This document shows positions 1-64,000 of a DNA stretch of 64,000 nucleotides, piece by piece; within the stretch, counting starts at the first letter, position 1, and each line of letters starts with the position of its first letter. This DNA comes from Veillonella atypica KON (GTDB lineage: Bacteria > Bacillota > Negativicutes > Veillonellales > Veillonellaceae). A model generated the notes under the pieces. That model had not been told where the DNA came from. It ran no database searches and saw nothing but the letters and a program-made list of their open reading frames with translations. Position numbers and translations under genes: made by a program. The DNA is taken from the NCBI RefSeq assembly GCF_002959915.1, contig NZ_PPDE01000006.1, forward strand, positions 31,030 to 95,029, given 5' to 3'.

Positions 1-815
1 TCCAAATACTTCAAGGACAGCATCACGTTCCATGCTCTCATAGGCTTTCTTCGCCTTAGCGTCTAACACCACAGGCACCGTATCGTACACAATTGGTGGT
101 AGGTCTAAGTAATCGCTAGCCTTCATCGATATACATAATGGCGCTATGGCTGACATAATCGCATCATCTGTATTCGCCTTTGGCTTGTAACTGTAGATCA
201 CATCACGACCTCGTTGGTCCGGGTCAAAATAATGTTCCCTAAATGCGGTGTATGTCTTACCTAATGTTTGGCCACGGTCTAATAAGTAGACCTGGGCCCA
301 TAGGTCAATCAACCCATTCGGCGATGGTGTGCCGGTTAACAGCACCATTCGGTTGATATGGTTGTACATGTTCGATAAATCCTTGAATCGTTTGGCACGA
401 TGAGATTTAAAGGAACTCGATTCATCAACTACCACCATATCGAATGGCCATGCGTTCTTATAGTATCCAACTAGCCACGATACATTCTCGCGATTGATGA
501 TGTAGATATCCGCCGGTGTATTTAGTGCTTGTATGCGTTTCTTTAATGGCCCCAGTACTGTGGATATTCTAAGAATACCAACGCCGTCCCATTTGGCCGC
601 TTCACGTTGCCAGGTTGCTTCCGCTACCTTCTTAGGTGCTATGATAAGCACCTTCTTAACCTGGAAGTAGTTGTATTTCAACTGGTATATAGCGGATAGG
701 GTTATGATAGTTTTTCCTAAACCATTCAACCCATATCCAAGAACAGCCCTATCTTATGTTGCTTAATCACTCGTGAAATACAGTAATCTTGATAGGGATG
801 GGGCTTGAATATCAT
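1..815 (-). pseudogene. Phage SNF2-type DEAD/DEAH helicase, frameshifted, runs off left edge
   Basis: Family role: SNF2-like ATPases of this kind sit in the replication block of many Firmicute prophages and translocate on DNA. Seen: an ATG at 813-815 behind a perfect GGAGGTGAT site opens a helicase N-terminus (HPYQDYCISRVIKQHKIGLFL), but the frame hits TGA at 726-728 after 29 codons, inside the Walker A motif. Eight extra bases separate GATATGGG from TTTAGGAAAAACT; removing them gives the usual DMGLGKT. The shifted frame then stays open to base 1 and encodes a normal helicase core: VLIIAPKKVAEATWQRE (motif Ia), VVVDESSSFKSHRA (motif II, DESS) and LLTGTPSPNG (motif III). The C-terminal lobe is outside the window. 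A weak internal TTG (727-729) could restart translation after the shift. Either the gene is inactivated or the assembly has an error here. Confidence 0.8.
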
Positions 816-828
816 ACGGCATCACCTC

Positions 829-1038
829 CTAATCCTTAATCGTGCATCCGTATTTTGCCTTTTGCATCTTATGACGAATCTTTCGAACGTTTGTCATGAT
901 ATATGACTGTACGACGGTATCATCATGATCCTTCGCTTTTTCGTACTTACTAAGTAATTTGTACAAGCTATAATCGGAACACATCCCATGACAGCCAGGT
1001 GTACGCCTGGTACAGTTCTTACACGGAACTCTCGCCAT
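829..1038 (-). CDS. Small Cys-rich phage protein
   Basis: A 69-residue protein of unknown function. It opens with a compact cysteine cluster (CKNC near residues 6-9, then CHGMC near 16-20), the arrangement of a small zinc-binding knuckle, followed by a basic, helical C-terminus. A Met five codons upstream (1053) is possible, but AAGGTGGT sits five bases before the ATG at 1038, so 1038 is the better start. The gene begins inside the 3' end of the VRR-NUC gene and stops 13 bases before the helicase ATG, so the three are probably translated from one message. Small proteins with this CxxC-x6-CxxxC layout are common next to helicase and nuclease genes in Firmicute phages; the function is not known to me. 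Confidence 0.75.
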   Translation of the reverse strand: MARVPCKNCTRRTPGCHGMCSDYSLYKLLSKYEKAKDHDDTVVQSYIMTNVRKIRHKMQKAKYGCTIKD

Positions 1039-1318
1039 GAATACCACCTTCATTCGTTAGGTAGTCCTTAACGGCTTCAGGGCCGTAAAGGATGTAAACG
1101 GTCTGCAGTAGGCTCAATAGTTTCTTGCACTGCACATCCTGTAGTTGGCTTAATCGACCTCGGGTCGTTTTAAGCTCTACGAATTGAACGGTACCGTCCG
1201 GCCATATCACAATCCGATCAGGCACTCCGACGTTGCCAGGCGATACGAACTTATAGGCCTTACCGCCCAACTCTCTAACACCCCGAACCAATTTCTGTTC
1301 GACTAGTTTTTCAAGCAT
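1019..1318 (-). CDS. VRR-NUC domain nuclease
   Basis: A 99-residue stand-alone VRR-NUC protein, a PD-(D/E)XK nuclease fold. The active-site pattern is visible: GVPDR with Asp34, then VELK with Glu48 and Lys50, and a downstream Gln58 in GRLSQLQ. Stand-alone VRR-NUC proteins are compact structure-specific nucleases in phages, usually adjacent to the SNF2 helicase and primase, as here, and probably act on branched replication or recombination intermediates. The reading frame starts just after the 315-bp repeat-rich gap at 1319-1633 and its 3' end overlaps the small Cys-rich gene. An AGGTGTGAT ribosome site lies just before the ATG. Family assignment is firm; the cellular substrate is inferred. 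Confidence 0.9.
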   Translation of the reverse strand: MLEKLVEQKLVRGVRELGGKAYKFVSPGNVGVPDRIVIWPDGTVQFVELKTTRGRLSQLQDVQCKKLLSLLQTVYILYGPEAVKDYLTNEGGIHGESSV

Positions 1319-1633
1319 CTATCACACCTCCATTTTGAGATTATCATTTACGCAAGGTAACAAAGTTACGATTTTTTTCTTTACATATAGATACATACCC
1401 TATTTAACCCCGTTTAACCCCTATAACGTACTTAAATATATATATTTCTACTACATATATATATAAATGTTACCTTTATATATAATAAGTACTATAAATA
1501 TAGATAAATACTAGGTTTATTAGGGTAACATTCTAGGTAACATTCGGGTAACATTCGGGTAACATAGTAACATTCTCAGGTAACATTCTTTTTGAGAATA
1601 TGGGGGTATTTTCAGGAATGTTACCTTCGAAAA
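1319..1633. repeat. AT-rich gap with clustered GGTAACATTC repeats (iteron- or operator-like)
   Basis: No gene is present in these 315 bases. The decamer GGTAACATTC occurs at 1524-1533, 1536-1545, 1547-1556 and 1579-1588. Near-copies are at 1558-1567 (GGTAACATAG) and 1566-1575 (AGTAACATTC), and an exact inverted copy, GAATGTTACC, is at 1616-1625. A 9/10 inverted copy lies at 1465-1474 and a GGTAAC...GTTAC pair at 1355-1369. The first copies start 12, 11 and 11 bases apart, about one helical turn. Between them is a very AT-rich stretch (about 1370-1510). The pattern fits either an iteron-type replication origin near the primase gene or an operator array for the VRR-NUC/helicase promoter. Confidence 0.75.
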
Positions 1634-4099
1634 TTACATCAATCCAGGTATAATTGAGAATCCTCTTTGGGCTCCATAAGGCCCAAATTTTTTCATCGAA
1701 TCAAACCTCATTAAGAATGGAATGTTGTCTAAAATTTGATTAAGCTCTCGGCTGTCTGACTTCTTCATCCAAGATAATGGACGTCCAAAACATTCAACCC
1801 ATACTTCTGCAGCACATACCCTGTCACGGAATACTAGCACCTGTCCAGGTACCGCATGTGTGCCTGACATAAACATGTCACGTGCTTTAGGTGACATCGT
1901 GCTCCAGTTTTCAGGTACTTTCTGTTTCAAGAACTCAGCTACCACACCTGCCTTAGCATTTCCTTCCATATGGCTTTCACGTGCTAAATTTGCAAGGCGA
2001 AGCACTTCCTCATTATCTTCAATAATTAAGCTTTCACCTTGGCGGTATCTAGCTTTGGCCTCCGCCCACAGCTGATCCACTTCGCCCGGTAAATTCTTAA
2101 ATACATTTTTCGTTGGTTTCTTTAACCCTAATTGAATTGGCCAGAATCGGCGGTTGCCGGTAATGTCCTTTAAGAACTCGTGTTGGTTAGTGGAGCCAAA
2201 GAACACGCATTGGCGTGGATATTCTTCAGTACGACGGCCATAGGCCTTTCGGAATACGTCGACCTGGCGTGATAAGAATTGTTTCGATGCATTTTCTTCC
2301 GCCTTCGAGTATCCGGCCATTTCACCGCCTTCAACTAACCAACTATTTTGGATGCTTTCCGCGGCTTCTTTACCATCAAAGGTGTTAAGCCCATCAGCGT
2401 ACCAATCCTTGCCCATGAGACGTATAAGGGATGATTTCCCTATCCCTTGGGCACCGACTAATACAGGCATCGTGTCATATTTACACCCTGGCTCGTAGGC
2501 ACGTGCTACCGCAGCTACAAAGGCCTTGCGACCTACCGCACGGGTATACACATTATCCTCCGCCCCTAGGTAATCAATGAAGATTGTATCTAATCGTTCC
2601 ACACCGTCCCAGATGAGACTGTCTAAATAATCGGTCACTGGGTTGAACGCGTTTTGTTTCGCAATCAATAGCACGCTATCAAGGACCTTATCCTTACCCG
2701 TGATATCGAAGCGGTTCTCTAAGTACCATTGAATGCCACTATCATCGGTGTCAGTCCATATGCGTTTACCGTGTTCCGATAGCGCCCATGGTAAGGCGCC
2801 CATCGCCATATACCGACTACCGAACTTATCGTACGCGATACGCCCCTTGATAGCCGGGTCATGTGTTAATATTTTAAGAATATTATCACGTGTCTTTTTA
2901 AGCCCCTGATTATCGTTATATTTGAGCCCGGCGGACTTCATCCATTCAGTCTCGAGCATAGCGTTGGCATCAAGGTCAGTTACATCGGTAGTATTAGAAT
3001 TACTTATCGATTCTTGGAACACGTTCGTAGCTGACTCACGTGCACGTTCTTGTTGGATACTGATGGCCACCTCTGAGTCCTCAAAGGCTAGCTTACTCAT
3101 CGCCAGGAACGATGGCATCTTATGTGGTGGTGTGCTGTCCTTGGCTGTCTCGTCGAGGTCGTGGAATTTATGAAGTCGAACCAGGTCAAAGGCGTTCACG
3201 AGTTGGCCCCCGCACGGATCCGTATTGTGATGTGAGTATAAAAACTTATCATCATCGTAGATTACGGCACCGCCGATGGTAGAACCCTCGACGTAGGTTA
3301 AGCGGTCGTTAGAACCGTCAACATATACATATGCGTGAGGTAAGAACGTATCGATAGCCTCACGGATGCCATACTGCCTACAAAAGGCGCCTACGATACC
3401 ATGCTTGGATAACGGATCCTGTTGCTTCGTAAGAAGCTGTTTCACTCTAACCGATGTCTCAGAGCCTGGTACCTGTGGCCATGACGCCACGTCCCGCCAA
3501 TCGGTGTACTCCGCTAGGATGCCATCGGCAGATAAGAACGGCTTATCTGCAAATCTGAATACATATTGTGCATCGCTAGAACATCCAGGCCAGTACATGA
3601 GCCTTGAAGCCTCGAACGTGGTCGAGTCCATCATGCCGATACCGATTAAACTGGCCACCTTACGAGCGATAGGCTCGTACTCATCCGGTGTCATGGTGCG
3701 GTCGGTTGGAATGACTACCCGTAACCGTGGTCGGTGTGGCGTGTGTGAACGCGTACTGTACACGGCGTACGCCATACCTAACGTGTCCACTGTACGCACT
3801 ACATTATCCGTTTGGCCAGGCTCAATGGCATCGAGGTCAAGGGTAATAAGGTCACGGCCTGTGACATTAATCGCCTTACGTTGGAGACCGATTAAGCTAC
3901 CACCAACGAAACCCCCGATGTCCTTCAGTTTAGCCTGCGCGGACTTTGGAAGCTGATGATACTGCTCAACTGTTTCCGTAGTACGTTGTGGTGTACGAAG
4001 TCGTTCGATAAACTCGGACCACATCAGCTCCGTTTGAATCCATTGTTTAGACGTGCGACTTTGGCCTACGCTAATTATTAGTTTTTTATCATTAATCAT
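1634..4099 (-). CDS. Phage primase-helicase (VapE family)
   Basis: An 821-residue protein joining a primase-like N-terminus to a VapE-type (virulence-associated E) superfamily 3-like helicase. The N-terminal half has LDLDAI (residues 87-92) and a basic strand around YSTRSHTPHRPRLRVVIP (about 113-130), matching the archaeo-eukaryotic primase fold. The C-terminal half carries Walker A GAQGIGKSS (about 549-557), an acidic strand at SWLVEGGEMAG (586-596) and a GSTNQHEFLKDITGNRRFWP block (about 635-654) with the sensor Asn and arginine finger. Such proteins prime and unwind DNA at phage origins. The gene lies 16 bases after the DNA polymerase gene and directly before the repeat cluster at 1.5 kb. 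Length and domain order are normal for the family; no defect seen. Confidence 0.9.
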   Translation of the reverse strand: MINDKKLIISVGQSRTSKQWIQTELMWSEFIERLRTPQRTTETVEQYHQLPKSAQAKLKDIGGFVGGSLIGLQRKAINVTGRDLITLDLDAIEPGQTDNVVRTVDTLGMAYAVYSTRSHTPHRPRLRVVIPTDRTMTPDEYEPIARKVASLIGIGMMDSTTFEASRLMYWPGCSSDAQYVFRFADKPFLSADGILAEYTDWRDVASWPQVPGSETSVRVKQLLTKQQDPLSKHGIVGAFCRQYGIREAIDTFLPHAYVYVDGSNDRLTYVEGSTIGGAVIYDDDKFLYSHHNTDPCGGQLVNAFDLVRLHKFHDLDETAKDSTPPHKMPSFLAMSKLAFEDSEVAISIQQERARESATNVFQESISNSNTTDVTDLDANAMLETEWMKSAGLKYNDNQGLKKTRDNILKILTHDPAIKGRIAYDKFGSRYMAMGALPWALSEHGKRIWTDTDDSGIQWYLENRFDITGKDKVLDSVLLIAKQNAFNPVTDYLDSLIWDGVERLDTIFIDYLGAEDNVYTRAVGRKAFVAAVARAYEPGCKYDTMPVLVGAQGIGKSSLIRLMGKDWYADGLNTFDGKEAAESIQNSWLVEGGEMAGYSKAEENASKQFLSRQVDVFRKAYGRRTEEYPRQCVFFGSTNQHEFLKDITGNRRFWPIQLGLKKPTKNVFKNLPGEVDQLWAEAKARYRQGESLIIEDNEEVLRLANLARESHMEGNAKAGVVAEFLKQKVPENWSTMSPKARDMFMSGTHAVPGQVLVFRDRVCAAEVWVECFGRPLSWMKKSDSRELNQILDNIPFLMRFDSMKKFGPYGAQRGFSIIPGLM

Positions 4100-4115
4100 A
4101 TGGCCAACGCCCTTT

Positions 4116-6083
4116 CTAATCCTTCATATAATAATCACTGGTGAATCCGGCGGCGGAGAGGTGTAACCCGTCAGCCCAGGGAATCGGAGCCCCAAATAAA
4201 GCGTTAACCTTATCAAGGGTTTTCTCCTTACCCTCGGAAGGGATTTCCATAACCGCTTCATCGTGGATGTGCATAGTAATCGGATACCCTGCTATCGTCA
4301 ATCGACGTAACGTAACTGCCAGGCAGTCTCGAGCTACGGCTTGGGTAATGTTTTCGACAAGTTTTCCGCCGTATGTACTATCATCCACCCAGGCGTTGTT
4401 GAATTGCGCCTTGAAATGGACGGCGTCCTTACCGAATTGGTTTTCTTTGATATACGCACCAGGGTAAAATAGCTTCCGCCCGCTTGGCAACTCTATCGTC
4501 ATGTAGCGATAGCCGTATATCGGATCAATTTCTAATCGAAATATAATACCGTGGTCAAGGCCCATAGGGTTGCCTGTGGTTACGGTATACACGGCAGCAT
4601 TTTCTACCTGGTACCATAAGTCCCGAATACGTGGTGACGCTTCACGCCATAATCTGACAATGTCCGGAAGTTCTTCTTCCGAAAGGCCCATATCAAGGGC
4701 GCCCATAGCCTTTAATGCGTTGACGCCTCCTTGATACCCAAGGGCCAATTCTGCGACTTTACCCTTTTGTCGAAGGTGTCCGTTTTCGCCGTGTTTCACG
4801 ACTGGAACGCCAAACATCGAGGATGCCGAGGCGCAGTAGATATCACCATCATGGGCGAATACTTGTTGGCGCCACTGCTCACAACTTAGCCAGGCGATAA
4901 CCCGTGCTTCAATGGCGGAGAAGTCAGCCACGCATAATGTCTTACCCTCTGGGGCGATAATAGCCGTACGGATTAATTGTGAGAGCGTATCGGCTACATC
5001 ACCATACAAGAGTTCAAGCCCTACACGATTACGATGTGCCACGAGGGAACGTGCGACGTCAAGCGTTTCGATGTAGTTTCTGGGTAGATTTTGGACCTGT
5101 ATCAGCCGACCGGCCCATCGTCCAGTACGATTGGCTCCGTAAAACTGTAACACGCCTCTGAGGCGATAATCTGAGCCCCAGGACTCTTCCATCTTGACGT
5201 ACTTCGATACAGAGGACTTGGCCAGTTTCTTACGTAACATAAGAACACGTTTGGCCACCTGGTTAATATCACTCTTGAGAGCGCTATCAACTGTATTCTT
5301 AGTTAAGTTAGGAAGGTTGGCCCCTGTGTTGGTGTTAATCCAATTGAGGAGTGCTTGCGTAGAGTTCGGATTGGCAAGCCTTGTGATTTCTTGGGCTTCC
5401 TTTGTGAGGATGTTCGTGTTTTCTTCATCGATGCAAAGGGCTCCGATAACCATTTCATGGTCGATAAGTACACCGCGATTATTAATTTCAATATCGATGT
5501 ACCAATCGTTCCAGGTCTCATCAGGTACAGGAAACGACGCGAGCCGTTTATAACATTCCATTTCAGTGACTACGTCTTGACGATTGTATTCGACATAGGT
5601 TCGCCACTTTTCAGGCTCGTGGTGTGGCAGGTTACGAGTTCGACCGCCGTTAGATTTAGTCGGGTTACAAGGAATACTAAAATATCGGATTAAAGCTTTA
5701 CCGGCTTTATCCTTTAATTTATCTTGAGGTAATCCTAAAGCCACGCCTAACTTAGCAAGGCCCATAGGATACCCTAAGTAGGCTCCGTGTATCATCGTAC
5801 AGTGCCATTGACGTAATGGAGTAGTATATCCGGCCTTGTTTAAACAGGTGATTTCAAACTGTGCATTGTAGGCATGTTTAATTACATCCGGATTTTTGAG
5901 GTCTGCAAGCACCTCATCCGGTATTGTTTCACCCTGTGCTAGATCCACAACTTCAACCTGGCCAAAGTCATACGCATATGCGAATAGGAGGATTTCGAAA
6001 TCCTCCGCTTCGACATATTTGTATACCCCCGCGCCAATGTCATTTGACGAAAACGTCTCTATATCAATGTTGAGATGGCGCAT
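4116..6083 (-). CDS. Phage family A DNA polymerase
   Basis: A 655-residue phage-type DNA polymerase I. The N-terminus has the 3'-5' exonuclease motif NIDIETFS. The polymerase domain shows motif A (DFSAIEARVIAWL), motif B (RQKGKVAELALGYQGG) and motif C (HDE in HIHDEAVMEIP), all intact. It would copy the prophage genome together with the adjacent primase-helicase. The frame extends to a GTG at 6092, but that GTG overlaps the AGGTGG ribosome site, so the ATG at 6083, five bases downstream of that site, is the likely start. It follows DUF2815 by 12 bases in one transcript. The order DUF2800, DUF2815, PolA, VapE, VRR-NUC, SNF2 is a recurrent replication block in temperate Firmicute phages. Confidence 0.95.
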   Translation of the reverse strand: MRHLNIDIETFSSNDIGAGVYKYVEAEDFEILLFAYAYDFGQVEVVDLAQGETIPDEVLADLKNPDVIKHAYNAQFEITCLNKAGYTTPLRQWHCTMIHGAYLGYPMGLAKLGVALGLPQDKLKDKAGKALIRYFSIPCNPTKSNGGRTRNLPHHEPEKWRTYVEYNRQDVVTEMECYKRLASFPVPDETWNDWYIDIEINNRGVLIDHEMVIGALCIDEENTNILTKEAQEITRLANPNSTQALLNWINTNTGANLPNLTKNTVDSALKSDINQVAKRVLMLRKKLAKSSVSKYVKMEESWGSDYRLRGVLQFYGANRTGRWAGRLIQVQNLPRNYIETLDVARSLVAHRNRVGLELLYGDVADTLSQLIRTAIIAPEGKTLCVADFSAIEARVIAWLSCEQWRQQVFAHDGDIYCASASSMFGVPVVKHGENGHLRQKGKVAELALGYQGGVNALKAMGALDMGLSEEELPDIVRLWREASPRIRDLWYQVENAAVYTVTTGNPMGLDHGIIFRLEIDPIYGYRYMTIELPSGRKLFYPGAYIKENQFGKDAVHFKAQFNNAWVDDSTYGGKLVENITQAVARDCLAVTLRRLTIAGYPITMHIHDEAVMEIPSEGKEKTLDKVNALFGAPIPWADGLHLSAAGFTSDYYMKD

Positions 6084-6095
6084 AATGGCCACCTA

Positions 6096-6722
6096 TTACA
6101 TTGGAAGGCCAGTAACAGGGTTGATAGCTGGAACGGCTTCAGCACCACCGAATACATTTGCTGCGCTACCTTGAGGAGCTCCGAATACGGATGCAGCGGA
6201 TGCAGGTTGGCCCCCGCCAAGAGGTTCGCCGTCACGTACCTTTTGTACAGGGCCTAAACCGGCGGAGATACCAGATGATTGATTGTTATAGAAATAGAAG
6301 TTAACCAATACATTGGCATACATGCCAGAATATACTTGGCCAGGTTCAGTAAGTGGCTGACCTTGAAGGTCGACTACTTCTGGCTTGAATTTCATGGATT
6401 GAGACGCGTTGAATACGTAATGACCTTTACATTCAGGGCCGTATTCTTTACCACCTGGCGTGTATCCGTCGCCATCGTGGAGTGGTGTTTTAGGTTGAGC
6501 CGGAACTTTGGCGCCATGTTTCACACGAGCATCGGCAATTGCTGCGTCGATGGCTTGCTGAATTGCTTGAACTTGTGCGGTATCTGATTTAGGTACAAGG
6601 ATCATCGCGCTATATTTGGCTTCGCTGAAATTGTTTGGGTTAGTGTATGGTTCAAGTAAATGAACGAAAGATAAACGTACGTTTTGTAAAAGGACTTCTG
6701 TTGGTTTGCATTGAAATGCCAT
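6096..6722 (-). CDS. DUF2815 family phage protein, probable ssDNA-binding
   Basis: A 208-residue DUF2815 protein. Members occur between DUF2800 and the phage polymerase and are thought to be OB-fold single-strand DNA-binding proteins; that role is inferred from position and fold predictions in the family, not shown by this sequence. The N-terminus (VRLSFVHLLEPYTNPNN) and the central YVFNASQSMKFKPEVVD block are typical. The C-terminal 50 residues are rich in Gly, Ala, Ser and Pro (ASAASVFGAPQGSAANVFGG), a flexible tail like those by which SSBs recruit partners. GGAGGTAAC eight bases before the ATG overlaps the end of the DUF2800 gene, so expression is coupled. Confidence 0.85.
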   Translation of the reverse strand: MAFQCKPTEVLLQNVRLSFVHLLEPYTNPNNFSEAKYSAMILVPKSDTAQVQAIQQAIDAAIADARVKHGAKVPAQPKTPLHDGDGYTPGGKEYGPECKGHYVFNASQSMKFKPEVVDLQGQPLTEPGQVYSGMYANVLVNFYFYNNQSSGISAGLGPVQKVRDGEPLGGGQPASAASVFGAPQGSAANVFGGAEAVPAINPVTGLPM

Positions 6723-6724
6723 AA

Positions 6725-7888
6725 TTAGTTACCTCCATTGGTATTAAATACTTGCGCCGCACTAGGTTGGTTAGTGATACGTGGGCGCTTATCCGTATCA
6801 ACTACAAGAGTAGGTTTGCCAGGGTTCTTAACGACCTGGTCGCCTACGAGTTCATTAAAATCTTTCTTACCGATGGCCTTTTCAATCTGAGCCAAGGTAA
6901 GAACCTTACGTTCATAGAGGATAGATTCATCTACCCCACCATTGATAAGGGTTTGAATAGCGGTATCTCCATCTTGGAACGCTCTGGAGCCTCTGCCCTC
7001 TACGGCTTTCCAACCTGGCACCTCCGCACCGGCTAAGGATTCAGATAAAGCGTATTCCTTGATATCTTTGTACCAGGATTCGATATCTTTGCCGTGCTCT
7101 AGGTATGTACCTAGTTCTTCAAGGCTAATCAGACGAGGGTCTTGGTTCGTGAATACATGCATCGCATCGAAATGCGCACATCGTGTTCTGCATTGAGCCT
7201 TTGCCCTACAGAACCCACACCAGGCACCAGCCTCAAATGTGTGGCCTTCCATTTCGTAGGCCTCTTTAGCTTTCGGTGCGACTACCTCCTCACCCCATTT
7301 ACGAAGCTCATCGGAGGACATTTCAAACTCTGAAATGTTGTTAACACGAGGCTGTACAATGGTCATCTTAATAGTATTGAACTTATATAAGAGACTGTAA
7401 TCGTGCATAGCCCCAAGCGCGTATAACATCATTTGTGGATTATGATCCGCATCAACTACAACACCTTTACCGTGTTTATAGTCAATGATATGGAGCGTAT
7501 CACCCGCTAAGATGATGCAGTCCGCAGTACCAAAGCCTTCAGGTACATACTGGCTAAAGTCAACACGCTTTTCGATGACTACCACAGGAGCGACCTTGTA
7601 ACTTAACATGATGGACTTGATGTATTCGAGATACACGTCTGTAGTTTCGTCCATCTCAGGTGCCCATAGCTCATTCTTTTTGATTTTGTTATACGCCCTG
7701 GTGTAGGTACCTTTGGCCATTACCGTAGTGTATTTTTTTAGTTTCAATTCACATAGTTCATGTGCGAGGGTTCCTTCCTTTGCATATTCTGATGTAGTAT
7801 CAGGGAAGGTCGCCTCTAATCGAGGCGCCCCCGTACAATGTAGCCACCTATGGGAACTTGATGCGCTTAGTAGCGCATGGCTAGCCAT
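6725..7888 (-). CDS. DUF2800 family nuclease, RecB/Cas4-like
   Basis: A 387-residue DUF2800 protein, related to the RecB/Cas4 branch of PD-(D/E)XK nucleases. Seen: GTADCIIL followed by LHIIDYKHGKG, which supplies the Asp, Asp and Lys of the active site, then a QMMLYALG helix. One cysteine near the N-terminus (Cys18 in HRWLHC) and a later CGFC-x4-CRTRC cluster (about residues 223-236) are arranged like the iron-sulfur staple of Cas4 and AddB. The protein probably resects phage DNA ends for recombination. The ATG overlaps the stop of the preceding gene by one base (TAATG), so the two are translationally coupled. Catalytic residues look complete; the iron-sulfur cluster is inferred. Confidence 0.88.
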   Translation of the reverse strand: MASHALLSASSSHRWLHCTGAPRLEATFPDTTSEYAKEGTLAHELCELKLKKYTTVMAKGTYTRAYNKIKKNELWAPEMDETTDVYLEYIKSIMLSYKVAPVVVIEKRVDFSQYVPEGFGTADCIILAGDTLHIIDYKHGKGVVVDADHNPQMMLYALGAMHDYSLLYKFNTIKMTIVQPRVNNISEFEMSSDELRKWGEEVVAPKAKEAYEMEGHTFEAGAWCGFCRAKAQCRTRCAHFDAMHVFTNQDPRLISLEELGTYLEHGKDIESWYKDIKEYALSESLAGAEVPGWKAVEGRGSRAFQDGDTAIQTLINGGVDESILYERKVLTLAQIEKAIGKKDFNELVGDQVVKNPGKPTLVVDTDKRPRITNQPSAAQVFNTNGGN

Positions 7889-8325
7889 TAGATTCGAGCC
7901 CCCATGTTGCGAAGGTCAACTACGAGATTAGGGAATTGGTCTTTTGGAAGTTCAGGAAGGCTTGCCACTTTGTATTTTTGCATCAAGCCAACGATTTCAT
8001 TCGTCCGGCCTGCATCCATTAAAGGTTGCAATGCCACCTGAATTTCTTCTAAGGTATATTCTTTAACCGGTGCTACAGGTACGGCCGGAGTAGGCGGTGC
8101 CTGTTGAGGTTCTGGAGTTGTTGGTACCGACACAGATGTCGGTACCACAGGTGCTACTGTAGTAGGTTGAGTGACTGGAGCCACCGGCGGAGCTTGGACT
8201 GCGGCGGGTACCACCGGAGCTGTGGGCGGTTCTTCCGTTGTAGGTATATTACTGTAGCTGAGGAACAATTTAAGTTCTTCACAAAGAGATACATAGTTTT
8301 TTGCTTCAAAAGTAATTCTGATCAT
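7888..8325 (-). CDS. Phage protein with proline-rich linker, DUF2800 partner
   Basis: A 145-residue protein in three parts: a short N-terminal strand/helix (MIRITFEAKNYVSLCEEL), a linker of about 65 residues made almost only of Pro, Val, Ala and Thr, and a C-terminal helical domain (about 90-145) with LMDAGRTNEIVGLMQKY and PELPKDQFPNLVVDLRNMG. Similar small proteins precede DUF2800 in many Firmicute prophages and are sometimes labelled as an rRNA-biogenesis protein without good reason; the function is unknown to me. An upstream ATG (8334) touches the AAAGG ribosome site directly, whereas the ATG at 8325 is nine bases away, so the second is preferred. The stop overlaps the DUF2800 start. Confidence 0.75.
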   Translation of the reverse strand: MIRITFEAKNYVSLCEELKLFLSYSNIPTTEEPPTAPVVPAAVQAPPVAPVTQPTTVAPVVPTSVSVPTTPEPQQAPPTPAVPVAPVKEYTLEEIQVALQPLMDAGRTNEIVGLMQKYKVASLPELPKDQFPNLVVDLRNMGARI

Positions 8326-8350
8326 AAGGAACATCCTTTCTAGTTAATAT

Positions 8351-8608
8351 CTAAATAATGCCGTTAACATGTAGCAGCATGAGAACGCAAATGCCTAAGA
8401 TGATGAATACGACTTGGCATGCTCTAGTCACCCAGGTATCAATCCTATTAAGTCTCTTCGTAACAATCTTTTCACGTTTAGATTGTTCCCTGAGGGAGCT
8501 TCTAACATCCCACGGACTAGGTGGAGCGGTTTTATGTACTTCCGGTGAAATCATCTGCTCTATTGCAGTATCTTTCGCTATCCGTTTTCTTCTATTTTTC
8601 CGAGCCAA
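8351..8608 (-). CDS. Small basic membrane protein of the phage early block
   Basis: About 85 residues, unrecognised. The N-terminal two thirds are charged and basic (RKNRRKRIAKD, then REQSKREKIVTKRLNR) and the last 20 or so residues form one hydrophobic segment (VVFIILGICVLMLLHV), so it is probably a tail-anchored membrane protein with its basic part in the cytoplasm. The frame has GTG and ATG codons at 8617 and 8614, but both lie within or two bases from the AGAGGTGAT ribosome site. The TTG at 8606-8608 has the right spacing and gives MARKNRRKR. The TTG start is an inference. Confidence 0.6.
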   Translation of the reverse strand: MARKNRRKRIAKDTAIEQMISPEVHKTAPPSPWDVRSSLREQSKREKIVTKRLNRIDTWVTRACQVVFIILGICVLMLLHVNGII

Positions 8609-8619
8609 TTGCATCACCT

Positions 8620-8871
8620 CTAAGATAGTTTTTGACTTGGCGATGTAAAGCCTGGTTTATCAATAAATTCCATAACCGTACAGGTTACTGCCTTTGCAAA
8701 CGCGTGCGGGTCTCGGCTATAGTCGTGAGTGATAGCTACTACCGCGCTAGCTAACATCGCGCCAAGTACCTTCTGGTCGGTTAATGTGGTTCTACATGCA
8801 CAACGGCAGGAGCTGTAGTCTTTGCTCAAATCCATATTGATTGATAGTGTGTGAGTTTTAGGTTTATTCAT
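8620..8871 (-). CDS. Small phage protein with Cys cluster
   Basis: An 83-residue protein of unknown function. The only notable feature is a tight cysteine run (SSCRCACRTT, near residues 21-30), with one more Cys in a C-terminal helix (KAVTCTVMEFI). The middle (LGAMLASAVVAITHDY) is mildly hydrophobic but too short and interrupted to call a membrane span. AGGAGG ends five bases before the ATG and overlaps the stop region of the adhesin gene, so it is cotranscribed with the adhesin. No homologous family is recognised. Confidence 0.65.
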   Translation of the reverse strand: MNKPKTHTLSINMDLSKDYSSCRCACRTTLTDQKVLGAMLASAVVAITHDYSRDPHAFAKAVTCTVMEFIDKPGFTSPSQKLS

Positions 8872-8880
8872 AATGGCCTC

Positions 8881-10293
8881 CTAAATACGACGTTGCGCAG
8901 CAACTTCTTGAGTTAACTCGTCAACCAATCGTTCTAACTTACTGATACGGCTTTGCGCATCTTTGGCTTCAGCGAGGTAATCAGACCCTTTGCCAGTCTT
9001 AAACGCAAGATTAATGGTGTACTGATTTTCAGCACCCAATGTCATACCCGCACCAATCAGTACACGTTCATTAGGGCGATAGAACGCTCCCAATGCTACT
9101 GCGTTAGCATTGCGGTAATGCCCATAGCTAATCGCAAAAGATGCTTTATCATTACGATTAAATTCAAGCGGATGCAAGCCACTTAATGCAGCACTAGATG
9201 CCCCCAACTTGTTAATGCGTTGGTTTGTAGTATTGATGCGGTTGTTGATTTCACCGGCCATGTTGTATTGGCGGTTTTCCAAATTCGTGATACGTGTTTC
9301 ATGATTAGCAGAGGTGCCTTGAAGTGTGCTGATATCAGCCGTATTAGTACGCACCTTTGCACCAATAGTATTAATCTCATCGTAAGCAGCGTATAACTGG
9401 GAGCCGTTGACAGCGTCCAAGCTGTCAGCCTCAACGCGCCCTGCACTCACGTTTTGGAGTTGTCGATTATATTGAGCCACACCACCTGCACCCGTGCGAG
9501 CTTTGGAGCCAAAGGATACGACGGCGCCTGGTTGTTCGCCTGCAAATACGTGGCGAGTGCCGTTGATTGTAATGGCATCAACACCTACCGCATCATCGGT
9601 CACCGAGTTGGTGCCAATAGCCACCGCGTTGGCGCGGTCAGCAATTGTGTTGTTCCCGAACGCTACTGCATCTGTGGCTAATGATTTGGCATGTGTGCCG
9701 AATACAAGAGCACCTTGGCCATTAGATTCGGAATTAGAACCAAACACCAACTGTTCCTTTTGGGAACCGATTTTATTGTTGTAGCCAACTACGGCGGACT
9801 GGCCACCAGCTACTGTGCCATTGTTAGCACCAACTGCGACGGAGTTTTCACCAGTCACGTTGTTGGAACGACCAAAGGCCACGGAGCTTTCGCCTGATAC
9901 GAACGCGCCATTCCCGATAGCAACGCTATCATAGGACGCCGTTCTAGCCTGGTTGCCGATAGCGATGGTGTACTCCACTAGACTTTCTGCATGCGAGCCA
10001 AACGCGAAGGAGTTACGGCCGGATGCTTTGGCATCATTACCGCCGGCAAAGCCGTTTTCTCCAGATACGGAATTATTAGTGCCAAAGGCGATGCCGTTTG
10101 GAGCAGATACTGTATTTTGAGTGCCCGCGATGAAGGCGGATGTAGCATTTGTAGTTGTTGTATTATTAGTGCCAATAATAAGGCTTGCATCACCATTAGC
10201 GGTGCCATTAGGGCCTAAGTTACTACCTTGTGCGAATACATTAACCGCTAGCGCGGAGATTGCGAGCGTGGATACAATTACTTTCTTGTTCAT
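8881..10293 (-). CDS. Prophage-borne trimeric autotransporter adhesin (YadA/Hia type)
   Basis: A 470-residue outer-membrane adhesin. A signal peptide is clear (MNKKVIVSTLAISALAVNVFA). Residues 25 to about 235 are YadA-head repeats, each a short turn ending in an SVAFG/NAVAIG-type motif (NGIAFGTNNSVSGENGFAGG, NSVAVGANNG, NAVAIGTNSV). A neck follows (RQLQNVSAGRVEADSLDAVNGSQLY, about 275-300), then a coiled-coil stalk (DISTLQGTSANHETRITNLE), then the YadA anchor (HPLEFNRNDKASFAISYGHYR to TINLAFKTG), which forms one third of a trimeric 12-strand barrel. Unusually, about 30 coiled-coil residues follow the barrel (AQSRISKLERLVDELTQEVA). It lies in the phage early operon, same strand, with tight spacing on both sides. 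It probably alters lysogen adhesion or surface identity. Confidence 0.9.
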   Translation of the reverse strand: MNKKVIVSTLAISALAVNVFAQGSNLGPNGTANGDASLIIGTNNTTTTNATSAFIAGTQNTVSAPNGIAFGTNNSVSGENGFAGGNDAKASGRNSFAFGSHAESLVEYTIAIGNQARTASYDSVAIGNGAFVSGESSVAFGRSNNVTGENSVAVGANNGTVAGGQSAVVGYNNKIGSQKEQLVFGSNSESNGQGALVFGTHAKSLATDAVAFGNNTIADRANAVAIGTNSVTDDAVGVDAITINGTRHVFAGEQPGAVVSFGSKARTGAGGVAQYNRQLQNVSAGRVEADSLDAVNGSQLYAAYDEINTIGAKVRTNTADISTLQGTSANHETRITNLENRQYNMAGEINNRINTTNQRINKLGASSAALSGLHPLEFNRNDKASFAISYGHYRNANAVALGAFYRPNERVLIGAGMTLGAENQYTINLAFKTGKGSDYLAEAKDAQSRISKLERLVDELTQEVAAQRRI

Positions 10294-10326
10294 AGTTGAA
10301 TTACCTCGTATAATATAAGTGTCAAA

Positions 10327-10929
10327 TTATTTTGATGTGGCCGTGTCAGTATTCCCAGTACTGATGCGGTCGTTTTCTTTTGGGCGTTTAAGAATATCGA
10401 AGTCAGAAGGACCGCCGATATCAACTTGTGCGTGTGCCCAGGTGTCATAGTCGAATCCAAATTTCTTAAGCTCGACTACGGCCTGCTTCCCTGAAGCGGA
10501 ACGATCAATAATGCTATTCAATGCATTCCGCGCTGACTTCAACTTACGAATCTCAATTTCGTAAGGTTTGGCCACTTCTAGGACTGCACGCCACTTTTGG
10601 CCCTTCTCGGAGTTAACATCAAGATTGTCATACCACCATTCGTGGAGTGGTTTGCACATGCGTTGGATGAAGTTATCCGCATCAGGTACAAGCTTATTAG
10701 CTAGTGTGCCATAGCCCAGTTCTTCCAAACGTTGGGCGCCTTTCCGTGCTTCACGTAAGCCATTAATGACTTTGTGGAACGCTTCAGCAGCTGCTACACG
10801 TCCGTCAGCCTTAAGGCTAATGTAGTGTGATTCGAGCGCTACGCTTTCCGCTTCTGTTTGTTCCAGGAGCCGAGCGTTGTACAGACTTCTAACAAAGGTC
10901 CGTACGTTGTTCTTTGTAGGGTTCTGCAT
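10327..10929 (-). CDS. Uncharacterised phage early protein
   Basis: A 200-residue soluble, charged, mostly helical protein with no signal peptide or membrane segment. Recognisable stretches are FHKVINGLREARKGAQRLEELGYG and a Trp-rich patch (LHEWWYDNLDV, near residue 110). I do not recognise the family. Nine codons upstream there is another Met (10956), but AGAAAGGAGG lies five bases before the ATG at 10929 and decides the start. It stands between the small regulatory genes and the adhesin on the same strand, 33 bases upstream of the adhesin. Position suggests an early regulatory or DNA-metabolism role; nothing in the sequence proves it. Confidence 0.7.
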   Translation of the reverse strand: MQNPTKNNVRTFVRSLYNARLLEQTEAESVALESHYISLKADGRVAAAEAFHKVINGLREARKGAQRLEELGYGTLANKLVPDADNFIQRMCKPLHEWWYDNLDVNSEKGQKWRAVLEVAKPYEIEIRKLKSARNALNSIIDRSASGKQAVVELKKFGFDYDTWAHAQVDIGGPSDFDILKRPKENDRISTGNTDTATSK

Positions 10930-11016
10930 AGGAACCTCCTTTCTGCTAAATTGCAAAATATACTACTTGGGCTCCGTACCAATTGGCCATCATTGCCCAT
11001 GTGAGGATTGCCTCAC

Positions 11017-11490
11017 TTAATACTGGCTAAAGTCAAATAATAATCCGATATCGATACTTAGCTTATCGGCCAAGATAACCGCCTTTCGAAAGGACATCGA
11101 CTTATTTATGCCCTTGAGATGGCTGTATAGGGTTGCATAGTGCATCCCGCACATCTCAGCGACGTCTTGAATGGACAATCTCTTATCAGCTAGCACCTTC
11201 CGGAACACTTCTGGTTTCAAGCGATACCCAAATCGATTGCCCCAGGTCTTTTGCTGAATCGAGCACTGGTCAAATAAGAAGTTGATTCGTTGACCAAGCC
11301 CTTTCGCTACTAACCGGGCAGTGCATATCCGCACAGGCAAGTGCTTGGATAATTTGACCAGGGTCATCGGATTTACGCCGATGACTTCAGCGAAACTGCA
11401 TAGCCCATATGGCGTGTTATCGTAGATCAGTTTCTTAAGGTCGAAACTGTTCTTGAGTCGCATCATCGGGATGATTGGTTTTCGCCTCAT
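11017..11490 (-). CDS. Phage regulator with two helix-turn-helix-like segments
   Basis: A 157-residue probable DNA-binding protein. The C-terminal half contains a Cro/CI-like helix-turn-helix: VFRKVLADKRLSIQDVAEMC followed by GMHYATLYSHLKG, then a LADKLSIDIGLLF tail. The N-terminal half has a second, weaker repeat of the same kind (CSFAEVIGVNPMTLVKLSKHLP), so the protein may be a tandem HTH. The frame runs 28 codons further upstream, but AAGGAGA sits just before the ATG at 11490, which also overlaps the previous stop in ATGA. It is likely an early-operon regulator; its targets are unknown. Confidence 0.7.
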   Translation of the reverse strand: MRRKPIIPMMRLKNSFDLKKLIYDNTPYGLCSFAEVIGVNPMTLVKLSKHLPVRICTARLVAKGLGQRINFLFDQCSIQQKTWGNRFGYRLKPEVFRKVLADKRLSIQDVAEMCGMHYATLYSHLKGINKSMSFRKAVILADKLSIDIGLLFDFSQY

Positions 11491-11672
11491 CGTTGTCTCC
11501 TTTGTAGTTTTTGGAGCCGTCTGATAGTTTGGCCCTGTTCGGCCACAATCCAAAGCGCCAATCCTAATGCACATTGCACAAAATACTGGGTAAAGCCTAT
11601 GCGGTCAATCTCAAGGCTACCAACGGAGCCCATGAGGATTAATCCGGCTACTAATTTAAGAAATGCATGCAT
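11487..11672 (-). CDS. Small phage membrane protein
   Basis: A 61-residue hydrophobic protein with two likely membrane segments (LKLVAGLILMGSVGSL, and YFVQCALGLALWIVAE) and a basic tail (RRLQKLQRRQR). The open frame extends 35 codons upstream, but AAGGAGG lies nine bases before the ATG at 11672, and the longer version would be a frame-shifted shadow of the neighbouring gene. It starts inside the 3' end of the HTH gene at 11656-11886, and its stop overlaps the next start. No family is recognised. Confidence 0.6.
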   Translation of the reverse strand: MHAFLKLVAGLILMGSVGSLEIDRIGFTQYFVQCALGLALWIVAEQGQTIRRLQKLQRRQR

Positions 11673-11886
11673 GATTAAATGCCTCCTTGATGTACTCTTC
11701 ACTTCTCCCTGTTCGAGCCAGGTATGTTTCAAATCCGAACCGGTCAATGACGAAGGTTCGTTTTTTGCCTTTGCCATAGCAGTAGGCGAAGGCTTTGTAA
11801 TGGTTGTTAGCGATGCCCTCTCTAACCGCTGTAAGGGTTAGGCCTAAAACGCTAGCCATCTGCTTTACTGTAATGGTGGGGTTCAT
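11656..11886 (-). CDS. Helix-turn-helix protein, excisionase-like
   Basis: A 76-residue protein of the small winged-helix/MerR-like group. ITVKQMASVLGLTLTAVREGIANN is a helix-turn-helix, followed by a beta wing (AFAYCYGKGKKRTFVIDR) and a short C-terminal helix (FETYLARTG). Proteins of this size are used by temperate phages as excisionases (directionality factors) or small repressors. The position on the lytic side of the switch, while the integrase is on the other strand, fits Xis but does not prove it. Its start overlaps the stop of the 55-aa gene in ATGA, and its 3' end overlaps the next gene. Confidence 0.7.
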   Translation of the reverse strand: MNPTITVKQMASVLGLTLTAVREGIANNHYKAFAYCYGKGKKRTFVIDRFGFETYLARTGRSEEYIKEAFNHACIS

Positions 11887-12050
11887 AATACCTTTAACAT
11901 GATTACAAAGTAGATAATCATAACGGTTAACGTTATAAAGGACAACAATCCAAGGATTCGGTTGAACCAGAGGTCAATCTTAGCGGTTCGATGAATCTGT
12001 TGAACGTGTAAATGTTCGATGATGATACGATTATCTTTTTCATTGTTCAT
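11883..12050 (-). CDS. 55-aa membrane peptide, phage early operon
   Basis: A short gene below the usual size cutoff. The ATG at 12048-12050 is preceded by AGGAGGT with six bases spacing. The protein has a charged N-terminus (MNNEKDNRIIIEHLHVQQIH) and one strong membrane segment (LGLLSFITLTVMIIYFVIM) ending close to the C-terminus. Its TGA overlaps the ATG of the following HTH gene (ATGA), so the two are translationally coupled, which supports a real gene. The topology suggests a cytoplasmic N-terminus with one membrane anchor. Function unknown. Confidence 0.65.
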   Translation of the reverse strand: MNNEKDNRIIIEHLHVQQIHRTAKIDLWFNRILGLLSFITLTVMIIYFVIMLKVL

Positions 12051-12083
12051 AGTTTTACCTCCTGTATTGGGTTAGAATCTTAA

Positions 12084-12107
12084 CATTCCGTAACGGTTTA
12101 ACCGTAA
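12084..12107. promoter_or_regulatory. CCGTAA/TTACGG operator-like dyad before the early operon
   Basis: Within the 61-bp gap between the Cro-like gene and the 55-aa gene, the sequence CCGTAACGGTTTAACCGTAA holds three copies of the CCGT(T/A)A half site in alternating orientation. The same half sites recur in the switch region at 12351-12440. It is probably bound by the repressor or Cro-like protein to control the rest of the early operon. Inference from repetition and position only. Confidence 0.5.
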
Positions 12108-12111
12108 TTCA

Positions 12112-12300
12112 CTATAAAAAAATAATGTCATCATATGCCACATTGAACACCTCTTGAATCTTCTTAATGTGTGGCACATCCGGAAATGAACGCTTACGCT
12201 CCCAGTTCCCCCAGGTGTCAACTGATACGCCAACATGCATTGCCGCTGTTACCTGGGACCAATTTCTCGATGCCCTCAACATCTTCAGCGTGTACTTCAT
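12112..12300 (-). CDS. Cro-like XRE-family regulator
   Basis: A 62-residue single-domain Cro/CI helix-turn-helix protein. LKMLRASRNWSQVTAAMHVGVS followed by VDTWGNWERKRSFPDV are the recognition helices of the XRE fold, and the last residues (KKIQEVFNVAYDDIIFL) close it. It is the first gene leftward from the switch and divergent from the CI-like gene, the classic Cro position. The ribosome site AAAGGAGG is eight bases before the ATG. It should compete with the repressor for the CCGTAA-type operators between them. Confidence 0.85.
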   Translation of the reverse strand: MKYTLKMLRASRNWSQVTAAMHVGVSVDTWGNWERKRSFPDVPHIKKIQEVFNVAYDDIIFL

Positions 12301-12350
12301 GGGCTACCTCCTTTCTGATGAGTAGTTCCTGTTTACAGTTATCATTGTAG

Positions 12351-12440
12351 TACGGATAAACCGTAATGTCCATAAATTAAACATAAATTATTGTAAAATT
12401 TCCGTAAATTATTGATTTTTTTACGGAACTATCGTAATAT
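12351..12440. promoter_or_regulatory. Lysogeny switch: divergent promoters and operators
   Basis: The 179-bp region between the Cro-like gene and the CI-like gene contains repeated TACGG/CCGTA elements: a 15-bp dyad TACGG-ATAAA-CCGTA at 12351-12365, TTCCGTAAA at 12400-12408 and its inverted copy TTTACGGAA at 12420-12428. TTGATT at about 12412-12417 and TAATATA near 12435 are spaced like a -35/-10 pair reading rightward into the repressor, so the second dyad would cover that promoter. The operators are inferred from symmetry and repetition; no footprint is implied. Confidence 0.6.
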
Positions 12441-12479
12441 ATAGGTATATTAATAATGTTAATTTGAGAGGATTTCAAC

Positions 12480-12860
12480 ATGAGTGATTTAGGTAATAAG
12501 GCTATTATGGCTGAAAATATCCAACGCTTAATGGATAGTCGAGGCATAGACCGTAATAAAATCTGTGCTGACTTGGGCTTTAAATACACGACCTTTACAG
12601 ATTGGGTTAAGGGTAACACATATCCTAGAATTGATAAAATCGAGATGATGGCGAATTATTTCGGGGTTCCTAAATCTCAATTAGTAGAGAAGTATGTTGA
12701 AGACGGATATTATTCTGATGCGGAAGCAGCCGAATTTGCGGAGTACCTACGTACACGCCCAGGTGCGCGCATGCTCTTTTCTGCCGCAAAAGATATTACT
12801 AAAGAGGAGATGGAAGAAACTGTCAAATACATAGAGTTCTTAAAATCTAAACATAAGTAA
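12480..12860 (+). CDS. CI-like XRE-family prophage repressor
   Basis: A 126-residue repressor. Residues 8-66 form an XRE helix-turn-helix (IQRLMDSRGIDRNKICADLG, YTTFTDWVKGNTYPRIDKIEMMANYFG). The remaining 60 residues are acidic and helical, without the S24 peptidase domain of lambda CI, so induction cannot be by RecA-driven self-cleavage. A metallopeptidase gene of ImmA type follows 24 bases downstream, which suggests induction by proteolysis instead, as in ICEBs1. It starts the rightward lysogeny transcript, divergent from the Cro-like gene. Confidence 0.85.
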   Translation: MSDLGNKAIMAENIQRLMDSRGIDRNKICADLGFKYTTFTDWVKGNTYPRIDKIEMMANYFGVPKSQLVEKYVEDGYYSDAEAAEFAEYLRTRPGARMLFSAAKDITKEEMEETVKYIEFLKSKHK

Positions 12861-12884
12861 TACACACAAGGGAGAGTGGTAGTA

Positions 12885-13151
12885 TTGGTTATTAACCTTA
12901 TCTATTGTGACTTACCAAATGCCAAAGCAGTTTCTGAGGAATCAGAGGATATAGATACTCATAATATCTATATTAATAAAAATCTCCCCCATGAACGAAT
13001 GAGGGAAGAAATAAAGCATGAACTGAGTCACATTATCCGTGATGACTTTTATGTGGATCATCACGTTAATTTAGTCGAGCGTATGGTTAGAATGTCCCAG
13101 ATTGATGATGGTGACATTGACGGAATCGACTTTTATCATCACATTATTTAA
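12885..13151 (+). CDS. Short ImmA/IrrE-type metallopeptidase
   Basis: About 88 residues, reduced compared with usual ImmA proteins (140-200 residues). The zinc motif HELSH is present (EIKHELSHIIRDD), and the preceding NIYINKNLPHERMREEI matches the ImmA/IrrE N-terminal part. ImmA proteases cleave XRE repressors; the adjacent CI-like protein is the obvious substrate. Start choice is uncertain: GTG at 12876 touches the GGGAGA ribosome site, whereas TTG at 12885 has normal spacing and yields MVINLIYCDLP, which looks like related proteins. The third zinc ligand is not obvious in so short a protein; Glu68 or Asp residues in the tail are candidates. Confidence 0.75.
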   Translation: MVINLIYCDLPNAKAVSEESEDIDTHNIYINKNLPHERMREEIKHELSHIIRDDFYVDHHVNLVERMVRMSQIDDGDIDGIDFYHHII

Positions 13152-13169
13152 CTTCGGGAGGTTATTATA

Positions 13170-13571
13170 ATGACTATTAAACGTATTTTGAGTGTAGTAA
13201 TTATTCTTATAGTCGCCATAGGTCTCACCCTATTCGCCCTATGGCCTAAACCGTCCATCGAGTTTAGAAATGAGTCCGTGCTTGGCCATACCGTAACCAG
13301 TGTAGTCCTTGAGGACTGGACACTCACATCCGCCCAGGGCGGAGAGAACTCCACTCTTACCTTCCCGAATGGGAAGTCCGTGCAGGCACACTGGCAACTC
13401 GTGCAGACCGTACCGCCTGCGCACCGATTCGATATGTTCCCTGAATCGTTCTTTTACCACACCGTATATGTGGCACCGGTTCAGCCAGGACTCGTTGATT
13501 ACATCAATGCTAATAAACCTACCGTAACCTACTACCTAAACGGGGAGGCTAAACAGATTCAATTTAAATAA
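13170..13571 (+). CDS. Membrane-anchored lysogeny protein of unknown function
   Basis: A 133-residue protein with one N-terminal membrane anchor (ILSVVIILIVAIGLTLFALWP, residues 6-26) without a lipobox, followed by about 105 residues predicted to lie outside the membrane and rich in beta-strand stretches (SVLGHTVTSVVLEDWTLTS, KPTVTYYLNGEAKQIQF). No family is recognised. It is cotranscribed with the repressor and peptidase, so it would be made in the lysogen. Genes in this position commonly change the host, for instance by excluding superinfecting phages; that role is a guess from position. Ribosome site GGGAGG, nine bases before the ATG. Confidence 0.7.
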   Translation: MTIKRILSVVIILIVAIGLTLFALWPKPSIEFRNESVLGHTVTSVVLEDWTLTSAQGGENSTLTFPNGKSVQAHWQLVQTVPPAHRFDMFPESFFYHTVYVAPVQPGLVDYINANKPTVTYYLNGEAKQIQFK

Positions 13572-13575
13572 AGTA

Positions 13576-13609
13576 AAGCCCCTATCCGATACTACTCAGA
13601 TAGGGGCTT
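13576..13609 (+). terminator. Stem-loop after the lysogeny operon
   Basis: An 11-bp perfect inverted repeat, AAGCCCCTATC...GATAGGGGCTT, with a 12-base loop, lies between the membrane-protein gene and the integrase. It has no T-run after it, so it may act as an attenuator or processing site rather than a full terminator; the integrase ribosome site follows at once. Confidence 0.55.
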
Positions 13610-13628
13610 AGCTATAGGAGGATATATT

Positions 13629-14723
13629 ATGGCCATGAAACGAGCCAACGGAACAGGATCCGTTTATAAAATGAAACATAAAAACCTTCGTAAGCCTTAC
13701 CGTGCTGTTATCACAGCCGGATGGACAGCGGAAGGAAAACCTATTAAGCGCTCACTAGGGACTTTTGCGAAGCAAGCTGACGCATACCAGGCCTTAGCAC
13801 AATTTGCGAGTAACCCAGATGCCTTTGCAGAACGTAAGATGACTACCTTTGGCCAAGTATTCGATTGGACGATTGACGAGTCAAAGCGTCAAGGGTTATC
13901 TAAAGGGCGTATCCAACATATTGAAATTGTGCGGGACCACTTTGCGCATCTCTTATCACAAGATGTTACTACCTTACGAGTTCCCCATGTTCAATCATTC
14001 TTTGATGACCCGACCAGGAAGCAATCCTATCTTCAATCAGTCAAAGCTATCTTGGTTCGTGTGATGAATGTCGGGATAAAGCATGAAGTGTTAACAAAGA
14101 ATTATATGCGCGATATTATAATCTCAAAAAATGCCCCTAGTACACGCATAGCGAAAGTTTTTACTCCGAGCCATATAATTACACTATGGGAGCATAAAAA
14201 CGAGCGTACGGCTCAAATATTGCTACTTTATATTTACACCGGACTCAGAATTTCCGAGCTATACGGTATTAAAATTGAGGATGTGCATCTAAAAGAACGA
14301 TACATGATTGGTGGATCTAAAACGGACGCAGGTAAACGTAGAATCATACCAATAGCGGAATGTATTTATCCAATTATATCTGCCTTCTACAGTGAAGCTC
14401 AATTCAAACGCTCCAATAGGTTATTTAAATCTCCTAGTAAGACCATATATCGTACTCATTTTACTAAAATATGCCAAGAACTCAACTTGGGCGAACATGT
14501 ACCCCACGATACGAGACACACGTTTATCACAATGTGCAGTAATGCAGAAATTCCGGAAATTATTGTTAAGCATATTGTTGGCCACTCCACTGCCAGCAAT
14601 ATCACACAAGACATTTACACGCATAAGACTACGAATCAATATGTAGAGGCGGTGAATAAATTACCGACCTACGATGACCTAATTGAGGGTGAGCCACGGG
14701 TGAGCTACCGTAACGAAATGTAA
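13629..14723 (+). CDS. int: Prophage tyrosine integrase
   Basis: A 364-residue tyrosine recombinase. The N-terminal basic AP2-like arm-binding domain (NGTGSVYKMKHKNLRKPYRAVI) is followed by a core-binding domain (about 70-165) and the catalytic domain. Active-site residues are all visible: Arg207 (TGLRISELYG), the lysine in GGSKTDAGKRR (about 231), His293 and Arg296 (PHDTRHTFI), His319 (VGHSTAS) and the nucleophile Tyr330 (QDIYTH). It would insert and, with a directionality factor, excise the prophage. It is the last phage gene before the core gene sbcC, so the attachment site should lie close by (14,724-14,835), but no direct repeat can be identified with only one prophage end in view. Confidence 0.95.
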   Translation: MAMKRANGTGSVYKMKHKNLRKPYRAVITAGWTAEGKPIKRSLGTFAKQADAYQALAQFASNPDAFAERKMTTFGQVFDWTIDESKRQGLSKGRIQHIEIVRDHFAHLLSQDVTTLRVPHVQSFFDDPTRKQSYLQSVKAILVRVMNVGIKHEVLTKNYMRDIIISKNAPSTRIAKVFTPSHIITLWEHKNERTAQILLLYIYTGLRISELYGIKIEDVHLKERYMIGGSKTDAGKRRIIPIAECIYPIISAFYSEAQFKRSNRLFKSPSKTIYRTHFTKICQELNLGEHVPHDTRHTFITMCSNAEIPEIIVKHIVGHSTASNITQDIYTHKTTNQYVEAVNKLPTYDDLIEGEPRVSYRNEM

Positions 14724-14749
14724 CGATTTTTGATAATTTTAAGCAAATG

Positions 14750-14783
14750 AAAACCCAGTAAACCGCGCGTTTACTGGGTTTTT
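14750..14783. terminator. Bidirectional terminator between integrase and sbcC
   Basis: A 14-bp perfect stem, AAAACCCAGTAAAC/GTTTACTGGGTTTT, with loop CGCGC, flanked by A-run and T-run, serves both converging genes. The prophage/chromosome junction is probably on one side of it. Confidence 0.85.
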
Positions 14784-14835
14784 AAAGTTATGCTAATATC
14801 CTCTTTTAATAGTATCACATTTTGTAAATTTATAG

Positions 14836-17800
14836 CTAGTTAATCACAAATTTTGCCGTACTACCTTCATCACCACGTGTGACCTCTAAATGGGCAGGTA
14901 TCCGCGTCTTTAACTCAGGTACATGGGAGATCATGCCGATAAGGCGCCCCGATGATTGTAGTTGTACCAATGTTTCCATAGCGAGCTCCAATGTATCAGG
15001 ATCAAGTGTACCAAACCCTTCATCAATGAACATCGTATCCATATGAATACCACCGGCATAACTTTGAATCACGTCGGCAAGACCTAAGGCAAGTGCCATA
15101 GAGGCCAAGAATGTTTCTCCCCCTGACAAGGTATTCGCAGGTCTAGATTGTCCTGTGAAAGCGTCCATTACGGCCAAATCAAGGCCTTGCTTACCACGGC
15201 CGCCACCGGTATAGTCTGAACGCTCCAAAGAGTAACGGCTACGGCTCATCTTTTGAAGACGTAAATTGGCTGCATAAACAACCTCATCTAAAATGGCCCC
15301 CAATACATAGCGCTCAAAGGTGACATTTTTAAAACCTTGTTCACCCCCATTAGCGAGATCATTCAATCGACTTAAGAAGGCTACCTTCTCTCGGGCCTCC
15401 CCCATAGCCGATTCAATTTCCTCTAGTGAAGCAAGTGTAGTTTCTATATGCTGTGTTTCTTTATCCCAAGCCGCTAAATGGCCCACCAATGTATCACGAC
15501 GTTCTACCGCTGCATCATATACTTCATCCGAAACGGTATCGCTAGGTTTAACCACAGTCTCCGTAGTCTTTAGTGCCGCATCATATACAGCTTGTGCTGT
15601 ACTAAAGGCCTCTTCCAAGTCATATAACTTAGATTTAAAATTCTCTAACGCATTAAAGTCACTCAACGCTTCTACAAAATCAATTTCACTTAACGATATA
15701 GATTGCAATGACTGTATATATTCCCCATGGAGCGAATCAAGATTCTTTTGTTCTTCTTTTACTTGAGAAGATAAGATTTCTAGTCGACCACGTTTAGCAC
15801 TTAGCTGCCCTCGAGCCTCCTCTAATTGTTTTGTAGTCACTGTTAACTGCGCATCATACTCTTTAATTTCTGATGCTAAGAATGTCACTTGCTTACGCCA
15901 CAACTCTATATCCGTAGTAGGCAACGACTCTGATAAGGAATCTATTTTTGCTTGTACAGAACTGATACTAATCTCTAGTTCATGCAATGCTTTAAGCAAT
16001 TCATTATGCGCAAGTTCTGATTTAGCCAACGTATCCTTAGCGGTGCTTAACCTACGCTCCGCATCAGAAATAGTCTTACCTAGCTGTTCAGATTCACCAC
16101 GTAACGTTTTGAATCGTTCCATTTGAGATAACAGAACTTGTTGAAGCGATGCAAAGTTTTCCTTAGAAAAACCATCTATAGAGGACTGAAGAATCGAAAC
16201 TTGTGCGTCCATATGCTTAGATAATTCATGCATCCGCCCCACTAACGCATCCCTTTGACCAACTTCATTCGCTTGTTGTTGTAACGCTTTATCACGAACA
16301 CCTCGAGCAGCTTCAACCTCATCCTTAGTAGGATATAATTCTGGCTTAGTTGCTAAATGAGGATGTTCTGTAGAGCCACATACTGGGCAAGGCTCATCTT
16401 CTTTCACGAAAGGAACCAGTTCATACGCGCGCCCTTCTTGCATTAAATGCTCTAGCCGCTCTAAATGTACCTTCGCCTCTTTCACTGTTTTATCAAGAGC
16501 TGCTAATGTCTCATCCTTAATGTCGATTTCTTTTTGAACCTGACTAATTTCTTCTACCAACTCAGAATATCTGTGCACATGATTAAGCTGTTCTTGAATA
16601 ACAGGAACCTGCTCCAGTAGTGTACTATTCTCTTGAAAGCGTTTACGTAAACCCTCAACATCTACTTCTATCTGTTTGATGAGCTGGCGTTGTATCTCTA
16701 GGTCAGCTTCACTCTTTTTACTATCCAATTGTTTTACATTACCACGTAGTGTAGATATCTTTTTTTTCAACAATCCTAACTCATCAAACTTTTCAGACTG
16801 TTGTTGGAGTTGAGCCAAAGTAGTCCTCTTAGATTGTATCGTCTCAGCTTGAGATTCTAACGCTTCATGAGCCTCTATACAATTAGTCTCATGTCGAGTA
16901 GCAGTGTCCACACTTTTTTCTGCATCGGACAGTGCCCGTTCTAATGTTGTTAAACTAGACTGTTTATCAATGTATTGTTGATACAATGCATGAACTGGAG
17001 ATAAGGAATTGAGGAATTGAACCTTTTCACTCAATTGTGTGCGTTCAGGTTCTTTAGCTTTCACCAAATCTAATCGAGATGTAGCCTGTGCTAGAGATTG
17101 TTGCGCTTGATTATATAGGGCCCACTCCTTACGCAAGGCATTAAATTGTTCTACCTCATTAACAGCCCTATCTCGTTCTACTACAAGTACATCACGATGT
17201 GGTACTCGATTAGATAATAGTTCACGTACATGTTCGACAGTTAGCACTGGAGTCTCTTCATCGTGAGGAATAGACTGTATCAACGCCGTTTGTTTCATCA
17301 AATTTTCTTCAATGCCAGCTTTTGCATCATCATAAGCTGATTTAAGAGCCTCTTGTAGTTTTCGATATAACTCTGTTCTAAAGAGCGTATGTAGTAATTC
17401 CTCCCGTTCATTTGTAGAGGCCACAAGGAGTTTTCTGAATTCCCCTTGTGGCAATAGAACCACTTGTAAAAATTGATCCTTCCGAAAACCTATGATTCGT
17501 TGAATCGTATCGCGAATGTCAGCCGCAGAGGTGGCGATAATCTTCCACTCACCAGCTTTCATTTCATAGACAGTGGCACTAGCGTTCTGTTCGCGCATAC
17601 CTGTACCGCGTTTTTTGGCTACCATCTGTTTTGGTAATCTTTCAACACGATATTGAGCATCTCCGATGGCAAAGGAAAAGTCTACACGCGTCATCCGCTC
17701 AGGTTCCGCAAAATCGCTGCGAATAGCATCAGTTTTACGCGCTTCTCCGCTAGGCTCACCATATAAGGCGTACACCATAGCATCTAAAATGGAGGTTTTT

Positions 17801-17919
17801 CCTGCTCCTGTGGGTCCGGAGATGAGGAACATAGAATGATTCTCTAATTCGCTAAAATCTAAGGCAACCGAATCTCGATACGGACCAAAGGCTTCTATAG
17901 TTAAAGATATAGGCTTCAT
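14836..17919 (-). CDS. sbcC: Exonuclease subunit SbcC
   Basis: A 1027-residue SMC-like ATPase (Rad50 family). It works with SbcD to cleave hairpins and protein-blocked DNA ends at stalled forks. Seen in order: N-terminal Walker A GPTGAGKTS (about 35-43), a long coiled coil broken by the zinc hook CPVCGSTEHP (about residue 510), then a second coiled coil, the ABC signature NTLSGGETFLASMALALGL (about 928-946) and Walker B with its glutamate, MFIDEGFGTLD. Length is normal. It directly follows sbcD with no gap between the stop and the ATG, so both are one operon. Confidence 0.97.
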   Translation of the reverse strand: MKPISLTIEAFGPYRDSVALDFSELENHSMFLISGPTGAGKTSILDAMVYALYGEPSGEARKTDAIRSDFAEPERMTRVDFSFAIGDAQYRVERLPKQMVAKKRGTGMREQNASATVYEMKAGEWKIIATSAADIRDTIQRIIGFRKDQFLQVVLLPQGEFRKLLVASTNEREELLHTLFRTELYRKLQEALKSAYDDAKAGIEENLMKQTALIQSIPHDEETPVLTVEHVRELLSNRVPHRDVLVVERDRAVNEVEQFNALRKEWALYNQAQQSLAQATSRLDLVKAKEPERTQLSEKVQFLNSLSPVHALYQQYIDKQSSLTTLERALSDAEKSVDTATRHETNCIEAHEALESQAETIQSKRTTLAQLQQQSEKFDELGLLKKKISTLRGNVKQLDSKKSEADLEIQRQLIKQIEVDVEGLRKRFQENSTLLEQVPVIQEQLNHVHRYSELVEEISQVQKEIDIKDETLAALDKTVKEAKVHLERLEHLMQEGRAYELVPFVKEDEPCPVCGSTEHPHLATKPELYPTKDEVEAARGVRDKALQQQANEVGQRDALVGRMHELSKHMDAQVSILQSSIDGFSKENFASLQQVLLSQMERFKTLRGESEQLGKTISDAERRLSTAKDTLAKSELAHNELLKALHELEISISSVQAKIDSLSESLPTTDIELWRKQVTFLASEIKEYDAQLTVTTKQLEEARGQLSAKRGRLEILSSQVKEEQKNLDSLHGEYIQSLQSISLSEIDFVEALSDFNALENFKSKLYDLEEAFSTAQAVYDAALKTTETVVKPSDTVSDEVYDAAVERRDTLVGHLAAWDKETQHIETTLASLEEIESAMGEAREKVAFLSRLNDLANGGEQGFKNVTFERYVLGAILDEVVYAANLRLQKMSRSRYSLERSDYTGGGRGKQGLDLAVMDAFTGQSRPANTLSGGETFLASMALALGLADVIQSYAGGIHMDTMFIDEGFGTLDPDTLELAMETLVQLQSSGRLIGMISHVPELKTRIPAHLEVTRGDEGSTAKFVIN

Positions 17920-19155
17920 CTAGTCCTCCTTTAAAATTCGATCCCATACAGAGTTGATATATTGTTGCTCACGCTCTGTTAAGGGGTTCTTCCACACGGT
18001 TTCAGCAAACTGATTAAATAATTCACGCTCGTTTAACTCTTTAAATACGGCATCCCCCCTATCTACCACAGGTGTTGCTATGCGCCCTGCCAATTCAATG
18101 GTCATACATCGGTGATAGACCTGACGCAACTTAGCCATGCCATCCATGATAGGCATCGTATCTAGAAGGCGTGCCTGCACGTAATCATCCTTATGTTTCT
18201 TTTGGAGGGCTGTATTATTTAAAAGGTCCTCAAAATAACCTTCCAAGATGACTACATCCCGCTTCGCCTCTACAGGGATTGTACTAATATCTACATTCCC
18301 GTTTGTATCCATATCAATAATGGTAAAAGATTTCTTCTGCCCATGTTCATCAAAGGAATACTTCAATGGCGATCCGCTATAGCGAATATGGTCTGCCCCC
18401 ATCCGTTGCGGTCCATGTAAATGTCCAAGAGCTGTATAGTGAAAGTTTTTAAAAACGTGAGGGCTCACCTGTTCACTACCACCTACAGACAATGTTCGTT
18501 CCGAACCACCTACTTCGCCACCCATTACAAAGGCGTGACCGATGGCAATGCTACGCATCTGTTTTGGCACTTGTTTATATAGATAATCACTCCAAGACTG
18601 ATACATTTGGTCATAATTATGTAAATTAAGTGCGACCGCTTCTTGATCCTTATCATCTACATAGGAAAACAAAGTATCCTCAGCCGTATCCGTATCAACT
18701 GGTTTTGATTCACTGGAGCTCAGTCCCAAAGCGTCACCTATACGACGAGGTTCGCTAAACGGCATAGGACAAATGGCCACCCTACCATCAGCGCCTTCAA
18801 ATTCAAAGGGTTGTAATGCATGATGAGGGGAGCCCCAAATATGAATGCCCGATTCACTTAGCATAGATCGTCCCACTTCAAGGCGTTCCGCTCCATCGTG
18901 GTTTCCACTCACTACAAATAGAGGGACCTTATAATCCATAGCGAGACGAGTAATGATAGAGTCCCATAATTCAATAGCTTCAATGGGTGGTACCGCCCTA
19001 TCAAATACATCCCCTGCCAGCAAAATGCCATCGATTTTTTCTTCTTTCAAAATAGTAAAGAACTGATGCTCCAACACATGAGCTTGGTCATCTGTTAAAT
19101 ACTGACCATAAAAAATACGCCCCAAATGCCAATCCGCAGTATGTAAAAAACGCAT
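17920..19155 (-). CDS. sbcD: Exonuclease subunit SbcD
   Basis: A 411-residue metallophosphoesterase (Mre11 family), the nuclease partner of SbcC. The dimetal site is visible: HTADWHLGR (Asp8, His10), LLAGDVFDRA (Asp49), VSGNHDGAE (Asn85, His86) and the later IGHAFVMGGEVGGSERTL and YTALGHLHGPQ histidines. Capping-domain length is usual. The start is preceded by AAAGGGGGG. It forms an operon with sbcC. Terminator-like sequence is not evident upstream; a promoter probably lies in the AT-rich 19,156-19,238 gap. Confidence 0.97.
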   Translation of the reverse strand: MRFLHTADWHLGRIFYGQYLTDDQAHVLEHQFFTILKEEKIDGILLAGDVFDRAVPPIEAIELWDSIITRLAMDYKVPLFVVSGNHDGAERLEVGRSMLSESGIHIWGSPHHALQPFEFEGADGRVAICPMPFSEPRRIGDALGLSSSESKPVDTDTAEDTLFSYVDDKDQEAVALNLHNYDQMYQSWSDYLYKQVPKQMRSIAIGHAFVMGGEVGGSERTLSVGGSEQVSPHVFKNFHYTALGHLHGPQRMGADHIRYSGSPLKYSFDEHGQKKSFTIIDMDTNGNVDISTIPVEAKRDVVILEGYFEDLLNNTALQKKHKDDYVQARLLDTMPIMDGMAKLRQVYHRCMTIELAGRIATPVVDRGDAVFKELNERELFNQFAETVWKNPLTEREQQYINSVWDRILKED

Positions 19156-19238
19156 TTCATCCCCCCTTTCCAGTTCTCCCTATACCTTATATATTTAGTT
19201 TATACCAATTATTATATAACTCAATTTATTTTGCTTGA

Positions 19239-20075
19239 TTATTGATTATCTACGATAGAGCGCAACATAGCAATTTCTTTTGCATAGCCATCTAATTCAT
19301 TTGGCGTTTCTAAATAGAACGGCAAGCTCGTCAGTTTAGGATGTGTCACAATACGAGCAATTGCATCGATACCGATATGACCTTCCCCAATTTTTTCATG
19401 ACGGTCTTTATGAGCCCCCATAGGATTTTTTGAATCGTTCAAGTGAATCGCTTTCAAACGGTCGAGACCAACAATACGATCGAACTCGTCGATGACACCA
19501 TCTAAATTATTAACGATGTCATAACCACCTTCGTGAATATGGCAAGTATCTACACAAACACCCATGTACTCTTTTAATTTTACACCGTCAATAATACGAG
19601 CAATTTCTTCAAAACGAGAGCCAATTTCCGTGCCCTTACCAGCCATAACCTCTAAAAGAACCGTTGTTTTCATGCCTGGGAATAAGATTTCATTCAAGCA
19701 CTCCACGATGTATTCGATGCCTTGGTCAACACCTTGCTTTACATGACTGCCGGGATGAAAGTTATACATCTGGCCTGGTAAATATTCCATGCGTTCTAAG
19801 TCTTCTGTCATGGCTTGTTTTGCAAAAGCGCGCAAATCTTCCTTAGCTGCACACGGATTATACGTGTAAGGTGCATGGGCTAACAAGGTACCAAAGTTAT
19901 GTTCTTTCATATACGCACTAAGGCTATTCATATCCTCCACATCGAGAGCACGCATGCTACCACCGCGCGGATTGCGTGTAAAGTATTGGAATGTATTGCC
20001 CCCAATTTTGGTAGCTTCCTTTCCCATATGTAAATACCCTTTTGATATTGATAAATGTGAACCTATAATAAACAT
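19239..20075 (-). CDS. nfo: Endonuclease IV (AP endonuclease)
   Basis: A 278-residue TIM-barrel AP endonuclease. It cuts 5' of abasic sites and removes blocked 3' ends in base-excision repair. Trinuclear zinc ligands are in place: the His in [11 protein letters not shown], Glu in [15 protein letters not shown], Asp and His in [15 protein letters not shown] and the [22 protein letters not shown] block. N-terminus [10 protein letters not shown] is typical. It lies downstream of the PerR-like gene with a terminator between them, so it is probably a separate transcript, though a PerR link to oxidative damage repair would make sense. Confidence 0.97.
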
Positions 20076-20104
20076 TAAATTTCCTTTCCACTCTATTTTT
20101 ACTC

Positions 20105-20136
20105 AAAAACCCCCTGCATGAGTATACGCAGGGGGC
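20105..20136 (-). terminator. Terminator of the Fur-family gene
   Basis: On the minus strand an eight-base stem, CCCCCTGC paired with GCAGGGGG, is followed by TTTTTG, six bases after the regulator's stop codon. Confidence 0.85.
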
Positions 20137-20141
20137 GTCTG

Positions 20142-20561
20142 TTAGTGACTTTCTTTTTTTGCACATTCTGGGCATACGCCTTCGAATGTAATTTGCTGTC
20201 CTGTAATTTGATAAGCACTAGCTTTTCCAGCAATATCAGCAATAGCATGTAGATCGACATTCATCATATCTTCTACCTTGTTACAACGAACACAGCGAAT
20301 ATGTGCATGAGCTGTTGTATCCCAATCATAATGTGCGCGTTCATCGCCCACTTCCAATACCTTAACAAGGCCAATTTTTTCAAAAATCTCCATCGTTTTG
20401 TATACGGTTGCTAAACTCATGCTTGGATGTGTAGGACGCAAGCTATGATAAATCATCTCTGCTGTTGGGTGATTGTGATGACCACGCAAAGCATCATAAA
20501 TTGCAATTCGTTGAGGGGTTACCTTAAACCCTTCGCTTCGCAAAATTTGTGCGATATCCAT
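20142..20561 (-). CDS. Fur-family regulator, PerR-like
   Basis: A 139-residue Fur-superfamily repressor. The winged helix is clear (EGFKVTPQRIAIYDALRGHHNHPTA, then ATVYKTMEIFEKIGLV). The structural zinc site is formed by CVRCNK and CPECAKK. The regulatory site region reads HYDWDTTAHAHIRC; the Asp of the YD pair stands where PerR has Asp85 and Fur/Zur have Glu, so peroxide sensing is the best guess, but Fur cannot be excluded by eye. The promoter region contains an AT-rich dyad at 20,617-20,639 that suits autoregulation. Its terminator precedes nfo. Confidence 0.85.
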   Translation of the reverse strand: MDIAQILRSEGFKVTPQRIAIYDALRGHHNHPTAEMIYHSLRPTHPSMSLATVYKTMEIFEKIGLVKVLEVGDERAHYDWDTTAHAHIRCVRCNKVEDMMNVDLHAIADIAGKASAYQITGQQITFEGVCPECAKKESH

Positions 20562-20616
20562 AATAATCTACCTTTCTCCACTTGGAAACATATCGGTACT
20601 CTATGGTCCATTTTCA

Positions 20617-20639
20617 AACAATAATTATTATTTATTGTA
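20617..20639. promoter_or_regulatory. Candidate PerR/Fur box upstream of the regulator
   Basis: AACAATAATTATTATTTATTG is close to the TTATAATnATTATAA consensus and lies about 60 bases upstream of the regulator start, where it could mediate autoregulation. The match is by eye. Confidence 0.45.
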
Positions 20640-20665
20640 CCATTCTAGTAGATTTTAAGCAATAA

Positions 20666-20694
20666 AAAACGTGGATTTATACAATCCACGTTTT
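20666..20694 (-). terminator. Terminator of the DEAD-box helicase gene
   Basis: A 12-bp perfect stem, AAAACGTGGATT/AATCCACGTTTT with loop TATAC; on the minus strand it is followed by TTATT. It lies 61 bases beyond the helicase stop. Confidence 0.8.
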
Positions 20695-20755
20695 CATAAC
20701 TTATGTTCAATAGCAATCCTACTATGAATATACATTAAACAAAGTTCATACCATA

Positions 20756-22327
20756 TTAGTCTTTAAAGTATGGTTTAAAACCTTCGCTTTGATGACGAGG
20801 TTTACGATCGGCTCTAGGACGGTCGCTACGACGATCATCACGACGACGGCTATCACGGCGGTCACCTTTGCGATCATCACGACTGCGGCGCGGACGGTCA
20901 TCACGACGACGATCACCATCGCGGCGGCGGTCTCCATCGCGGCGGCGGTCTCCATCACGGCGACGACGATCACCACGACCACCTTCACGGCGACGACGCA
21001 CGCGTAAAGGCTTTTCTTCTGTAATATTTACAGGTGTTGTATCCGGTTCTTTCGTAAGCAACTTAAGTGCTGCCGCAATCAATGTAACAGAATCAGTGTC
21101 ATTCAACAACTCTTCTGCATTCACCTTAAATGGTGCCAACTCTTCTGTATTGCCAGCCATTTCAATTAAGCTTTCAACAGCAAGACGTTGTTGACCTTCC
21201 AAAACTTCGCCCAAAGATGGAGCACGACGTTTTGCAATTTTACGTTTTGTTAAACGTTCAATAGCATGAAGGTGTTCAATTTCACGAGGGATAACAAATG
21301 TATAGGCTTCGCCTGCCTTACCTGCACGACCTGTACGACCTACACGGTGCGTATAGCTTTCAGGATCTTGTGGCAAATCATAGTTATATACATGAGATAC
21401 GCCGGAAATATCAAGGCCACGAGCAGCCACATCAGTAGCTACAAGAATGTCAATTGTACCTTCTCGGAATTGACGAATTACACTATCACGTTTTTGTTGT
21501 GATAAATCACCATGGATACCTTCCGCCATATAGCCACGTTTTTTAAGAGCTTCTGTTACTTCATCAACACGACGTTTCGTACGTGTAAAGATGATAGCCA
21601 ACTCTGGCGCTTGTAAGTCGAACAAACGGCACAACACGTCAAATTTTTGACGGTCTTGTACTTCGATATAGTATTGTTCGATAAGATCCATCGTTACTTG
21701 CGTAGGTTTCATACGAATCAACGTTGGTTCTGTAAGGTATGTTTCTGCTAACTCGCGAATCGCCTTAGGCATTGTTGCAGAGAATAGCAATGTTTGGTGA
21801 TCTTCTGGGATAGCCCCTAAAATTTTGTTGATGTCATCTACAAAGCCCATGTTTAACATTTCATCAGCTTCGTCAAGAACGACAATCTTAACGTCTTCAA
21901 ATTTAATAGAACCGCGGTCCATATGGTCCATCAATCGGCCTGGTGTGGCAACAATGATTTGCGGATTCTTTTTCAATGCACGGAATTGACGGTTAATATC
22001 TTGGCCACCATAGATAGGTAATGCCGTAATATCCGTATACTGAGCCATTTTATTAAGCTCTTCTGCTACTTGAATAGCTAATTCTCGTGTAGGGGACAAA
22101 ATCACTACTTGAACGTGACGATTACTGCCGTCTACGCGTTCCAATACAGGTAGGCCAAAGGCCGCTGTCTTACCAGTACCTGTTTGAGCTTGACCGATCA
22201 TGTCTTTACCGCTCATGGCAACTGGGATAGCTTCCTGTTGAATTGGCGTAGGCTCTTCAAAGCCCATATCGTTTAACGCACGTAGAACAGGTTCGCTAAT
22301 CATTAATTGTTCAAATTTTTCTAACAT
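20756..22327 (-). CDS. DEAD-box RNA helicase, CshA/DeaD type
   Basis: A 523-residue ATP-dependent RNA helicase. Q motif ([18 protein letters not shown]), Walker A AQTGTGKT (47-54), [12 protein letters not shown] box ([11 protein letters not shown], about 150), SAT, and [10 protein letters not shown] (about 320) are all present. It remodels structured RNA, in ribosome assembly and in degradosome-linked decay, and related genes are cold-induced. The last 70 residues are an Arg/Asp-rich tail with near-perfect RRRDGD repeats (about 460-500), likely an RNA-binding low-complexity tail. The leader holds a small hairpin (GCGCA...TGCGC at about 22,350-22,368), 13 bases before AGGAGG. Confidence 0.93.
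20911..20972 (-). repeat. 18-bp tandem repeat in the helicase tail
   Basis: About three units of an 18-base repeat (TCCATCGCGGCGGCGGTC on the plus strand) encode the RRRDGD repeats. Such a tract can gain or lose units in frame by slippage. Confidence 0.75.
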
Positions 22328-22584
22328 CTAAATGTGTTTCCTCCTATCGCGCACGAATTATGCGCGTTAGAATAGTATATCATATTTCAATGGTGAAAGC
22401 TATTACATCAAATGTATTTTCTAATGCATATATTCATGAATCCTAATCAACTATATGAGTAAACATATAATTTAGGTATAATATAATTAAAAGAATGTAC
22501 TTCAAATTACCACAATAATTAAGCAATGCCTGTTAAGCAATTACGATTTAATGAACTTTCTAAAGTAGTATAAAAGGAATACCA

Positions 22585-23172
22585 ATGAAACCATTTACTC
22601 TTAAACGATTTGTATTATTACCATTAATCATATTCTCCCTCATAATGACAACAGGTTGTCATCTTCTCTCCCATTACAGTGAGGATGAGGTACACCAATA
22701 TATAAATAAGAACTATCCTAATCTGACCTATCACCTAGCGTCACGAAGGGGCAATACATGGCAAGTCACCTTTGACAAATATCCACAAATGCCCATTGAA
22801 ATATCTGAAGTCTTGCACACCTCTGCACCTGTTATACCACAAGTTGAGCGAATACTGATAACCAATATCCCGTTTATAACTGCATTCCCATTAATGAAAA
22901 ACTATCTAACAGCAGAAGAATTATCCTATGCTACATACGATACATCTACTTTGTATATTGAAATGCCTATTCCCTATTCGGCCATAGAAAACCATGATGT
23001 AACAAATTTTTACAATCGAATGGATCAATTCTGCAAAGAATATGCTGTAACATATCCAGATTTCAAAGAAAAAATATATATTAGAGTCATCATAAAACCT
23101 TCTGATGGTTCTGATGCACCGGAAGAGTACAGAAGAATATTCCGCTTATCCCAATATCATAACCACCCGTAG
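22585..23172 (+). CDS. Lipoprotein of unknown function, 3' end in an IS hairpin
   Basis: A 195-residue exported lipoprotein. The signal peptide (FVLLPLIIFSLIMTTGC) ends in a lipobox with Cys25. The mature part is alpha/beta with few features (GNTWQVTFDKYPQMPIEIS; IYIRVIIKPSDGS). No family is recognised. The final codons and stop (AAC CAC CCG TAG) are read out of the first hairpin of the IS200-like element, so the native C-terminus may have been replaced when the element arrived; the loss is probably small because the domain looks nearly complete. No clear AGGAGG precedes the ATG. Confidence 0.75.
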   Translation: MKPFTLKRFVLLPLIIFSLIMTTGCHLLSHYSEDEVHQYINKNYPNLTYHLASRRGNTWQVTFDKYPQMPIEISEVLHTSAPVIPQVERILITNIPFITAFPLMKNYLTAEELSYATYDTSTLYIEMPIPYSAIENHDVTNFYNRMDQFCKEYAVTYPDFKEKIYIRVIIKPSDGSDAPEEYRRIFRLSQYHNHP

Positions 23173-23288
23173 AACGGGTGGTTTGCTCTGACCCTATAAG
23201 GGTCTTTCTCTAGTGGTGGCCCTCTAAAGAGGGCTTTGAATGATCTGACAACCACTCTATTACCACTGGCTGCCCCCTACTCGGGGGC
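23161..23288. repeat. Array of four short hairpins downstream of tnpA
   Basis: Four perfect hairpins lie within 128 bases: 23,161-23,183 (10-bp stem), 23,190-23,204 (GACCCT-ATA-AGGGTC), 23,219-23,234 (GCCCTC-TAAA-GAGGGC) and 23,272-23,288 (GCCCCC-TACTC-GGGGGC). The same order, with different stem sequences, is seen at 63,518-63,648. Confidence 0.85.
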
Positions 23289-23299
23289 TTTTATTTTGC

Positions 23300-23770
23300 C
23301 TATTTTACCGGCTCACCCGTAAACGGGTCGGTATATTCTTTAAAGTTTAATGTATCTTGTGCTATATCTTCTTGTAATTGATTGCGAATATACTCTTTTA
23401 TCGCTCCTTCGTATCTTCCCACTGTATCCACATAATATCCTCTACACCAGAAATGTCTATTTCCATACTTATATTTTAAATTTGCGTGTTTATCGAATAT
23501 CATGAGGCTACTTTTGCTTTTTAAATATCCCATAAAACTTGATACACTTAAATGTGGTGGAATAGTTACTAACATATGAATATGATCCGGACAGCATTCT
23601 GCCTCTATAATCTCTACATTTTTTCTATTACATAAATCTCTTAAAATTTTACCTACATCAGCTTTTATCCGTCCATAAATTATTTGCCTTCTATACTTTG
23701 GTGCAAAAACAATATGATATTTACATCTCCATTTACTATGTGATAAGCTTTTTACGTCATTCATTGACAT
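23300..23770 (-). CDS. tnpA: IS200/IS605-type TnpA transposase
   Basis: A 156-residue Y1 HUH transposase. Seen: the HUH motif HIHMLV (in CCPDHIHMLVTIPP), the catalytic Tyr in AIKEYIRNQ and the family signature FMGYLKSKSSLMIFDKH. It nicks and joins single-stranded element ends. The frame extends 40 codons upstream through the left-end hairpin, but AGGAGGTTCA precedes the ATG at 23,770, which fits the usual TnpA N-terminus (SLSHSKWRCKYHIVFAPKYRR). The coding frame is complete, so the element may be active. Confidence 0.93.
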   Translation of the reverse strand: MSMNDVKSLSHSKWRCKYHIVFAPKYRRQIIYGRIKADVGKILRDLCNRKNVEIIEAECCPDHIHMLVTIPPHLSVSSFMGYLKSKSSLMIFDKHANLKYKYGNRHFWCRGYYVDTVGRYEGAIKEYIRNQLQEDIAQDTLNFKEYTDPFTGEPVK

Positions 23771-23912
23771 TGAACCTCCTATGTTGAAATGTTGTGGTTG
23801 CCAGACCAACTTCATTTTACCACTAGGAGGTTCTTTCCTTTTCTCTAAGAATTTTTTACCGACCCCCAGTTTAACTGGGGGTTTAGTCATGCCTATTCGG
23901 CGTACAATTAAT

Positions 23913-23944
23913 AAAATAGGTGTCTCCTAAGAGGCACCTATTTT
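23913..23944 (-). terminator. Terminator after the FGE-like gene
   Basis: AAAATAGGTGtCTC...GAGgCACCTATTTT with one mismatch; T-runs on both sides. It lies between the FGE-like gene and the IS element. Confidence 0.75.
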
Positions 23945-23995
23945 AATTATGTAACAATGTTATCAATTGATACCTTAGATTTATTATATGTAACA

Positions 23996-25063
23996 TCATT
24001 TCATATTGTCATTAATCCTTATAACCCGTCTAAAAAAATCATAGCCTCCATTTATATAATCACCTACTACCATTTCACTATCTTGAAAGTATGGTGAAAC
24101 AGGTAAATAGCCCCACACAACACCTAATCCGCCACATATATTGCGGCCACCATCTCCGCCTTTATAGGAAAATCCACCTTCGTCATATACGATTTCTCTA
24201 CAATACGGATCATCACCTATAACAAGGCCAAAAAAGTTTTCCTTTTCTAATGTATACTCTCCATCATTATCCATCCATTCCATATGTTTTAAATTCATAG
24301 AGAAATCTATATTATTCCCCCAAGGAAAAATGGTTCTACACCCCTTACTAGCTAAATATTCCCACTCTCTTAGTGTAGGCAAAGAGTATCCATGAATCTT
24401 TATATCCTGTAACAATTTCTTAAATGTAGTCTCTCCATAAAGTTTTCCACACCAATTGCTATCATCTATCTTATATAAACAAACGGTATTGTGAACCATT
24501 GTTTCAGAAAGTCCAGCTTTTTCGGCGTTTTCTATCATCTGTTGCCATTCTTTATTTTGTCTTAAATCCTCATCTGAAATAGGTATCCAACAAGTTTCAC
24601 TATACTCTTTTTGAACCAATAGTGGATGTATTACAAACTCATCTTCTTGAGTAAAATTATATTTAAAATACATTTCTATGTTGGATAGTACTACTTTATC
24701 TTCTAGTGTTTCGCTAATCTTTCTTTGAACATCCTCTTCACTAAAGATTTCCTCTTCATATCCCTCGACAAATGGATAGACAAGCTCCACTAAATTTTCA
24801 CTATTAAAAATATCCTGCAATGATTTATTTTTAAAATTAAGCCCTAACGTAACAGTATCTCCGGGAACAAATACGAACGCTATTCCATCATGTGAGCGAT
24901 ATACAGCCGTATATATGGATTTTTCAAAAGCCTTAAACTCTTTAAAACAAATCAATTCTAAATTATATATTGCTGCCAATGTATTTAATAATGCCTTTTT
25001 ATCAGAAACAGATAACAAATCATATTGAGGATTGTATAATTTATCGATTGAAATATGATTCAT
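23996..25063 (-). CDS. FGE-sulfatase-like domain protein
   Basis: A 355-residue cytoplasmic protein with two parts. The N-terminal 190 residues are acidic and unrecognised. The C-terminal part resembles the formylglycine-generating-enzyme (FGE/SUMF1-like) fold: SLPTLREWEYLASKG, then IFPWGNN, GGFSYKGGDGGRNICGGLG and a closing FFRRVIRI, positions that match LPTEAEWEYAARGG...PWG...RGGS...FRVVR in that family. The catalytic cysteine pair of true FGEs is not evident, so it is more likely a binding or scaffold version, as in some toxin and phage-associated members. Base composition is AT-rich like the rest of this accessory patch. It is a single gene with its own terminator. Confidence 0.6.
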   Translation of the reverse strand: MNHISIDKLYNPQYDLLSVSDKKALLNTLAAIYNLELICFKEFKAFEKSIYTAVYRSHDGIAFVFVPGDTVTLGLNFKNKSLQDIFNSENLVELVYPFVEGYEEEIFSEEDVQRKISETLEDKVVLSNIEMYFKYNFTQEDEFVIHPLLVQKEYSETCWIPISDEDLRQNKEWQQMIENAEKAGLSETMVHNTVCLYKIDDSNWCGKLYGETTFKKLLQDIKIHGYSLPTLREWEYLASKGCRTIFPWGNNIDFSMNLKHMEWMDNDGEYTLEKENFFGLVIGDDPYCREIVYDEGGFSYKGGDGGRNICGGLGVVWGYLPVSPYFQDSEMVVGDYINGGYDFFRRVIRINDNMK

Positions 25064-25155
25064 AGATTAAATACTCCTTAATTTTCATCTGATACACATA
25101 TGCTACATTATAATTATTAGTATATATATTCATTATAATTTAGAGAGAGGAAATT

Positions 25156-25776
25156 ATGAACGGAATTAATTGGACACATCTATTGACACTCACCTTATCT
25201 CCGGAAAAAGGTAGTAATGAACTCAAAACCAATGGTGCCCTTAATGAAGCCATACCAATGGGTATCATCGCTTATGTTGTAATGGCTATCTTAACGTATC
25301 TTATAGCGTGCATCACGATAAGCATCGTAAGTTATTCATTCTTTACCATCTTTTCATTTACCACATTATTGGGACTCATTGTTAAGGGATTATTAAAAGC
25401 TGTCATCCCAGCTCTATTAGCAAGCTATATCTTTAACTTTTATTGTAATCGCACCTATCCTACAATTAGTGTAACATTCCAAGATACTTTCAAACAATTC
25501 ATGTACGCTGTAGGAGTATTTGCGGTCCTTACACTAGTACAAAATATTATATTTGTACCATTTATGATGAGTTTATACACTAATACACTCCCATCCGGTC
25601 TAGTTAGAACAGTTATATTCATCTTGAATATGTGCACTTATGGATGGACCGCATTTACATTATTAAAACTATGTATGGCAGAATATAATATGTCTGTGCG
25701 AGATACTGCAACAACCTTAGTTGTTAGTATCGTCCCACTCATCGTCATCAACTATATCATAAAAAATATATTCTAG
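25156..25776 (+). CDS. YIP1-like multispan membrane protein
   Basis: A 206-residue integral membrane protein with about five hydrophobic segments: MGIIAYVVMAILTYLIACI, a FFTIFSFTTLLGLIVKGLL stretch, the middle TFKQFMYAVGVFAVLTLVQ, LVRTVIFILNMCTYGWTAF and LVVSIVPLIVINYII. The layout resembles bacterial YIP1-family proteins, whose role is poorly defined. AGAGAGGAAATT precedes the ATG, and a strong terminator follows. It is monocistronic and divergent from the FGE-like gene. Confidence 0.65.
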   Translation: MNGINWTHLLTLTLSPEKGSNELKTNGALNEAIPMGIIAYVVMAILTYLIACITISIVSYSFFTIFSFTTLLGLIVKGLLKAVIPALLASYIFNFYCNRTYPTISVTFQDTFKQFMYAVGVFAVLTLVQNIIFVPFMMSLYTNTLPSGLVRTVIFILNMCTYGWTAFTLLKLCMAEYNMSVRDTATTLVVSIVPLIVINYIIKNIF

Positions 25777-25810
25777 TTCTATGTTAACAAAATTATAATG
25801 GATAACTCGA

Positions 25811-25840
25811 ACGGGCACCAATAATTAAATTGGTGCCCGT
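25811..25840 (+). terminator. Terminator of the YIP1-like gene
   Basis: A 12-bp perfect stem, ACGGGCACCAAT/ATTGGTGCCCGT, with loop AATTAA, then TTACTTATTTT. Confidence 0.85.
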
Positions 25841-25866
25841 TTACTTATTTTCACTAATCGCATATT

Positions 25867-26007
25867 CTATTTACTTAGATATTGACGGAGTGTTTGATTC
25901 TCTAATGGTTCTAATTGTAATGCCTTCCGATTCTTAATTGCATTAATAGCTAATGCTTCAAAGGTATCTTTATCAAAATCAGTTATCCATTTCAGATAAA
26001 TACACCC
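25867..26007 (-). pseudogene. Fragment of a protein gene (C-terminal 46 codons)
   Basis: An open stretch without a start codon, ending in TAG at 25,867-25,869 and cut off by an in-frame TAG at 26,008-26,010. It reads like real protein (FDKDTFEALAINAIKNRKAL, LRQYLSK), unlike random sequence. It is probably the remaining tail of a deleted gene in this accessory patch. No family is recognised. Confidence 0.4.
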
Positions 26008-26030
26008 CTATTCCAGTAATTAAATAACTA

Positions 26031-26414
26031 TCAATATAACTCAGCCAAGAGAATAATGGCAAATAACCATAATACAACACCATATGTCATATTTGTTTTT
26101 ACCTTATCAAGACTCACCTTTCCATTATGAAGTAATTTACCCGTTGTACTATAAGGAATCATAGGTCCTGGAACTAACACGGTAATATAAAACTCTAGAC
26201 TGTGAGTCGTATATTCTGCACCATTTAATAGATACTTAACATCATATCCATAAATAACTGTAAAATTAGGAAGTTCTTTAATAATTCTAGGCGTAACTGA
26301 TAAAATGTCTACCGGAATACCTTTTCGACGACACCAAAAACGAAATGCAATAAAATATGTTCCAAAAATCATGAGAACGATTGCTACACAAAACTGCCAT
26401 GGATTAACAAACAT
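26031..26414 (-). CDS. Two-span membrane protein, DUF3592-like
   Basis: A 127-residue protein with an N-terminal span (FCVAIVLMIFGTYFIAFRF), a beta-rich middle domain of about 70 residues (NFTVIYGYDVKYLLNGAEYTTH) and a C-terminal span (YGVVLWLFAIILLAELY). This span-beta-span plan resembles DUF3592 membrane proteins, some of which accompany secreted toxins as immunity proteins. Here it lies upstream (in gene order) of a decayed fragment and downstream of orphan genes, close to a CdiA-like relic, so an immunity role is possible but unproven. The ribosome site AAAGGATAAGAC is weak. Confidence 0.55.
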   Translation of the reverse strand: MFVNPWQFCVAIVLMIFGTYFIAFRFWCRRKGIPVDILSVTPRIIKELPNFTVIYGYDVKYLLNGAEYTTHSLEFYITVLVPGPMIPYSTTGKLLHNGKVSLDKVKTNMTYGVVLWLFAIILLAELY

Positions 26415-26429
26415 TATGTCTTATCCTTT

Positions 26430-26675
26430 CTAAAGTTGGTTTTGATATCCTACAAATTTAACCACAGTTCGATTTACAGATATATGTGCACCAGCTTCAA
26501 TACCAATAACATGTAAAATATAACCACCTGGAGTCGGTGTTATATTATATGACTCCAAAAGATTCCAATCTCCTGATACTGATGAACCAGAAACCTCCTG
26601 AATAATTATATTAGGATCAACGACTCTATATCCATTAGAATATGGTAATAAGAAAGCATTACTTAATTGCTTCAT
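26430..26675 (-). CDS. Short orphan protein, possibly a gene remnant
   Basis: An 81-residue frame (NAFLLPYSNGYRVVDPNIIIQ; GGYILHVIGIEAGAHISVNR), protein-like but without recognised domain. The in-frame sequence continues 13 codons upstream of its first Met before a stop (the upstream part reads SEFNNFFTSVPTW), and no ribosome site is visible at the Met, so it may be the tail of a broken gene. It lies 15 bases before the next membrane-protein gene on the same strand. Confidence 0.4.
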   Translation of the reverse strand: MKQLSNAFLLPYSNGYRVVDPNIIIQEVSGSSVSGDWNLLESYNITPTPGGYILHVIGIEAGAHISVNRTVVKFVGYQNQL

Positions 26676-26765
26676 CCATGTAGGAACTGATGTAAAGAAG
26701 TTATTAAATTCAGATTATATGACAAAACGTGTTGGTAGTGACACTGTTAATGATAATACGTTTAA

Positions 26766-27194
26766 TTATTCAAGGTCTATATAACTAAACTTAGATTGTA
26801 TTAGATTCTCTTCATCCTCTTTTGTGGAAATTATAAAATCAATAGCAATCAAATCAATACACATTACAGGCATAACTATTTTAGCTTTAACACCATTTAG
26901 TACTGGACTTACCCTTTTCTTATTATGAGTCATAGTTCCATCTGTTTTAACAACACATGGTTCGACACTAATATCTTGAATATCATATTCATGATTACGA
27001 TATTCATGAAATTTCATTGATTTATTCTTAAATAAAATGTCACTTTTAATATTAACCTCTATACAGTTAATAAATCTAATTTCACAGGATTCTGACACTA
27101 ATATGACTGTATTACCAAAATCTTTAATATCTAATGAATATGGCATTTCATCCCATAAATCTAATATATCAATTCTTTTTTGAAGTTCCATCAT
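26766..27194 (-). CDS. Hypothetical protein after a CdiA-like relic, possible orphan immunity gene
   Basis: A 142-residue soluble protein of mixed beta/alpha character (RIDILDLWDEMPYSLDIKDFGNTVILVSE; IVMPVMCIDLIAIDFIIST). No family is recognised. Its AGGAGG site lies six bases before the ATG and within the end of a protein-like frame belonging to the decayed haemagglutinin fragment upstream. In contact-dependent inhibition loci the small immunity gene follows cdiA directly, so this may be an orphan immunity gene. That is inferred from position only. Confidence 0.5.
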   Translation of the reverse strand: MMELQKRIDILDLWDEMPYSLDIKDFGNTVILVSESCEIRFINCIEVNIKSDILFKNKSMKFHEYRNHEYDIQDISVEPCVVKTDGTMTHNKKRVSPVLNGVKAKIVMPVMCIDLIAIDFIISTKEDEENLIQSKFSYIDLE

Positions 27195-27197
27195 TTT

Positions 27198-27481
27198 TAT
27201 CCTCCTCTCTGTATAAGTATTCTCTGTCTTAGCATCAATTTCTTTATCATCTACAGTTAGTATAACATCTGAGATTATAGATTGAGTAGTCGAGCTTGCT
27301 TTACCTATAGATTCTACGCCTAAGTTTGAACTAGACCAATATTATTATAAATCTTATCATAGCCTACTTCTCCAACATAAATACCTGCCTAGTGAGTCAC
27401 GCTTTTCCATTTGCTATCAATGCATCCTATGCTAGCACTAATACTACCTGTTGGATCCTTGAAATTAGATTTAGAGGAAAC
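27198..27481 (-). pseudogene. Decayed CdiA/filamentous-haemagglutinin fragment
   Basis: This fills most of the gene-free gap 27,195-27,591. On the minus strand from 27,481 a frame reads VSSKSNFKDPTGSISASIG, then SKWKSVTH, a TAG at 27,389-27,391 where the family has Gln, then AGIYVGEVGYDKIYNNIGL. This closely resembles the SVTxQAGIYAGxGGYDI pattern of haemagglutinin repeats in CdiA and FhaB proteins. After a frameshift near 27,325 another frame continues (GVESIGKASSTTQSIISDV) into the next gene's ribosome site. It is a relic of a large secreted exoprotein whose 5' part is gone. Confidence 0.6.
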
Positions 27482-27526
27482 GGAGAACACTAAGTACAAT
27501 AAAATTAAGTAATAGTATGATAATGC

Positions 27527-27553
27527 AAAAAAGGCACCTCTTCGAGGTGCCTT
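27527..27553 (-). terminator. Terminator of the aldehyde dehydrogenase gene
   Basis: AAGGCACCTC-TTC-GAGGTGCCTT, a ten-base stem followed on the minus strand by TTTTGC. Confidence 0.85.
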
Positions 27554-27591
27554 CTTATCAAATATAAGTAAAAGGAGATGCTATAAAATTA

Positions 27592-29076
27592 TTAATCTAA
27601 ATCGTAGAAACCAGATGGTTTATCGCTCAAATTAATAATGATATTTTTCATTTGAGTGTAGTGCTCAAGGATAACTTTGTGAGTTTCACGGCCGATACCA
27701 GATTGTTTGTAACCACCGAATGGTGCGCCTGCTGGGATGGAGTTATATGTATTAACCCACATACGACCTGTTTCGATAGCTCGGGCTACGCGAATCGCAC
27801 GGTTAAGGTTTTGTGTAAATACGCCACCACCAAGACCGTATAGGCTATCATTAGCTTGTTCAATTACTTCGTCTTCGCTATGGAATTTAATCACTACTGC
27901 CACCGGACCAAAGATTTCTTCACGAGCTACGCGCATATCATTTGTAGCATCCACGATGAGTGTCGGTCTTACGAAGCAACCTTTGCCAAATTCGCCATCT
28001 GTAATACGTTCACCACCAGCTACAACACGAGCGCCTTCTTCCTTAGCAAGTTCTACATAGCTAAGTACTTTCTTAACTTGTGCTTCGTAAATCAAGGAAC
28101 CTAGTTGTGTAGATTCCTCCCAAGGCAATCCAACTTTTACCTTATCAAATAATTTAGAAAGTTCAGCTACAAATTTATCATAAATTGTATCTTGTACAAA
28201 GATACGGGAACCGGCGCAACATACTTGACCTTGATTGAATAGGATACCGAGCATTGCCCCATCAAGAGCTTGTTTCCAGTTTGCATCTTCAAAGAAGATA
28301 TTTGCCGATTTACCACCTAATTCCAATGTAGCAGGAATCAAGCGTTCAGATGCCGCTTTATATACATCAAGACCTACTTCTGTAGAGCCTGTGAAAGCAA
28401 GTTTGCTAAATCCAGGATGATCAAGGATATATTGTCCAGATTTAGAGCCTTTACCAGTTACAATGTTTACAACACCTGGAGGCAAGATATCTTGCAAAAT
28501 ACTACCTAGTTCTAATAGACTAAGGGATGTATGGCTAGAAGGTTTGATAACAACTGTACACCCTGCTGCCAGCGCTGGTGCCAATTTCCAAGCAGCCATT
28601 AAGAATGGGAAGTTCCAAGGTACTACTTGACCTACTACGCCAATCGGTTCACGAATAATAAGACTTAATGTATTTTCATCAAATACTTGTGCCGAACCTT
28701 CTTCTGCGCGAAGTACGCCGGCGAAGTAACGGAAATGGTCTGCACCAAGTGGAATATCCACGTTTAAAGTTTCACGGATTGGTTTACCATTGTCATAGGT
28801 CTCAACTTGTGCCAAATGTTCTTTGTGAGCATCAATGGCATCTGCAATCTTTAATAAATAATCTGCCCGATCGACTTGAGAAACTGTTTTCCACGTTTTA
28901 AAAGCCTCTGTTGCAGCTGCTACAGCTTTATCAACATCCGCCTGCGTAGCTTCTGCACAAACAGCAAGTTGCTCGCCATTAGCAGGGTTATATACATTAA
29001 ATTCAGCACCATCAGATGCAGGTACCCATTCATTATTGATTAAAAGACCATATCTTTCTCTAATATGTAAACTCAT
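27592..29076 (-). CDS. Aldehyde dehydrogenase
   Basis: A 494-residue NAD(P)-dependent aldehyde dehydrogenase. Seen: the general base Glu in LELGGKSANIFFEDA (about 250-265), the catalytic cysteine in FNQGQVCCAGSRIFV (about 285-300), the NAD site (VVPWNFPFLMAAWK; AFTGSTEVG) and the closing APFGGYKQSGIGRE. Length is standard. It oxidises an aldehyde to the acid; the substrate (acetaldehyde, betaine aldehyde or other) cannot be told from motifs alone. It is a single-gene unit between two terminators. AAAGGAGG precedes the ATG. Confidence 0.93.
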   Translation of the reverse strand: MSLHIRERYGLLINNEWVPASDGAEFNVYNPANGEQLAVCAEATQADVDKAVAAATEAFKTWKTVSQVDRADYLLKIADAIDAHKEHLAQVETYDNGKPIRETLNVDIPLGADHFRYFAGVLRAEEGSAQVFDENTLSLIIREPIGVVGQVVPWNFPFLMAAWKLAPALAAGCTVVIKPSSHTSLSLLELGSILQDILPPGVVNIVTGKGSKSGQYILDHPGFSKLAFTGSTEVGLDVYKAASERLIPATLELGGKSANIFFEDANWKQALDGAMLGILFNQGQVCCAGSRIFVQDTIYDKFVAELSKLFDKVKVGLPWEESTQLGSLIYEAQVKKVLSYVELAKEEGARVVAGGERITDGEFGKGCFVRPTLIVDATNDMRVAREEIFGPVAVVIKFHSEDEVIEQANDSLYGLGGGVFTQNLNRAIRVARAIETGRMWVNTYNSIPAGAPFGGYKQSGIGRETHKVILEHYTQMKNIIINLSDKPSGFYDLD

Positions 29077-29261
29077 AGTACTTCCTCCTTTAATGGATAA
29101 CGACTATTAATTATCTTCTATGAGTTCATCATACACCTAATATCTAAATACTTCAATCTATTTTATTATTTTCGATATAACGATTTTATTGTATTCTCAA
29201 TAGTTTTATTCTATATCAAAATCGATATACTTATCACTATTTATGATAACAGAGTACACAA

Positions 29262-29296
29262 AAAAGGAGTCCTCTATTACCTAAAGGACTCCTTTT
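29262..29296 (-). terminator. Terminator of the tex-folA-thyA operon
   Basis: AAAAGGAGTCCT/AGGACTCCTTTT, a 12-bp perfect stem with a T-run on the minus strand, 53 bases after the tex stop. Confidence 0.85.
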
Positions 29297-29348
29297 AATC
29301 ATGTTCAATTTTGACATGTATAATTTTTTACGAATTACCCTAACAAAA

Positions 29349-31526
29349 TTAGGCCTTTTTCTTGTCTTTATTTCTCAATGACTTGACGGATAATCCGATA
29401 CGATTTCGCTTTACATCTACAGAGATGATCTCAGCTTCAATAATATCGCCTACAGCAAGTACATCAGAAGGATGTTGTTTCGCCGTGCATAGTTCGCTAC
29501 GATGTAATAAACCATTCGTTTTTAAACCAAAATCAATAAAGGCACCAAAGTCTACTACATTATGCACCGTACCTTTAACAACGGTACCAACCTTGATATC
29601 CTCAAGACTTACTACATGTTTACGTGTCAGAGGTGCTGGTAAATCCTCACGTGGATCACGGCCCGGCTTAGCAAGAGCTGCAATGATATCTCTCACAGTA
29701 GGAATACCCGCATCAAGCTTATGCGCCATCTTATCTATATCAACCAATGGTAATTTGACCTGTAATGCTTCAAGTTGGGATTTATCTTGTAAATCCTTTA
29801 ATGTAAAACCTAGCTCGCCAATAATACGTTCTGCCAACTCATAAGACTCAGGGTGAACAGATGTATTATCCAATGGATTCTTAGCACCATTTAATCGCAA
29901 GAAACCGGCACACTGAGTAAATGCTGCAGGACCTAAGCGTGGCACCTTTAATAGTTGCTTACGACTAGTAAACCCACCATTTTCTTGACGGAATGCTACA
30001 ATATTTTTTGCTACCGTACCAGAAATGCCTGCAATATGCTGCAAAATCGCCGGAGATGCCGTATTAAGCTCTACCCCAACATGGTTAACTACAGATTCAA
30101 CAACTTGATCCAATGTATGAGTTAATTGTTTTTGGTTAACATCATGTTGGTATTGACCAACACCAATAGACTTAGGATCGATTTTAACAGATTCTGCCAA
30201 TGGATCCTGTACACGACGAGCAATAGATACGGCGCCGCGAATCGTTACATCTAAATTTGGCAATTCATCAATAGCTAGTTTTGATGCAGAATATACAGAC
30301 GCGCCAGCTTCATTAGTAATAATGTAGTGGCAATCTAATTTTTCCTCTTCAATCATCTTAGACGCAAATTGCTCAGTTTCATACGAGGCTGTACCGTTGC
30401 CAATGGACAATAAGGTAACATTAAATTTGCGAATCTTTTCCGCTAATTTCTTTTGTGCTTCTTGTTTTAGCTTTTCACTATTTGTTAAATAGTAAGCACC
30501 ATAATCGAGTACATTGCCTTGTGCATCGATAATAGCCATCTTACAACCTGTACGATACCCTGGGTCAAGGCCCATAATAACATGACCTGCCAATGGCGGT
30601 TGTAACAATAAATTTTTAAGATTTACTCCAAACACCTTAATTGCTTGCTCATCTGCAGATTCGGTTAATTCATTGCGAATATCTCGTTCAAGAGCAGGGA
30701 ACATCAAGCGTTTATACGCATCTGCTACGGCGCTAGCTTTCACATCAATAAAAATAGATTGTTCATTGTTAGTAATACCACGCACTATGTATTGAATATA
30801 AGATTCATCGGGTACGGTTAGGGCCAATTTAAGAGCCCCTAATTTTTCGCCTCGATTAACCGCCAAGATACGATGGGACGGCATCTGACGAACTGGTTCG
30901 GCATACTCATTATATTGAAGGAATTGGTCCTTGTGTTCATTATCTTCCACGAGTTCCGCTTGGATAAAGCCTTCCTTCCACATACGCTTACGAAGAGTAG
31001 CGCGAAAATCTGCACTGTCGCTGACAATTTCTGCAACGATGTCCGACGCACCTTGAATGGCGTCCTCCGGTGTAGGCACGTCTTCAGAAATATATTCTCT
31101 TGCGATATCTAGAGGATTACCAGATGTGACCGTATCATTCAAAATCATATCTGCTAAAGGCTCTAGTCCTCGTTCACGGGCAATCATGGCCCGTGTCCGT
31201 TTCTTAGGTCGATATGGTAAATACAAATCCTCTAATTCTTGTAATTTTACGGCTTTCATCAAAGATGCCATCAATTTATCGGTCATCTTTTCTTGTTCCG
31301 TAATAGCATTGATGATTTCTTGACGCCGTGCTTCTAAATTGCGCAAATATTTAATGCGTTCTTCGATAGTTCGCAGTTGTTCATCTTGTAATTCACCTGT
31401 TACTTCTTTTCTGTAACGAGCGATAAACGGCACCGTGTTACCTTCGTCTAAGAGCGTAACCGCTGATTCTACTTGACCAGGCTTAACACCCAATTCCTTT
31501 GCAATAATGGCAAACATTGATTCCAT
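29349..31526 (-). CDS. tex: Tex family RNA-binding transcription accessory protein
   Basis: A 725-residue Tex protein. The N-terminal helix bundle (VPFIARYRKEVTGELQDEQLR), YqgF/RuvC-like domain (VIMGLDPGYRTGCKMAIID), helix-hairpin-helix pair (NTASPAILQHIAGISGTVAKN; FTSRKQLLKVPRLGPAAF) and C-terminal S1 domain (about 645-718, VGTVVKGTVHNVVDFGAFIDFG) are all present. It binds RNA and nucleic-acid structures and affects transcription; the exact role is unclear in any species. The ATG overlaps the folA stop by one base, so it is coupled to the folate/thymidylate genes. Confidence 0.95.
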   Translation of the reverse strand: MESMFAIIAKELGVKPGQVESAVTLLDEGNTVPFIARYRKEVTGELQDEQLRTIEERIKYLRNLEARRQEIINAITEQEKMTDKLMASLMKAVKLQELEDLYLPYRPKKRTRAMIARERGLEPLADMILNDTVTSGNPLDIAREYISEDVPTPEDAIQGASDIVAEIVSDSADFRATLRKRMWKEGFIQAELVEDNEHKDQFLQYNEYAEPVRQMPSHRILAVNRGEKLGALKLALTVPDESYIQYIVRGITNNEQSIFIDVKASAVADAYKRLMFPALERDIRNELTESADEQAIKVFGVNLKNLLLQPPLAGHVIMGLDPGYRTGCKMAIIDAQGNVLDYGAYYLTNSEKLKQEAQKKLAEKIRKFNVTLLSIGNGTASYETEQFASKMIEEEKLDCHYIITNEAGASVYSASKLAIDELPNLDVTIRGAVSIARRVQDPLAESVKIDPKSIGVGQYQHDVNQKQLTHTLDQVVESVVNHVGVELNTASPAILQHIAGISGTVAKNIVAFRQENGGFTSRKQLLKVPRLGPAAFTQCAGFLRLNGAKNPLDNTSVHPESYELAERIIGELGFTLKDLQDKSQLEALQVKLPLVDIDKMAHKLDAGIPTVRDIIAALAKPGRDPREDLPAPLTRKHVVSLEDIKVGTVVKGTVHNVVDFGAFIDFGLKTNGLLHRSELCTAKQHPSDVLAVGDIIEAEIISVDVKRNRIGLSVKSLRNKDKKKA

Positions 31527-32020
31527 TAGTTATGTCCTTTTCTTTCATATGTTACAAATCGATGAGGATATGTATTTTTATCATCTACCGTCCCCTCTAC
31601 AACAGAGGTAATTGTGAAAGCTGACGCATCAAATTCAGGGAAATGAGCATCCCCTTCAAATTCATAGTCAACCTCCGTAATATGCATTACATCTACATAC
31701 GGTAAAAAAGCTTCGTAGATTTGTGCACCACCGATAACATAGGCCACATCTATCTCTTTAGCAGCCTTTACAACAGACTCGGGTGAAGAAAATACACGTA
31801 CCCCTTCCGGTGCATTAAAACCTTTATTTTTTGTAATCACCCAATGTTCCCGATTAGGCAATAAAAAGGGCAAACTTTCAAAGGTCTTACGCCCCATAAT
31901 AATAACGTGGCCTGTCGTTTTTTCCTTGAAGAATTTCAAATCATTGGGCAAATGCCAAATCAGAGAATTATCTTTGCCGATAACGCGATGATGCGCAACC
32001 GCTACGATCAATGCTAACAT
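31526..32020 (-). CDS. folA: Dihydrofolate reductase
   Basis: A 164-residue chromosomal-type dihydrofolate reductase. It reduces dihydrofolate with NADPH to renew tetrahydrofolate consumed by ThyA. Seen: MLALIVAVAHHRVIGKDNSLIWHLPNDLKFFKE as N-terminus with the active-site Trp and Asp (WHLPND), the NADPH loop IIMGRKTFESLP, and VIGGAQIYEAFLPYVD. It starts nine bases after thyA and its stop overlaps the tex start. Nothing unusual is visible that would mark it as a resistance variant. Confidence 0.96.
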   Translation of the reverse strand: MLALIVAVAHHRVIGKDNSLIWHLPNDLKFFKEKTTGHVIIMGRKTFESLPFLLPNREHWVITKNKGFNAPEGVRVFSSPESVVKAAKEIDVAYVIGGAQIYEAFLPYVDVMHITEVDYEFEGDAHFPEFDASAFTITSVVEGTVDDKNTYPHRFVTYERKGHN

Positions 32021-32029
32021 AGTATCCCC

Positions 32030-32821
32030 CTAAACAGCTACGGTCATAGCCAATTTACCTAAATGTTCATACCCTTCTAACACGATATCATCCGGTGAGA
32101 ATTCATAAAAATCGGTGATATCTGAATTTACACGAATTTTTGGCGCACGCAACGCTTGATCTCGACGAGATAATTGCTCGCGCAATGCATCCACATGATT
32201 TTCGTAAATATGTGCATTATTAATAACATGAGTAAACTTACCAGGCTTCAAACCAGTCACTTGGGCAATCATACATAAGAGTGCTGCATATTGAGCCGTA
32301 TTAAATGGAACACCAAGCCCCATATCACCACTGCGTTGGATGAGCATACAGTTTAAATAGCCATCACCTACATCCCACAATGTTTCATACGCACAAGGTT
32401 GCAAAGCCATATCAGGCAAATCCTCAATATTCCATAATGTAACAATCATACGGCGACTATCTGGATCCTCTTTTATAGTTTTGATGAGATTATCCAATTG
32501 TTTGTATTTAGCAATTTGATAACCATAGGCCTTGCCAATAGTCCCATCTTCGCGCATCCATTCATCCCATACATGGACATTCATATCTTGTAATTTACGT
32601 ACATCATTGGACTGCATTTGCCAAATCCATAACAGTTCTTTCACAGCCGTTTTGAAAGCCACAAATTTTGTAGTTAAAATTGGAAATTCCTCTTGTAAAT
32701 CAAACTGCATAATTTGTTGTGGCAATTTATATGTGGCTATGCCTGTTCTATTTTGACCATATATGCCATGGTCTAATATATTTTCAATAATATTGAGATA
32801 TTGTGTATCCGCTGAGCTCAT
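32030..32821 (-). CDS. thyA: Thymidylate synthase
   Basis: A 263-residue thymidylate synthase, converting dUMP and methylene-tetrahydrofolate to dTMP. Seen: the N-terminal [20 protein letters not shown] loop with Arg25, [11 protein letters not shown] (arginines 123-124 for phosphate binding), catalytic Cys143 and VPFNTAQYA (Asn174). The active-site context is [11 protein letters not shown] rather than the PPCHxxxQFYV of E. coli, so the His after the Cys is Ala. I recall similar motifs in other Firmicute enzymes, so function is likely kept. It forms an operon with folA and tex. Confidence 0.95.
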
Positions 32822-32879
32822 AGTTCCCCCTAATCATATTAGAAATCACTCAATATAGCGTTATAGAAACGCCAATTTA

Positions 32880-34712
32880 TTACCCCTTATATTGTGAAAT
32901 GGCCTCTAAAAATGAAAGTCCATATTTCTTTAATTTTGCTTCCCCTACGCCCTTTATATTGCCAAATTCACCTAATGTTTTTGGCCGTATATTGGCTAAA
33001 TCGATAAGCACCGTGTCAGGGAATATAATATACGGCGGCACACTAAGTTGCGATGCCAGTTGTTTGCGATGTTGACGTAAATGTTCAAATAGCCCACCAG
33101 AACCAGAACGGGGTACTTCGAAGCGAGATATAGAGGCTGATTTTTTCGTTTTACGAGATGGCACGATGACCTCTTGCCTAATTTCTTCTACCTCTTTATG
33201 CCCTGCTAACACCTCTTCTGCACCGGCGGTGACGGATAAGACCGGATATTTCCCCATAGAACTCCGCAAGTATCCAGAGGCCACAAATTGTTGTATGAGG
33301 CCCTTAATCTCCTTATCCCCTACATCCGATAAATACCCAAATACGGATAAGGCATCAAGACCTGCTCGCGTAATGCGGTCAGTCCGTTCTCCGCGCACGA
33401 TGGAGGAAATCATAGAGGCACCATACCGCTCCTCGGTGGCGATAATGGCACGGAATATGGCCTTTGCCTCTTTCGTGACATTAACACGTTCCCCTTTTGT
33501 ATTACAGGAACTACAGTTACTGCATTCGAGCCACGGAACGATTTCACCAAAATAGGCGAGCATATATTTTCTTAGGCAAGTACTACAGAAACAGTAATCA
33601 ATCATGGACTGCAGTTTTCTAAGTTCTACCTGCTCACGTTGTGGTTCTAAATGACCTTGTTCAATCAAATACTTATGAACGCGCACATCTTGCCCACTAT
33701 AGAGCAGAATACATTCTGCCGGTGCGCCGTCGCGTCCAGCACGGCCCGCCTCTTGATAGTAGGACTCCATATTACGCGGCATTTGGTAATGCAACACATA
33801 CCGCACATTGCTCTTGTCAATACCCATGCCAAATGCGTTGGTAGCTACCATAACTTGTAATTGGTCGAAGGCGTATTTATTTTGCATATCTTTGCGCATC
33901 TCATCGGATAATCCGGCATGGTAATATCCAGTTTGGATTCCGGCACGCGTCAAATTATCGTAGACTCGTTCTACATCCTTGCGCGTAGAGCAATAGATGA
34001 TACCATTTTCATGACTATGACGTCGCACATAATCGACTACATAATCCATGCGCTTTGGTGTGCGCACGACGGAAAACGATAAATTCGGCCTATCAAATCC
34101 CGTAACATACACATTCGCATGATCGAGACCTAATAATGTTTTAATATCATTCTCTACTGCCTTCGTAGCGGTTGCTGTGAAAGCCCCCACTACGGGACGC
34201 TTAGGCAAACTAGCTAGCCAATCGCCTATCAATCGATAGGAAGGTCTAAAATCATGACCCCACTGTGAAATACAGTGCGCTTCATCAACAATGACTTGAG
34301 AGATAGGCATAGAGCGTAACACATTGCAGAAAAAATTGGAACCTAATCGCTCTGGTGCAATATATAATAATTTAATATTCCCACTACGTACATCGTACAT
34401 GGTCTTATTAAATTCTATTTGCGTTAATGTACTATTGATTAAGGCAGCCGGTATATTTTGATCCACCAAGCCATCAACCTGGTCTTTCATCAAAGATATT
34501 AAGGGCGAGAATACGACGGTAAGCCCCGATTTACAAAGAGCTGGAATTTGAAAGCATATCGATTTACCTGCCCCAGTAGGCATGATGGCCACTACATCCT
34601 CGTTCTTTAATAAAGACTCTACAGGAGCCTCCTGAGCGGGCCGAAAGGATGTATACCCAAAGTAGGTTTGCAGTAGTTGTAACGCTCTATCACGAGAATT
34701 AATAGCCTCCAT
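32880..34712 (-). CDS. recQ: ATP-dependent DNA helicase RecQ
   Basis: A 610-residue RecQ helicase. Walker A MPTGAGKSICFQ (44-55), DEAH box VIVDEAHCISQWGHDFRPSY (143-146 for DEAH), FTATAT, and motif VI QEAGRAGRDG are visible. The RecQ-Ct zinc site (CFCSTCLRKYMLAYFGE...CSNCSSC, about 375-420) is intact, followed by a winged helix and a C-terminal HRDC domain (about 530-605). It unwinds recombination and fork intermediates 3'-5'. Monocistronic; divergent from the symporter gene with a 263-bp AT-rich gap that should carry both promoters. Confidence 0.96.
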   Translation of the reverse strand: MEAINSRDRALQLLQTYFGYTSFRPAQEAPVESLLKNEDVVAIMPTGAGKSICFQIPALCKSGLTVVFSPLISLMKDQVDGLVDQNIPAALINSTLTQIEFNKTMYDVRSGNIKLLYIAPERLGSNFFCNVLRSMPISQVIVDEAHCISQWGHDFRPSYRLIGDWLASLPKRPVVGAFTATATKAVENDIKTLLGLDHANVYVTGFDRPNLSFSVVRTPKRMDYVVDYVRRHSHENGIIYCSTRKDVERVYDNLTRAGIQTGYYHAGLSDEMRKDMQNKYAFDQLQVMVATNAFGMGIDKSNVRYVLHYQMPRNMESYYQEAGRAGRDGAPAECILLYSGQDVRVHKYLIEQGHLEPQREQVELRKLQSMIDYCFCSTCLRKYMLAYFGEIVPWLECSNCSSCNTKGERVNVTKEAKAIFRAIIATEERYGASMISSIVRGERTDRITRAGLDALSVFGYLSDVGDKEIKGLIQQFVASGYLRSSMGKYPVLSVTAGAEEVLAGHKEVEEIRQEVIVPSRKTKKSASISRFEVPRSGSGGLFEHLRQHRKQLASQLSVPPYIIFPDTVLIDLANIRPKTLGEFGNIKGVGEAKLKKYGLSFLEAISQYKG

Positions 34713-34975
34713 CGGTATACCTCCTTTCCTATGTGTACAAAATTAACAATGTTATATGCCATATCAAAATGAAATATCGTGTCTATTTATTGTATCATTT
34801 TTTGAGGTATTTTTTGAATTATTTTCATATAATACTGTTTAGTAATTTTAACAATATCATCAATATTTACCAATAAATTATATGATTTACATATCCTATA
34901 GAATGGCAATTTATGATACAATAATTAGTATATATTTTAACGTGGTGAACAACCCTAAGGAGGTTTTATATAGGC

Positions 34976-36463
34976 ATGACACACAACAACATAATGATCA
35001 TAATCGCCTTTGCCTTGTATTTAGGACTGATGATGTACATCGGGGTCTACTATTATCGCAAATCAAACAGTATTGGTGACTATATATTGGGAGGTAGACA
35101 GCTAGGACCGTGGATTACGGCACTCAGTGCCGAAGCCTCCGACATGAGCGGTTGGATGCTTATGGGGGTACCAGGTCTGGCCTATACTACGGGTATTTCC
35201 GGTGTATGGATTGCCGTAGGACTTACCTTGGGCACCTGGGCCAACTGGCGATTCGTATCCCGTAGATTGCGTAACCATACGGAGGTAGCTAGCGACAGCT
35301 TAACATTGCCGGATTATTTAAAAAATCGGTTCCACGATCAATCCCATTCGGTAGCTGTTATTTCCGCATTGTTTATATTAATCTTCTTCCTCATCTACAC
35401 ATCCTCTGGATTTGTGGCAGGAGGCAAATTATTCAATACCATCTTCGGTTTAGACTATACGGTCTCCCTCTTTATTACGGCGGGCATTGTAGTATTTTAT
35501 ACCTTCCTCGGAGGTTTCCTCGCCGTATCTTGGACGGACTGTATTCAAGGGGCGTTGATGTTCTTCGCCATCTTGGCTGTACCTATTACGGCAGCTATCT
35601 ACTTAGGTGGTCCTATTGATACGATGCAACTCATCCAAAGTGAATTTCCTCAAGGATTAAACCTCTGGGGTGATACGAGTGATATGTTTGCTCTTGTCAT
35701 CGGCATCATCTCTTCCCTTGGTTGGGGTCTTGGCTACTTCGGTCAGCCACATATCCTAGTTCGCTTCATGGCGATTTCCGATGCGAAGGAACTAAAAAAA
35801 TCCACAAATATTGCTATGGTTTGGGTTATCCTTTCCTTATTAGCAGCTATTTTCGTAGGCCTCATCGGTCATGTATATATGTTACCAGAAAAATTAGTTG
35901 GTACAGATGCAGAGACGATATTCCTCGTTATGACGGAACGTTTATTTACGCCATTTATGGCTGGCCTTATCTGGTCTGCTGTACTTGCAGCTATCATGAG
36001 TACTGCATCTGCTCAACTATTAGTAACAGCCTCTGCTATTGCTAATGATTTTTACGCTAATATCATTCACAAAACGGCAACCGACAAAGAACTCGTGCTT
36101 GTAAGCCGTATTGTTGTATTGTTGGTAGCGGCTATATCCATTTTCTTAGCATTAAATCCAGATAGCCTCATCCTTACGATGGTTGCTTACGCATGGGCTG
36201 GCTTTGGTGCCTCTTTTGGTCCTGCTATCATCTTCTCCCTATTCTGGAAACGCATGACGCGCCGTGGTTGTATTGCGGGTATCGTCGTAGGTGGTCTTAC
36301 AGTTCTAATTTGGAAACAATTTGCCTTCTTTGGACTTTATGAAATCGTACCAGGATTTATCTTCTCATCTATTGCGATTTATATTGTCAGCATTTTCGAT
36401 AAATTACCACCACGTCCAGTATTAAAAGATTATAAAGAAGCAGAAAAATTGCATATTCTCTAA
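34976..36463 (+). CDS. Sodium/solute symporter, PutP type
   Basis: A 495-residue member of the SSS family with about 13 membrane helices. The signature GGRQLGPWITALSAEASDMSGWMLMG and the loop GWGLGYFGQPHILVRFMAI match proline permease PutP, as do STASAQLLVTASAIANDFY residues of the sodium site region. It probably imports L-proline with Na+. AAGGAGG lies 13 bases before the ATG, rather far, so an alternative start a few codons on cannot be excluded. It has its own terminator. Confidence 0.9.
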   Translation: MTHNNIMIIIAFALYLGLMMYIGVYYYRKSNSIGDYILGGRQLGPWITALSAEASDMSGWMLMGVPGLAYTTGISGVWIAVGLTLGTWANWRFVSRRLRNHTEVASDSLTLPDYLKNRFHDQSHSVAVISALFILIFFLIYTSSGFVAGGKLFNTIFGLDYTVSLFITAGIVVFYTFLGGFLAVSWTDCIQGALMFFAILAVPITAAIYLGGPIDTMQLIQSEFPQGLNLWGDTSDMFALVIGIISSLGWGLGYFGQPHILVRFMAISDAKELKKSTNIAMVWVILSLLAAIFVGLIGHVYMLPEKLVGTDAETIFLVMTERLFTPFMAGLIWSAVLAAIMSTASAQLLVTASAIANDFYANIIHKTATDKELVLVSRIVVLLVAAISIFLALNPDSLILTMVAYAWAGFGASFGPAIIFSLFWKRMTRRGCIAGIVVGGLTVLIWKQFAFFGLYEIVPGFIFSSIAIYIVSIFDKLPPRPVLKDYKEAEKLHIL

Positions 36464-36471
36464 AAACGGAT

Positions 36472-36507
36472 AAAAGGAGCTATTGATTTCTCAATAGCTC
36501 CTTTTTC
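36472..36507 (+). terminator. Terminator of the symporter gene
   Basis: AAAAGGAGCTATTGA/TCAATAGCTCCTTTT, a 15-bp perfect stem with loop TTTC and a T-run, eight bases after the stop codon. Confidence 0.9.
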
Positions 36508-36542
36508 GTAATAAAGGGCTATTATACTTACAGCCCGTCTTC

Positions 36543-37571
36543 TTATACATATTGTGATAATCCATCACGAATAGCTTCACGCACATCGAACACTAATGAT
36601 GCTGGCGATAATACTTTCACACTTTGCATATATTGTAGTGCCCAATATTTGAAAGCCTCCCGATTAACATGAACACGACACTCCACCTTTTGAGGCGTCT
36701 CGTTTAAAAATGTTACATTTCCATCAAACCAATCGAGAATTTGGTTAACGATACTGCGTTTTGCTTCAAACACTACTGTTACTGATTCACCACCAAACAT
36801 ATAGATATGTTCCTTCATGTATCTATCTACATCAAAGGTATTTTGATTGTGATAGCCTTGGATTTCCCGCAATGGCTTACGGCGAATATCCAATAACTTA
36901 ATGTTGCCAATTCGATCTACACGAAGTGTAGACATATCATCATGGTTATCGTGGTTACCTACCAAGTAGTAGAGTCCTCGACTAGATACTAATTGGTAGG
37001 GATTAAAAATATAATTTCGCTCATTACCTGCATAATCAAGATTAGGATATAATTTATTATCTGTACTAGGCTGATAATAGACTAACGAAATTTTTCTCCC
37101 TTCCGTCACCGCTTTTTCAATGAGATCAATATTTAGGAATAGATCCTGACTTCTCACAAGAGAATCAGGTGTACTCTTAATTTGTTTTCCATGGGATTTA
37201 AAATAACGACCTCCCAAGGCAGATACCTTATCAATCAAGTCTTTACGCTGATTTACACTAATATGACGTGATGCTAATAGACCATCGATTAACAAATGTA
37301 ACTCAGCCTCTTCAAAGGGATGAATCATATAAAAATTGGTACGACGAATCGAACCATCTGTACCTAGTGCAGATTCTTCACATTCAATATTAAAATTACC
37401 AGATTCATATAAATCATTTAGATGACGTCCTAAGGTTTTACGATCTACCGTCAATTCATATTTCTTTGCTAAGATGCTACGAATTTCCTCTTGAGATAAT
37501 GTATGATTTGCATCTGTTTCATCTCGTAGGATTTCTAGTATATATACTAGTACTGCCTTTTTAGATGCCAT
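36543..37571 (-). CDS. WYL-domain transcriptional regulator
   Basis: A 342-residue regulator. The N-terminal winged helix (VLVYILEILRDETDANHTLSQEEI; VDRKTLGRHLNDLYESG) is followed by a WYL domain (about 150-250: ISLVYYQPS; FNPYQLVSSRGLYYLVGNHD; LRVDRIGNIKLLDI) and a WCX C-terminal domain. WYL domains bind nucleic acid or small ligands; these proteins often control DNA-damage or defence genes. No clear partner gene lies beside it, so the target is unknown. A strong SD (AAAAGGAG) precedes the ATG. Confidence 0.85.
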   Translation of the reverse strand: MASKKAVLVYILEILRDETDANHTLSQEEIRSILAKKYELTVDRKTLGRHLNDLYESGNFNIECEESALGTDGSIRRTNFYMIHPFEEAELHLLIDGLLASRHISVNQRKDLIDKVSALGGRYFKSHGKQIKSTPDSLVRSQDLFLNIDLIEKAVTEGRKISLVYYQPSTDNKLYPNLDYAGNERNYIFNPYQLVSSRGLYYLVGNHDNHDDMSTLRVDRIGNIKLLDIRRKPLREIQGYHNQNTFDVDRYMKEHIYMFGGESVTVVFEAKRSIVNQILDWFDGNVTFLNETPQKVECRVHVNREAFKYWALQYMQSVKVLSPASLVFDVREAIRDGLSQYV

Positions 37572-37800
37572 GGAAAAACTCCTTTTACAATATACTTATA
37601 CTAACTAACAACAAAATATGGCCTACTATGACCATATTTTTACATGTACACAAAATCACTCATACAAAGTATATCATAAAAGTCATGTTTACTTCATGTG
37701 TTTTTCATGCATTTCTTCATCTTTCCTATATCTTTTATGCAACTTAACATAACAAAATGTAATATTTATAAAATAAAAAGAAAATATTGAACATAAAAAT

Positions 37801-37834
37801 AAAGGCTAATTCTATATATCGAGAATTAGCCTTT
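37801..37834 (-). terminator. Terminator of the methyltransferase gene
   Basis: AAAGGCTAATTCT/AGAATTAGCCTTT, a 13-bp stem followed by ATTTTTATG on the minus strand. The rest of the 312-bp gap 37,572-37,883 is very AT-rich and must hold the promoter of the WYL regulator; no other element is seen. Confidence 0.8.
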
Positions 37835-37883
37835 ATCTATCCCCCATCGCACATTATTATCATATGCTACACAGGAAATACCT

Positions 37884-39473
37884 TTATTTAATTTTATTTT
37901 CTAAATAGCCTAATGTTTCCATGCGTTTCGTCAATTCAGCATAGAACGCTTCAGCCATAGCGGTTTGATTTTTTGCCTGACCAGCTTGTGCGCCGCCAAA
38001 GATATTCTTTTTAATCGCATTAACAATAGTAGATTTTGCCTTTGGTTTATTAAGGATTTCCATAAACATTAAATCTTCATCGGACAGATTTTCTACGGCT
38101 TCATTTTCAGAGGTAGCCCCATACATGATGTCTGTACCAGATTCAACTAAAGCTTTCACAAACTTTGTAAATCTAGCAGGTACAAAGGATTGTCCCTCCA
38201 TATAGTAAGCTTTAGGATGTGGGTGTTTCAAGAAACGTAGACCACCGCGTACAATATGTTCTGCCACAGCTACATATAACGCATTAACAGCGGCTTCTAA
38301 GCTTGCATCATCGCCCTTAGCAGCATCATTAGCAGCTTTCACAATGGCTAAAGCCTCGATCATATTAAACTGACCGCCATCCTTAATAATGGACTGGAAT
38401 GTATCGCGTACGATATCATTTTCAAACATGGACAATGCTTCTTCATTGAAGAGAATTGTATAGGTAAAGCTGTTAATAATGGTTCGCATAGGTACAGAAT
38501 TCACAAGTTCAGGATTTCCCATGTCGTATGTTACAGATTCTGCATGCTTAGCCTTACATATAATAGATTTTCTAAAGGTCGTATCTAGCATAAAATCTAA
38601 ATATTGCTCTTGAGCTACATGGTCATTAAGTGCGAGTTTATCTAGTGTATCCGCAATATCAGCATCAAAGCTACGTACCATAGATAAAGTTAAATCAGCA
38701 TCACATAGGTATGCCAAATTATGCGCTTCTAAATGGTCATTAAATTGATAGAAATATACAGGGTCATTGTTTGGCTCTAAATGATCGTGACCAACATAGT
38801 ATTCATCTTTTTGCATAACAGAGCGAAGAGCACCAAGGAATTTACTATTTCGTTCCTTTAGATTGTCATATTTTAAAATTTGACTACCTACGATACTACC
38901 AATCGTTTTGCCATGCAGTACCTTTTCCTTGTGATTAAACTGTGTTTTATCACGGTTACTGAACATCATTAACTGACGTACTTCGTCCATCGTATGCCAA
39001 CCTGGATAGGTATTATAAGAAATGTAGGCAATGCCATCCTCTGCTAAATGTTCATCGATAAGGCGCAACAATGCATCTTTAACACCGTCATCGACCCAAG
39101 AATACACACCATGGGCGATAATGTAATCAAAGGTACCAATTTCACTACCAATAGATGCAATATCAGATTGAACTAAGGAAACATTTGTTAGCCCTGCATT
39201 CGCAATCACTTCATTGCCCTTTTCAACTTGTTCTTGTGAAAGCTCAATACCTACGAATGTTGCATCAGGATTAAATAATGCTTGGGAGATAATATTGCCA
39301 CCATAGGTTGCTCCCAATTCTAATACTCTTGCAGTTTTAGGGTTAGGTGCTGAAATACCCACGAGAGCCGCATAGGCTTCAAGAGTAGCTGGTGTGGTAT
39401 ATGGGAATGGCATAGATTTATAGCCTAATTCACTATAAATGGTTTGTTGTACGTCATTTGTATTCGTAGTCAT
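37884..39473 (-). CDS. SAM-dependent methyltransferase with regulatory domain
   Basis: A 529-residue class I methyltransferase. The SAM-binding domain is N-terminal: VLELGATYGGNI (motif I, about 50-60), FVGIELSQEQVEKG (motif II) and FDYIIAHGVYSWV (motif IV, about 115-127). A methyltransferase regulatory domain and a winged C-terminal part follow (NPELVNSVPMRTIINSFTYTILF). Proteins of this plan occur in many Gram-negatives and Negativicutes; the substrate is unknown. The frame extends 19 codons upstream, but GAGGATATT precedes the ATG at 39,473 and the upstream codons look non-coding. Monocistronic. Confidence 0.85.
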   Translation of the reverse strand: MTTNTNDVQQTIYSELGYKSMPFPYTTPATLEAYAALVGISAPNPKTARVLELGATYGGNIISQALFNPDATFVGIELSQEQVEKGNEVIANAGLTNVSLVQSDIASIGSEIGTFDYIIAHGVYSWVDDGVKDALLRLIDEHLAEDGIAYISYNTYPGWHTMDEVRQLMMFSNRDKTQFNHKEKVLHGKTIGSIVGSQILKYDNLKERNSKFLGALRSVMQKDEYYVGHDHLEPNNDPVYFYQFNDHLEAHNLAYLCDADLTLSMVRSFDADIADTLDKLALNDHVAQEQYLDFMLDTTFRKSIICKAKHAESVTYDMGNPELVNSVPMRTIINSFTYTILFNEEALSMFENDIVRDTFQSIIKDGGQFNMIEALAIVKAANDAAKGDDASLEAAVNALYVAVAEHIVRGGLRFLKHPHPKAYYMEGQSFVPARFTKFVKALVESGTDIMYGATSENEAVENLSDEDLMFMEILNKPKAKSTIVNAIKKNIFGGAQAGQAKNQTAMAEAFYAELTKRMETLGYLENKIK

Positions 39474-39595
39474 AATATCCTCTATTGTTAAAAACATATA
39501 TTGTATAAACAATACATGAATAATACACATATATACTATCTATTATACCAAAATCATGTGTACTATACACCTATTCATAAGGATGATAGATGCAA

Positions 39596-39624
39596 AAGAG
39601 GCATCCTCAATGAGGATGCCTCTT
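39596..39624 (-). terminator. Terminator of the pyruvate:ferredoxin oxidoreductase gene
   Basis: AAGAGGCATCCTCA/TGAGGATGCCTCTT, a 14-bp perfect stem with a one-base loop, then TTTGC on the minus strand. Confidence 0.85.
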
Positions 39625-39648
39625 GTATATGCAGTTTAGAGAAATTAA

Positions 39649-42600
39649 TTATTTAACTTCTTCGAAACCTTTTTGTAAGCGAACATAGCTTAAGCGACGT
39701 TCTTTAGCGTCTTCTTCACATTTAGCGAATAATTCTTCTGCAGCGTCAGGAGCAGCTTTCGCCAAGGAAGCATAACGAACTTCACCTTTAAGGAAGTTTT
39801 GGAATTCGTCGTAGTTGCCTTCTTTGGAATCCAAGGAGAATGGGTTTTTACCTTCAGCTTTAAGTTGAGGGTTGTATCTGTAAAGATCCCAGTAACCACA
39901 AGCAACTGCTTTGCGTTGTTCTTCTTGAGCTTTACCCATACCAGCTTTGATACCATGGTTGATACATGGGCTGTAAGCGATGATCAAGGAAGGACCTGGA
40001 TAAGCTTCAGCTTCTGTAACAGCTTTCATCAATTGGTTTTTATCTGCACCCATAGCTACTTGTGCTACGTATACATAACCATAAGACATAGCCATCATGC
40101 CAAGGTCTTTCTTCTTAGTACGTTTACCAGATGCTGCGAATTGAGCTACAGCAGCTTCATGAGTAGATTTGGAGGATTGACCACCAGTGTTGGAGTATAC
40201 TTCAGTATCGAATACCCAGATGTTGATGTCTTCGCCAGAAGCTAATACATGGTCAACACCGCCGAAACCGATATCGTATGCCCAACCGTCACCACCGAAG
40301 ATCCAGTGAGAACGTTTGATTAAGAATTGTTTTTTATCAAGAATTTCTTTCAATTCTGGAGTTGTAGCACCTTCAGCTTCGATTGCTGCTACCAAACGTG
40401 CGGAACGTTGACGAGTAGCTGCGCCAAGGTTAGCGAATTCAATCCATTGTTCCAATGCTTCTTTCAATTCGCCAGATGCTGTTTCAACAGCTTTCTTAGC
40501 TACTTCAAGCAATTGTTCACGGATTTTCTTAACGCCGATGTACATACCATAGCCGTATTCAGCATTATCTTCGAACAAGGAGTTTGCCCAAGAAGGACCT
40601 TGACCTTGTTGGTTAGTTGTGTATGGAGAAGCTGGCATGGAAGCACCCCAAATGGAGGAACAACCAGTAGCATTCGCAATCATCATACGATCGCCGAACA
40701 ATTGAGTTAACAATTTAGCGTATGGAGTTTCACCACAACCTGCACAAGCACCGGAGAATTCGAACAATGGTTGTTCAAATTGGGAACCTTTAACAGTTTC
40801 CTTCTTCATAGGGTTTTCTTTTACAGGAAGGTTAACAGCGTAGTTCCAAGCTTCAGCTTGTTCAATTTCGGAATCGATAGAAGTCATTACGATAGCTTTG
40901 CCCTTAGGAGCTGGACAGATATCAACGCAGTTACCGCAACCCAAGCAATCTAATGGGGATACTGCGATACGGAATTGAAGGTCTTTAGCGCCCAATGCAG
41001 GGATTGTATCGAAATGTTCTGGAGCTGCAGCCACTTCTGCTTCAGTTGCCAAGATTGGACGAATTGTAGCATGTGGACATACGAAGGAACATTGGTTACA
41101 TTGGATACAGTTTTCTGGCATCCATTTTGGAACGAACAATGCAGGACCGCGTTTTTCGAATTTAGCAGTACCAGCAGGTAATGTACCATCTTCGTAACCA
41201 GCGAATGTGGATACAGGAAGATCATAACCAGCTTGTGCATTGATTGGTTGTGCAATATTTTGAACGAAAGATGGGCAGGATTCACAGCCTGGTTTAGCTT
41301 TGTGACCGCCTTCATCAACAGCGTTTTTCCAGTCAGCTGGAACATCTACTTTTACAAGAGCACCAACGCCTTGGTCGATAGCAGCGTTGTTCATGTCAAC
41401 GATGTTTTGACCTTTTTTACCATAGGAAGTAACTACGGATTCTTTCAAGTATTTGATAGCATCATCTACAGGGATGATTTCAGTCAATTTGAAGAATGCA
41501 GCTTGAGTTACCATGTTGATACGACCGCCTAAGCCGATTTCAGCAGCGATTTTCGCAGCATTGATGATGTAGAAGTTCAATTCTTTTTCTGCGATTTGAC
41601 GACGTAATTTAGCAGGTAAATGTTCGTTCAATTCTTCAGGGGACCAAGTACAGTTCAATAAGAATGTACCGCCTTTTTTGATACCGCGAAGTAAGTCGTA
41701 TTCATGTACGTAGGATTGACGGTGACATGCTACGAATTGAGGTTCAGTAATCAAGTAAGGTAAGTTGATTGGATTAGTACCAAAACGAAGGTGAGACATT
41801 GTTACGCCACCAGATTTTTTGGAGTCGTAATCGAAGTATGCTTGTGCATACAAGTCAGTGTGGTCACCGATGATTTTGATAGCGGATTTGTTTGCACCTA
41901 CAGTACCGTCAGAACCGAAGCCCCAGAATTTACATTCAGTCAAACCAGGAGTTTCAACTTCTACGCCTTCAGCACGATCTAAGGACAAGAATGTAACATC
42001 ATCATTGATACCCAATGTGAAGAATTTCTTACCATTTTCAGCATTCAAGTTATCGAATACAGCAACGATGTCTGCAGGGATAACGTCTTTGGAGCTCAAA
42101 CCATAACGACCAGCGATAACTTTGATGTTACGGCCACCATCAACTACAGCAGCTTGAACGTCTAAGAACAATGGTTCAGCCAAAGCGCCTGGTTCTTTTG
42201 TACGGTCAAGAACAGCAATGCGTTCTACAGTTTGAGGAATAGCTTTCAACAAACGATCTGTTGCGAATGGACGGAACAAGTGAACGTTGATGAAACCAAC
42301 TTTGCGACCCAATTTATTTAAGTAATTTACAGTGGATTCTACTACTTGTGCGGAGGAACCCATAGTAACGATTACGTCAGTTGCATCAGGAGCACCTACG
42401 TAGTTGAACAATTGGTAGTTAGTACCAGCCAATTTGTTGATTTCGTTCATGTAGTGTTCTACAACGTCAGGAACGTTCAAGTAGAATTTGTTGGATGCTT
42501 CACGATGTTGGAAGTAAACGTCAGGGTTTTCTGCAGTACCACGAGTTACAGGAGCATCTGGGTTCAAAGCGTTTTTACGGAATGCTTGAACTGCTTCCAT

Positions 42601-43188
42601 ATCTACTAATGGTTTTAATTCTTCATAGTCCCAGATTTGAATTTTTTGAATTTCATGGGATGTACGGAAACCGTCAAAGAAGTTGATGAACGGTACACGA
42701 GTTTTAATAGCTGTCAAGTGAGCTACTGCAGACAAGTCCATTACTTCTTGTACGGAGGATTCTGCAAGCATAGCACAGCCAGTTGCACGAGCAGCCATTA
42801 CGTCTTGGTGGTCACCGAAGATAGCCAACGCATGTGCAGCTAATGCACGAGCAGCTACTTGGAATACGCCTGGAAGTAATTCGCCTGCTACTTTGTATAA
42901 GTTAGGAAGCATCAATAACAAACCTTGGGAAGATGTGAAAGTTGTTGTTAATGCACCAGCTTGCAAGGAACCGTGAACAGCAGCAGCAGCGCCTGCTTCA
43001 GATTGCATTTCTACAACTTGAACAGTGTTACCGAAGATGTTTTTACGACCAGATGCAGCCCATTCGTCAATGTGTTCTGGCATTGGAGAAGATGGAGTGA
43101 TTGGGTAAATCGCAGCAACTTCTGTAAAACCATAAGAAACGTGAGCAGCCGCTTGGTTGCCGTCCATAGTTTTAAATTTACGACTCAT
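39649..43188 (-). CDS. nifJ: Pyruvate:ferredoxin (flavodoxin) oxidoreductase
   Basis: A 1179-residue single-chain pyruvate:ferredoxin oxidoreductase. It converts pyruvate and CoA to acetyl-CoA, CO2 and reduced ferredoxin, the central step of lactate/pyruvate fermentation in Veillonella. Domains in order: pyruvate-binding domain I (MDGNQAAAHVSYGFTEVAAI), domain II, the CoA-binding domain III, two [4Fe-4S] sites (CIQCNQCSFVCPHA and CLGCGNCVDICPAPKG, about 690-760), the extra cluster cysteines (SGACAGCGETPY) and the TPP domain (HWIFGGDGWAYDIGFGG). Length is normal. Codon use is strongly biased, as expected for a very abundant enzyme. GGAGGCAATAATCAC precedes the ATG. Confidence 0.97.
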   Translation of the reverse strand: MSRKFKTMDGNQAAAHVSYGFTEVAAIYPITPSSPMPEHIDEWAASGRKNIFGNTVQVVEMQSEAGAAAAVHGSLQAGALTTTFTSSQGLLLMLPNLYKVAGELLPGVFQVAARALAAHALAIFGDHQDVMAARATGCAMLAESSVQEVMDLSAVAHLTAIKTRVPFINFFDGFRTSHEIQKIQIWDYEELKPLVDMEAVQAFRKNALNPDAPVTRGTAENPDVYFQHREASNKFYLNVPDVVEHYMNEINKLAGTNYQLFNYVGAPDATDVIVTMGSSAQVVESTVNYLNKLGRKVGFINVHLFRPFATDRLLKAIPQTVERIAVLDRTKEPGALAEPLFLDVQAAVVDGGRNIKVIAGRYGLSSKDVIPADIVAVFDNLNAENGKKFFTLGINDDVTFLSLDRAEGVEVETPGLTECKFWGFGSDGTVGANKSAIKIIGDHTDLYAQAYFDYDSKKSGGVTMSHLRFGTNPINLPYLITEPQFVACHRQSYVHEYDLLRGIKKGGTFLLNCTWSPEELNEHLPAKLRRQIAEKELNFYIINAAKIAAEIGLGGRINMVTQAAFFKLTEIIPVDDAIKYLKESVVTSYGKKGQNIVDMNNAAIDQGVGALVKVDVPADWKNAVDEGGHKAKPGCESCPSFVQNIAQPINAQAGYDLPVSTFAGYEDGTLPAGTAKFEKRGPALFVPKWMPENCIQCNQCSFVCPHATIRPILATEAEVAAAPEHFDTIPALGAKDLQFRIAVSPLDCLGCGNCVDICPAPKGKAIVMTSIDSEIEQAEAWNYAVNLPVKENPMKKETVKGSQFEQPLFEFSGACAGCGETPYAKLLTQLFGDRMMIANATGCSSIWGASMPASPYTTNQQGQGPSWANSLFEDNAEYGYGMYIGVKKIREQLLEVAKKAVETASGELKEALEQWIEFANLGAATRQRSARLVAAIEAEGATTPELKEILDKKQFLIKRSHWIFGGDGWAYDIGFGGVDHVLASGEDINIWVFDTEVYSNTGGQSSKSTHEAAVAQFAASGKRTKKKDLGMMAMSYGYVYVAQVAMGADKNQLMKAVTEAEAYPGPSLIIAYSPCINHGIKAGMGKAQEEQRKAVACGYWDLYRYNPQLKAEGKNPFSLDSKEGNYDEFQNFLKGEVRYASLAKAAPDAAEELFAKCEEDAKERRLSYVRLQKGFEEVK

Positions 43189-43585
43189 GTGATTATTGCC
43201 TCCTTAAGCATTTAGCAAAAATAGAACACTTGCTTAATCTATCATTATGTTTAGGAATAACAACCATTACAAACTTGCGTACATGAAAAAATAATGCAAT
43301 AATATATATGTTATATATATTTATGGCATTATGTAGTACAAACTATTTTGTAGTGGGCACAACCATAATTCCTAATATCATAACTTGATATAGCCCTATA
43401 GACTCATTATAACGTGGCGGGCTATATCAACGCAATACATACAGCGCTTGGCGCCTTGCCAATATCGCTATTCATGCTTTACTTAAAGTAATAGCTAATT
43501 GCGTTTTAGTAATAATTATTCTCATTTATCAAGACCAATTTTTAAATTAGGTTTATAATATCTTTTATATATTAGGGGGTTAGTT
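43189..43585. promoter_or_regulatory. Divergent promoter region, nifJ / LysR, with a long dyad
   Basis: This 397-bp gap must hold both promoters. It contains a perfect 12-bp inverted repeat, TTGATATAGCCC at 43,385-43,396 and GGGCTATATCAA at 43,419-43,430, with 22 bases between, and about 25 bases later a TTGGC...GCCAA-like dyad (about 43,447-43,461). Spaced dyads in a gap shared with a LysR gene are typical LysR binding sites, so the LysR product may regulate nifJ. The rest is AT-rich. Confidence 0.55.
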
Positions 43586-44509
43586 ATGGATTTCCACCAT
43601 TTAAAATACTTCGTAGAAGTGGCTGATCAAAAGAGTTTTAGTAAAGCAGCAAGAAACTTACACATCTCACAATCCGCGATTAGCCGTACAATCAAAGCCT
43701 TAGAAGACGAACTTGGTGTTGTTCTCTTCATGCGTAATGCTAAATCCGTAGAACTCACTGATGGAGGTACCATCTTTTTAACACACGCGAAACGCGTAGT
43801 ATTTATGTTTGAACATTTAAAAACAGATTTTGAAAACGAGTTTCGTTTGGAGCAAGGTTCCATCCGAATTGGTATCCCACCTATTACCGATGCACCAATC
43901 TTTGCGCAACTATTAGGTGAGTTTAAAAAGGTATACCCACAAATCGATTTAGAATTATATGAACAAGGTTCTAAGAAGGTCGAAATCAGTGTACAAGAAG
44001 GTTTGATTGATATCGGTATCATCTGTACAAAGCCAAATCCTAAGGAATTTGAATCCTTCTATCTCACATCTGACCCATTATCCGTTATCGTTCCTAAAAC
44101 TAGCCCACTTGCCAAGGAACCAGAAATTCGATTGGATATGCTTTCAGAAGAATCCTTTGTACTCCACAAGGATGATTTCAATTTACATGATGAAATCATT
44201 AAAGCTTGTAAACACACAGGTTTCCAACCTCATATCGTATTCGAAACAAGCCAACGTGACCTCATGTTACAAACAGTAAGTGCCGATTTAGCCATCGCCC
44301 TATTACCATCCCGCCTCTGCCCTGAGGTAGGCGAGAACACAGAGGTTGGGTCCAAGGTTGTGGTACGACCTCTCGTTCCAGAAATCATCCATACCTTATA
44401 TGTAATCTGGAAAAAAGGTCATTACCTCTCCCACGCTTCTCGCTTGTGGTTAGACTTTGTAAACTCCAAATTGCCATTACCTGGTCTACAATTGGAGGCT
44501 CATAAATAA
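43586..44509 (+). CDS. LysR-family regulator divergent from nifJ
   Basis: A 307-residue LysR regulator. N-terminal winged helix (LKYFVEVADQKSFSKAARNLHIS; SAISRTIKALEDELG) and C-terminal effector domain (LEQGSIRIGIPPITDAPIFAQLL; EGLIDIGIICTKP) are standard, resembling the CidR/CysL branch. Being divergent from nifJ, it is a candidate regulator of pyruvate oxidation. Its stop overlaps the start of the next gene (TAATG). GGGGG six bases before the ATG serves as ribosome site. Confidence 0.92.
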   Translation: MDFHHLKYFVEVADQKSFSKAARNLHISQSAISRTIKALEDELGVVLFMRNAKSVELTDGGTIFLTHAKRVVFMFEHLKTDFENEFRLEQGSIRIGIPPITDAPIFAQLLGEFKKVYPQIDLELYEQGSKKVEISVQEGLIDIGIICTKPNPKEFESFYLTSDPLSVIVPKTSPLAKEPEIRLDMLSEESFVLHKDDFNLHDEIIKACKHTGFQPHIVFETSQRDLMLQTVSADLAIALLPSRLCPEVGENTEVGSKVVVRPLVPEIIHTLYVIWKKGHYLSHASRLWLDFVNSKLPLPGLQLEAHK

Positions 44510-44928
44510 TGAACAAACCATCTGGGCTCGCAACTAAATTGCGGGCCCTTTTGAAAGCTAAAGAAACGCCCATGTGGGCCGTTATTATAGTTCTCATCAT
44601 CGTCATCATCATTCAGCAAGTTCAAATATCCGAACTACAATGGCGCGTCGATGAAGACCACGACGGTTCAACTGTAGATAGTGTGGCCGGACGCCTATAT
44701 ATTTTAGAAGGCATGGCTAATAAACATAGTGATCAAATTGAAGAACTACAAAAATATATCCGGCAATTACAAAACGATGGTGCTAGATATGATTGGGAAC
44801 TAAAACAACTGGAATGGTTGCATCCAGAACTAAAGGTTATTTCTCCTGATGGAGATCCTAATCCGTTAAAATCCACAGATCTTAACCTAGACATGAACCC
44901 TGGTAATGTACCAGATGTAAAAAAATAA
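44509..44928 (+). CDS. Membrane-anchored coiled-coil protein coupled to LysR
   Basis: A 139-residue protein with a short basic N-terminus, one membrane segment (WAVIIVLIIVIIIQQVQI, about 23-40) and a helical, coiled-coil-like part (RLYILEGMANKHSDQIEELQKYIRQLQ), ending in a Pro/Asp/Asn-rich tail. No family is recognised. The ATG overlaps the LysR stop by one base, so translation is coupled. The tight coupling of a membrane protein to a regulator suggests a functional link, but no function can be read from sequence. Confidence 0.7.
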   Translation: MNKPSGLATKLRALLKAKETPMWAVIIVLIIVIIIQQVQISELQWRVDEDHDGSTVDSVAGRLYILEGMANKHSDQIEELQKYIRQLQNDGARYDWELKQLEWLHPELKVISPDGDPNPLKSTDLNLDMNPGNVPDVKK

Positions 44929-44930
44929 AT

Positions 44931-44983
44931 AAAAGCCAGATACAATACATACTAAAAAGTATTTACATTGTATCTGGCTTTTT
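44931..44983 (+). terminator. Terminator of the LysR operon
   Basis: AAAAGCCAGATACAAT/ATTGTATCTGGCTTTT, a 16-bp perfect stem, with an inner ATACT...AGTAT stem and T-run; probably bidirectional with the gene at 44,996. Confidence 0.9.
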
Positions 44984-44995
44984 ATTATATCTGCC

Positions 44996-45892
44996 TTAAT
45001 CCGTTTGAACCACAGTAATAGCTTTTATCTTTTTATCAAGGGGAATGTGCTTATATAAACTGAAATTCTTATTATAGGATTTTTCCCATTCACTCACAAC
45101 AGAGTAGTGCCTATGATGGAAATTACCTTTATCATCTATATAAAGAAAGAGATCTTTTTGAGCCATAACACCAAAGCCCATGGCATCCAAAGTGTACCCC
45201 TTATGAACACCATCATTTGTATTTAAATAATCTCGTAACTCTGCTTCACGAGATGTATCAACCCATCCTAATTCCAACACTCTACTAACTAACGTATCTT
45301 CAGCAGCCTTATAAGCTTTATTTGCAGCTATAAGTCCCTTATCTGGAAAACCTTGAACATCCTCTTGATATCCAAAGGCTGTCACAACTATAAGTTTTCC
45401 CGTTCCATACTGATTCTCATAAGAAATAATCGGATCTGCTACTGTAATAACTTTCTCTACAAAAGGATTCCATAATATTGAATCAATATAATGCTCTTGA
45501 GTTTTATACTCTACAATATATTTAGTCTCACCTACATCATTACCGGTCGGTTTTATTATAACAATCCCCTCATCATGAGTAAGGATACTAAAATCTACGT
45601 AATATGCTGATACATAATAACCGCCTAATATAGGCTTCAATTGACTCTGTAATTTATCTATCGTCTTATGTTGTTCTAAATCACCAATATATTTAGCGCG
45701 TTCTAAATTCTTAACAGCTGTCTCCCATGAATCATAAGGACCTGAAACTTTAACAATGTCACGGTTGTACACTGCAATTTTCTCAAAGGCAGCTCTACCT
45801 TCACCCGTCGGATCATATAATGATATCGCACTTACAGATACACCTAGTGTAAAAGTTGTTAATACGCTTGCTAATAATAACGTTTTATACAT
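44996..45892 (-). CDS. Secreted protein of unknown function
   Basis: A 298-residue exported protein. A signal peptide is evident (LLLASVLTTFTLGVSVSA, cleavage after about residue 22) without a lipobox. The mature part contains YNRDIVKVSGPYDSWETAVKNLERAKYI and later beta-strands (GKLIVVTAFGYQEDVQGFPDKG). No family is recognised. It is probably periplasmic or exposed at the surface. Single gene, with a bidirectional terminator at its 3' end. Confidence 0.75.
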   Translation of the reverse strand: MYKTLLLASVLTTFTLGVSVSAISLYDPTGEGRAAFEKIAVYNRDIVKVSGPYDSWETAVKNLERAKYIGDLEQHKTIDKLQSQLKPILGGYYVSAYYVDFSILTHDEGIVIIKPTGNDVGETKYIVEYKTQEHYIDSILWNPFVEKVITVADPIISYENQYGTGKLIVVTAFGYQEDVQGFPDKGLIAANKAYKAAEDTLVSRVLELGWVDTSREAELRDYLNTNDGVHKGYTLDAMGFGVMAQKDLFLYIDDKGNFHHRHYSVVSEWEKSYNKNFSLYKHIPLDKKIKAITVVQTD

Positions 45893-45960
45893 AGTAGCCT
45901 CTCTTTTTACTGTAGATTACATTACTCTTATTATACATAAAACAATATATTTACTAAAAG

Positions 45961-46023
45961 AAAAAGAGCTATATATTTATTCAATATCCGTCATAGAAAA
46001 GAATAAAAAATATAACTCTTTTT
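45961..46023 (-). terminator. Probable terminator of the MFS gene
   Basis: AAAAAGAG at 45,961 pairs with CTCTTTTT at 46,016, with further TATAT/ATATA and TTTATTC/GAATAAA pairing inside. It begins 23 bases after the MFS stop. Confidence 0.6.
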
Positions 46024-46045
46024 AAATTTGTATTTAATTTTTAAC

Positions 46046-47362
46046 TTAACCTTCCTTGTGTTCCATAGATTTAGGTAATGTCAAAATCAATAGACCTGCT
46101 AGGAACATACAAGCGCCCATTACATAGTAACCATAAGTAAAGCTACCTGTATGTCCATTGATGAAGCCTAGCATATATGGGCCGACCCAACCGCCCATAT
46201 TACCGGATGAATTGATAAGGCCCATCGCACCTGCTGCAGCTGCGCCAGATAAGAATGTAGTCGGCATCGTCCACCATACGCCCATACCGCCATACACGCC
46301 TACAGCCGTTAAACAGATGAATAACAAGCTAATTTCAGGTGATGGACTATGTGGTGTGGCAATAAAACCTATGGTACCAACAAATAATGTGGTCGCCACA
46401 TGCCAACGTTTTTCATTGCGTTTCTCTGAGGAATAGCCACAGAAAACTTGTACTAATAAGGCAGCACTCATCGGAATGGCAATAGACCAAGCTACAACAC
46501 TTGGTGGCCATCCGGATAAGCTTTTAAGCACTTGTGGCATCCAGAAACTGAATCCCCAGAACCCAATAACCCACAAGAAATAAATTAATGCTAATCGTAA
46601 TACCTTTGGATCTTTCAAGGCTTGCCAAATTGTGTATTTTTTTACGGATTGTTTTTCAGCTTCTTCCTTAGCAAGCTCTTCTTTGATATATTTTTTCTCT
46701 GCATCAGTTACCCAAGCGGCTTCTTCTGGTTTTTCTTTCATCCAGAATGCAAAAATGAAAGCAAAGATAACAGCTGGTAATGCTTCTACAATAAACAACG
46801 TACGCCATCCATGTAATCCAAAAAATGTCGTATCGAGCAATACGCCTGCTAATGGACCGCCGATAATGTTAGAGAATAATAGAGATGTAAGCATTAATGA
46901 AATTGCCTTTGCCCGTTCTCTCGGTAAAAACCAATTAGGTATCAATAAAGAATAGATAACCGGATATAATGACGCTTCACATAACCCTAACAAGAATCGA
47001 TATAAGAAGAACTCCCACTCCGTAGTCATTGTCGTCATGAGGACACATACAATGCCCCAACTAAACATGATACGCGCTACCCAATGCATCGCATTAAATC
47101 TCGATGCTAACAGAGATGCAGGGACTTCAAATAAAACATAGCCAATAAAGAATATACCTGCGCCCATACCGAATATTTCTGGTGTTAACCATGGTAAATT
47201 CTCTTTCATGGTCAAGCCTGCATAGGCGATATTTACACGGTCTAAAAAGGCAATAATAGAAACAATAAATAATGGTAGGATGACATGCAACATGCGCCGC
47301 CTTGTAAAATCCTTGAAATCGATGGCCCCACTTTGAGGCTCTGGTACAGATGATGAGTTCAT
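46046..47362 (-). CDS. MFS transporter, anion:cation symporter (ACS) family
   Basis: A 438-residue, 12-span major facilitator. The N-terminus (IIAFLDRVNIAYAGLTM) and the loop WFLPRERAKAISLMLTS are typical of the ACS subfamily, which takes up organic anions such as tartrate, hexuronates, phthalate or hydroxyphenylacetate with H+. The substrate cannot be decided from sequence. Cytoplasmic central loop (EKPEEAAWVTDAEKKYIKEEL) is normal for the group. It is monocistronic with terminators on both sides. Confidence 0.88.
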   Translation of the reverse strand: MNSSSVPEPQSGAIDFKDFTRRRMLHVILPLFIVSIIAFLDRVNIAYAGLTMKENLPWLTPEIFGMGAGIFFIGYVLFEVPASLLASRFNAMHWVARIMFSWGIVCVLMTTMTTEWEFFLYRFLLGLCEASLYPVIYSLLIPNWFLPRERAKAISLMLTSLLFSNIIGGPLAGVLLDTTFFGLHGWRTLFIVEALPAVIFAFIFAFWMKEKPEEAAWVTDAEKKYIKEELAKEEAEKQSVKKYTIWQALKDPKVLRLALIYFLWVIGFWGFSFWMPQVLKSLSGWPPSVVAWSIAIPMSAALLVQVFCGYSSEKRNEKRWHVATTLFVGTIGFIATPHSPSPEISLLFICLTAVGVYGGMGVWWTMPTTFLSGAAAAGAMGLINSSGNMGGWVGPYMLGFINGHTGSFTYGYYVMGACMFLAGLLILTLPKSMEHKEG

Positions 47363-47480
47363 ATGAATCCTTTCTACTTACTATATGATACGTACCATAA
47401 TATATTAAAAAAACAAATGTCCTCTGTCAATGATATTATATAGAATATAGGAATAACGAATTAGAATATGTAACATACAA

Positions 47481-47544
47481 AAAGCACCTTATATCTGTTA
47501 TGTAAAATCTCCATAAAGATTTCTAACAGTATATAAGGTGCTTT
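47481..47544 (-). terminator. Long hairpin terminator of the Bax-inhibitor-1 gene
   Basis: AAAGCACCTTATAT-CTGTTA pairs with TAACAG-TATATAAGGTGCTTT, and the inside holds a third helix (AAATCT/AGATTT). Minus-strand T-run follows. Confidence 0.8.
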
Positions 47545-47563
47545 CACATACACTATTCAGATA

Positions 47564-48310
47564 TTAGCGTCTGTTACCAAAGATACGCAACAAGGATAAG
47601 AACAAGTTAATGAAATCGAGATACAAGCTAAGTGCACCAGCAATTTCAATACGATCTAAAATCGTTTCATCTTCAGATAGTGCCAATTGAGTAACACTGT
47701 TTTTAATCATGTTCATATCAACAGCCGTAAAGATGGAAAATACAACGACCCCAACGTAGCCAAGAATCAAGCTAATTGTACTATAACTAATGGAACTAAG
47801 ATATGGAATCGAAAAATACGATGCTACCATAAACACAAGACTTACGATAATCATACCAAATATAGCAGCCACTAAGTACGGTGTTAATCCGGCTAAATTC
47901 TTCTTAGTCGTAAGGCCTACAATAGAAAAGGCAACGAAGAACGCCAATGCCCCAATCAATGCTGGTACAGTAGCTTCCATGATGCCATATGCTAACGAAA
48001 CAAGTGATAAGGTAACGCCATTCAATGCACTATAGATAAAGAACATCGCATATAGAGACATAACATTGGCCTTATACGTGCGCATGCTAAACAAGAATAC
48101 CACCGCTACTTCTGCAATCAATAAAATATTAAAATTGCTAGCTGCAAAGCGCGCCCAGGACGGATTCATTAGCGTCGCAACACCAATCCCTAATGTGGTC
48201 AACAAACCAACAACCATCCATAAGATGGAACCCTTTAATCGTTGCGATACAATACTTTCTACCAGTGCTACATCATTAGCATTTGGCGTTTGTGTCATAT
48301 ATGGATTCAT
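47564..48310 (-). CDS. Bax inhibitor-1 (YetJ/YccA-like) membrane protein
   Basis: A 248-residue BI-1/TMBIM protein with seven membrane helices. The sequence begins with a cytoplasmic MTQTPNANDVALVESIVSQR segment, the second half contains GVVVFSIFTAVDMNMIKN, and it ends with SLYLDFINLFLSLLRIFG, the family signature with the paired acidic residues of the pH-sensing calcium leak. Bacterial YetJ is a pH-sensitive calcium channel, so the same role is likely here. AAGGAGG before the ATG. Monocistronic. Confidence 0.92.
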   Translation of the reverse strand: MNPYMTQTPNANDVALVESIVSQRLKGSILWMVVGLLTTLGIGVATLMNPSWARFAASNFNILLIAEVAVVFLFSMRTYKANVMSLYAMFFIYSALNGVTLSLVSLAYGIMEATVPALIGALAFFVAFSIVGLTTKKNLAGLTPYLVAAIFGMIIVSLVFMVASYFSIPYLSSISYSTISLILGYVGVVVFSIFTAVDMNMIKNSVTQLALSEDETILDRIEIAGALSLYLDFINLFLSLLRIFGNRR

Positions 48311-48462
48311 AAGAACCTCCTTGCTATTTATAGTTTATATACTTCGTTATCTATCTCTATATTATACTAAAAATTCTTATTCTCCGCCACGAAAATATAT
48401 TGTATCAAACTGTTTTTTTATAAATTCAACTGACTTCAATTTATTCTAAAAGAGCTTTCATA

Positions 48463-48819
48463 TTAATTACTACTAACAGGATCATAATCAGCAGGTACAG
48501 GAGCAACGATACTTACAAATACAACATCTTCCGTCCCAGTATTTTTTGCGCCATGACATTCACCCTTTTTAGATACTATAACTTGTCCCTTTGTAAAAGT
48601 CACCTCCGTATCAGGCGTTGGATAAAATACCCCGTTTCCTTGCAATATAACCCATATATCATCAGAGTGATGATGATAATGTTTTGGTAAGGTTTGACCA
48701 GGTTTAATAACCCATACTGAACCACCTGTGGAATCAGTTTGATAAAATGGCGTCTTAACAGCTTTCTCCAAACTTTCAACTTTCACAAGTTCCATGTCAA
48801 AAATACGTTGATCACTCAT
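48463..48819 (-). CDS. Cupin-fold protein
   Basis: A 118-residue single-cupin protein. Metal-binding motif 1 is HYHHHSDDIWVILQGNG (His, His, Glu position replaced by Asp/Ile context) and motif 2 is KKGECHGAKN. It may be an isomerase or sensor of a small ligand; no substrate is indicated. The frame has an earlier Met (48,837), but AAAGGTG ten bases before the ATG at 48,819 supports the shorter form. It follows the DUF4261 gene by 28 bases, so the two form an operon. Confidence 0.8.
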   Translation of the reverse strand: MSDQRIFDMELVKVESLEKAVKTPFYQTDSTGGSVWVIKPGQTLPKHYHHHSDDIWVILQGNGVFYPTPDTEVTFTKGQVIVSKKGECHGAKNTGTEDVVFVSIVAPVPADYDPVSSN

Positions 48820-48847
48820 ACTGCTCACACCTTTCATCGATTAATAA

Positions 48848-49723
48848 CTAGCGAGTGCCCGCTGCATATTCTCCCATATTAATATCTAGAACCTCTCGAA
48901 TCGGTTGAATTAGAGAATCCTCATATTGTACTTTCCACTGAATATCCTGATTCATCTCGCCATTTTGTAACCCCGCAATGGTTTCCCCATCACCTATTGG
49001 ATTGTCATGTTCGAAAATATAATTCAACACATTATAAGCATGAAATACTACATGATTAGGATCTACACCGTGAAAGTGATACTGTAAATCAGGTAAAAAT
49101 AATGTACTCATACCAACAGAATCTACCATCATATCATTGGTACCTTGAATACTAAAATAACGCACATTTACAGCATAATACATAAAACGAGTCACCTCTT
49201 TATCAGGATGATTTTCAATGGTTTCACGACTTAAAAACTTACGTGATGGTCCAAAAACAACGGCCTTGCAAGATGGATATAACTCCAACAGCGCATCTAC
49301 ATATTTTACGAGCATATCAGCTCGTTCTTTAGGCTCTAAACCCGAAGCTAACATATCTGTAGCAAATACTCTATATTGACACTCAGCTAACAATTCATCT
49401 ACATTGGGACAATCCCAAACTTGACTACGTGTAAAATCATCTAATACAGGTTTATCGATTTTCTCACACTTCGTCACCATCAATGTCGGTGAGATATCGG
49501 CATCATTATCTTCATAATGAACCTTATAATTCTGAGGTGCCAAACCTGCAGATTCAGCTCCATAACTAAAGCAATCAACAGGGCCTAAATGCTTTGTAAA
49601 TACCTCTACCATTGTATCGCGGCTAGGCATATCACACTGCTTCGGCATTAATAACTCAACAAAAAACAAACCGCCAGGACGAACAGAACTATCTGTTAGA
49701 TCTTGTTTAAATACTTGGCTCAT
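48848..49723 (-). CDS. DUF4261 family protein
   Basis: A 291-residue cytoplasmic protein resembling DUF4261 proteins: the N-terminal GGLFFVELLMPKQCDMPSRD and the C-terminal LFLPDLQYHFHGVDPNHVV blocks are characteristic. The biochemical role is unknown. It has no signal peptide or membrane span. AGAGG nine bases before the ATG. It is the first gene of a two-gene unit with the cupin. Confidence 0.7.
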   Translation of the reverse strand: MSQVFKQDLTDSSVRPGGLFFVELLMPKQCDMPSRDTMVEVFTKHLGPVDCFSYGAESAGLAPQNYKVHYEDNDADISPTLMVTKCEKIDKPVLDDFTRSQVWDCPNVDELLAECQYRVFATDMLASGLEPKERADMLVKYVDALLELYPSCKAVVFGPSRKFLSRETIENHPDKEVTRFMYYAVNVRYFSIQGTNDMMVDSVGMSTLFLPDLQYHFHGVDPNHVVFHAYNVLNYIFEHDNPIGDGETIAGLQNGEMNQDIQWKVQYEDSLIQPIREVLDINMGEYAAGTR

Positions 49724-49862
49724 AATAACCTCTTAAAATAAACCTTACGTTTAATAAGTAATCTAATACTTAAATTGCTATAACTAAACCTTTACTAACT
49801 TTTTAACAACAAATTTAATTCTAACAAAATTAAATCCTACGGATTTAGCACTATATCTAACT

Positions 49863-51566
49863 TTAAGACTCTATTACTTCACCATTTAACTTTAGCCTCC
49901 ATTTATCAATAAAAACCTTCATCAGTTCATTCTGTCTAGTTTCAACAGTTCTAGGATTCCAATGCTTTATCCCATTTACCTGTGTTGTAATAGGATATGA
50001 AGTAACACCATTAGATGATTGGAAATATTTTTGTTTCTTTTCCTCAAAATCGTAATTTTGTGCTTGTGAGTTATGTTGTCTTGTGAGAGCTACAAGATAT
50101 GCAATTTTATTTACCCAGATTTTTCTATCAGCCTCACTCCAAACCGCAAGCCACTGACTATCCATTCTAGGGTTTTGAGGTAAAACATGTTCGATTGTAA
50201 AAATCTTACCATTAAACTTAACTGCACCATCACTAACAAAGGAATTTAAACGTTGTATAATATAATTTCTTCTGTATGATGGTAATGTATATATCTCTCC
50301 ATCTAAAGTTTTAATAAACTCTTCTTTTTCTATTTCTTTTAACTCTAAACTTTCTATGTTTTGATAGTGATTTCCTTCGGTCTCCATCTCTTCTAATACT
50401 TCTTTATAACGATTAATTCGTTGATTTAGCCCTTTTGAGGTAACAAACAAATAAGAAGCCAAACGTTCTAATTTAATAAGAAAGGCCAAGATAGCGTCAG
50501 AATCATTTTCATGCTCTGCTAAAAATTTTATTGCTACAGGCATCCAGTCATAATTTCTAGTTTTATTCAACCAATATAATAAATTATTAATAGATTCAGC
50601 ATTTCTACTTGATACATATGCTTCATTTTTTAAGGCATTATAAGCATTAGAATATGGCACAATATACTTATCAATAAGATCTTTTGGATTTATCTTTTCC
50701 AAAATATTTACAGAAAACTCTTCTAATAAATTCTTTTTTTGCTTTTCTTTTAGAAAAATAGTTCTTGTGTGTGCAAAAACCTCATTAAAACCATCTCTGC
50801 CCACTAAACGCTCTTGCTCCTCCCAGATTTCAGTATATTTATCTTGAATACTATCATCTAAAGAGCCTATCGTTTTAGATTTAATAATATCAGATGGTAA
50901 TAAATCTAAACCACGACTATTCAATACTGAAAAAACCCTAAATGCAGATGATTGATTGGGAGATGAAACAACTACTAAAAAGCACCTATTCAACACAAAT
51001 TGACAAAATTTAATTAAATCATCTTCATTAGTAAATTTTTCACTAAATCTTACTTGAAACACTTGACAATTTTTCTGAATATGAACTTTTGCTTCACTAT
51101 CTAAGATTTCATCATCTAACTGATTTAACCCTCGTAAATCTAACTCTTGTATATATTTATTAAAAAATGATTGATCTTTTTCGCGTAAAAATATGCGTGG
51201 TTGCGCATTAATCATTTCCAACTGATTACCCTTTTCTTGTAAGTAGGCTTTACATAGCTCTTTATATTGTTCTGTAGAGAAAGTGTCCGCCATTACAGCA
51301 AGAAAAATAGATAGAGTAGTTAATCGTTGTTGACCATCTATAACCTCAGAATAAGGTTTATTATCACTTTTAATTAGTACAATACTCCCCAAAAAATAAT
51401 TGTCATCATTATCTAATTCATAAAAATCATATAAATCATCAAATAAAATTGCAGCCTCATCTTCAGTCCAAGAATAAGGTCTTTGATACTTAGGAATATG
51501 ATATTCAAAGTCAGCACTAAAAATTTTTGATAATGAATACTCTTTTGCCGATATTTTATCACTCAT
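49863..51566 (-). CDS. GmrSD-like DUF262/DUF1524 protein (type IV restriction)
   Basis: A 567-residue fusion of an N-terminal DUF262 (GmrS/ParB-like) domain and a C-terminal DUF1524 (GmrD, HNH) domain. Seen: YHIPKYQRPYSWTEDEAAILFDDL, then the nucleotide-binding loop VIDGQQRLTTLS (about 76-87), and near the C-terminus FTIEHVLPQNPRMDSQW with the HNH His and later ALTRQHNSQAQNYDFEEK. GmrSD enzymes cut DNA with modified (glucosylated hydroxymethyl-) cytosine, guarding against phage; related DUF262 proteins do this with other modifications. The gene is very AT-rich and monocistronic, a sign of transfer. Full length and uninterrupted, so it is probably active. Confidence 0.88.
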   Translation of the reverse strand: MSDKISAKEYSLSKIFSADFEYHIPKYQRPYSWTEDEAAILFDDLYDFYELDNDDNYFLGSIVLIKSDNKPYSEVIDGQQRLTTLSIFLAVMADTFSTEQYKELCKAYLQEKGNQLEMINAQPRIFLREKDQSFFNKYIQELDLRGLNQLDDEILDSEAKVHIQKNCQVFQVRFSEKFTNEDDLIKFCQFVLNRCFLVVVSSPNQSSAFRVFSVLNSRGLDLLPSDIIKSKTIGSLDDSIQDKYTEIWEEQERLVGRDGFNEVFAHTRTIFLKEKQKKNLLEEFSVNILEKINPKDLIDKYIVPYSNAYNALKNEAYVSSRNAESINNLLYWLNKTRNYDWMPVAIKFLAEHENDSDAILAFLIKLERLASYLFVTSKGLNQRINRYKEVLEEMETEGNHYQNIESLELKEIEKEEFIKTLDGEIYTLPSYRRNYIIQRLNSFVSDGAVKFNGKIFTIEHVLPQNPRMDSQWLAVWSEADRKIWVNKIAYLVALTRQHNSQAQNYDFEEKKQKYFQSSNGVTSYPITTQVNGIKHWNPRTVETRQNELMKVFIDKWRLKLNGEVIES

Positions 51567-51663
51567 ACAATACTACCCTCCACCAATATAAACTAAATTA
51601 TAGTTCTAACTATAGTATAATAAATAGTCAACTAAAATGTAAATTTAATAATAAATCAATACA

Positions 51664-51706
51664 AAAGACCCGCTCTATAAGTCCAAAGACTATAGAGAGG
51701 GTCTTT
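51664..51706 (-). terminator. Terminator of the citrate-lyase operon
   Basis: AAAGACCCgCTCTATA/TATAGAGaGGGTCTTT, a 16-base stem with one mismatch, 78 bases beyond the citF stop and past the structured element at 51,724-51,779; T-run on the minus strand. Confidence 0.8.
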
Positions 51707-51723
51707 ATATTATCTAATCAGCA

Positions 51724-51779
51724 TAGGGTGATGAGCCGATGGCGGAACTGTTACAGCTTCCCTCGGACTCTCATCCCTA
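51724..51779 (-). other. Structured 56-nt element in the citF 3' UTR
   Basis: Starting five bases after the citF stop, the minus strand can fold into one rod: TAGGG-ATGAG pairs with CTCAT-CA-CCCTA, then CCGA with TCGG, GGAA with TTCC and CTG with CAG around a TAA loop. About 21 pairs and small bulges; GC-richer than its surroundings. No T-run follows; a normal terminator comes next. It is not a riboswitch type I recognise. It could be an RNA-stability element, a small RNA or a small palindromic mobile repeat. Confidence 0.6.
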
Positions 51780-51784
51780 CTCAA

Positions 51785-53332
51785 TTATAGAGGTTTACGA
51801 ACCACGTCAATGATAGAGCCATCGCGATATTCTACGATTGCGATGATATCTTCGTCTTTATCAGATACAGGGATATCTTGTGGTTTACCAACTAAGTCGA
51901 ATGCTAATTGTTGTAATTCTTCAATTGTGAAGATAGGCAAGTTGCTATCTTTGAAGCGTTCAATCAAATCAGTACGAGCTGGGTTGATTGCGATACCGTA
52001 TTCAGTAACGAGTACGTCAACGGAGGAGCCTGGTGTAATTACAGTTGCTACTTTGTCACGGATCATTGGCAAGCGGCCACGGATCAATGGGCAAGTAATA
52101 ACTGTGCATTTAGCACCTGCTGCTGTATCGGAGTGACCGCCAGAAGCGCCCATCAATACACCGTTGGAGTCAGTCATTACGTTTACGTTGAAATCAAGGT
52201 CGATTTCAGTGGCACCAAGGAATACTACGTCGAGGTAGTTTGTAGTGCAGTCTGTCCATGGGTTAGCGTACATGGAAGCAGACATTTCGATATGTGCAGG
52301 GTTTTTATCCAAGGATGCAGCTGCAGTAGTATCGAATGTTTGAGTGTCATAGATAGCTTTGATTAAGCCTTCTTCAAGCATACCAGTCAAGATACCTGTA
52401 GCACCACCGATAGCAAAGCCACCAGCTTCACCGCGTTTGCGAAGTTTTTCAGCAATGAATTTTGCTACAGTCAATGGAGCACCACCAGCGCCCAATTGGA
52501 ATACGAAACCTTCTTTAATGATACCAGCTTGATCAAGGAATTCACCAGCTAGTTCAGCGATTTTAATTTGAATAGGGTTCTTAGTGAAGCCAATTGCACC
52601 AGAAGCAATACCTTCTGGGTCGCCGATGCTTTCAACAGGAACAACATAATCTACATCTGTTTGAGGGATGGCATAGTTGTGTACATAGTCAACCAAGTTA
52701 TCAGTGATGATAACAGTTGTATCTGCATAGTGAGAGTCAACCTTAGCATAGCCAAGTGCGCCACATGCGGATTTACCCATACGACCAGTTGCATTGCCAC
52801 GAGGGTCAGCTGTAGGAGCAGCCATGAAAGCTACGTCGATATGAACTTCGCCAGATTCGATAGCACGAGCACGACCACCATGAGGACGAATGACTACAGG
52901 GCGTTTTAATACACCTGGGTTTTGTGTTAAGAATTTACCAAGGCGATCGCGAAGACCAGATGTTTCGAGAGCTGTAACAGTACCGTCTTGAATCATTTCA
53001 ACTAAGAAATCATGGCATGGAGATAAGGAAGAAGATGCGATTGTAATATCTTTAATGCCTTTCGCTTGAACGCGTTCCATAACCATTTTCATAACATAGT
53101 CGCCATTGCGCAAATGATGATGGAAGGACAATGTCATGCCATCTTTTACGCCAGCTTTTTCGATTGCTTCATCGATAGAAGCAAGAACTTTATTAATACC
53201 AACACGGCTCATATGAACAGGTTTACCTGCGCGTTTAGCCTTAGGTTCAATTGCGAATTCACCTTGATATACTTCGCGACCTTCTAGTGCTGGGATATTT
53301 GTTGGGATATCGCGACCTACTTTATTTAACAT
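51785..53332 (-). CDS. citF: Citrate lyase alpha subunit (CitF)
   Basis: A 515-residue citrate lyase alpha chain (citrate:acetyl-ACP transferase). It swaps acetate for citrate on the acyl carrier CitD before CitE cleaves it. Seen: LSFHHHLRNGDYVM, VVIRPHGGRARAIESGE, QLGAGGAPLTVAKF and GASGGHSDTAAGAKCTVITCPLIRGR, all family blocks. It starts 11 bases inside the end of citE. Length is normal. No ligase (citC) or prosthetic-group genes (citX, citG) are next to it. Confidence 0.95.
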   Translation of the reverse strand: MLNKVGRDIPTNIPALEGREVYQGEFAIEPKAKRAGKPVHMSRVGINKVLASIDEAIEKAGVKDGMTLSFHHHLRNGDYVMKMVMERVQAKGIKDITIASSSLSPCHDFLVEMIQDGTVTALETSGLRDRLGKFLTQNPGVLKRPVVIRPHGGRARAIESGEVHIDVAFMAAPTADPRGNATGRMGKSACGALGYAKVDSHYADTTVIITDNLVDYVHNYAIPQTDVDYVVPVESIGDPEGIASGAIGFTKNPIQIKIAELAGEFLDQAGIIKEGFVFQLGAGGAPLTVAKFIAEKLRKRGEAGGFAIGGATGILTGMLEEGLIKAIYDTQTFDTTAAASLDKNPAHIEMSASMYANPWTDCTTNYLDVVFLGATEIDLDFNVNVMTDSNGVLMGASGGHSDTAAGAKCTVITCPLIRGRLPMIRDKVATVITPGSSVDVLVTEYGIAINPARTDLIERFKDSNLPIFTIEELQQLAFDLVGKPQDIPVSDKDEDIIAIVEYRDGSIIDVVRKPL

Positions 53333-54287
53333 CGTATTCTGCTCCTTCCTCTAATTCAACTTTAATGCCTGCTGCACGTGCTTTATCAACTACGCGTTGT
53401 GCACGAACTACGATAGGACCATCGATCATCTTACCATCTACGGAAATTACGCCTTTATTGTTGCGCAATGCATCAGCATAGCTGTTCAATACCTTAACGG
53501 AATGAGCGATTTCTTTTTCGTCAGGAGTGAATACTTCGTGGATAATTTTGATTTGGCTTGGATGGATACAAGATTTGCCGTCATAACCCAATGCTTTAAT
53601 GAATTCAACTTCTTCGCGGAAGCCTTGTGGGTCTTTCACGTCGGAGAATACAGTATCAATTACGCGGATACCTGCTTCGCGTGCTGCATGAAGAATTGTT
53701 TGACGAGCGAACAATAATTCAACAGCTGGTTTATGTTTACCTGTACGAAGGTCAGCACGGTAGTCTTCAGCGCCAAGAGCAATAGCAACAACACGAGGGC
53801 CATGGCAGATTTCGCGAACATTGTACAAGCCACGAACGGATTCGATAGCTACGATAATATTGATAGTACCTTCTGGCCAGCCATTAGCTTTTTCTACTTC
53901 TTCAATTTTCTTCGCTACGATTTCAACTTCGGATACGTCTTCAGTTTTAGGCAAACGAATCATATCAGGTTTAGCTGGAACGATAACATCAAGATCATCA
54001 TAACCATAAGGAGTTTGTGTAGGATGGTTGATACGAACAACTGTTTCAGCGCGGAATTTACGGGATTTCAATGCTTCTGCAGTCAAAAGACGAGCTGTGT
54101 CTTTTTCTGTAATAGGCACGGAATCTTCAATATCGATCATGATGGAATCAGAACCGTGGATATCAGCACTGTTAATCATTTTTGGTGTATTACCAGGAAC
54201 GAACATCATGGAACGGGATAAGCGTTTTTTTGCCGCTTCTGTAAGCGGATTAGTTTTTACTTCTGGAAATGTTTTATCGTTAGCCAT
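53322..54287 (-). CDS. citE: Citrate lyase beta subunit (CitE)
   Basis: A 321-residue CitE of the HpcH/HpaI aldolase group. It cleaves citryl-ACP to oxaloacetate and acetyl-ACP. Seen: SMMFVPGNTPKMIN, DIEDSVPITEKDTAR (metal-binding Glu/Asp), VVRINHP, IVAIESVRGLYN (second acidic ligand) and ALGAEDYRADLRTGK. It starts one base inside the citD stop (TAATG) and ends inside citF, so the three are tightly coupled. Confidence 0.95.
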   Translation of the reverse strand: MANDKTFPEVKTNPLTEAAKKRLSRSMMFVPGNTPKMINSADIHGSDSIMIDIEDSVPITEKDTARLLTAEALKSRKFRAETVVRINHPTQTPYGYDDLDVIVPAKPDMIRLPKTEDVSEVEIVAKKIEEVEKANGWPEGTINIIVAIESVRGLYNVREICHGPRVVAIALGAEDYRADLRTGKHKPAVELLFARQTILHAAREAGIRVIDTVFSDVKDPQGFREEVEFIKALGYDGKSCIHPSQIKIIHEVFTPDEKEIAHSVKVLNSYADALRNNKGVISVDGKMIDGPIVVRAQRVVDKARAAGIKVELEEGAEYDVK

Positions 54288-54556
54288 TATGCTTTGCTCC
54301 CCCTTTCTAATGCGCCCAACACGCGAGCTTTAATTGTGTAATCCCAAGCATTTTTATCTTGTACAGTTACTTTTACGCCATCAAAACCAGCTTCTTTAAC
54401 TGTATTCAAGATAACAGATTTAATTTGGTCGCCATATTGACGCATAACTTTGGAAGTCAATTCGATTTCGATGCCACTAGCAATCGGTTCTACCGTAACT
54501 AATGCATCATTTTTTTCGTCGAAGCCTGCTTGCGCAGCTTTCACTAATTGTGCCAT
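54287..54556 (-). CDS. citD: Citrate lyase acyl carrier protein (CitD), acceptor Ser missing
   Basis: An 89-residue CitD homologue. The family carries a phosphoribosyl-dephospho-CoA arm on a Ser in AGTLESxD near residue 14. Here the aligned stretch is AGFDEKND, so the Ser position reads Lys15 (codon AAA in an A-rich run), and no other Ser occurs before Ser29. The rest (IEIELTSKVMRQYGDQI, DKNAWDYTIKARV) is typical. Alignment was by eye from memory of enteric CitD. The frame extends 22 codons upstream, but AAAGGATGTAAC points to the ATG at 54,556. It is the first lyase gene, 104 bases after the transporter. Confidence 0.85.
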   Translation of the reverse strand: MAQLVKAAQAGFDEKNDALVTVEPIASGIEIELTSKVMRQYGDQIKSVILNTVKEAGFDGVKVTVQDKNAWDYTIKARVLGALERGSKA

Positions 54557-54596
54557 GTTACATCCTTTCACTAAAAAATATATCAAATGGCAAAGA

Positions 54597-54617
54597 CCAG
54601 ACCGTCGCGAAGTCTGG
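54597..54617 (-). promoter_or_regulatory. Hairpin between the transporter gene and citD
   Basis: CCAGAC...GTCTGG (six-base stem, nine-base loop) is followed on the minus strand by TCTTTG, too weak for a full terminator. It may reduce read-through or set mRNA ends between transporter and lyase. Confidence 0.4.
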
Positions 54618-54659
54618 CCCAAGCCGTAAAAACAATGATGAGTATAAATTAGATGGTGA

Positions 54660-56081
54660 TTAAATCATACCGATGAAAGTCCACCAAGGGATACCTATTA
54701 CAAAGAGTAAGATCCAGCTTAATACCGCTAAGATACCACCAGCAGTCCACCATTCTTTAATGTTATTATAACCAGCAGAATAGATGATAGGACCAGGGGA
54801 TGCACCGTAGTGAGTTACGAGACCACCAAATGCATTTGTAGCAAGCAATACTAAACCAAACATAACAGGGTTAACACCGGCTGCCATACCTACCGTTAAG
54901 AATACAGGAAGCATGGATGCGATATATGCGGTACTAGAAGCGAATAAGTAACGAATAACAACGCTGATAGCGGAAAGAATTAATACTACTACAAGTGGAG
55001 ATACATCGAGTGCCAAGTTTGCTTCCATAAATGTAGCAAGCCAAGCAAAGAATTTAGCTTTTGTTAAAGCTGTGGATAAACCAAGGATAGCACCGAACCA
55101 GATGAATGTGTTCCAAACAGCTTTTGTTTGAACCATATCTTCCCATGTGATGATGCCGGATAAGAAAACAACAGTCATAGCAACTAATGCTACTGCTGTA
55201 GGACTCAAATCAAAAGCGATAGCTGGGAAAAAATATCCAATAGAAGGCCATGCCCAACCAAGAAGAGCAAGGATGAATACAACAGCCAAGATTTTTTCAG
55301 ACATTTTCATAGACCCTAATTTTGCAAGGCCTTCGTCTGCCAATTTCTTATTGTCGATTTTTACAGCTTCAGGACGGTCAATCCAGTAGCCTACAAGAGG
55401 AACAAAAATCAACATTACAAGGCCAGGAATGGCCAAAGCCACTGCCCATTCGACCCAGTTCATAGTAAGGCCTGTAATCTTAGTAACGAAATCCAGTGCC
55501 AACACATTAGGAGCCATAGCTGTTAAGAACATAAAGGACGTAATCTTTGTTACGAAGTAACCATTCATCAAGATAAAGGAACCGCCGCGTTTTGCAGTAT
55601 CACCAGGGTAAGAACCGATAGATTCTGCAATGGATAAGTTAATAGGATATACGATACCAGCTGCACGGGCTGTATTAGAAGGTGTTGCTGGAGACAAGAT
55701 TAAGTCAAGAAGCGCTGTTACATAGCCTAAACGCAATACTGTGGAACCGAATGCACGGATTAAGTGGTACGCTACACGGTGACCAAGACCAGTTTTACCA
55801 AATGCAACGCTCAAGGAGAAGGCTGCAATGATCATCCACAATGCTGTGGAGCCATAACCTACCAAAATATCTTTTGCATTGTCCATGAATAATGCAGAAG
55901 CAGCTAATACAGATAATAAAATAATTTGAATTGGATATGGTTTTAAAATCAAACCTAAGATACCTGCGATGTAGAAACCAAATAGGCGCCACGCTTCCGC
56001 AGAAAGCCCTGCTGGTGGAGTTGTAAACCAGAGGATAATTGGGATTAGCACGATAACGGCTAATTTTACAAGTCTTTCCAT
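54660..56081 (-). CDS. DASS-family anion transporter (CitT-like)
   Basis: A 473-residue, about 12-span transporter of the divalent anion:sodium symporter family (SLC13). The N-terminal half has an LILSPATPSNTARAAG loop, the SNT-type substrate motif, and the second half FGGLVTHYGASPGPIIYSAGY with a matching motif. CitT exchangers carry citrate or C4 acids (succinate, malate, tartrate). Placement before citDEF argues for citrate or a related hydroxy-acid uptake. It starts the operon, downstream of the LysR gene on the same strand. Confidence 0.9.
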   Translation of the reverse strand: MERLVKLAVIVLIPIILWFTTPPAGLSAEAWRLFGFYIAGILGLILKPYPIQIILLSVLAASALFMDNAKDILVGYGSTALWMIIAAFSLSVAFGKTGLGHRVAYHLIRAFGSTVLRLGYVTALLDLILSPATPSNTARAAGIVYPINLSIAESIGSYPGDTAKRGGSFILMNGYFVTKITSFMFLTAMAPNVLALDFVTKITGLTMNWVEWAVALAIPGLVMLIFVPLVGYWIDRPEAVKIDNKKLADEGLAKLGSMKMSEKILAVVFILALLGWAWPSIGYFFPAIAFDLSPTAVALVAMTVVFLSGIITWEDMVQTKAVWNTFIWFGAILGLSTALTKAKFFAWLATFMEANLALDVSPLVVVLILSAISVVIRYLFASSTAYIASMLPVFLTVGMAAGVNPVMFGLVLLATNAFGGLVTHYGASPGPIIYSAGYNNIKEWWTAGGILAVLSWILLFVIGIPWWTFIGMI

Positions 56082-56316
56082 GTTTTTTCCTTTCTTATAA
56101 ACATAGGCATATACTGTTCATCCTAACACTACCCAAGTAATTCGTAATACGCGACTATTACTCATGAATTCTTGTATTTAGTATGATTTCATTATACGTT
56201 GGTAATCATTTTCTGAAAAATAGATTACCTTTATAGGGGTCATAAAAATTTTTATAACTGTCATTCATACTTTTTATGCATTTTACTCATAGTTTTTTAG
56301 GTGTAAATGTAAAAAA

Positions 56317-56351
56317 TGCATGCATACATCTCAAAAAGATGTATACATGCA
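56317..56351 (-). terminator. Terminator of the LysR gene upstream of the cit operon
   Basis: TGCATGCATACATCT/AGATGTATACATGCA with one mismatch and a CAAAA loop; TTTTTT follows on the minus strand. The rest of the 278-bp gap 56,082-56,359 should hold the transporter promoter. Confidence 0.75.
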
Positions 56352-56359
56352 CTTACATG

Positions 56360-57271
56360 TTATGATTGATATTCTCTAAAAATACTATCGTCTACAACAG
56401 TGTGTTGTTTATAGTAATCTCGTACGTACTCGATAAATGTTTTGACAGCAATTAAATTGGCCGACTCTTTTGTGTATACCATATTGGTATCACGCGTAAT
56501 ATATGTTCCATCCTTGCTACGCAATGGGCTAACATAAATATCTTTGTCTTTACAAGATCCAAGCCCCATATAGGTTAGGATAGACCATCCTAGACCGGCC
56601 CGCACAAAATGACGACATGTACTCATGGAATTGACGTCCATCGCCACAATGGGGGGGTCTTCAAAATGCTCGGCACACCATTTTTCAATGATATTAGCTA
56701 CCGATGCATCAGTTTGGTATCGAATAAAAGGCACCTTCTCTAACGATTCTGGTGGCACTAACTCTTTATATACCAAGCAATACGGTTCTTCCAATAACAA
56801 TTCTGAATTGCCTGATACTTCATATCCACCACGTGCAAACGCCACCATACAATCACCGGTATTAAACATCTTTACAACTTGATGGCTGAAAGCTGTCTTA
56901 ACTTGAATATGTACATCTGGATACTGTTCGCGGAACGATTTCAACAAAGCTGGTAATTCATAATCTGCAAAATTGATGGATGATGCAATTTTTAAGGTAC
57001 CTTGAATCTTACCAGTAGACGACGTCAATGCATGGTCTAAGGCCTCTCTATCATGCAGCATGCGTTTGCAATAGTCATAATAGATTTCACCTTGTGGCGT
57101 CAATGCAATACCTTCTGTAGTACGAAGCAACAAGGAGTACCCTACGCTATCCTCTAAATGACGCAGTCGATAGCTCAAAGCAGGCTGCGAAACAAATAAC
57201 TTTTCAGCTGCTTTTGTTATATTACCTTCATCCACAACAGTTACAAAGGTACGCCATTCTTTATCATCCAT
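56360..57271 (-). CDS. LysR-family regulator, probable cit operon regulator
   Basis: A 303-residue LysR regulator. N-terminal helix-turn-helix (WRTFVTVVDEGNITKAAEKLFVSQ; ALSYRLRHLEDSVGYSL) and effector domain (LKIASSINFADYELPALLKSF) are standard. It lies directly upstream of the transporter/citrate lyase operon on the same strand, with its own terminator, so it is a likely regulator of that operon. The inducer is unknown; citrate is the obvious guess. AAAGGAG precedes the ATG. Confidence 0.9.
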   Translation of the reverse strand: MDDKEWRTFVTVVDEGNITKAAEKLFVSQPALSYRLRHLEDSVGYSLLLRTTEGIALTPQGEIYYDYCKRMLHDREALDHALTSSTGKIQGTLKIASSINFADYELPALLKSFREQYPDVHIQVKTAFSHQVVKMFNTGDCMVAFARGGYEVSGNSELLLEEPYCLVYKELVPPESLEKVPFIRYQTDASVANIIEKWCAEHFEDPPIVAMDVNSMSTCRHFVRAGLGWSILTYMGLGSCKDKDIYVSPLRSKDGTYITRDTNMVYTKESANLIAVKTFIEYVRDYYKQHTVVDDSIFREYQS

Positions 57272-57317
57272 AGTCGTACTCCTTTTTTATGACCAACCTA
57301 TTTATATTATATATTGC

Positions 57318-59066
57318 TTATCTAGCATTCGCAATGCCTGCAAAGACCTTACCTCGTTCGCCATCGATGGTGACCTCTGCGCCTTCCAGCAATACGTCAT
57401 AAGAATCTTTGGCGCCTAAGATGACAGGAATACCATAGGTAATGCCTGCAATAGCACTATCTGATGTGTACCCATCTTCAACAGAAATGATACCGCCAGC
57501 GCGTTTAGCAATGTTCATCAATTCTGGTTCCATAGTCCCTACTACAAGAATATCGCCGGATTGGAAGCTTTCATAATCATTCTTATGATTAGCTGCAATA
57601 AATACGCGACCCGTAGCGGATTTACGCAAGATACCATTGCCAGATAACAACACCTTGCCTGCAATATGAACGCGAATCATATTCGTAGTACCTGTAGAAC
57701 CAGAAGGTACGCCAGCGGTAACGACAACTAGATCACCAGAGTTGATGGCATTTGCCCCGAGAGCACCGGTAATCGCCTGTTTCACCATTTCATCAGAGTT
57801 GATATTTTCACGGCCCTTGATGGCTTCAACCCCCCAGCATAATTGCATGCGACGAATCGTTTCATCATGCGGTGTAATAGCAATAATTTTACAATCTGGA
57901 CGGTGACGAGCCACACTAATCGCAGTATGACCAGATTCGGTACATGTTAAAATAGCTGCTGCCCCAAGATCACTCGCAACGCGCACACTGGCCAAACATA
58001 CAGCCTCAGTGGTTGTCACATCATCGCTTTCCTTCGTTCTACTCTTATGATCATAAATAGCAGACTGCTCCGTTACCTCTGCAATGCGTGTCATCGTTGT
58101 AACAGCTTCCACCGGATATGCGCCATTAGCAGTCTCACCAGATAACATAATAGCATCGGTGCCATCTAAGATTGCATTGGCCACATCACTCGCTTCGGCA
58201 CGCGTAGGACGAGGGTTTTGAATCATAGACTCCAACATTTGCGTAGCCGTAATAACAGGTTTGCCAAGACGATTACATTTTTCAATCATCATCTTTTGCA
58301 ATACCGGTACTTCTTCGGCTGGAATTTCTACGCCCAAATCACCACGAGCAATCATAAGACCATCCGCTACATCGAGAATTTCATCAATATTATTGACTCC
58401 TTCAGCATTTTCAATTTTGGCGATAATCTTAATATCCTTTTGTTCAGATTCCAAGATACGGCGAATAGCCACTACATCCTTAGCGCGTTGCATAAAGGAT
58501 GCAGCCACAAAGTCTACACCTTGTTGGCAACCAAAGCGTAAATCTAATTCATCTTGCTCGGATACAGGCGGCAAGCTAAGCGCTACGCCTGGCACGGCTA
58601 CCCGTTTGCGATTGCCGATTTCACCACTATTTTGAACGGTGGTAATGATGTTATTACCTTCAATAGCATCGATAGTCAATCTAACAAGGCCATCAGCTAA
58701 GAGAACTGTATCGCCAACGTGCACATCGCCTACTAAACCTTTATGGTTTACAGTACTAATCTCTAACGTGCCTTCTACATCATCCGTAGTCAATGTAAAT
58801 TGTTGCCCCGCTTCGAGGAATACCTTGCCTTCTTTAAACAGTCCTAGACGAACCTCTGGACCTTTTGTATCGAGCAATAATGCGATTGGTTTATTGACAA
58901 TCATCGCCGCATCACGCACCATTTGCATGCGCTCTGCTTGCTCTTCATGCGAACCATGAGAGAAGTTAAAACGAGCCACATTCATGCCAGCGCGCATCAT
59001 ATCTTCTAAAATACCGAACTTATCCGTGCCCGGACCTACGGTACATACGATTTTTGTACGTTTCAT
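57318..59066 (-). CDS. pyk: Pyruvate kinase
   Basis: A 582-residue pyruvate kinase with the extra C-terminal domain found in Bacilli and relatives. It makes pyruvate and ATP from PEP. Seen: TKIVCTVGPGTDKF, MNVARFNFSHGSHEEQ, IIAKIENAEGVNNIDEI (catalytic Lys), MIARGDLGVEIPAEEVP and ATQMLESMIQNPRPTRAEASDVANAI. The C-terminal PEP-utiliser-like domain reads ISVEDGYTSDSAIAGITYG, so the usual THis of TSHAA is Asp; that domain is not the kinase site. The frame goes 20 codons upstream, but AGGAGG before the ATG at 59,066 fixes the start. Confidence 0.95.
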   Translation of the reverse strand: MKRTKIVCTVGPGTDKFGILEDMMRAGMNVARFNFSHGSHEEQAERMQMVRDAAMIVNKPIALLLDTKGPEVRLGLFKEGKVFLEAGQQFTLTTDDVEGTLEISTVNHKGLVGDVHVGDTVLLADGLVRLTIDAIEGNNIITTVQNSGEIGNRKRVAVPGVALSLPPVSEQDELDLRFGCQQGVDFVAASFMQRAKDVVAIRRILESEQKDIKIIAKIENAEGVNNIDEILDVADGLMIARGDLGVEIPAEEVPVLQKMMIEKCNRLGKPVITATQMLESMIQNPRPTRAEASDVANAILDGTDAIMLSGETANGAYPVEAVTTMTRIAEVTEQSAIYDHKSRTKESDDVTTTEAVCLASVRVASDLGAAAILTCTESGHTAISVARHRPDCKIIAITPHDETIRRMQLCWGVEAIKGRENINSDEMVKQAITGALGANAINSGDLVVVTAGVPSGSTGTTNMIRVHIAGKVLLSGNGILRKSATGRVFIAANHKNDYESFQSGDILVVGTMEPELMNIAKRAGGIISVEDGYTSDSAIAGITYGIPVILGAKDSYDVLLEGAEVTIDGERGKVFAGIANAR

Positions 59067-59197
59067 ATATCCTCCTAAAGGGATTTTATTTAATATATCT
59101 ACAAATTTAATTATACCTGTCCCCATTGAGCTTTGACCAATACCAAATTTACATCTTTCGATATAAATCTATTGCATATGCCCTATCTATGCACACC

Positions 59198-62100
59198 CTA
59201 TTGTACCTCTACGGCACCTTCACCTAATACCGCTTCAATGCGTGCGATGATCTCATCTGTAGGTGCAAAGCATAATTGAGGTGATAAATTAATTCGTTTT
59301 CGTTGTTTGTGTAAATATAATGCTGTCGGGACTTGCCCTTCTGCTTGTGAAAGTATTTCCTTCAACGCATTACTATTCTCTGGCGTATCATAAGCACTGC
59401 GAATATGGATGGCGATTTGTCGTGCATTGTTATAATTCACCTTTAGCGGTGCAATGCGGTCCGCAATAATCTGTACACCCTTTTCATCCGCATCAACACG
59501 GCCTCGCACCTTAACAACCATATCGACAGCCAAGAATTGTTGGCTCTGAGCAAATACCTTCGGAAATGCCACCACTTGAGCCGAACCAGAGTAATCTTCG
59601 ATGCGAAGAATACTCATGACATCGCCCCGTTTTGTAGGTCTATCCCCTCTTTCAGCAATGAGACCGCCAAAGGTAATCGTTTGACCATCAAAACGCTCTG
59701 GGTTTTCAAGAAGTTGCCCCAGTTCAAAAAGGCCTTTCAATTCCTTGTTATAACCTTGCAATGGATGACCCGTAATATAGAATCCTGTGTAGTCCTTTTC
59801 ATCCTTCAATTTATCATCTTCCGATAAATCAGGTAAATTCGGTACCGGAATCATATCGACATCATCTGTGCTTTCACCAAAGAGACTCATAGTCCCCATG
59901 GCAGCATCCTTTTGCTGCTTAGCCCCTACAGCCTGTGCACTTTCATACATGTGCAATAACTGATTGCGGTTTTCCTCGAATCCGTCCATAGCACCGCAGC
60001 GAATTAAGCTTTCCAGCAACCGTTTATTAACGACCTTGCTATCTACGCGGCGACAAAAATCGGTAATGCTCGTATAGAGACCATGGGCCTCACGCTCTGT
60101 AATGAGTCGATCGATAGCATTGTCCCCTACGTTCTTGATGCCCCCAAGACCAAAGCGAATGGCATCACCTTGTACGGCAAAGCTACGCAAGGAATGGTTC
60201 ACATCGGGACCGAGGACCTGCACATTATGTTTTTTACAAGCATTGATATAGTATGTGAGCTTATCCATATTTTGCATAAAGCTGGTCATGGTAGCGGCCA
60301 TAAATTCTGGGAAGTAGTGCACCTTAAGATATGCTGTTTGGTACGCAATATACGCATAGGCCGCACTATGAGATTTATTAAAGCCATAGCCTGCGAAGTA
60401 AACGAGCAAGTCAAATACTTCATTTGCAATGGACTCTTCGATGCCATTATTGATAGAACCTTGTATAAAGGATTCCCGTTGCGCCTTGAGGACGGATTCT
60501 TTTTTCTTACCCATCGCACGACGCATTAAATCTGCTTGGCCAAGGGAGAAACCGCCCATGGCAGACGCAATTTGCATAACCTGTTCTTGGTAGAGAATAA
60601 CGCCGAACGTATCTTTCAAAATAGGTTCCAAAATCGGATGTAAATAAGTCACCTCTTTTTTACCATGACGACGATCGACAAAATCCGCCACCATGCCAGA
60701 TCCCAAAGGACCTGGGCGATAGAGTGCAACGAGAGGGATTAAATCCTCAAAATGCTCCGGCTTCAAATCCATAACGAGCTTGGTAATCCCATCGGACTCA
60801 AGCTGGAACACACCCGATGTATCGCCCTTGGTAAGGAGCTCACAAGCCTCTTTATCATCTAATGGGATAGCATCTAAATCGAGGTCAATACCTCGGTTTG
60901 CCTTGATGAGCTTAAGGGCATCCCCCATAACGGTTAATGTACGGAGGCCCAAAAAGTCCATCTTTAACAGGCCTAATTCTTCGATATTATCCTTATCATA
61001 TTGAGTGACAAAACCTTCTTCATTAGAGTTTTGTACAGGCACATGGTCATCTAGAGGATCCGCAGAAATTACAACGCCTGCTGCATGAGTGGACGAGTTA
61101 CGTGCAATACCTTCTAGTTTTTGACCAAAATCAAATAGCTCTTTTACATTAGGGTCTGTATCATATAAGGCTTTTAAATCTTTACCCTTTAAAGCCTTTC
61201 CTAAGGTGATGCCCAATTCATTAGGAATCATCTTCGCAATGCGATTGACCTCAGCTAATGGTAAATCGAGCACACGACCTACGTCACGAATAACGGCGCG
61301 GGCCGCTTCTGTACCAAAGGTGATGATTTGAGACACGCGAGCCTGTCCATATTTTCGCGTTACGTAATCGATGGCTTCACCCCGCTTTTCATAGCAGAAG
61401 TCAATATCAATATCAGGCATGCTTACCCGTTCTGGGTTTAAAAACCGTTCAAAGAGCAAATCGTATTGTAATGGGTCGAGCCCTGTGATACCTAATAAAT
61501 AAGCTACTACAGAACCTGCCGCAGAGCCACGACCTGGGCCTACAAGGATATCGTGTTCACGCGCATAACGCACATAGTCCCATACGATAAGGAAATAGTC
61601 TTCAAAGCCCATCGTTCCGATAACATCGAGTTCGTAGTCAAGACGTTTTTTGAGTTCCTCCGATGTATCGCCATATAAGCGAGGTATTTCTCGTTCACAG
61701 ACCTTGCGTAAATAAGTCTTAGACGTTTCGCCCTCAGGCACATCAAAGTGCGGCAAATGGTGTTCATCAAAATTAAATTCTACATTGCATCGGTCTGCAA
61801 TCTTTACTGTATTTTCTAAGGCCCCAGGGATGTGTCCAAAGAGCTCCGCCATCTCGTCCCCAGATTTGAGATAGAACTCATCATTAGGGAATTTCAAACG
61901 ATCTACTTCGGCGCGACGTCGGCCCGTTTGAATACAAACGCGGATATCCTGAGCATCAGCGTCGTCTTTCATAACATAGTGGAAATCATTGGACGCCACG
62001 ATGCCTAGGCCATATTCGTCAGCTAATTGGCATAGCACTTGCTGAGCCCGTAACTCTTCAGGTAAACCGTGATTTTGAATTTCTAAAAAGAAATTGTCTT

Positions 62101-62605
62101 TACCGAAGGTTTCAATGTACCACTCAACAGCTCGGCGAGCCCCCTCCATATTATCTTGCAGAATATATTGAGGCACTTCCCCTTGAATACATGCACTAAG
62201 GGCGATGATGCCCTTGCTGTATTGACGCAACAAATCATGGTCAGCACGGGGCTTATAATTAAAACCTTCCGTAGAGGCTTTCGATACGATTTTAACAAGG
62301 TTTCGATAGCCTTCCATCGTTTCGGCTAGCAAAATAAGATGTTTTAATCGCTCACGGCTACGCCCTTCTGGCTTATCAAGGCGGCTACCTTCTGTGACAT
62401 ACACTTCACACCCAATAATCGGTTTAATGCCTTGTGCCACACATTCCTTATAAAAATAGATAGCCGCATACATATTGCCATGGTCCGTAATGGCAAGGGC
62501 TGGTTGTTCCAATTCCTTCGCGCGGCGCACCATATCCGGCAAACGACTGATGCCGTCCAATAAACTAAACTCCGTATGACTATGTAAATGTACAAATGGC
62601 TTCAT
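59198..62605 (-). CDS. dnaE: DNA polymerase III alpha subunit (DnaE)
   Basis: A 1135-residue replicative C-family DNA polymerase. PHP domain (FVHLHSHTEFSLLDG), polymerase core with the catalytic aspartates in PDIDIDFCYEKRGEAI and the GRGSAAGSVVAYLLGI loop, the fingers (FLNPERVSMPDI), helix-hairpin-helix region (LLESLIRCGAMDGF) and OB fold (ITFGGLIAERGDRPTKRGD) are in the usual order. It is the DnaE type (not PolC), as expected. It lies just upstream of pyk and 11 bases after the YgjP gene. All catalytic motifs are intact. Confidence 0.97.
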   Translation of the reverse strand: MKPFVHLHSHTEFSLLDGISRLPDMVRRAKELEQPALAITDHGNMYAAIYFYKECVAQGIKPIIGCEVYVTEGSRLDKPEGRSRERLKHLILLAETMEGYRNLVKIVSKASTEGFNYKPRADHDLLRQYSKGIIALSACIQGEVPQYILQDNMEGARRAVEWYIETFGKDNFFLEIQNHGLPEELRAQQVLCQLADEYGLGIVASNDFHYVMKDDADAQDIRVCIQTGRRRAEVDRLKFPNDEFYLKSGDEMAELFGHIPGALENTVKIADRCNVEFNFDEHHLPHFDVPEGETSKTYLRKVCEREIPRLYGDTSEELKKRLDYELDVIGTMGFEDYFLIVWDYVRYAREHDILVGPGRGSAAGSVVAYLLGITGLDPLQYDLLFERFLNPERVSMPDIDIDFCYEKRGEAIDYVTRKYGQARVSQIITFGTEAARAVIRDVGRVLDLPLAEVNRIAKMIPNELGITLGKALKGKDLKALYDTDPNVKELFDFGQKLEGIARNSSTHAAGVVISADPLDDHVPVQNSNEEGFVTQYDKDNIEELGLLKMDFLGLRTLTVMGDALKLIKANRGIDLDLDAIPLDDKEACELLTKGDTSGVFQLESDGITKLVMDLKPEHFEDLIPLVALYRPGPLGSGMVADFVDRRHGKKEVTYLHPILEPILKDTFGVILYQEQVMQIASAMGGFSLGQADLMRRAMGKKKESVLKAQRESFIQGSINNGIEESIANEVFDLLVYFAGYGFNKSHSAAYAYIAYQTAYLKVHYFPEFMAATMTSFMQNMDKLTYYINACKKHNVQVLGPDVNHSLRSFAVQGDAIRFGLGGIKNVGDNAIDRLITEREAHGLYTSITDFCRRVDSKVVNKRLLESLIRCGAMDGFEENRNQLLHMYESAQAVGAKQQKDAAMGTMSLFGESTDDVDMIPVPNLPDLSEDDKLKDEKDYTGFYITGHPLQGYNKELKGLFELGQLLENPERFDGQTITFGGLIAERGDRPTKRGDVMSILRIEDYSGSAQVVAFPKVFAQSQQFLAVDMVVKVRGRVDADEKGVQIIADRIAPLKVNYNNARQIAIHIRSAYDTPENSNALKEILSQAEGQVPTALYLHKQRKRINLSPQLCFAPTDEIIARIEAVLGEGAVEVQ

Positions 62606-62616
62606 GGTACACCTCC

Positions 62617-63360
62617 TTACGGTCTATGTGCAAAATAGATATTTAATGATTTCTTTCGATCCTTCCAATCTGGTAAAAATTGGGCCACTAAATTGTGAAA
62701 GTTCTTGGAATGATCCAAGTATTTGAAATGGGCAAACTCATGGACCATAACGTATTCAATATAGGCCTGAGGCCCTTCTAATAAACGCATATTCATCTTA
62801 ATGAGCTGCTTTGATGGCGTACAAGAACCCCAACGACTCTTCATGCACTGTTGCTTTACCGTTGGCATGGGTACATCAATATGTTGCTGGTGAAAGCGTT
62901 GATATACGACCTTCGCCCAATGGGTAAACACCTTTTCCCCTAGCTGGCGCCAAAAGGTTTGCATTAATTTATGCTTGTCTTCATAGGTGTAATTAGGTTT
63001 AACAAACATCACAATACGATTAGAACCATCAAACTTAATATGCGGCTTGCCAGATGTTTCTAGCACCTCTAGCGAAATAGGCATACCCAAAATAGATATG
63101 GTTTCACCCGTTACATATTGTAATGCCTCTATCCGTTGTGCCGTTAATGCTTCTAATTTAAAACGAGCCCGCTCAATAAAGGGTATATTTTCAATAACAA
63201 ACGCATCGATGCGATGATCTGGTACATAAGCATTCGCCGAAACATGGACACTACCATCCTTGTGCACACGCATGTTTATATTCTTTACACGCTTGATTGT
63301 TAACTCATATTCAATTGTGTCACCATTGTAGGTAATAGACCGAGTTGTTGAAGTATTCAT
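62617..63360 (-). CDS. YgjP-type (SprT-like) metallopeptidase
   Basis: A 247-residue protein of the YgjP/DUF45 family. The zinc motif HEFAH (in VMVHEFAHFKYLDHSKNFH, about residues 195-215) with a downstream His is present, and the basic block QQCMKSRWGSCTPSKQLIKMN is characteristic. They are predicted zinc peptidases, sometimes beside type I restriction genes; the natural substrate is unknown. The first Met (63,384) has no ribosome site; the Met at 63,360 is behind AAAAGG, though very close. It ends 11 bases before dnaE and is cotranscribed. Confidence 0.85.
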   Translation of the reverse strand: MNTSTTRSITYNGDTIEYELTIKRVKNINMRVHKDGSVHVSANAYVPDHRIDAFVIENIPFIERARFKLEALTAQRIEALQYVTGETISILGMPISLEVLETSGKPHIKFDGSNRIVMFVKPNYTYEDKHKLMQTFWRQLGEKVFTHWAKVVYQRFHQQHIDVPMPTVKQQCMKSRWGSCTPSKQLIKMNMRLLEGPQAYIEYVMVHEFAHFKYLDHSKNFHNLVAQFLPDWKDRKKSLNIYFAHRP

Positions 63361-63463
63361 ACCTTTTATTTTATCATAAAACACTTATAAATTCGTTAAA
63401 ATCTGGTAATTTTAATAGAGATTAGTCGATATATGCAACAATAAAAAATAAGGCTCTATAATA

Positions 63464-63510
63464 AATGTTGGGGTGACACACTACGGTGTCACTTCCAACA
63501 TTATTTTTTG
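63464..63510 (+). terminator. Strong hairpin with T-run next to the IS element
   Basis: AATGTTGG-gg-TGACAC pairs with GTGTCA-ctt-CCAACATT and is followed by ATTTTTTG on the plus strand. No plus-strand gene ends here, so it may terminate an unseen small RNA or shield the tnpA side. Confidence 0.6.
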
Positions 63511-63517
63511 CAATCAG

Positions 63518-64000
63518 AACCACCCGTAAAACGGGTGGTTTGCTCACGGGCTATAAGCCCGTAGTACTAGGCCAGCGTCTAAAGGCGCTGGCTTTCACTA
63601 CGTTCAAGCCGCATAGCCATTGACTCGTAACGGTCCCCTTAAAGGGGATATGTATTACTTGCTACCCTTAAAAGGGTCCTCATATTCTTTTACACTAAGT
63701 TTATCTTTCATTTGGTCATGTAACTCTTGCTCACGTATATATTTTTTTACGGTAGCTTCATTTAATCCTACCGTACTTACATAATATCCCTCGGACCAAA
63801 AGTGTCTATTTCCAAATTTATACTTTAAGTTTGCGTGTTTATCGAACATCATTAGCGCACTTTTACCCTTTAGATATCCCATAAAAGATGAAACTGATAT
63901 TTTAGGTGGAATTAACACTAGCATATGCACATGATCTGCCATAAGCTCCCCCTCTATAATCTTGACGCCCTTATATTCACATAAACGTCTCAGTATTTCA
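63518..64000 (-). mobile_element. Second IS200-like element, truncated by the window end
   Basis: It begins with the same terminal hairpin as the element at 23.2 kb (AACCACCCGT-aaa-ACGGGTGGTT, 63,518-63,540, then TTTGCTC) and continues with three more hairpins at 63,546-63,562, 63,571-63,592 and 63,634-63,648 before tnpA. The internal sequences differ from the first copy, so they are related but distinct elements. Confidence 0.8.
63655..64000 (-). CDS. tnpA: IS200/IS605-type TnpA, partial
   Basis: The C-terminal 114 residues of a Y1 HUH transposase; the start is beyond the window. It carries the HUH motif HVHMLV (in MADHVHMLVLIPP) and the catalytic Tyr in VKKYIREQ. The frame is open to base 64,000 (upstream codons read EILRRLCEYKGVKIIEGEL). 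About half of its residues match the first TnpA (FMGYLK-KS-LM-FDKHANLKYK-GNRHFW). No TnpB is seen. Confidence 0.9.
   Translation of the reverse strand, partial: EILRRLCEYKGVKIIEGELMADHVHMLVLIPPKISVSSFMGYLKGKSALMMFDKHANLKYKFGNRHFWSEGYYVSTVGLNEATVKKYIREQELHDQMKDKLSVKEYEDPFKGSK

Follow-up and report, generated by a model that had tools for sequence, protein, structure and literature searches.

A temperate phage of Veillonella carries, among its replication genes, a gene for a trimeric autotransporter adhesin (TAA), and the pattern extends to seven distinct phages that hold such a gene in their early region. Phage-encoded TAAs are already known; the early-operon arrangement in Veillonella phages is a real and recurrent variant of them. 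The best explanation of the whole, to which we give a probability of about 0.5, is that the adhesin, made early, would remodel the surface of the infected cell through adhesion or aggregation. The gene was found in the window, the whole 64,000-nucleotide stretch of Veillonella atypica KON that was analysed, and it is built as follows.

8881 to 10293, minus strand: TAA gene, YadA-type, 470 aa, ATG start (Pfam, AlphaFold2, Foldseek, profile against PDB)
10228 to 10293, minus strand: signal peptide, residues ~1–22, MNKKVIVSTLAISALAVNVFAQ (by eye; model helix 7–16)
9394 to 10212, minus strand: head of beta-roll repeats, with the neck DAVNGSQL, identified by eye, at about residues 293–300 (Pfam YadA_head; model strands 38–249)
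9181 to 9393, minus strand: coiled-coil stalk, residues 301–371 (AlphaFold2 model)
9001 to 9159, minus strand: four-strand membrane anchor, residues 379–431 (Pfam YadA_anchor 379–428; model strands 384–431; Foldseek)
8887 to 8988, minus strand: C-terminal helix past the anchor, residues 436–469 (AlphaFold2 model)

An earlier note, made from the letters of the sequence, had described a complete YadA-type adhesin, and the description holds. Both YadA_head (PF05658, 65.7 bits) and YadA_anchor (PF03895, 34.5 bits against a cut-off of 22.7) score above their Pfam cut-offs, and YadA_stalk (PF05662) falls slightly under its own (26.9 against 28.4 bits). The signal peptide is a reading of the sequence by eye, with no predictor (basic start, hydrophobic stretch, VFA-Q). 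The AlphaFold2 model, built from five sequences, has low confidence (mean pLDDT 65) and predicts an N-terminal helix, short strands at 38–249, a coiled coil at 295–371, four strands at 384–431 and a helix at 436–469; despite the low pLDDT, the predicted order is that expected of a TAA. The top five Foldseek matches are anchors of Hia, YadA and AtaA, with E < 0.001 for the first one only. A profile made from five phage TAAs, searched against the PDB, found 27 distinct sequences with E of at most 0.001; seven of them belong to virions (sigma-1, tail needle, head completion), and the remainder are named as or taken for TAAs (UspA1, BpaC, YadA, Hia and others). The anchor is not C-terminal, since a coiled tail comes after it. 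Excerpts of PMC7549365 describe a coiled or SLH domain after the anchor in all Veillonella TAAs, and the chromosomal ones (Hag1, VtaA to VtaI) have, like the window protein, a head, a stalk, an anchor and a further domain on the C-terminal side of the anchor. No phase-variation repeats were found in 8500–10700.

The phage genes around the adhesin, and the end of the prophage that lies in the window, are these.

1019 to 1318, minus strand: endonuclease, phrog_93, VRR-NUC-like by eye (PHROG match)
1634 to 4099, minus strand: primase-helicase (family match)
4116 to 6092, minus strand: phage DNA polymerase (family match)
6096 to 6722, minus strand: Gp2.5-like single-strand binding (SSB) or annealing protein (family match)
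6725 to 7888, minus strand: DUF2800 / PD-(D/E)XK exonuclease (family matches)
7888 to 8334, minus strand: early gene, phrog_18562 (PHROG match)
8351 to 8617, minus strand: early gene, 88 aa, single C-terminal hydrophobic segment (sequence)
8620 to 8871, minus strand: early gene downstream of the TAA, 83 aa, without family match
10327 to 10929, minus strand: early gene upstream of the TAA, 200 aa, without family match
11017 to 11574, minus strand: HTH regulator (family matches)
12112 to 12300, minus strand: Cro-like protein, presumed first of the early genes (sequence and position)
12480 to 12860, plus strand: CI-like repressor (family matches)
12876 to 13151, plus strand: ImmA-like peptidase with an IrrE N-terminal-like domain (domain match)
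13629 to 14723, plus strand: integrase (family matches)
14797 to 14813, unstranded: att core, 17 bp, with a second copy left of the window (G000:C8:5521)

A run of minus-strand genes extends from the Cro-like gene to the replication genes with the TAA inside it. The adhesin was said in the earlier note to sit between early genes, on their strand and tightly spaced, as cargo away from the phage ends; its neighbours are indeed co-oriented and the intergenic gaps are 33 bp upstream and 9 bp downstream, from which, together with the shared strand, we infer that the TAA belongs to the early operon. No sigma-70-like site lies on the minus strand between 11580 and 8649 in a consensus scan whose yield was at chance level (33 sites found, 31.5 expected). 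The note's interpretation is supported in part: the gene is cargo inside the early operon, and its tie to the replication programme, with altered adhesion or receptor display, is a proposal. The GC content of the TAA (0.486) matches the phage (early region, 0.462) rather than the host side of the window (0.392). Terminator-like sites number 23 in 1–14900, against 12.3 expected (sd 3.0). An imperfect palindrome of 17 pairs (10337–10373) overlaps the tail end of the 200-aa gene that precedes the TAA.

The window prophage is whole and bounded. The two copies of the 17-bp repeat enclose 40.3 kb, in which genes for terminase, portal, capsid-protease, tape measure, J-like fibre, endolysin and integrase are found. 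The neighbourhood of the right flank was taken from 13 other Veillonella genomes and eight loci were compared; the left and right host flanks, used as separate queries, adjoin in all eight, and the inner prophage ends have no match at these loci. At L183 and L185 the flanks are joined by a single copy of the 17 bp. An adhesin at the same place without a phage, which the earlier note had set against its own claim, was not seen at the empty sites examined. Beyond the prophage, an IS200-like transposase (PF01797) lies at 23300–23890.

When the gene was sought in phages of other Veillonella, the seven distinct phages fell into three types with three slots. The A type is the window phage, of which L008 is the IMG/VR copy. 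The D type with a TAA comprises L009 and L010, the latter matching G004 at all 8000 bases compared, and the E type with a TAA comprises G013 (which agrees with L060 at all 18000 bases compared), G009, L061 and L059, a 6.9-kb metagenome fragment. G000, G004, G009 and G013 are Veillonella, and the hosts of L009, L061 and L059 are presumed, on similarity, to be Veillonella. In the D-type slot the TAA lies between exonuclease and SSB, its start 3 bp past the exonuclease stop in both phages. In the E type it follows a dUTPase, downstream of the replisome organiser and SSB, and is the last early gene, between dUTPase and terminase, so that this slot could count as middle. Replication proteins of the D type are 34%–48% identical to those of the window phage, as against 63%–65% (tblastn) or 75% (alignment) for the TAA. 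The D-type repressor, Cro and ImmA are 78%–96% identical to their window counterparts (85%–87% for copies of the Cro-like protein), which indicates an immunity region common to both despite divergent replication genes. Between window 12112–13151 and L009 1591–2626, CI, Cro and ImmA are 87%–96% identical. The IMG genome 2882406111 holds two prophages, one of D type (L009) and one of E type (L061), each with an early TAA. Scans of GTDB contigs confirmed one relative by alignment, in V. tobetsuensis, and none by single protein; these scans depend on exact short patterns and miss many relatives.

The adhesin is dispensable for these phages. Two of the four D-type phages have it. Of the others, L063/L066 (one phage, the same over 12000 of 12000 bases) has in the slot between exonuclease and SSB a 102-aa acidic ORF (L063 6926–7234), and in L067 exonuclease and SSB are joined directly; this gap is an accessory-gene slot within the early operon. 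L069, the closest relative of A type (exonuclease 72% identical), also has no TAA. The TAA profile matched five of 94 loci, all of them copies of phages already counted, the loci spanning a few kilobases on each side. Marker searches, which other phage types may escape, indicated phage genes in nine of 14 Veillonella genomes; with G001 (a 3.4-kb contig) left out, eight were assessable, and four of these (G000, G004, G009, G013) have an early TAA. In the remaining four (G002, G003, G008, G012) no TAA was found within ~40 kb around the phage markers, nor around the phage terminases of G003, G008 and G012. The TAA is thus an accessory gene.

Substitution ratios argue that the phage gene is functional and that its head is under strong purifying selection. 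In three phage pairs dN/dS is 0.085, 0.058 and 0.083 for the whole gene and 0.050, 0.052 and 0.050 for the head; for L061 the first start of the TAA was used, which probably makes this sequence some residues longer than the real protein. The dS of the TAA (0.44–0.51) falls in the range of its neighbours in the two E-type pairs and, in the D-type pair, slightly above the three neighbours measured (0.32–0.44). For chromosomal Veillonella TAAs, two pairs at dS 0.76–0.78 give dN/dS of 0.18 and 0.26. The contrast with host TAAs is just suggestive, because six closer host pairs give 0.009–0.14. The phage head, by these ratios, looks fixed rather than variable.

A first tree of 28 anchor regions (seven phage rows and 21 others, leaving out L057, a cut copy of L010, and L034 and L035, which are too short) placed the phage TAAs together with support of 83/83. 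The genome G034, from a different family within the same order, has a chromosomal TAA (L209 15363–16670) that is 49% identical to the window TAA over query residues 189–465, and no phage genes were recognised by eye in the 34 kb around that gene. With this protein added, it joins the A- and D-type phage anchors at 100/98, the phage label needs two changes, and the idea of a single phage-only adhesin lineage is broken. On these sequences the G034 gene counts against a strict phage-only reading. Since the phage TAAs do not form one lineage once it is included, entry of TAAs into phages was probably repeated, or movement went both ways; the G034 gene, whose anchor groups with the A- and D-type phage TAAs, is a possible source or recipient. 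Over the whole protein, within the set compared, G034 is closest to a chromosomal Veillonella TAA (47%), and the TAAs look mosaic.

Beyond Veillonella, neck-motif scans of IMG/VR gave 12 stretches on 11 contigs and then 23 stretches on 22 contigs, including the first set. Six of the 22 contigs are Veillonella-type phages already counted, and two are Mu-like, with the TAA upstream of GemA and Mor.

L158, 3427 to 4593: Mu-like TAA, downstream of Gam and upstream of GemA/Mor
L171, 5805 to 6926: Mu-like TAA without its first 35 residues, with GemA- and Mor-like genes after it by eye

One of these contigs, 2871040012_1, starts with a 590-aa gene taken for a transposase, a DNA-transposition ATPase, Gam, ~1 kb unresolved and a 126-aa gene, and continues with the TAA, a 5′-nucleotidase, a DUF551 gene, GemA and Mor; those of the genes that have a family match are all co-oriented. 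The other, 2858059657_2, has two TAA stretches, 81% and 91% alike, of which L171 is the one read. By analogy with Mu, the Mu-like TAA would lie in an early region, and the Mu-like phages are an unrelated group with a similar arrangement. On a third contig, 2858059657_4, there is a piece of a TAA anchor, and the one neighbour scanned has no Pfam match. On L165 the TAA has, by eye, apparent tail genes and purA next to it; late positions therefore occur too. The remaining IMG/VR contigs are host-like or chance matches by eye. INPHARED gave no DNA-level match to window 1–14800; protein searches found one record and then four, some of them bacterial contigs filed as phage. The Acinetobacter and Salmonella records are judged bacterial by their annotation.

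Among the nearest known systems is EibA of the E. coli prophage P-EibA (AF151091), which like the window protein is a TAA of a temperate phage; in our case this follows from the complete prophage, the att core and the empty site. EibA forms a separate unit at the late end of its phage, beyond J, lom and orf-401 and with annotated stem-loops on both sides, whereas the window TAA is inside the early operon, tightly flanked and without stem-loop borders. The TAAs listed for V. parvula SKV38 are chromosomal, some within an adhesin cluster and some outside it (PMC7549365, in part), and that of the window lies in a prophage. The Liberibacter prophage gene SC2_gp240 is annotated as a TAA and is numbered near the DNA polymerase A gene gp210 (excerpts of PMC4711790 and PMC11251058); the likeness is one of annotation alone. 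N4-like viruses have YadA-anchor genes (PMC10654107) and temperate gut phages have TAA genes (PMC10578192), in each case listed as auxiliary or virulence genes, and in the portions of these two articles available no discussion of an early-operon place for such genes was found. The word "phage" is absent from the main text of PMC7549365 and, by text search, from PMC12511318 and PMC5450701. Among the matches listed in a literature search outside whose range most subscription journals lie, no title or abstract opening described a TAA in a Veillonella phage. Co-aggregation of Veillonella needs VtaA and VtaE and auto-aggregation needs VtaA (PMC11633186 and PMC7549365, in part). Excerpts of PMC11633186 report vtaB and a prophage cluster as induced in the same co-culture; vtaB sits in the chromosomal adhesin cluster (a table of PMC7549365), so it is not a candidate phage TAA and its co-induction is no evidence for one.

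Under the favoured explanation, the accessory TAA gene would be transcribed from the phage early promoter along with the replication genes. Upon induction of the prophage, or its entry into a new cell, the adhesin would be exported, would trimerise in the outer membrane and would display its conserved beta-roll head on a short stalk, and the surface of the phage-replicating cell would become unlike that of its neighbours. The likeliest use would be to attach this cell to kin or plaque partners before or during commitment to lysis. Co-transcription, from which production on induction or infection would follow, is presumed, as are the timing and the surface display; export, trimer formation and display would follow from TAA biology. 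The ligand of the head is the weakest and least certain step. Adhesion to neighbours is favoured since Veillonella uses TAAs in that way (VtaA and VtaE; PMC11633186, in part). The TAAs found at late ends (L165, by eye, and EibA) count against a reading in terms of early expression.

Repression is rarely perfect, and lysogens may therefore also make the adhesin. It is possible, if on the unlikely side, that an uninduced lysogen makes enough of it to help plaque colonisation and that the early place is incidental. The immunoglobulin-binding EibA (AF151091) is a known prophage TAA, Veillonella adheres by TAAs (PMC7549365 and PMC11633186, in part), sister phages keep or lack the gene, and the source could be leak or a promoter missed by the consensus scan. 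Such lysogenic conversion fits less well with the late place of EibA between its stem-loops, unlike that of the window gene, and with the scant room for a promoter, least in the D type, unless one lies inside the preceding gene; all three Veillonella slots, moreover, are among early genes.

A conserved head would suit superinfection exclusion just as well as adhesion. Its conservation suggests a fixed ligand, and the head might cover or occupy a surface receptor and so bar other phages from the phage-replicating cell. Outer-membrane blockers made early do exist: Llp of T5, an early-made phage lipoprotein, blocks FhuA, and is likened here to the window TAA by description, both being phage proteins of the outer membrane. 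We consider such a role decidedly unlikely, as the sequence indicates no receptor and the D- and E-type TAA prophages coexist in genome 2882406111, where one did not permanently exclude the other. That a host gene was caught by chance in a tolerant slot and is useless to the phage is very improbable: the TAA is accessory, and a sister phage has another small gene in the D-type slot, but whole-gene dN/dS is 0.058–0.085 in the three pairs and the TAA recurs in several phage types. A virion part, for instance a tail fibre on the TAA fold, is hardly credible even though the Mu-like TAA is hit by two PHROG families of the "tail" category, one of them named adhesin, and coiled-coil virion proteins are among the PDB matches of the TAA profile, for the TAA has a signal peptide and a membrane anchor, is early rather than late, and belongs to a phage that already owns a J-like fibre.

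To return to the early surface remodelling that we favour, the sequences suggest that phages with TAAs in differing places change the surface of the cell they multiply in. A wider and rather doubtful form of this proposal is that unrelated temperate phage types repeatedly recruited TAAs into the early programme, and that the sticky replicating cell holds uninfected kin or plaque partners. Fresh hosts would then stand next to the burst. Phage cargo is usually taken as a benefit to the lysogen; here phages would also manage the surface of a cell about to be destroyed, and phage induction would be tied to aggregation in plaque, a setting in which Veillonella attaches to other species through TAAs.

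The D-type phages have no small membrane protein beside the TAA. In two E-type phages, G013 and G009, a small gene with one hydrophobic segment directly follows it, and such proteins are possible partners of the TAA. The E-type ones, at L051 9619–9828 and L048 11784–11996, have the segment near the C terminus, as does the protein encoded in the window at 8351–8617, two genes past the TAA.
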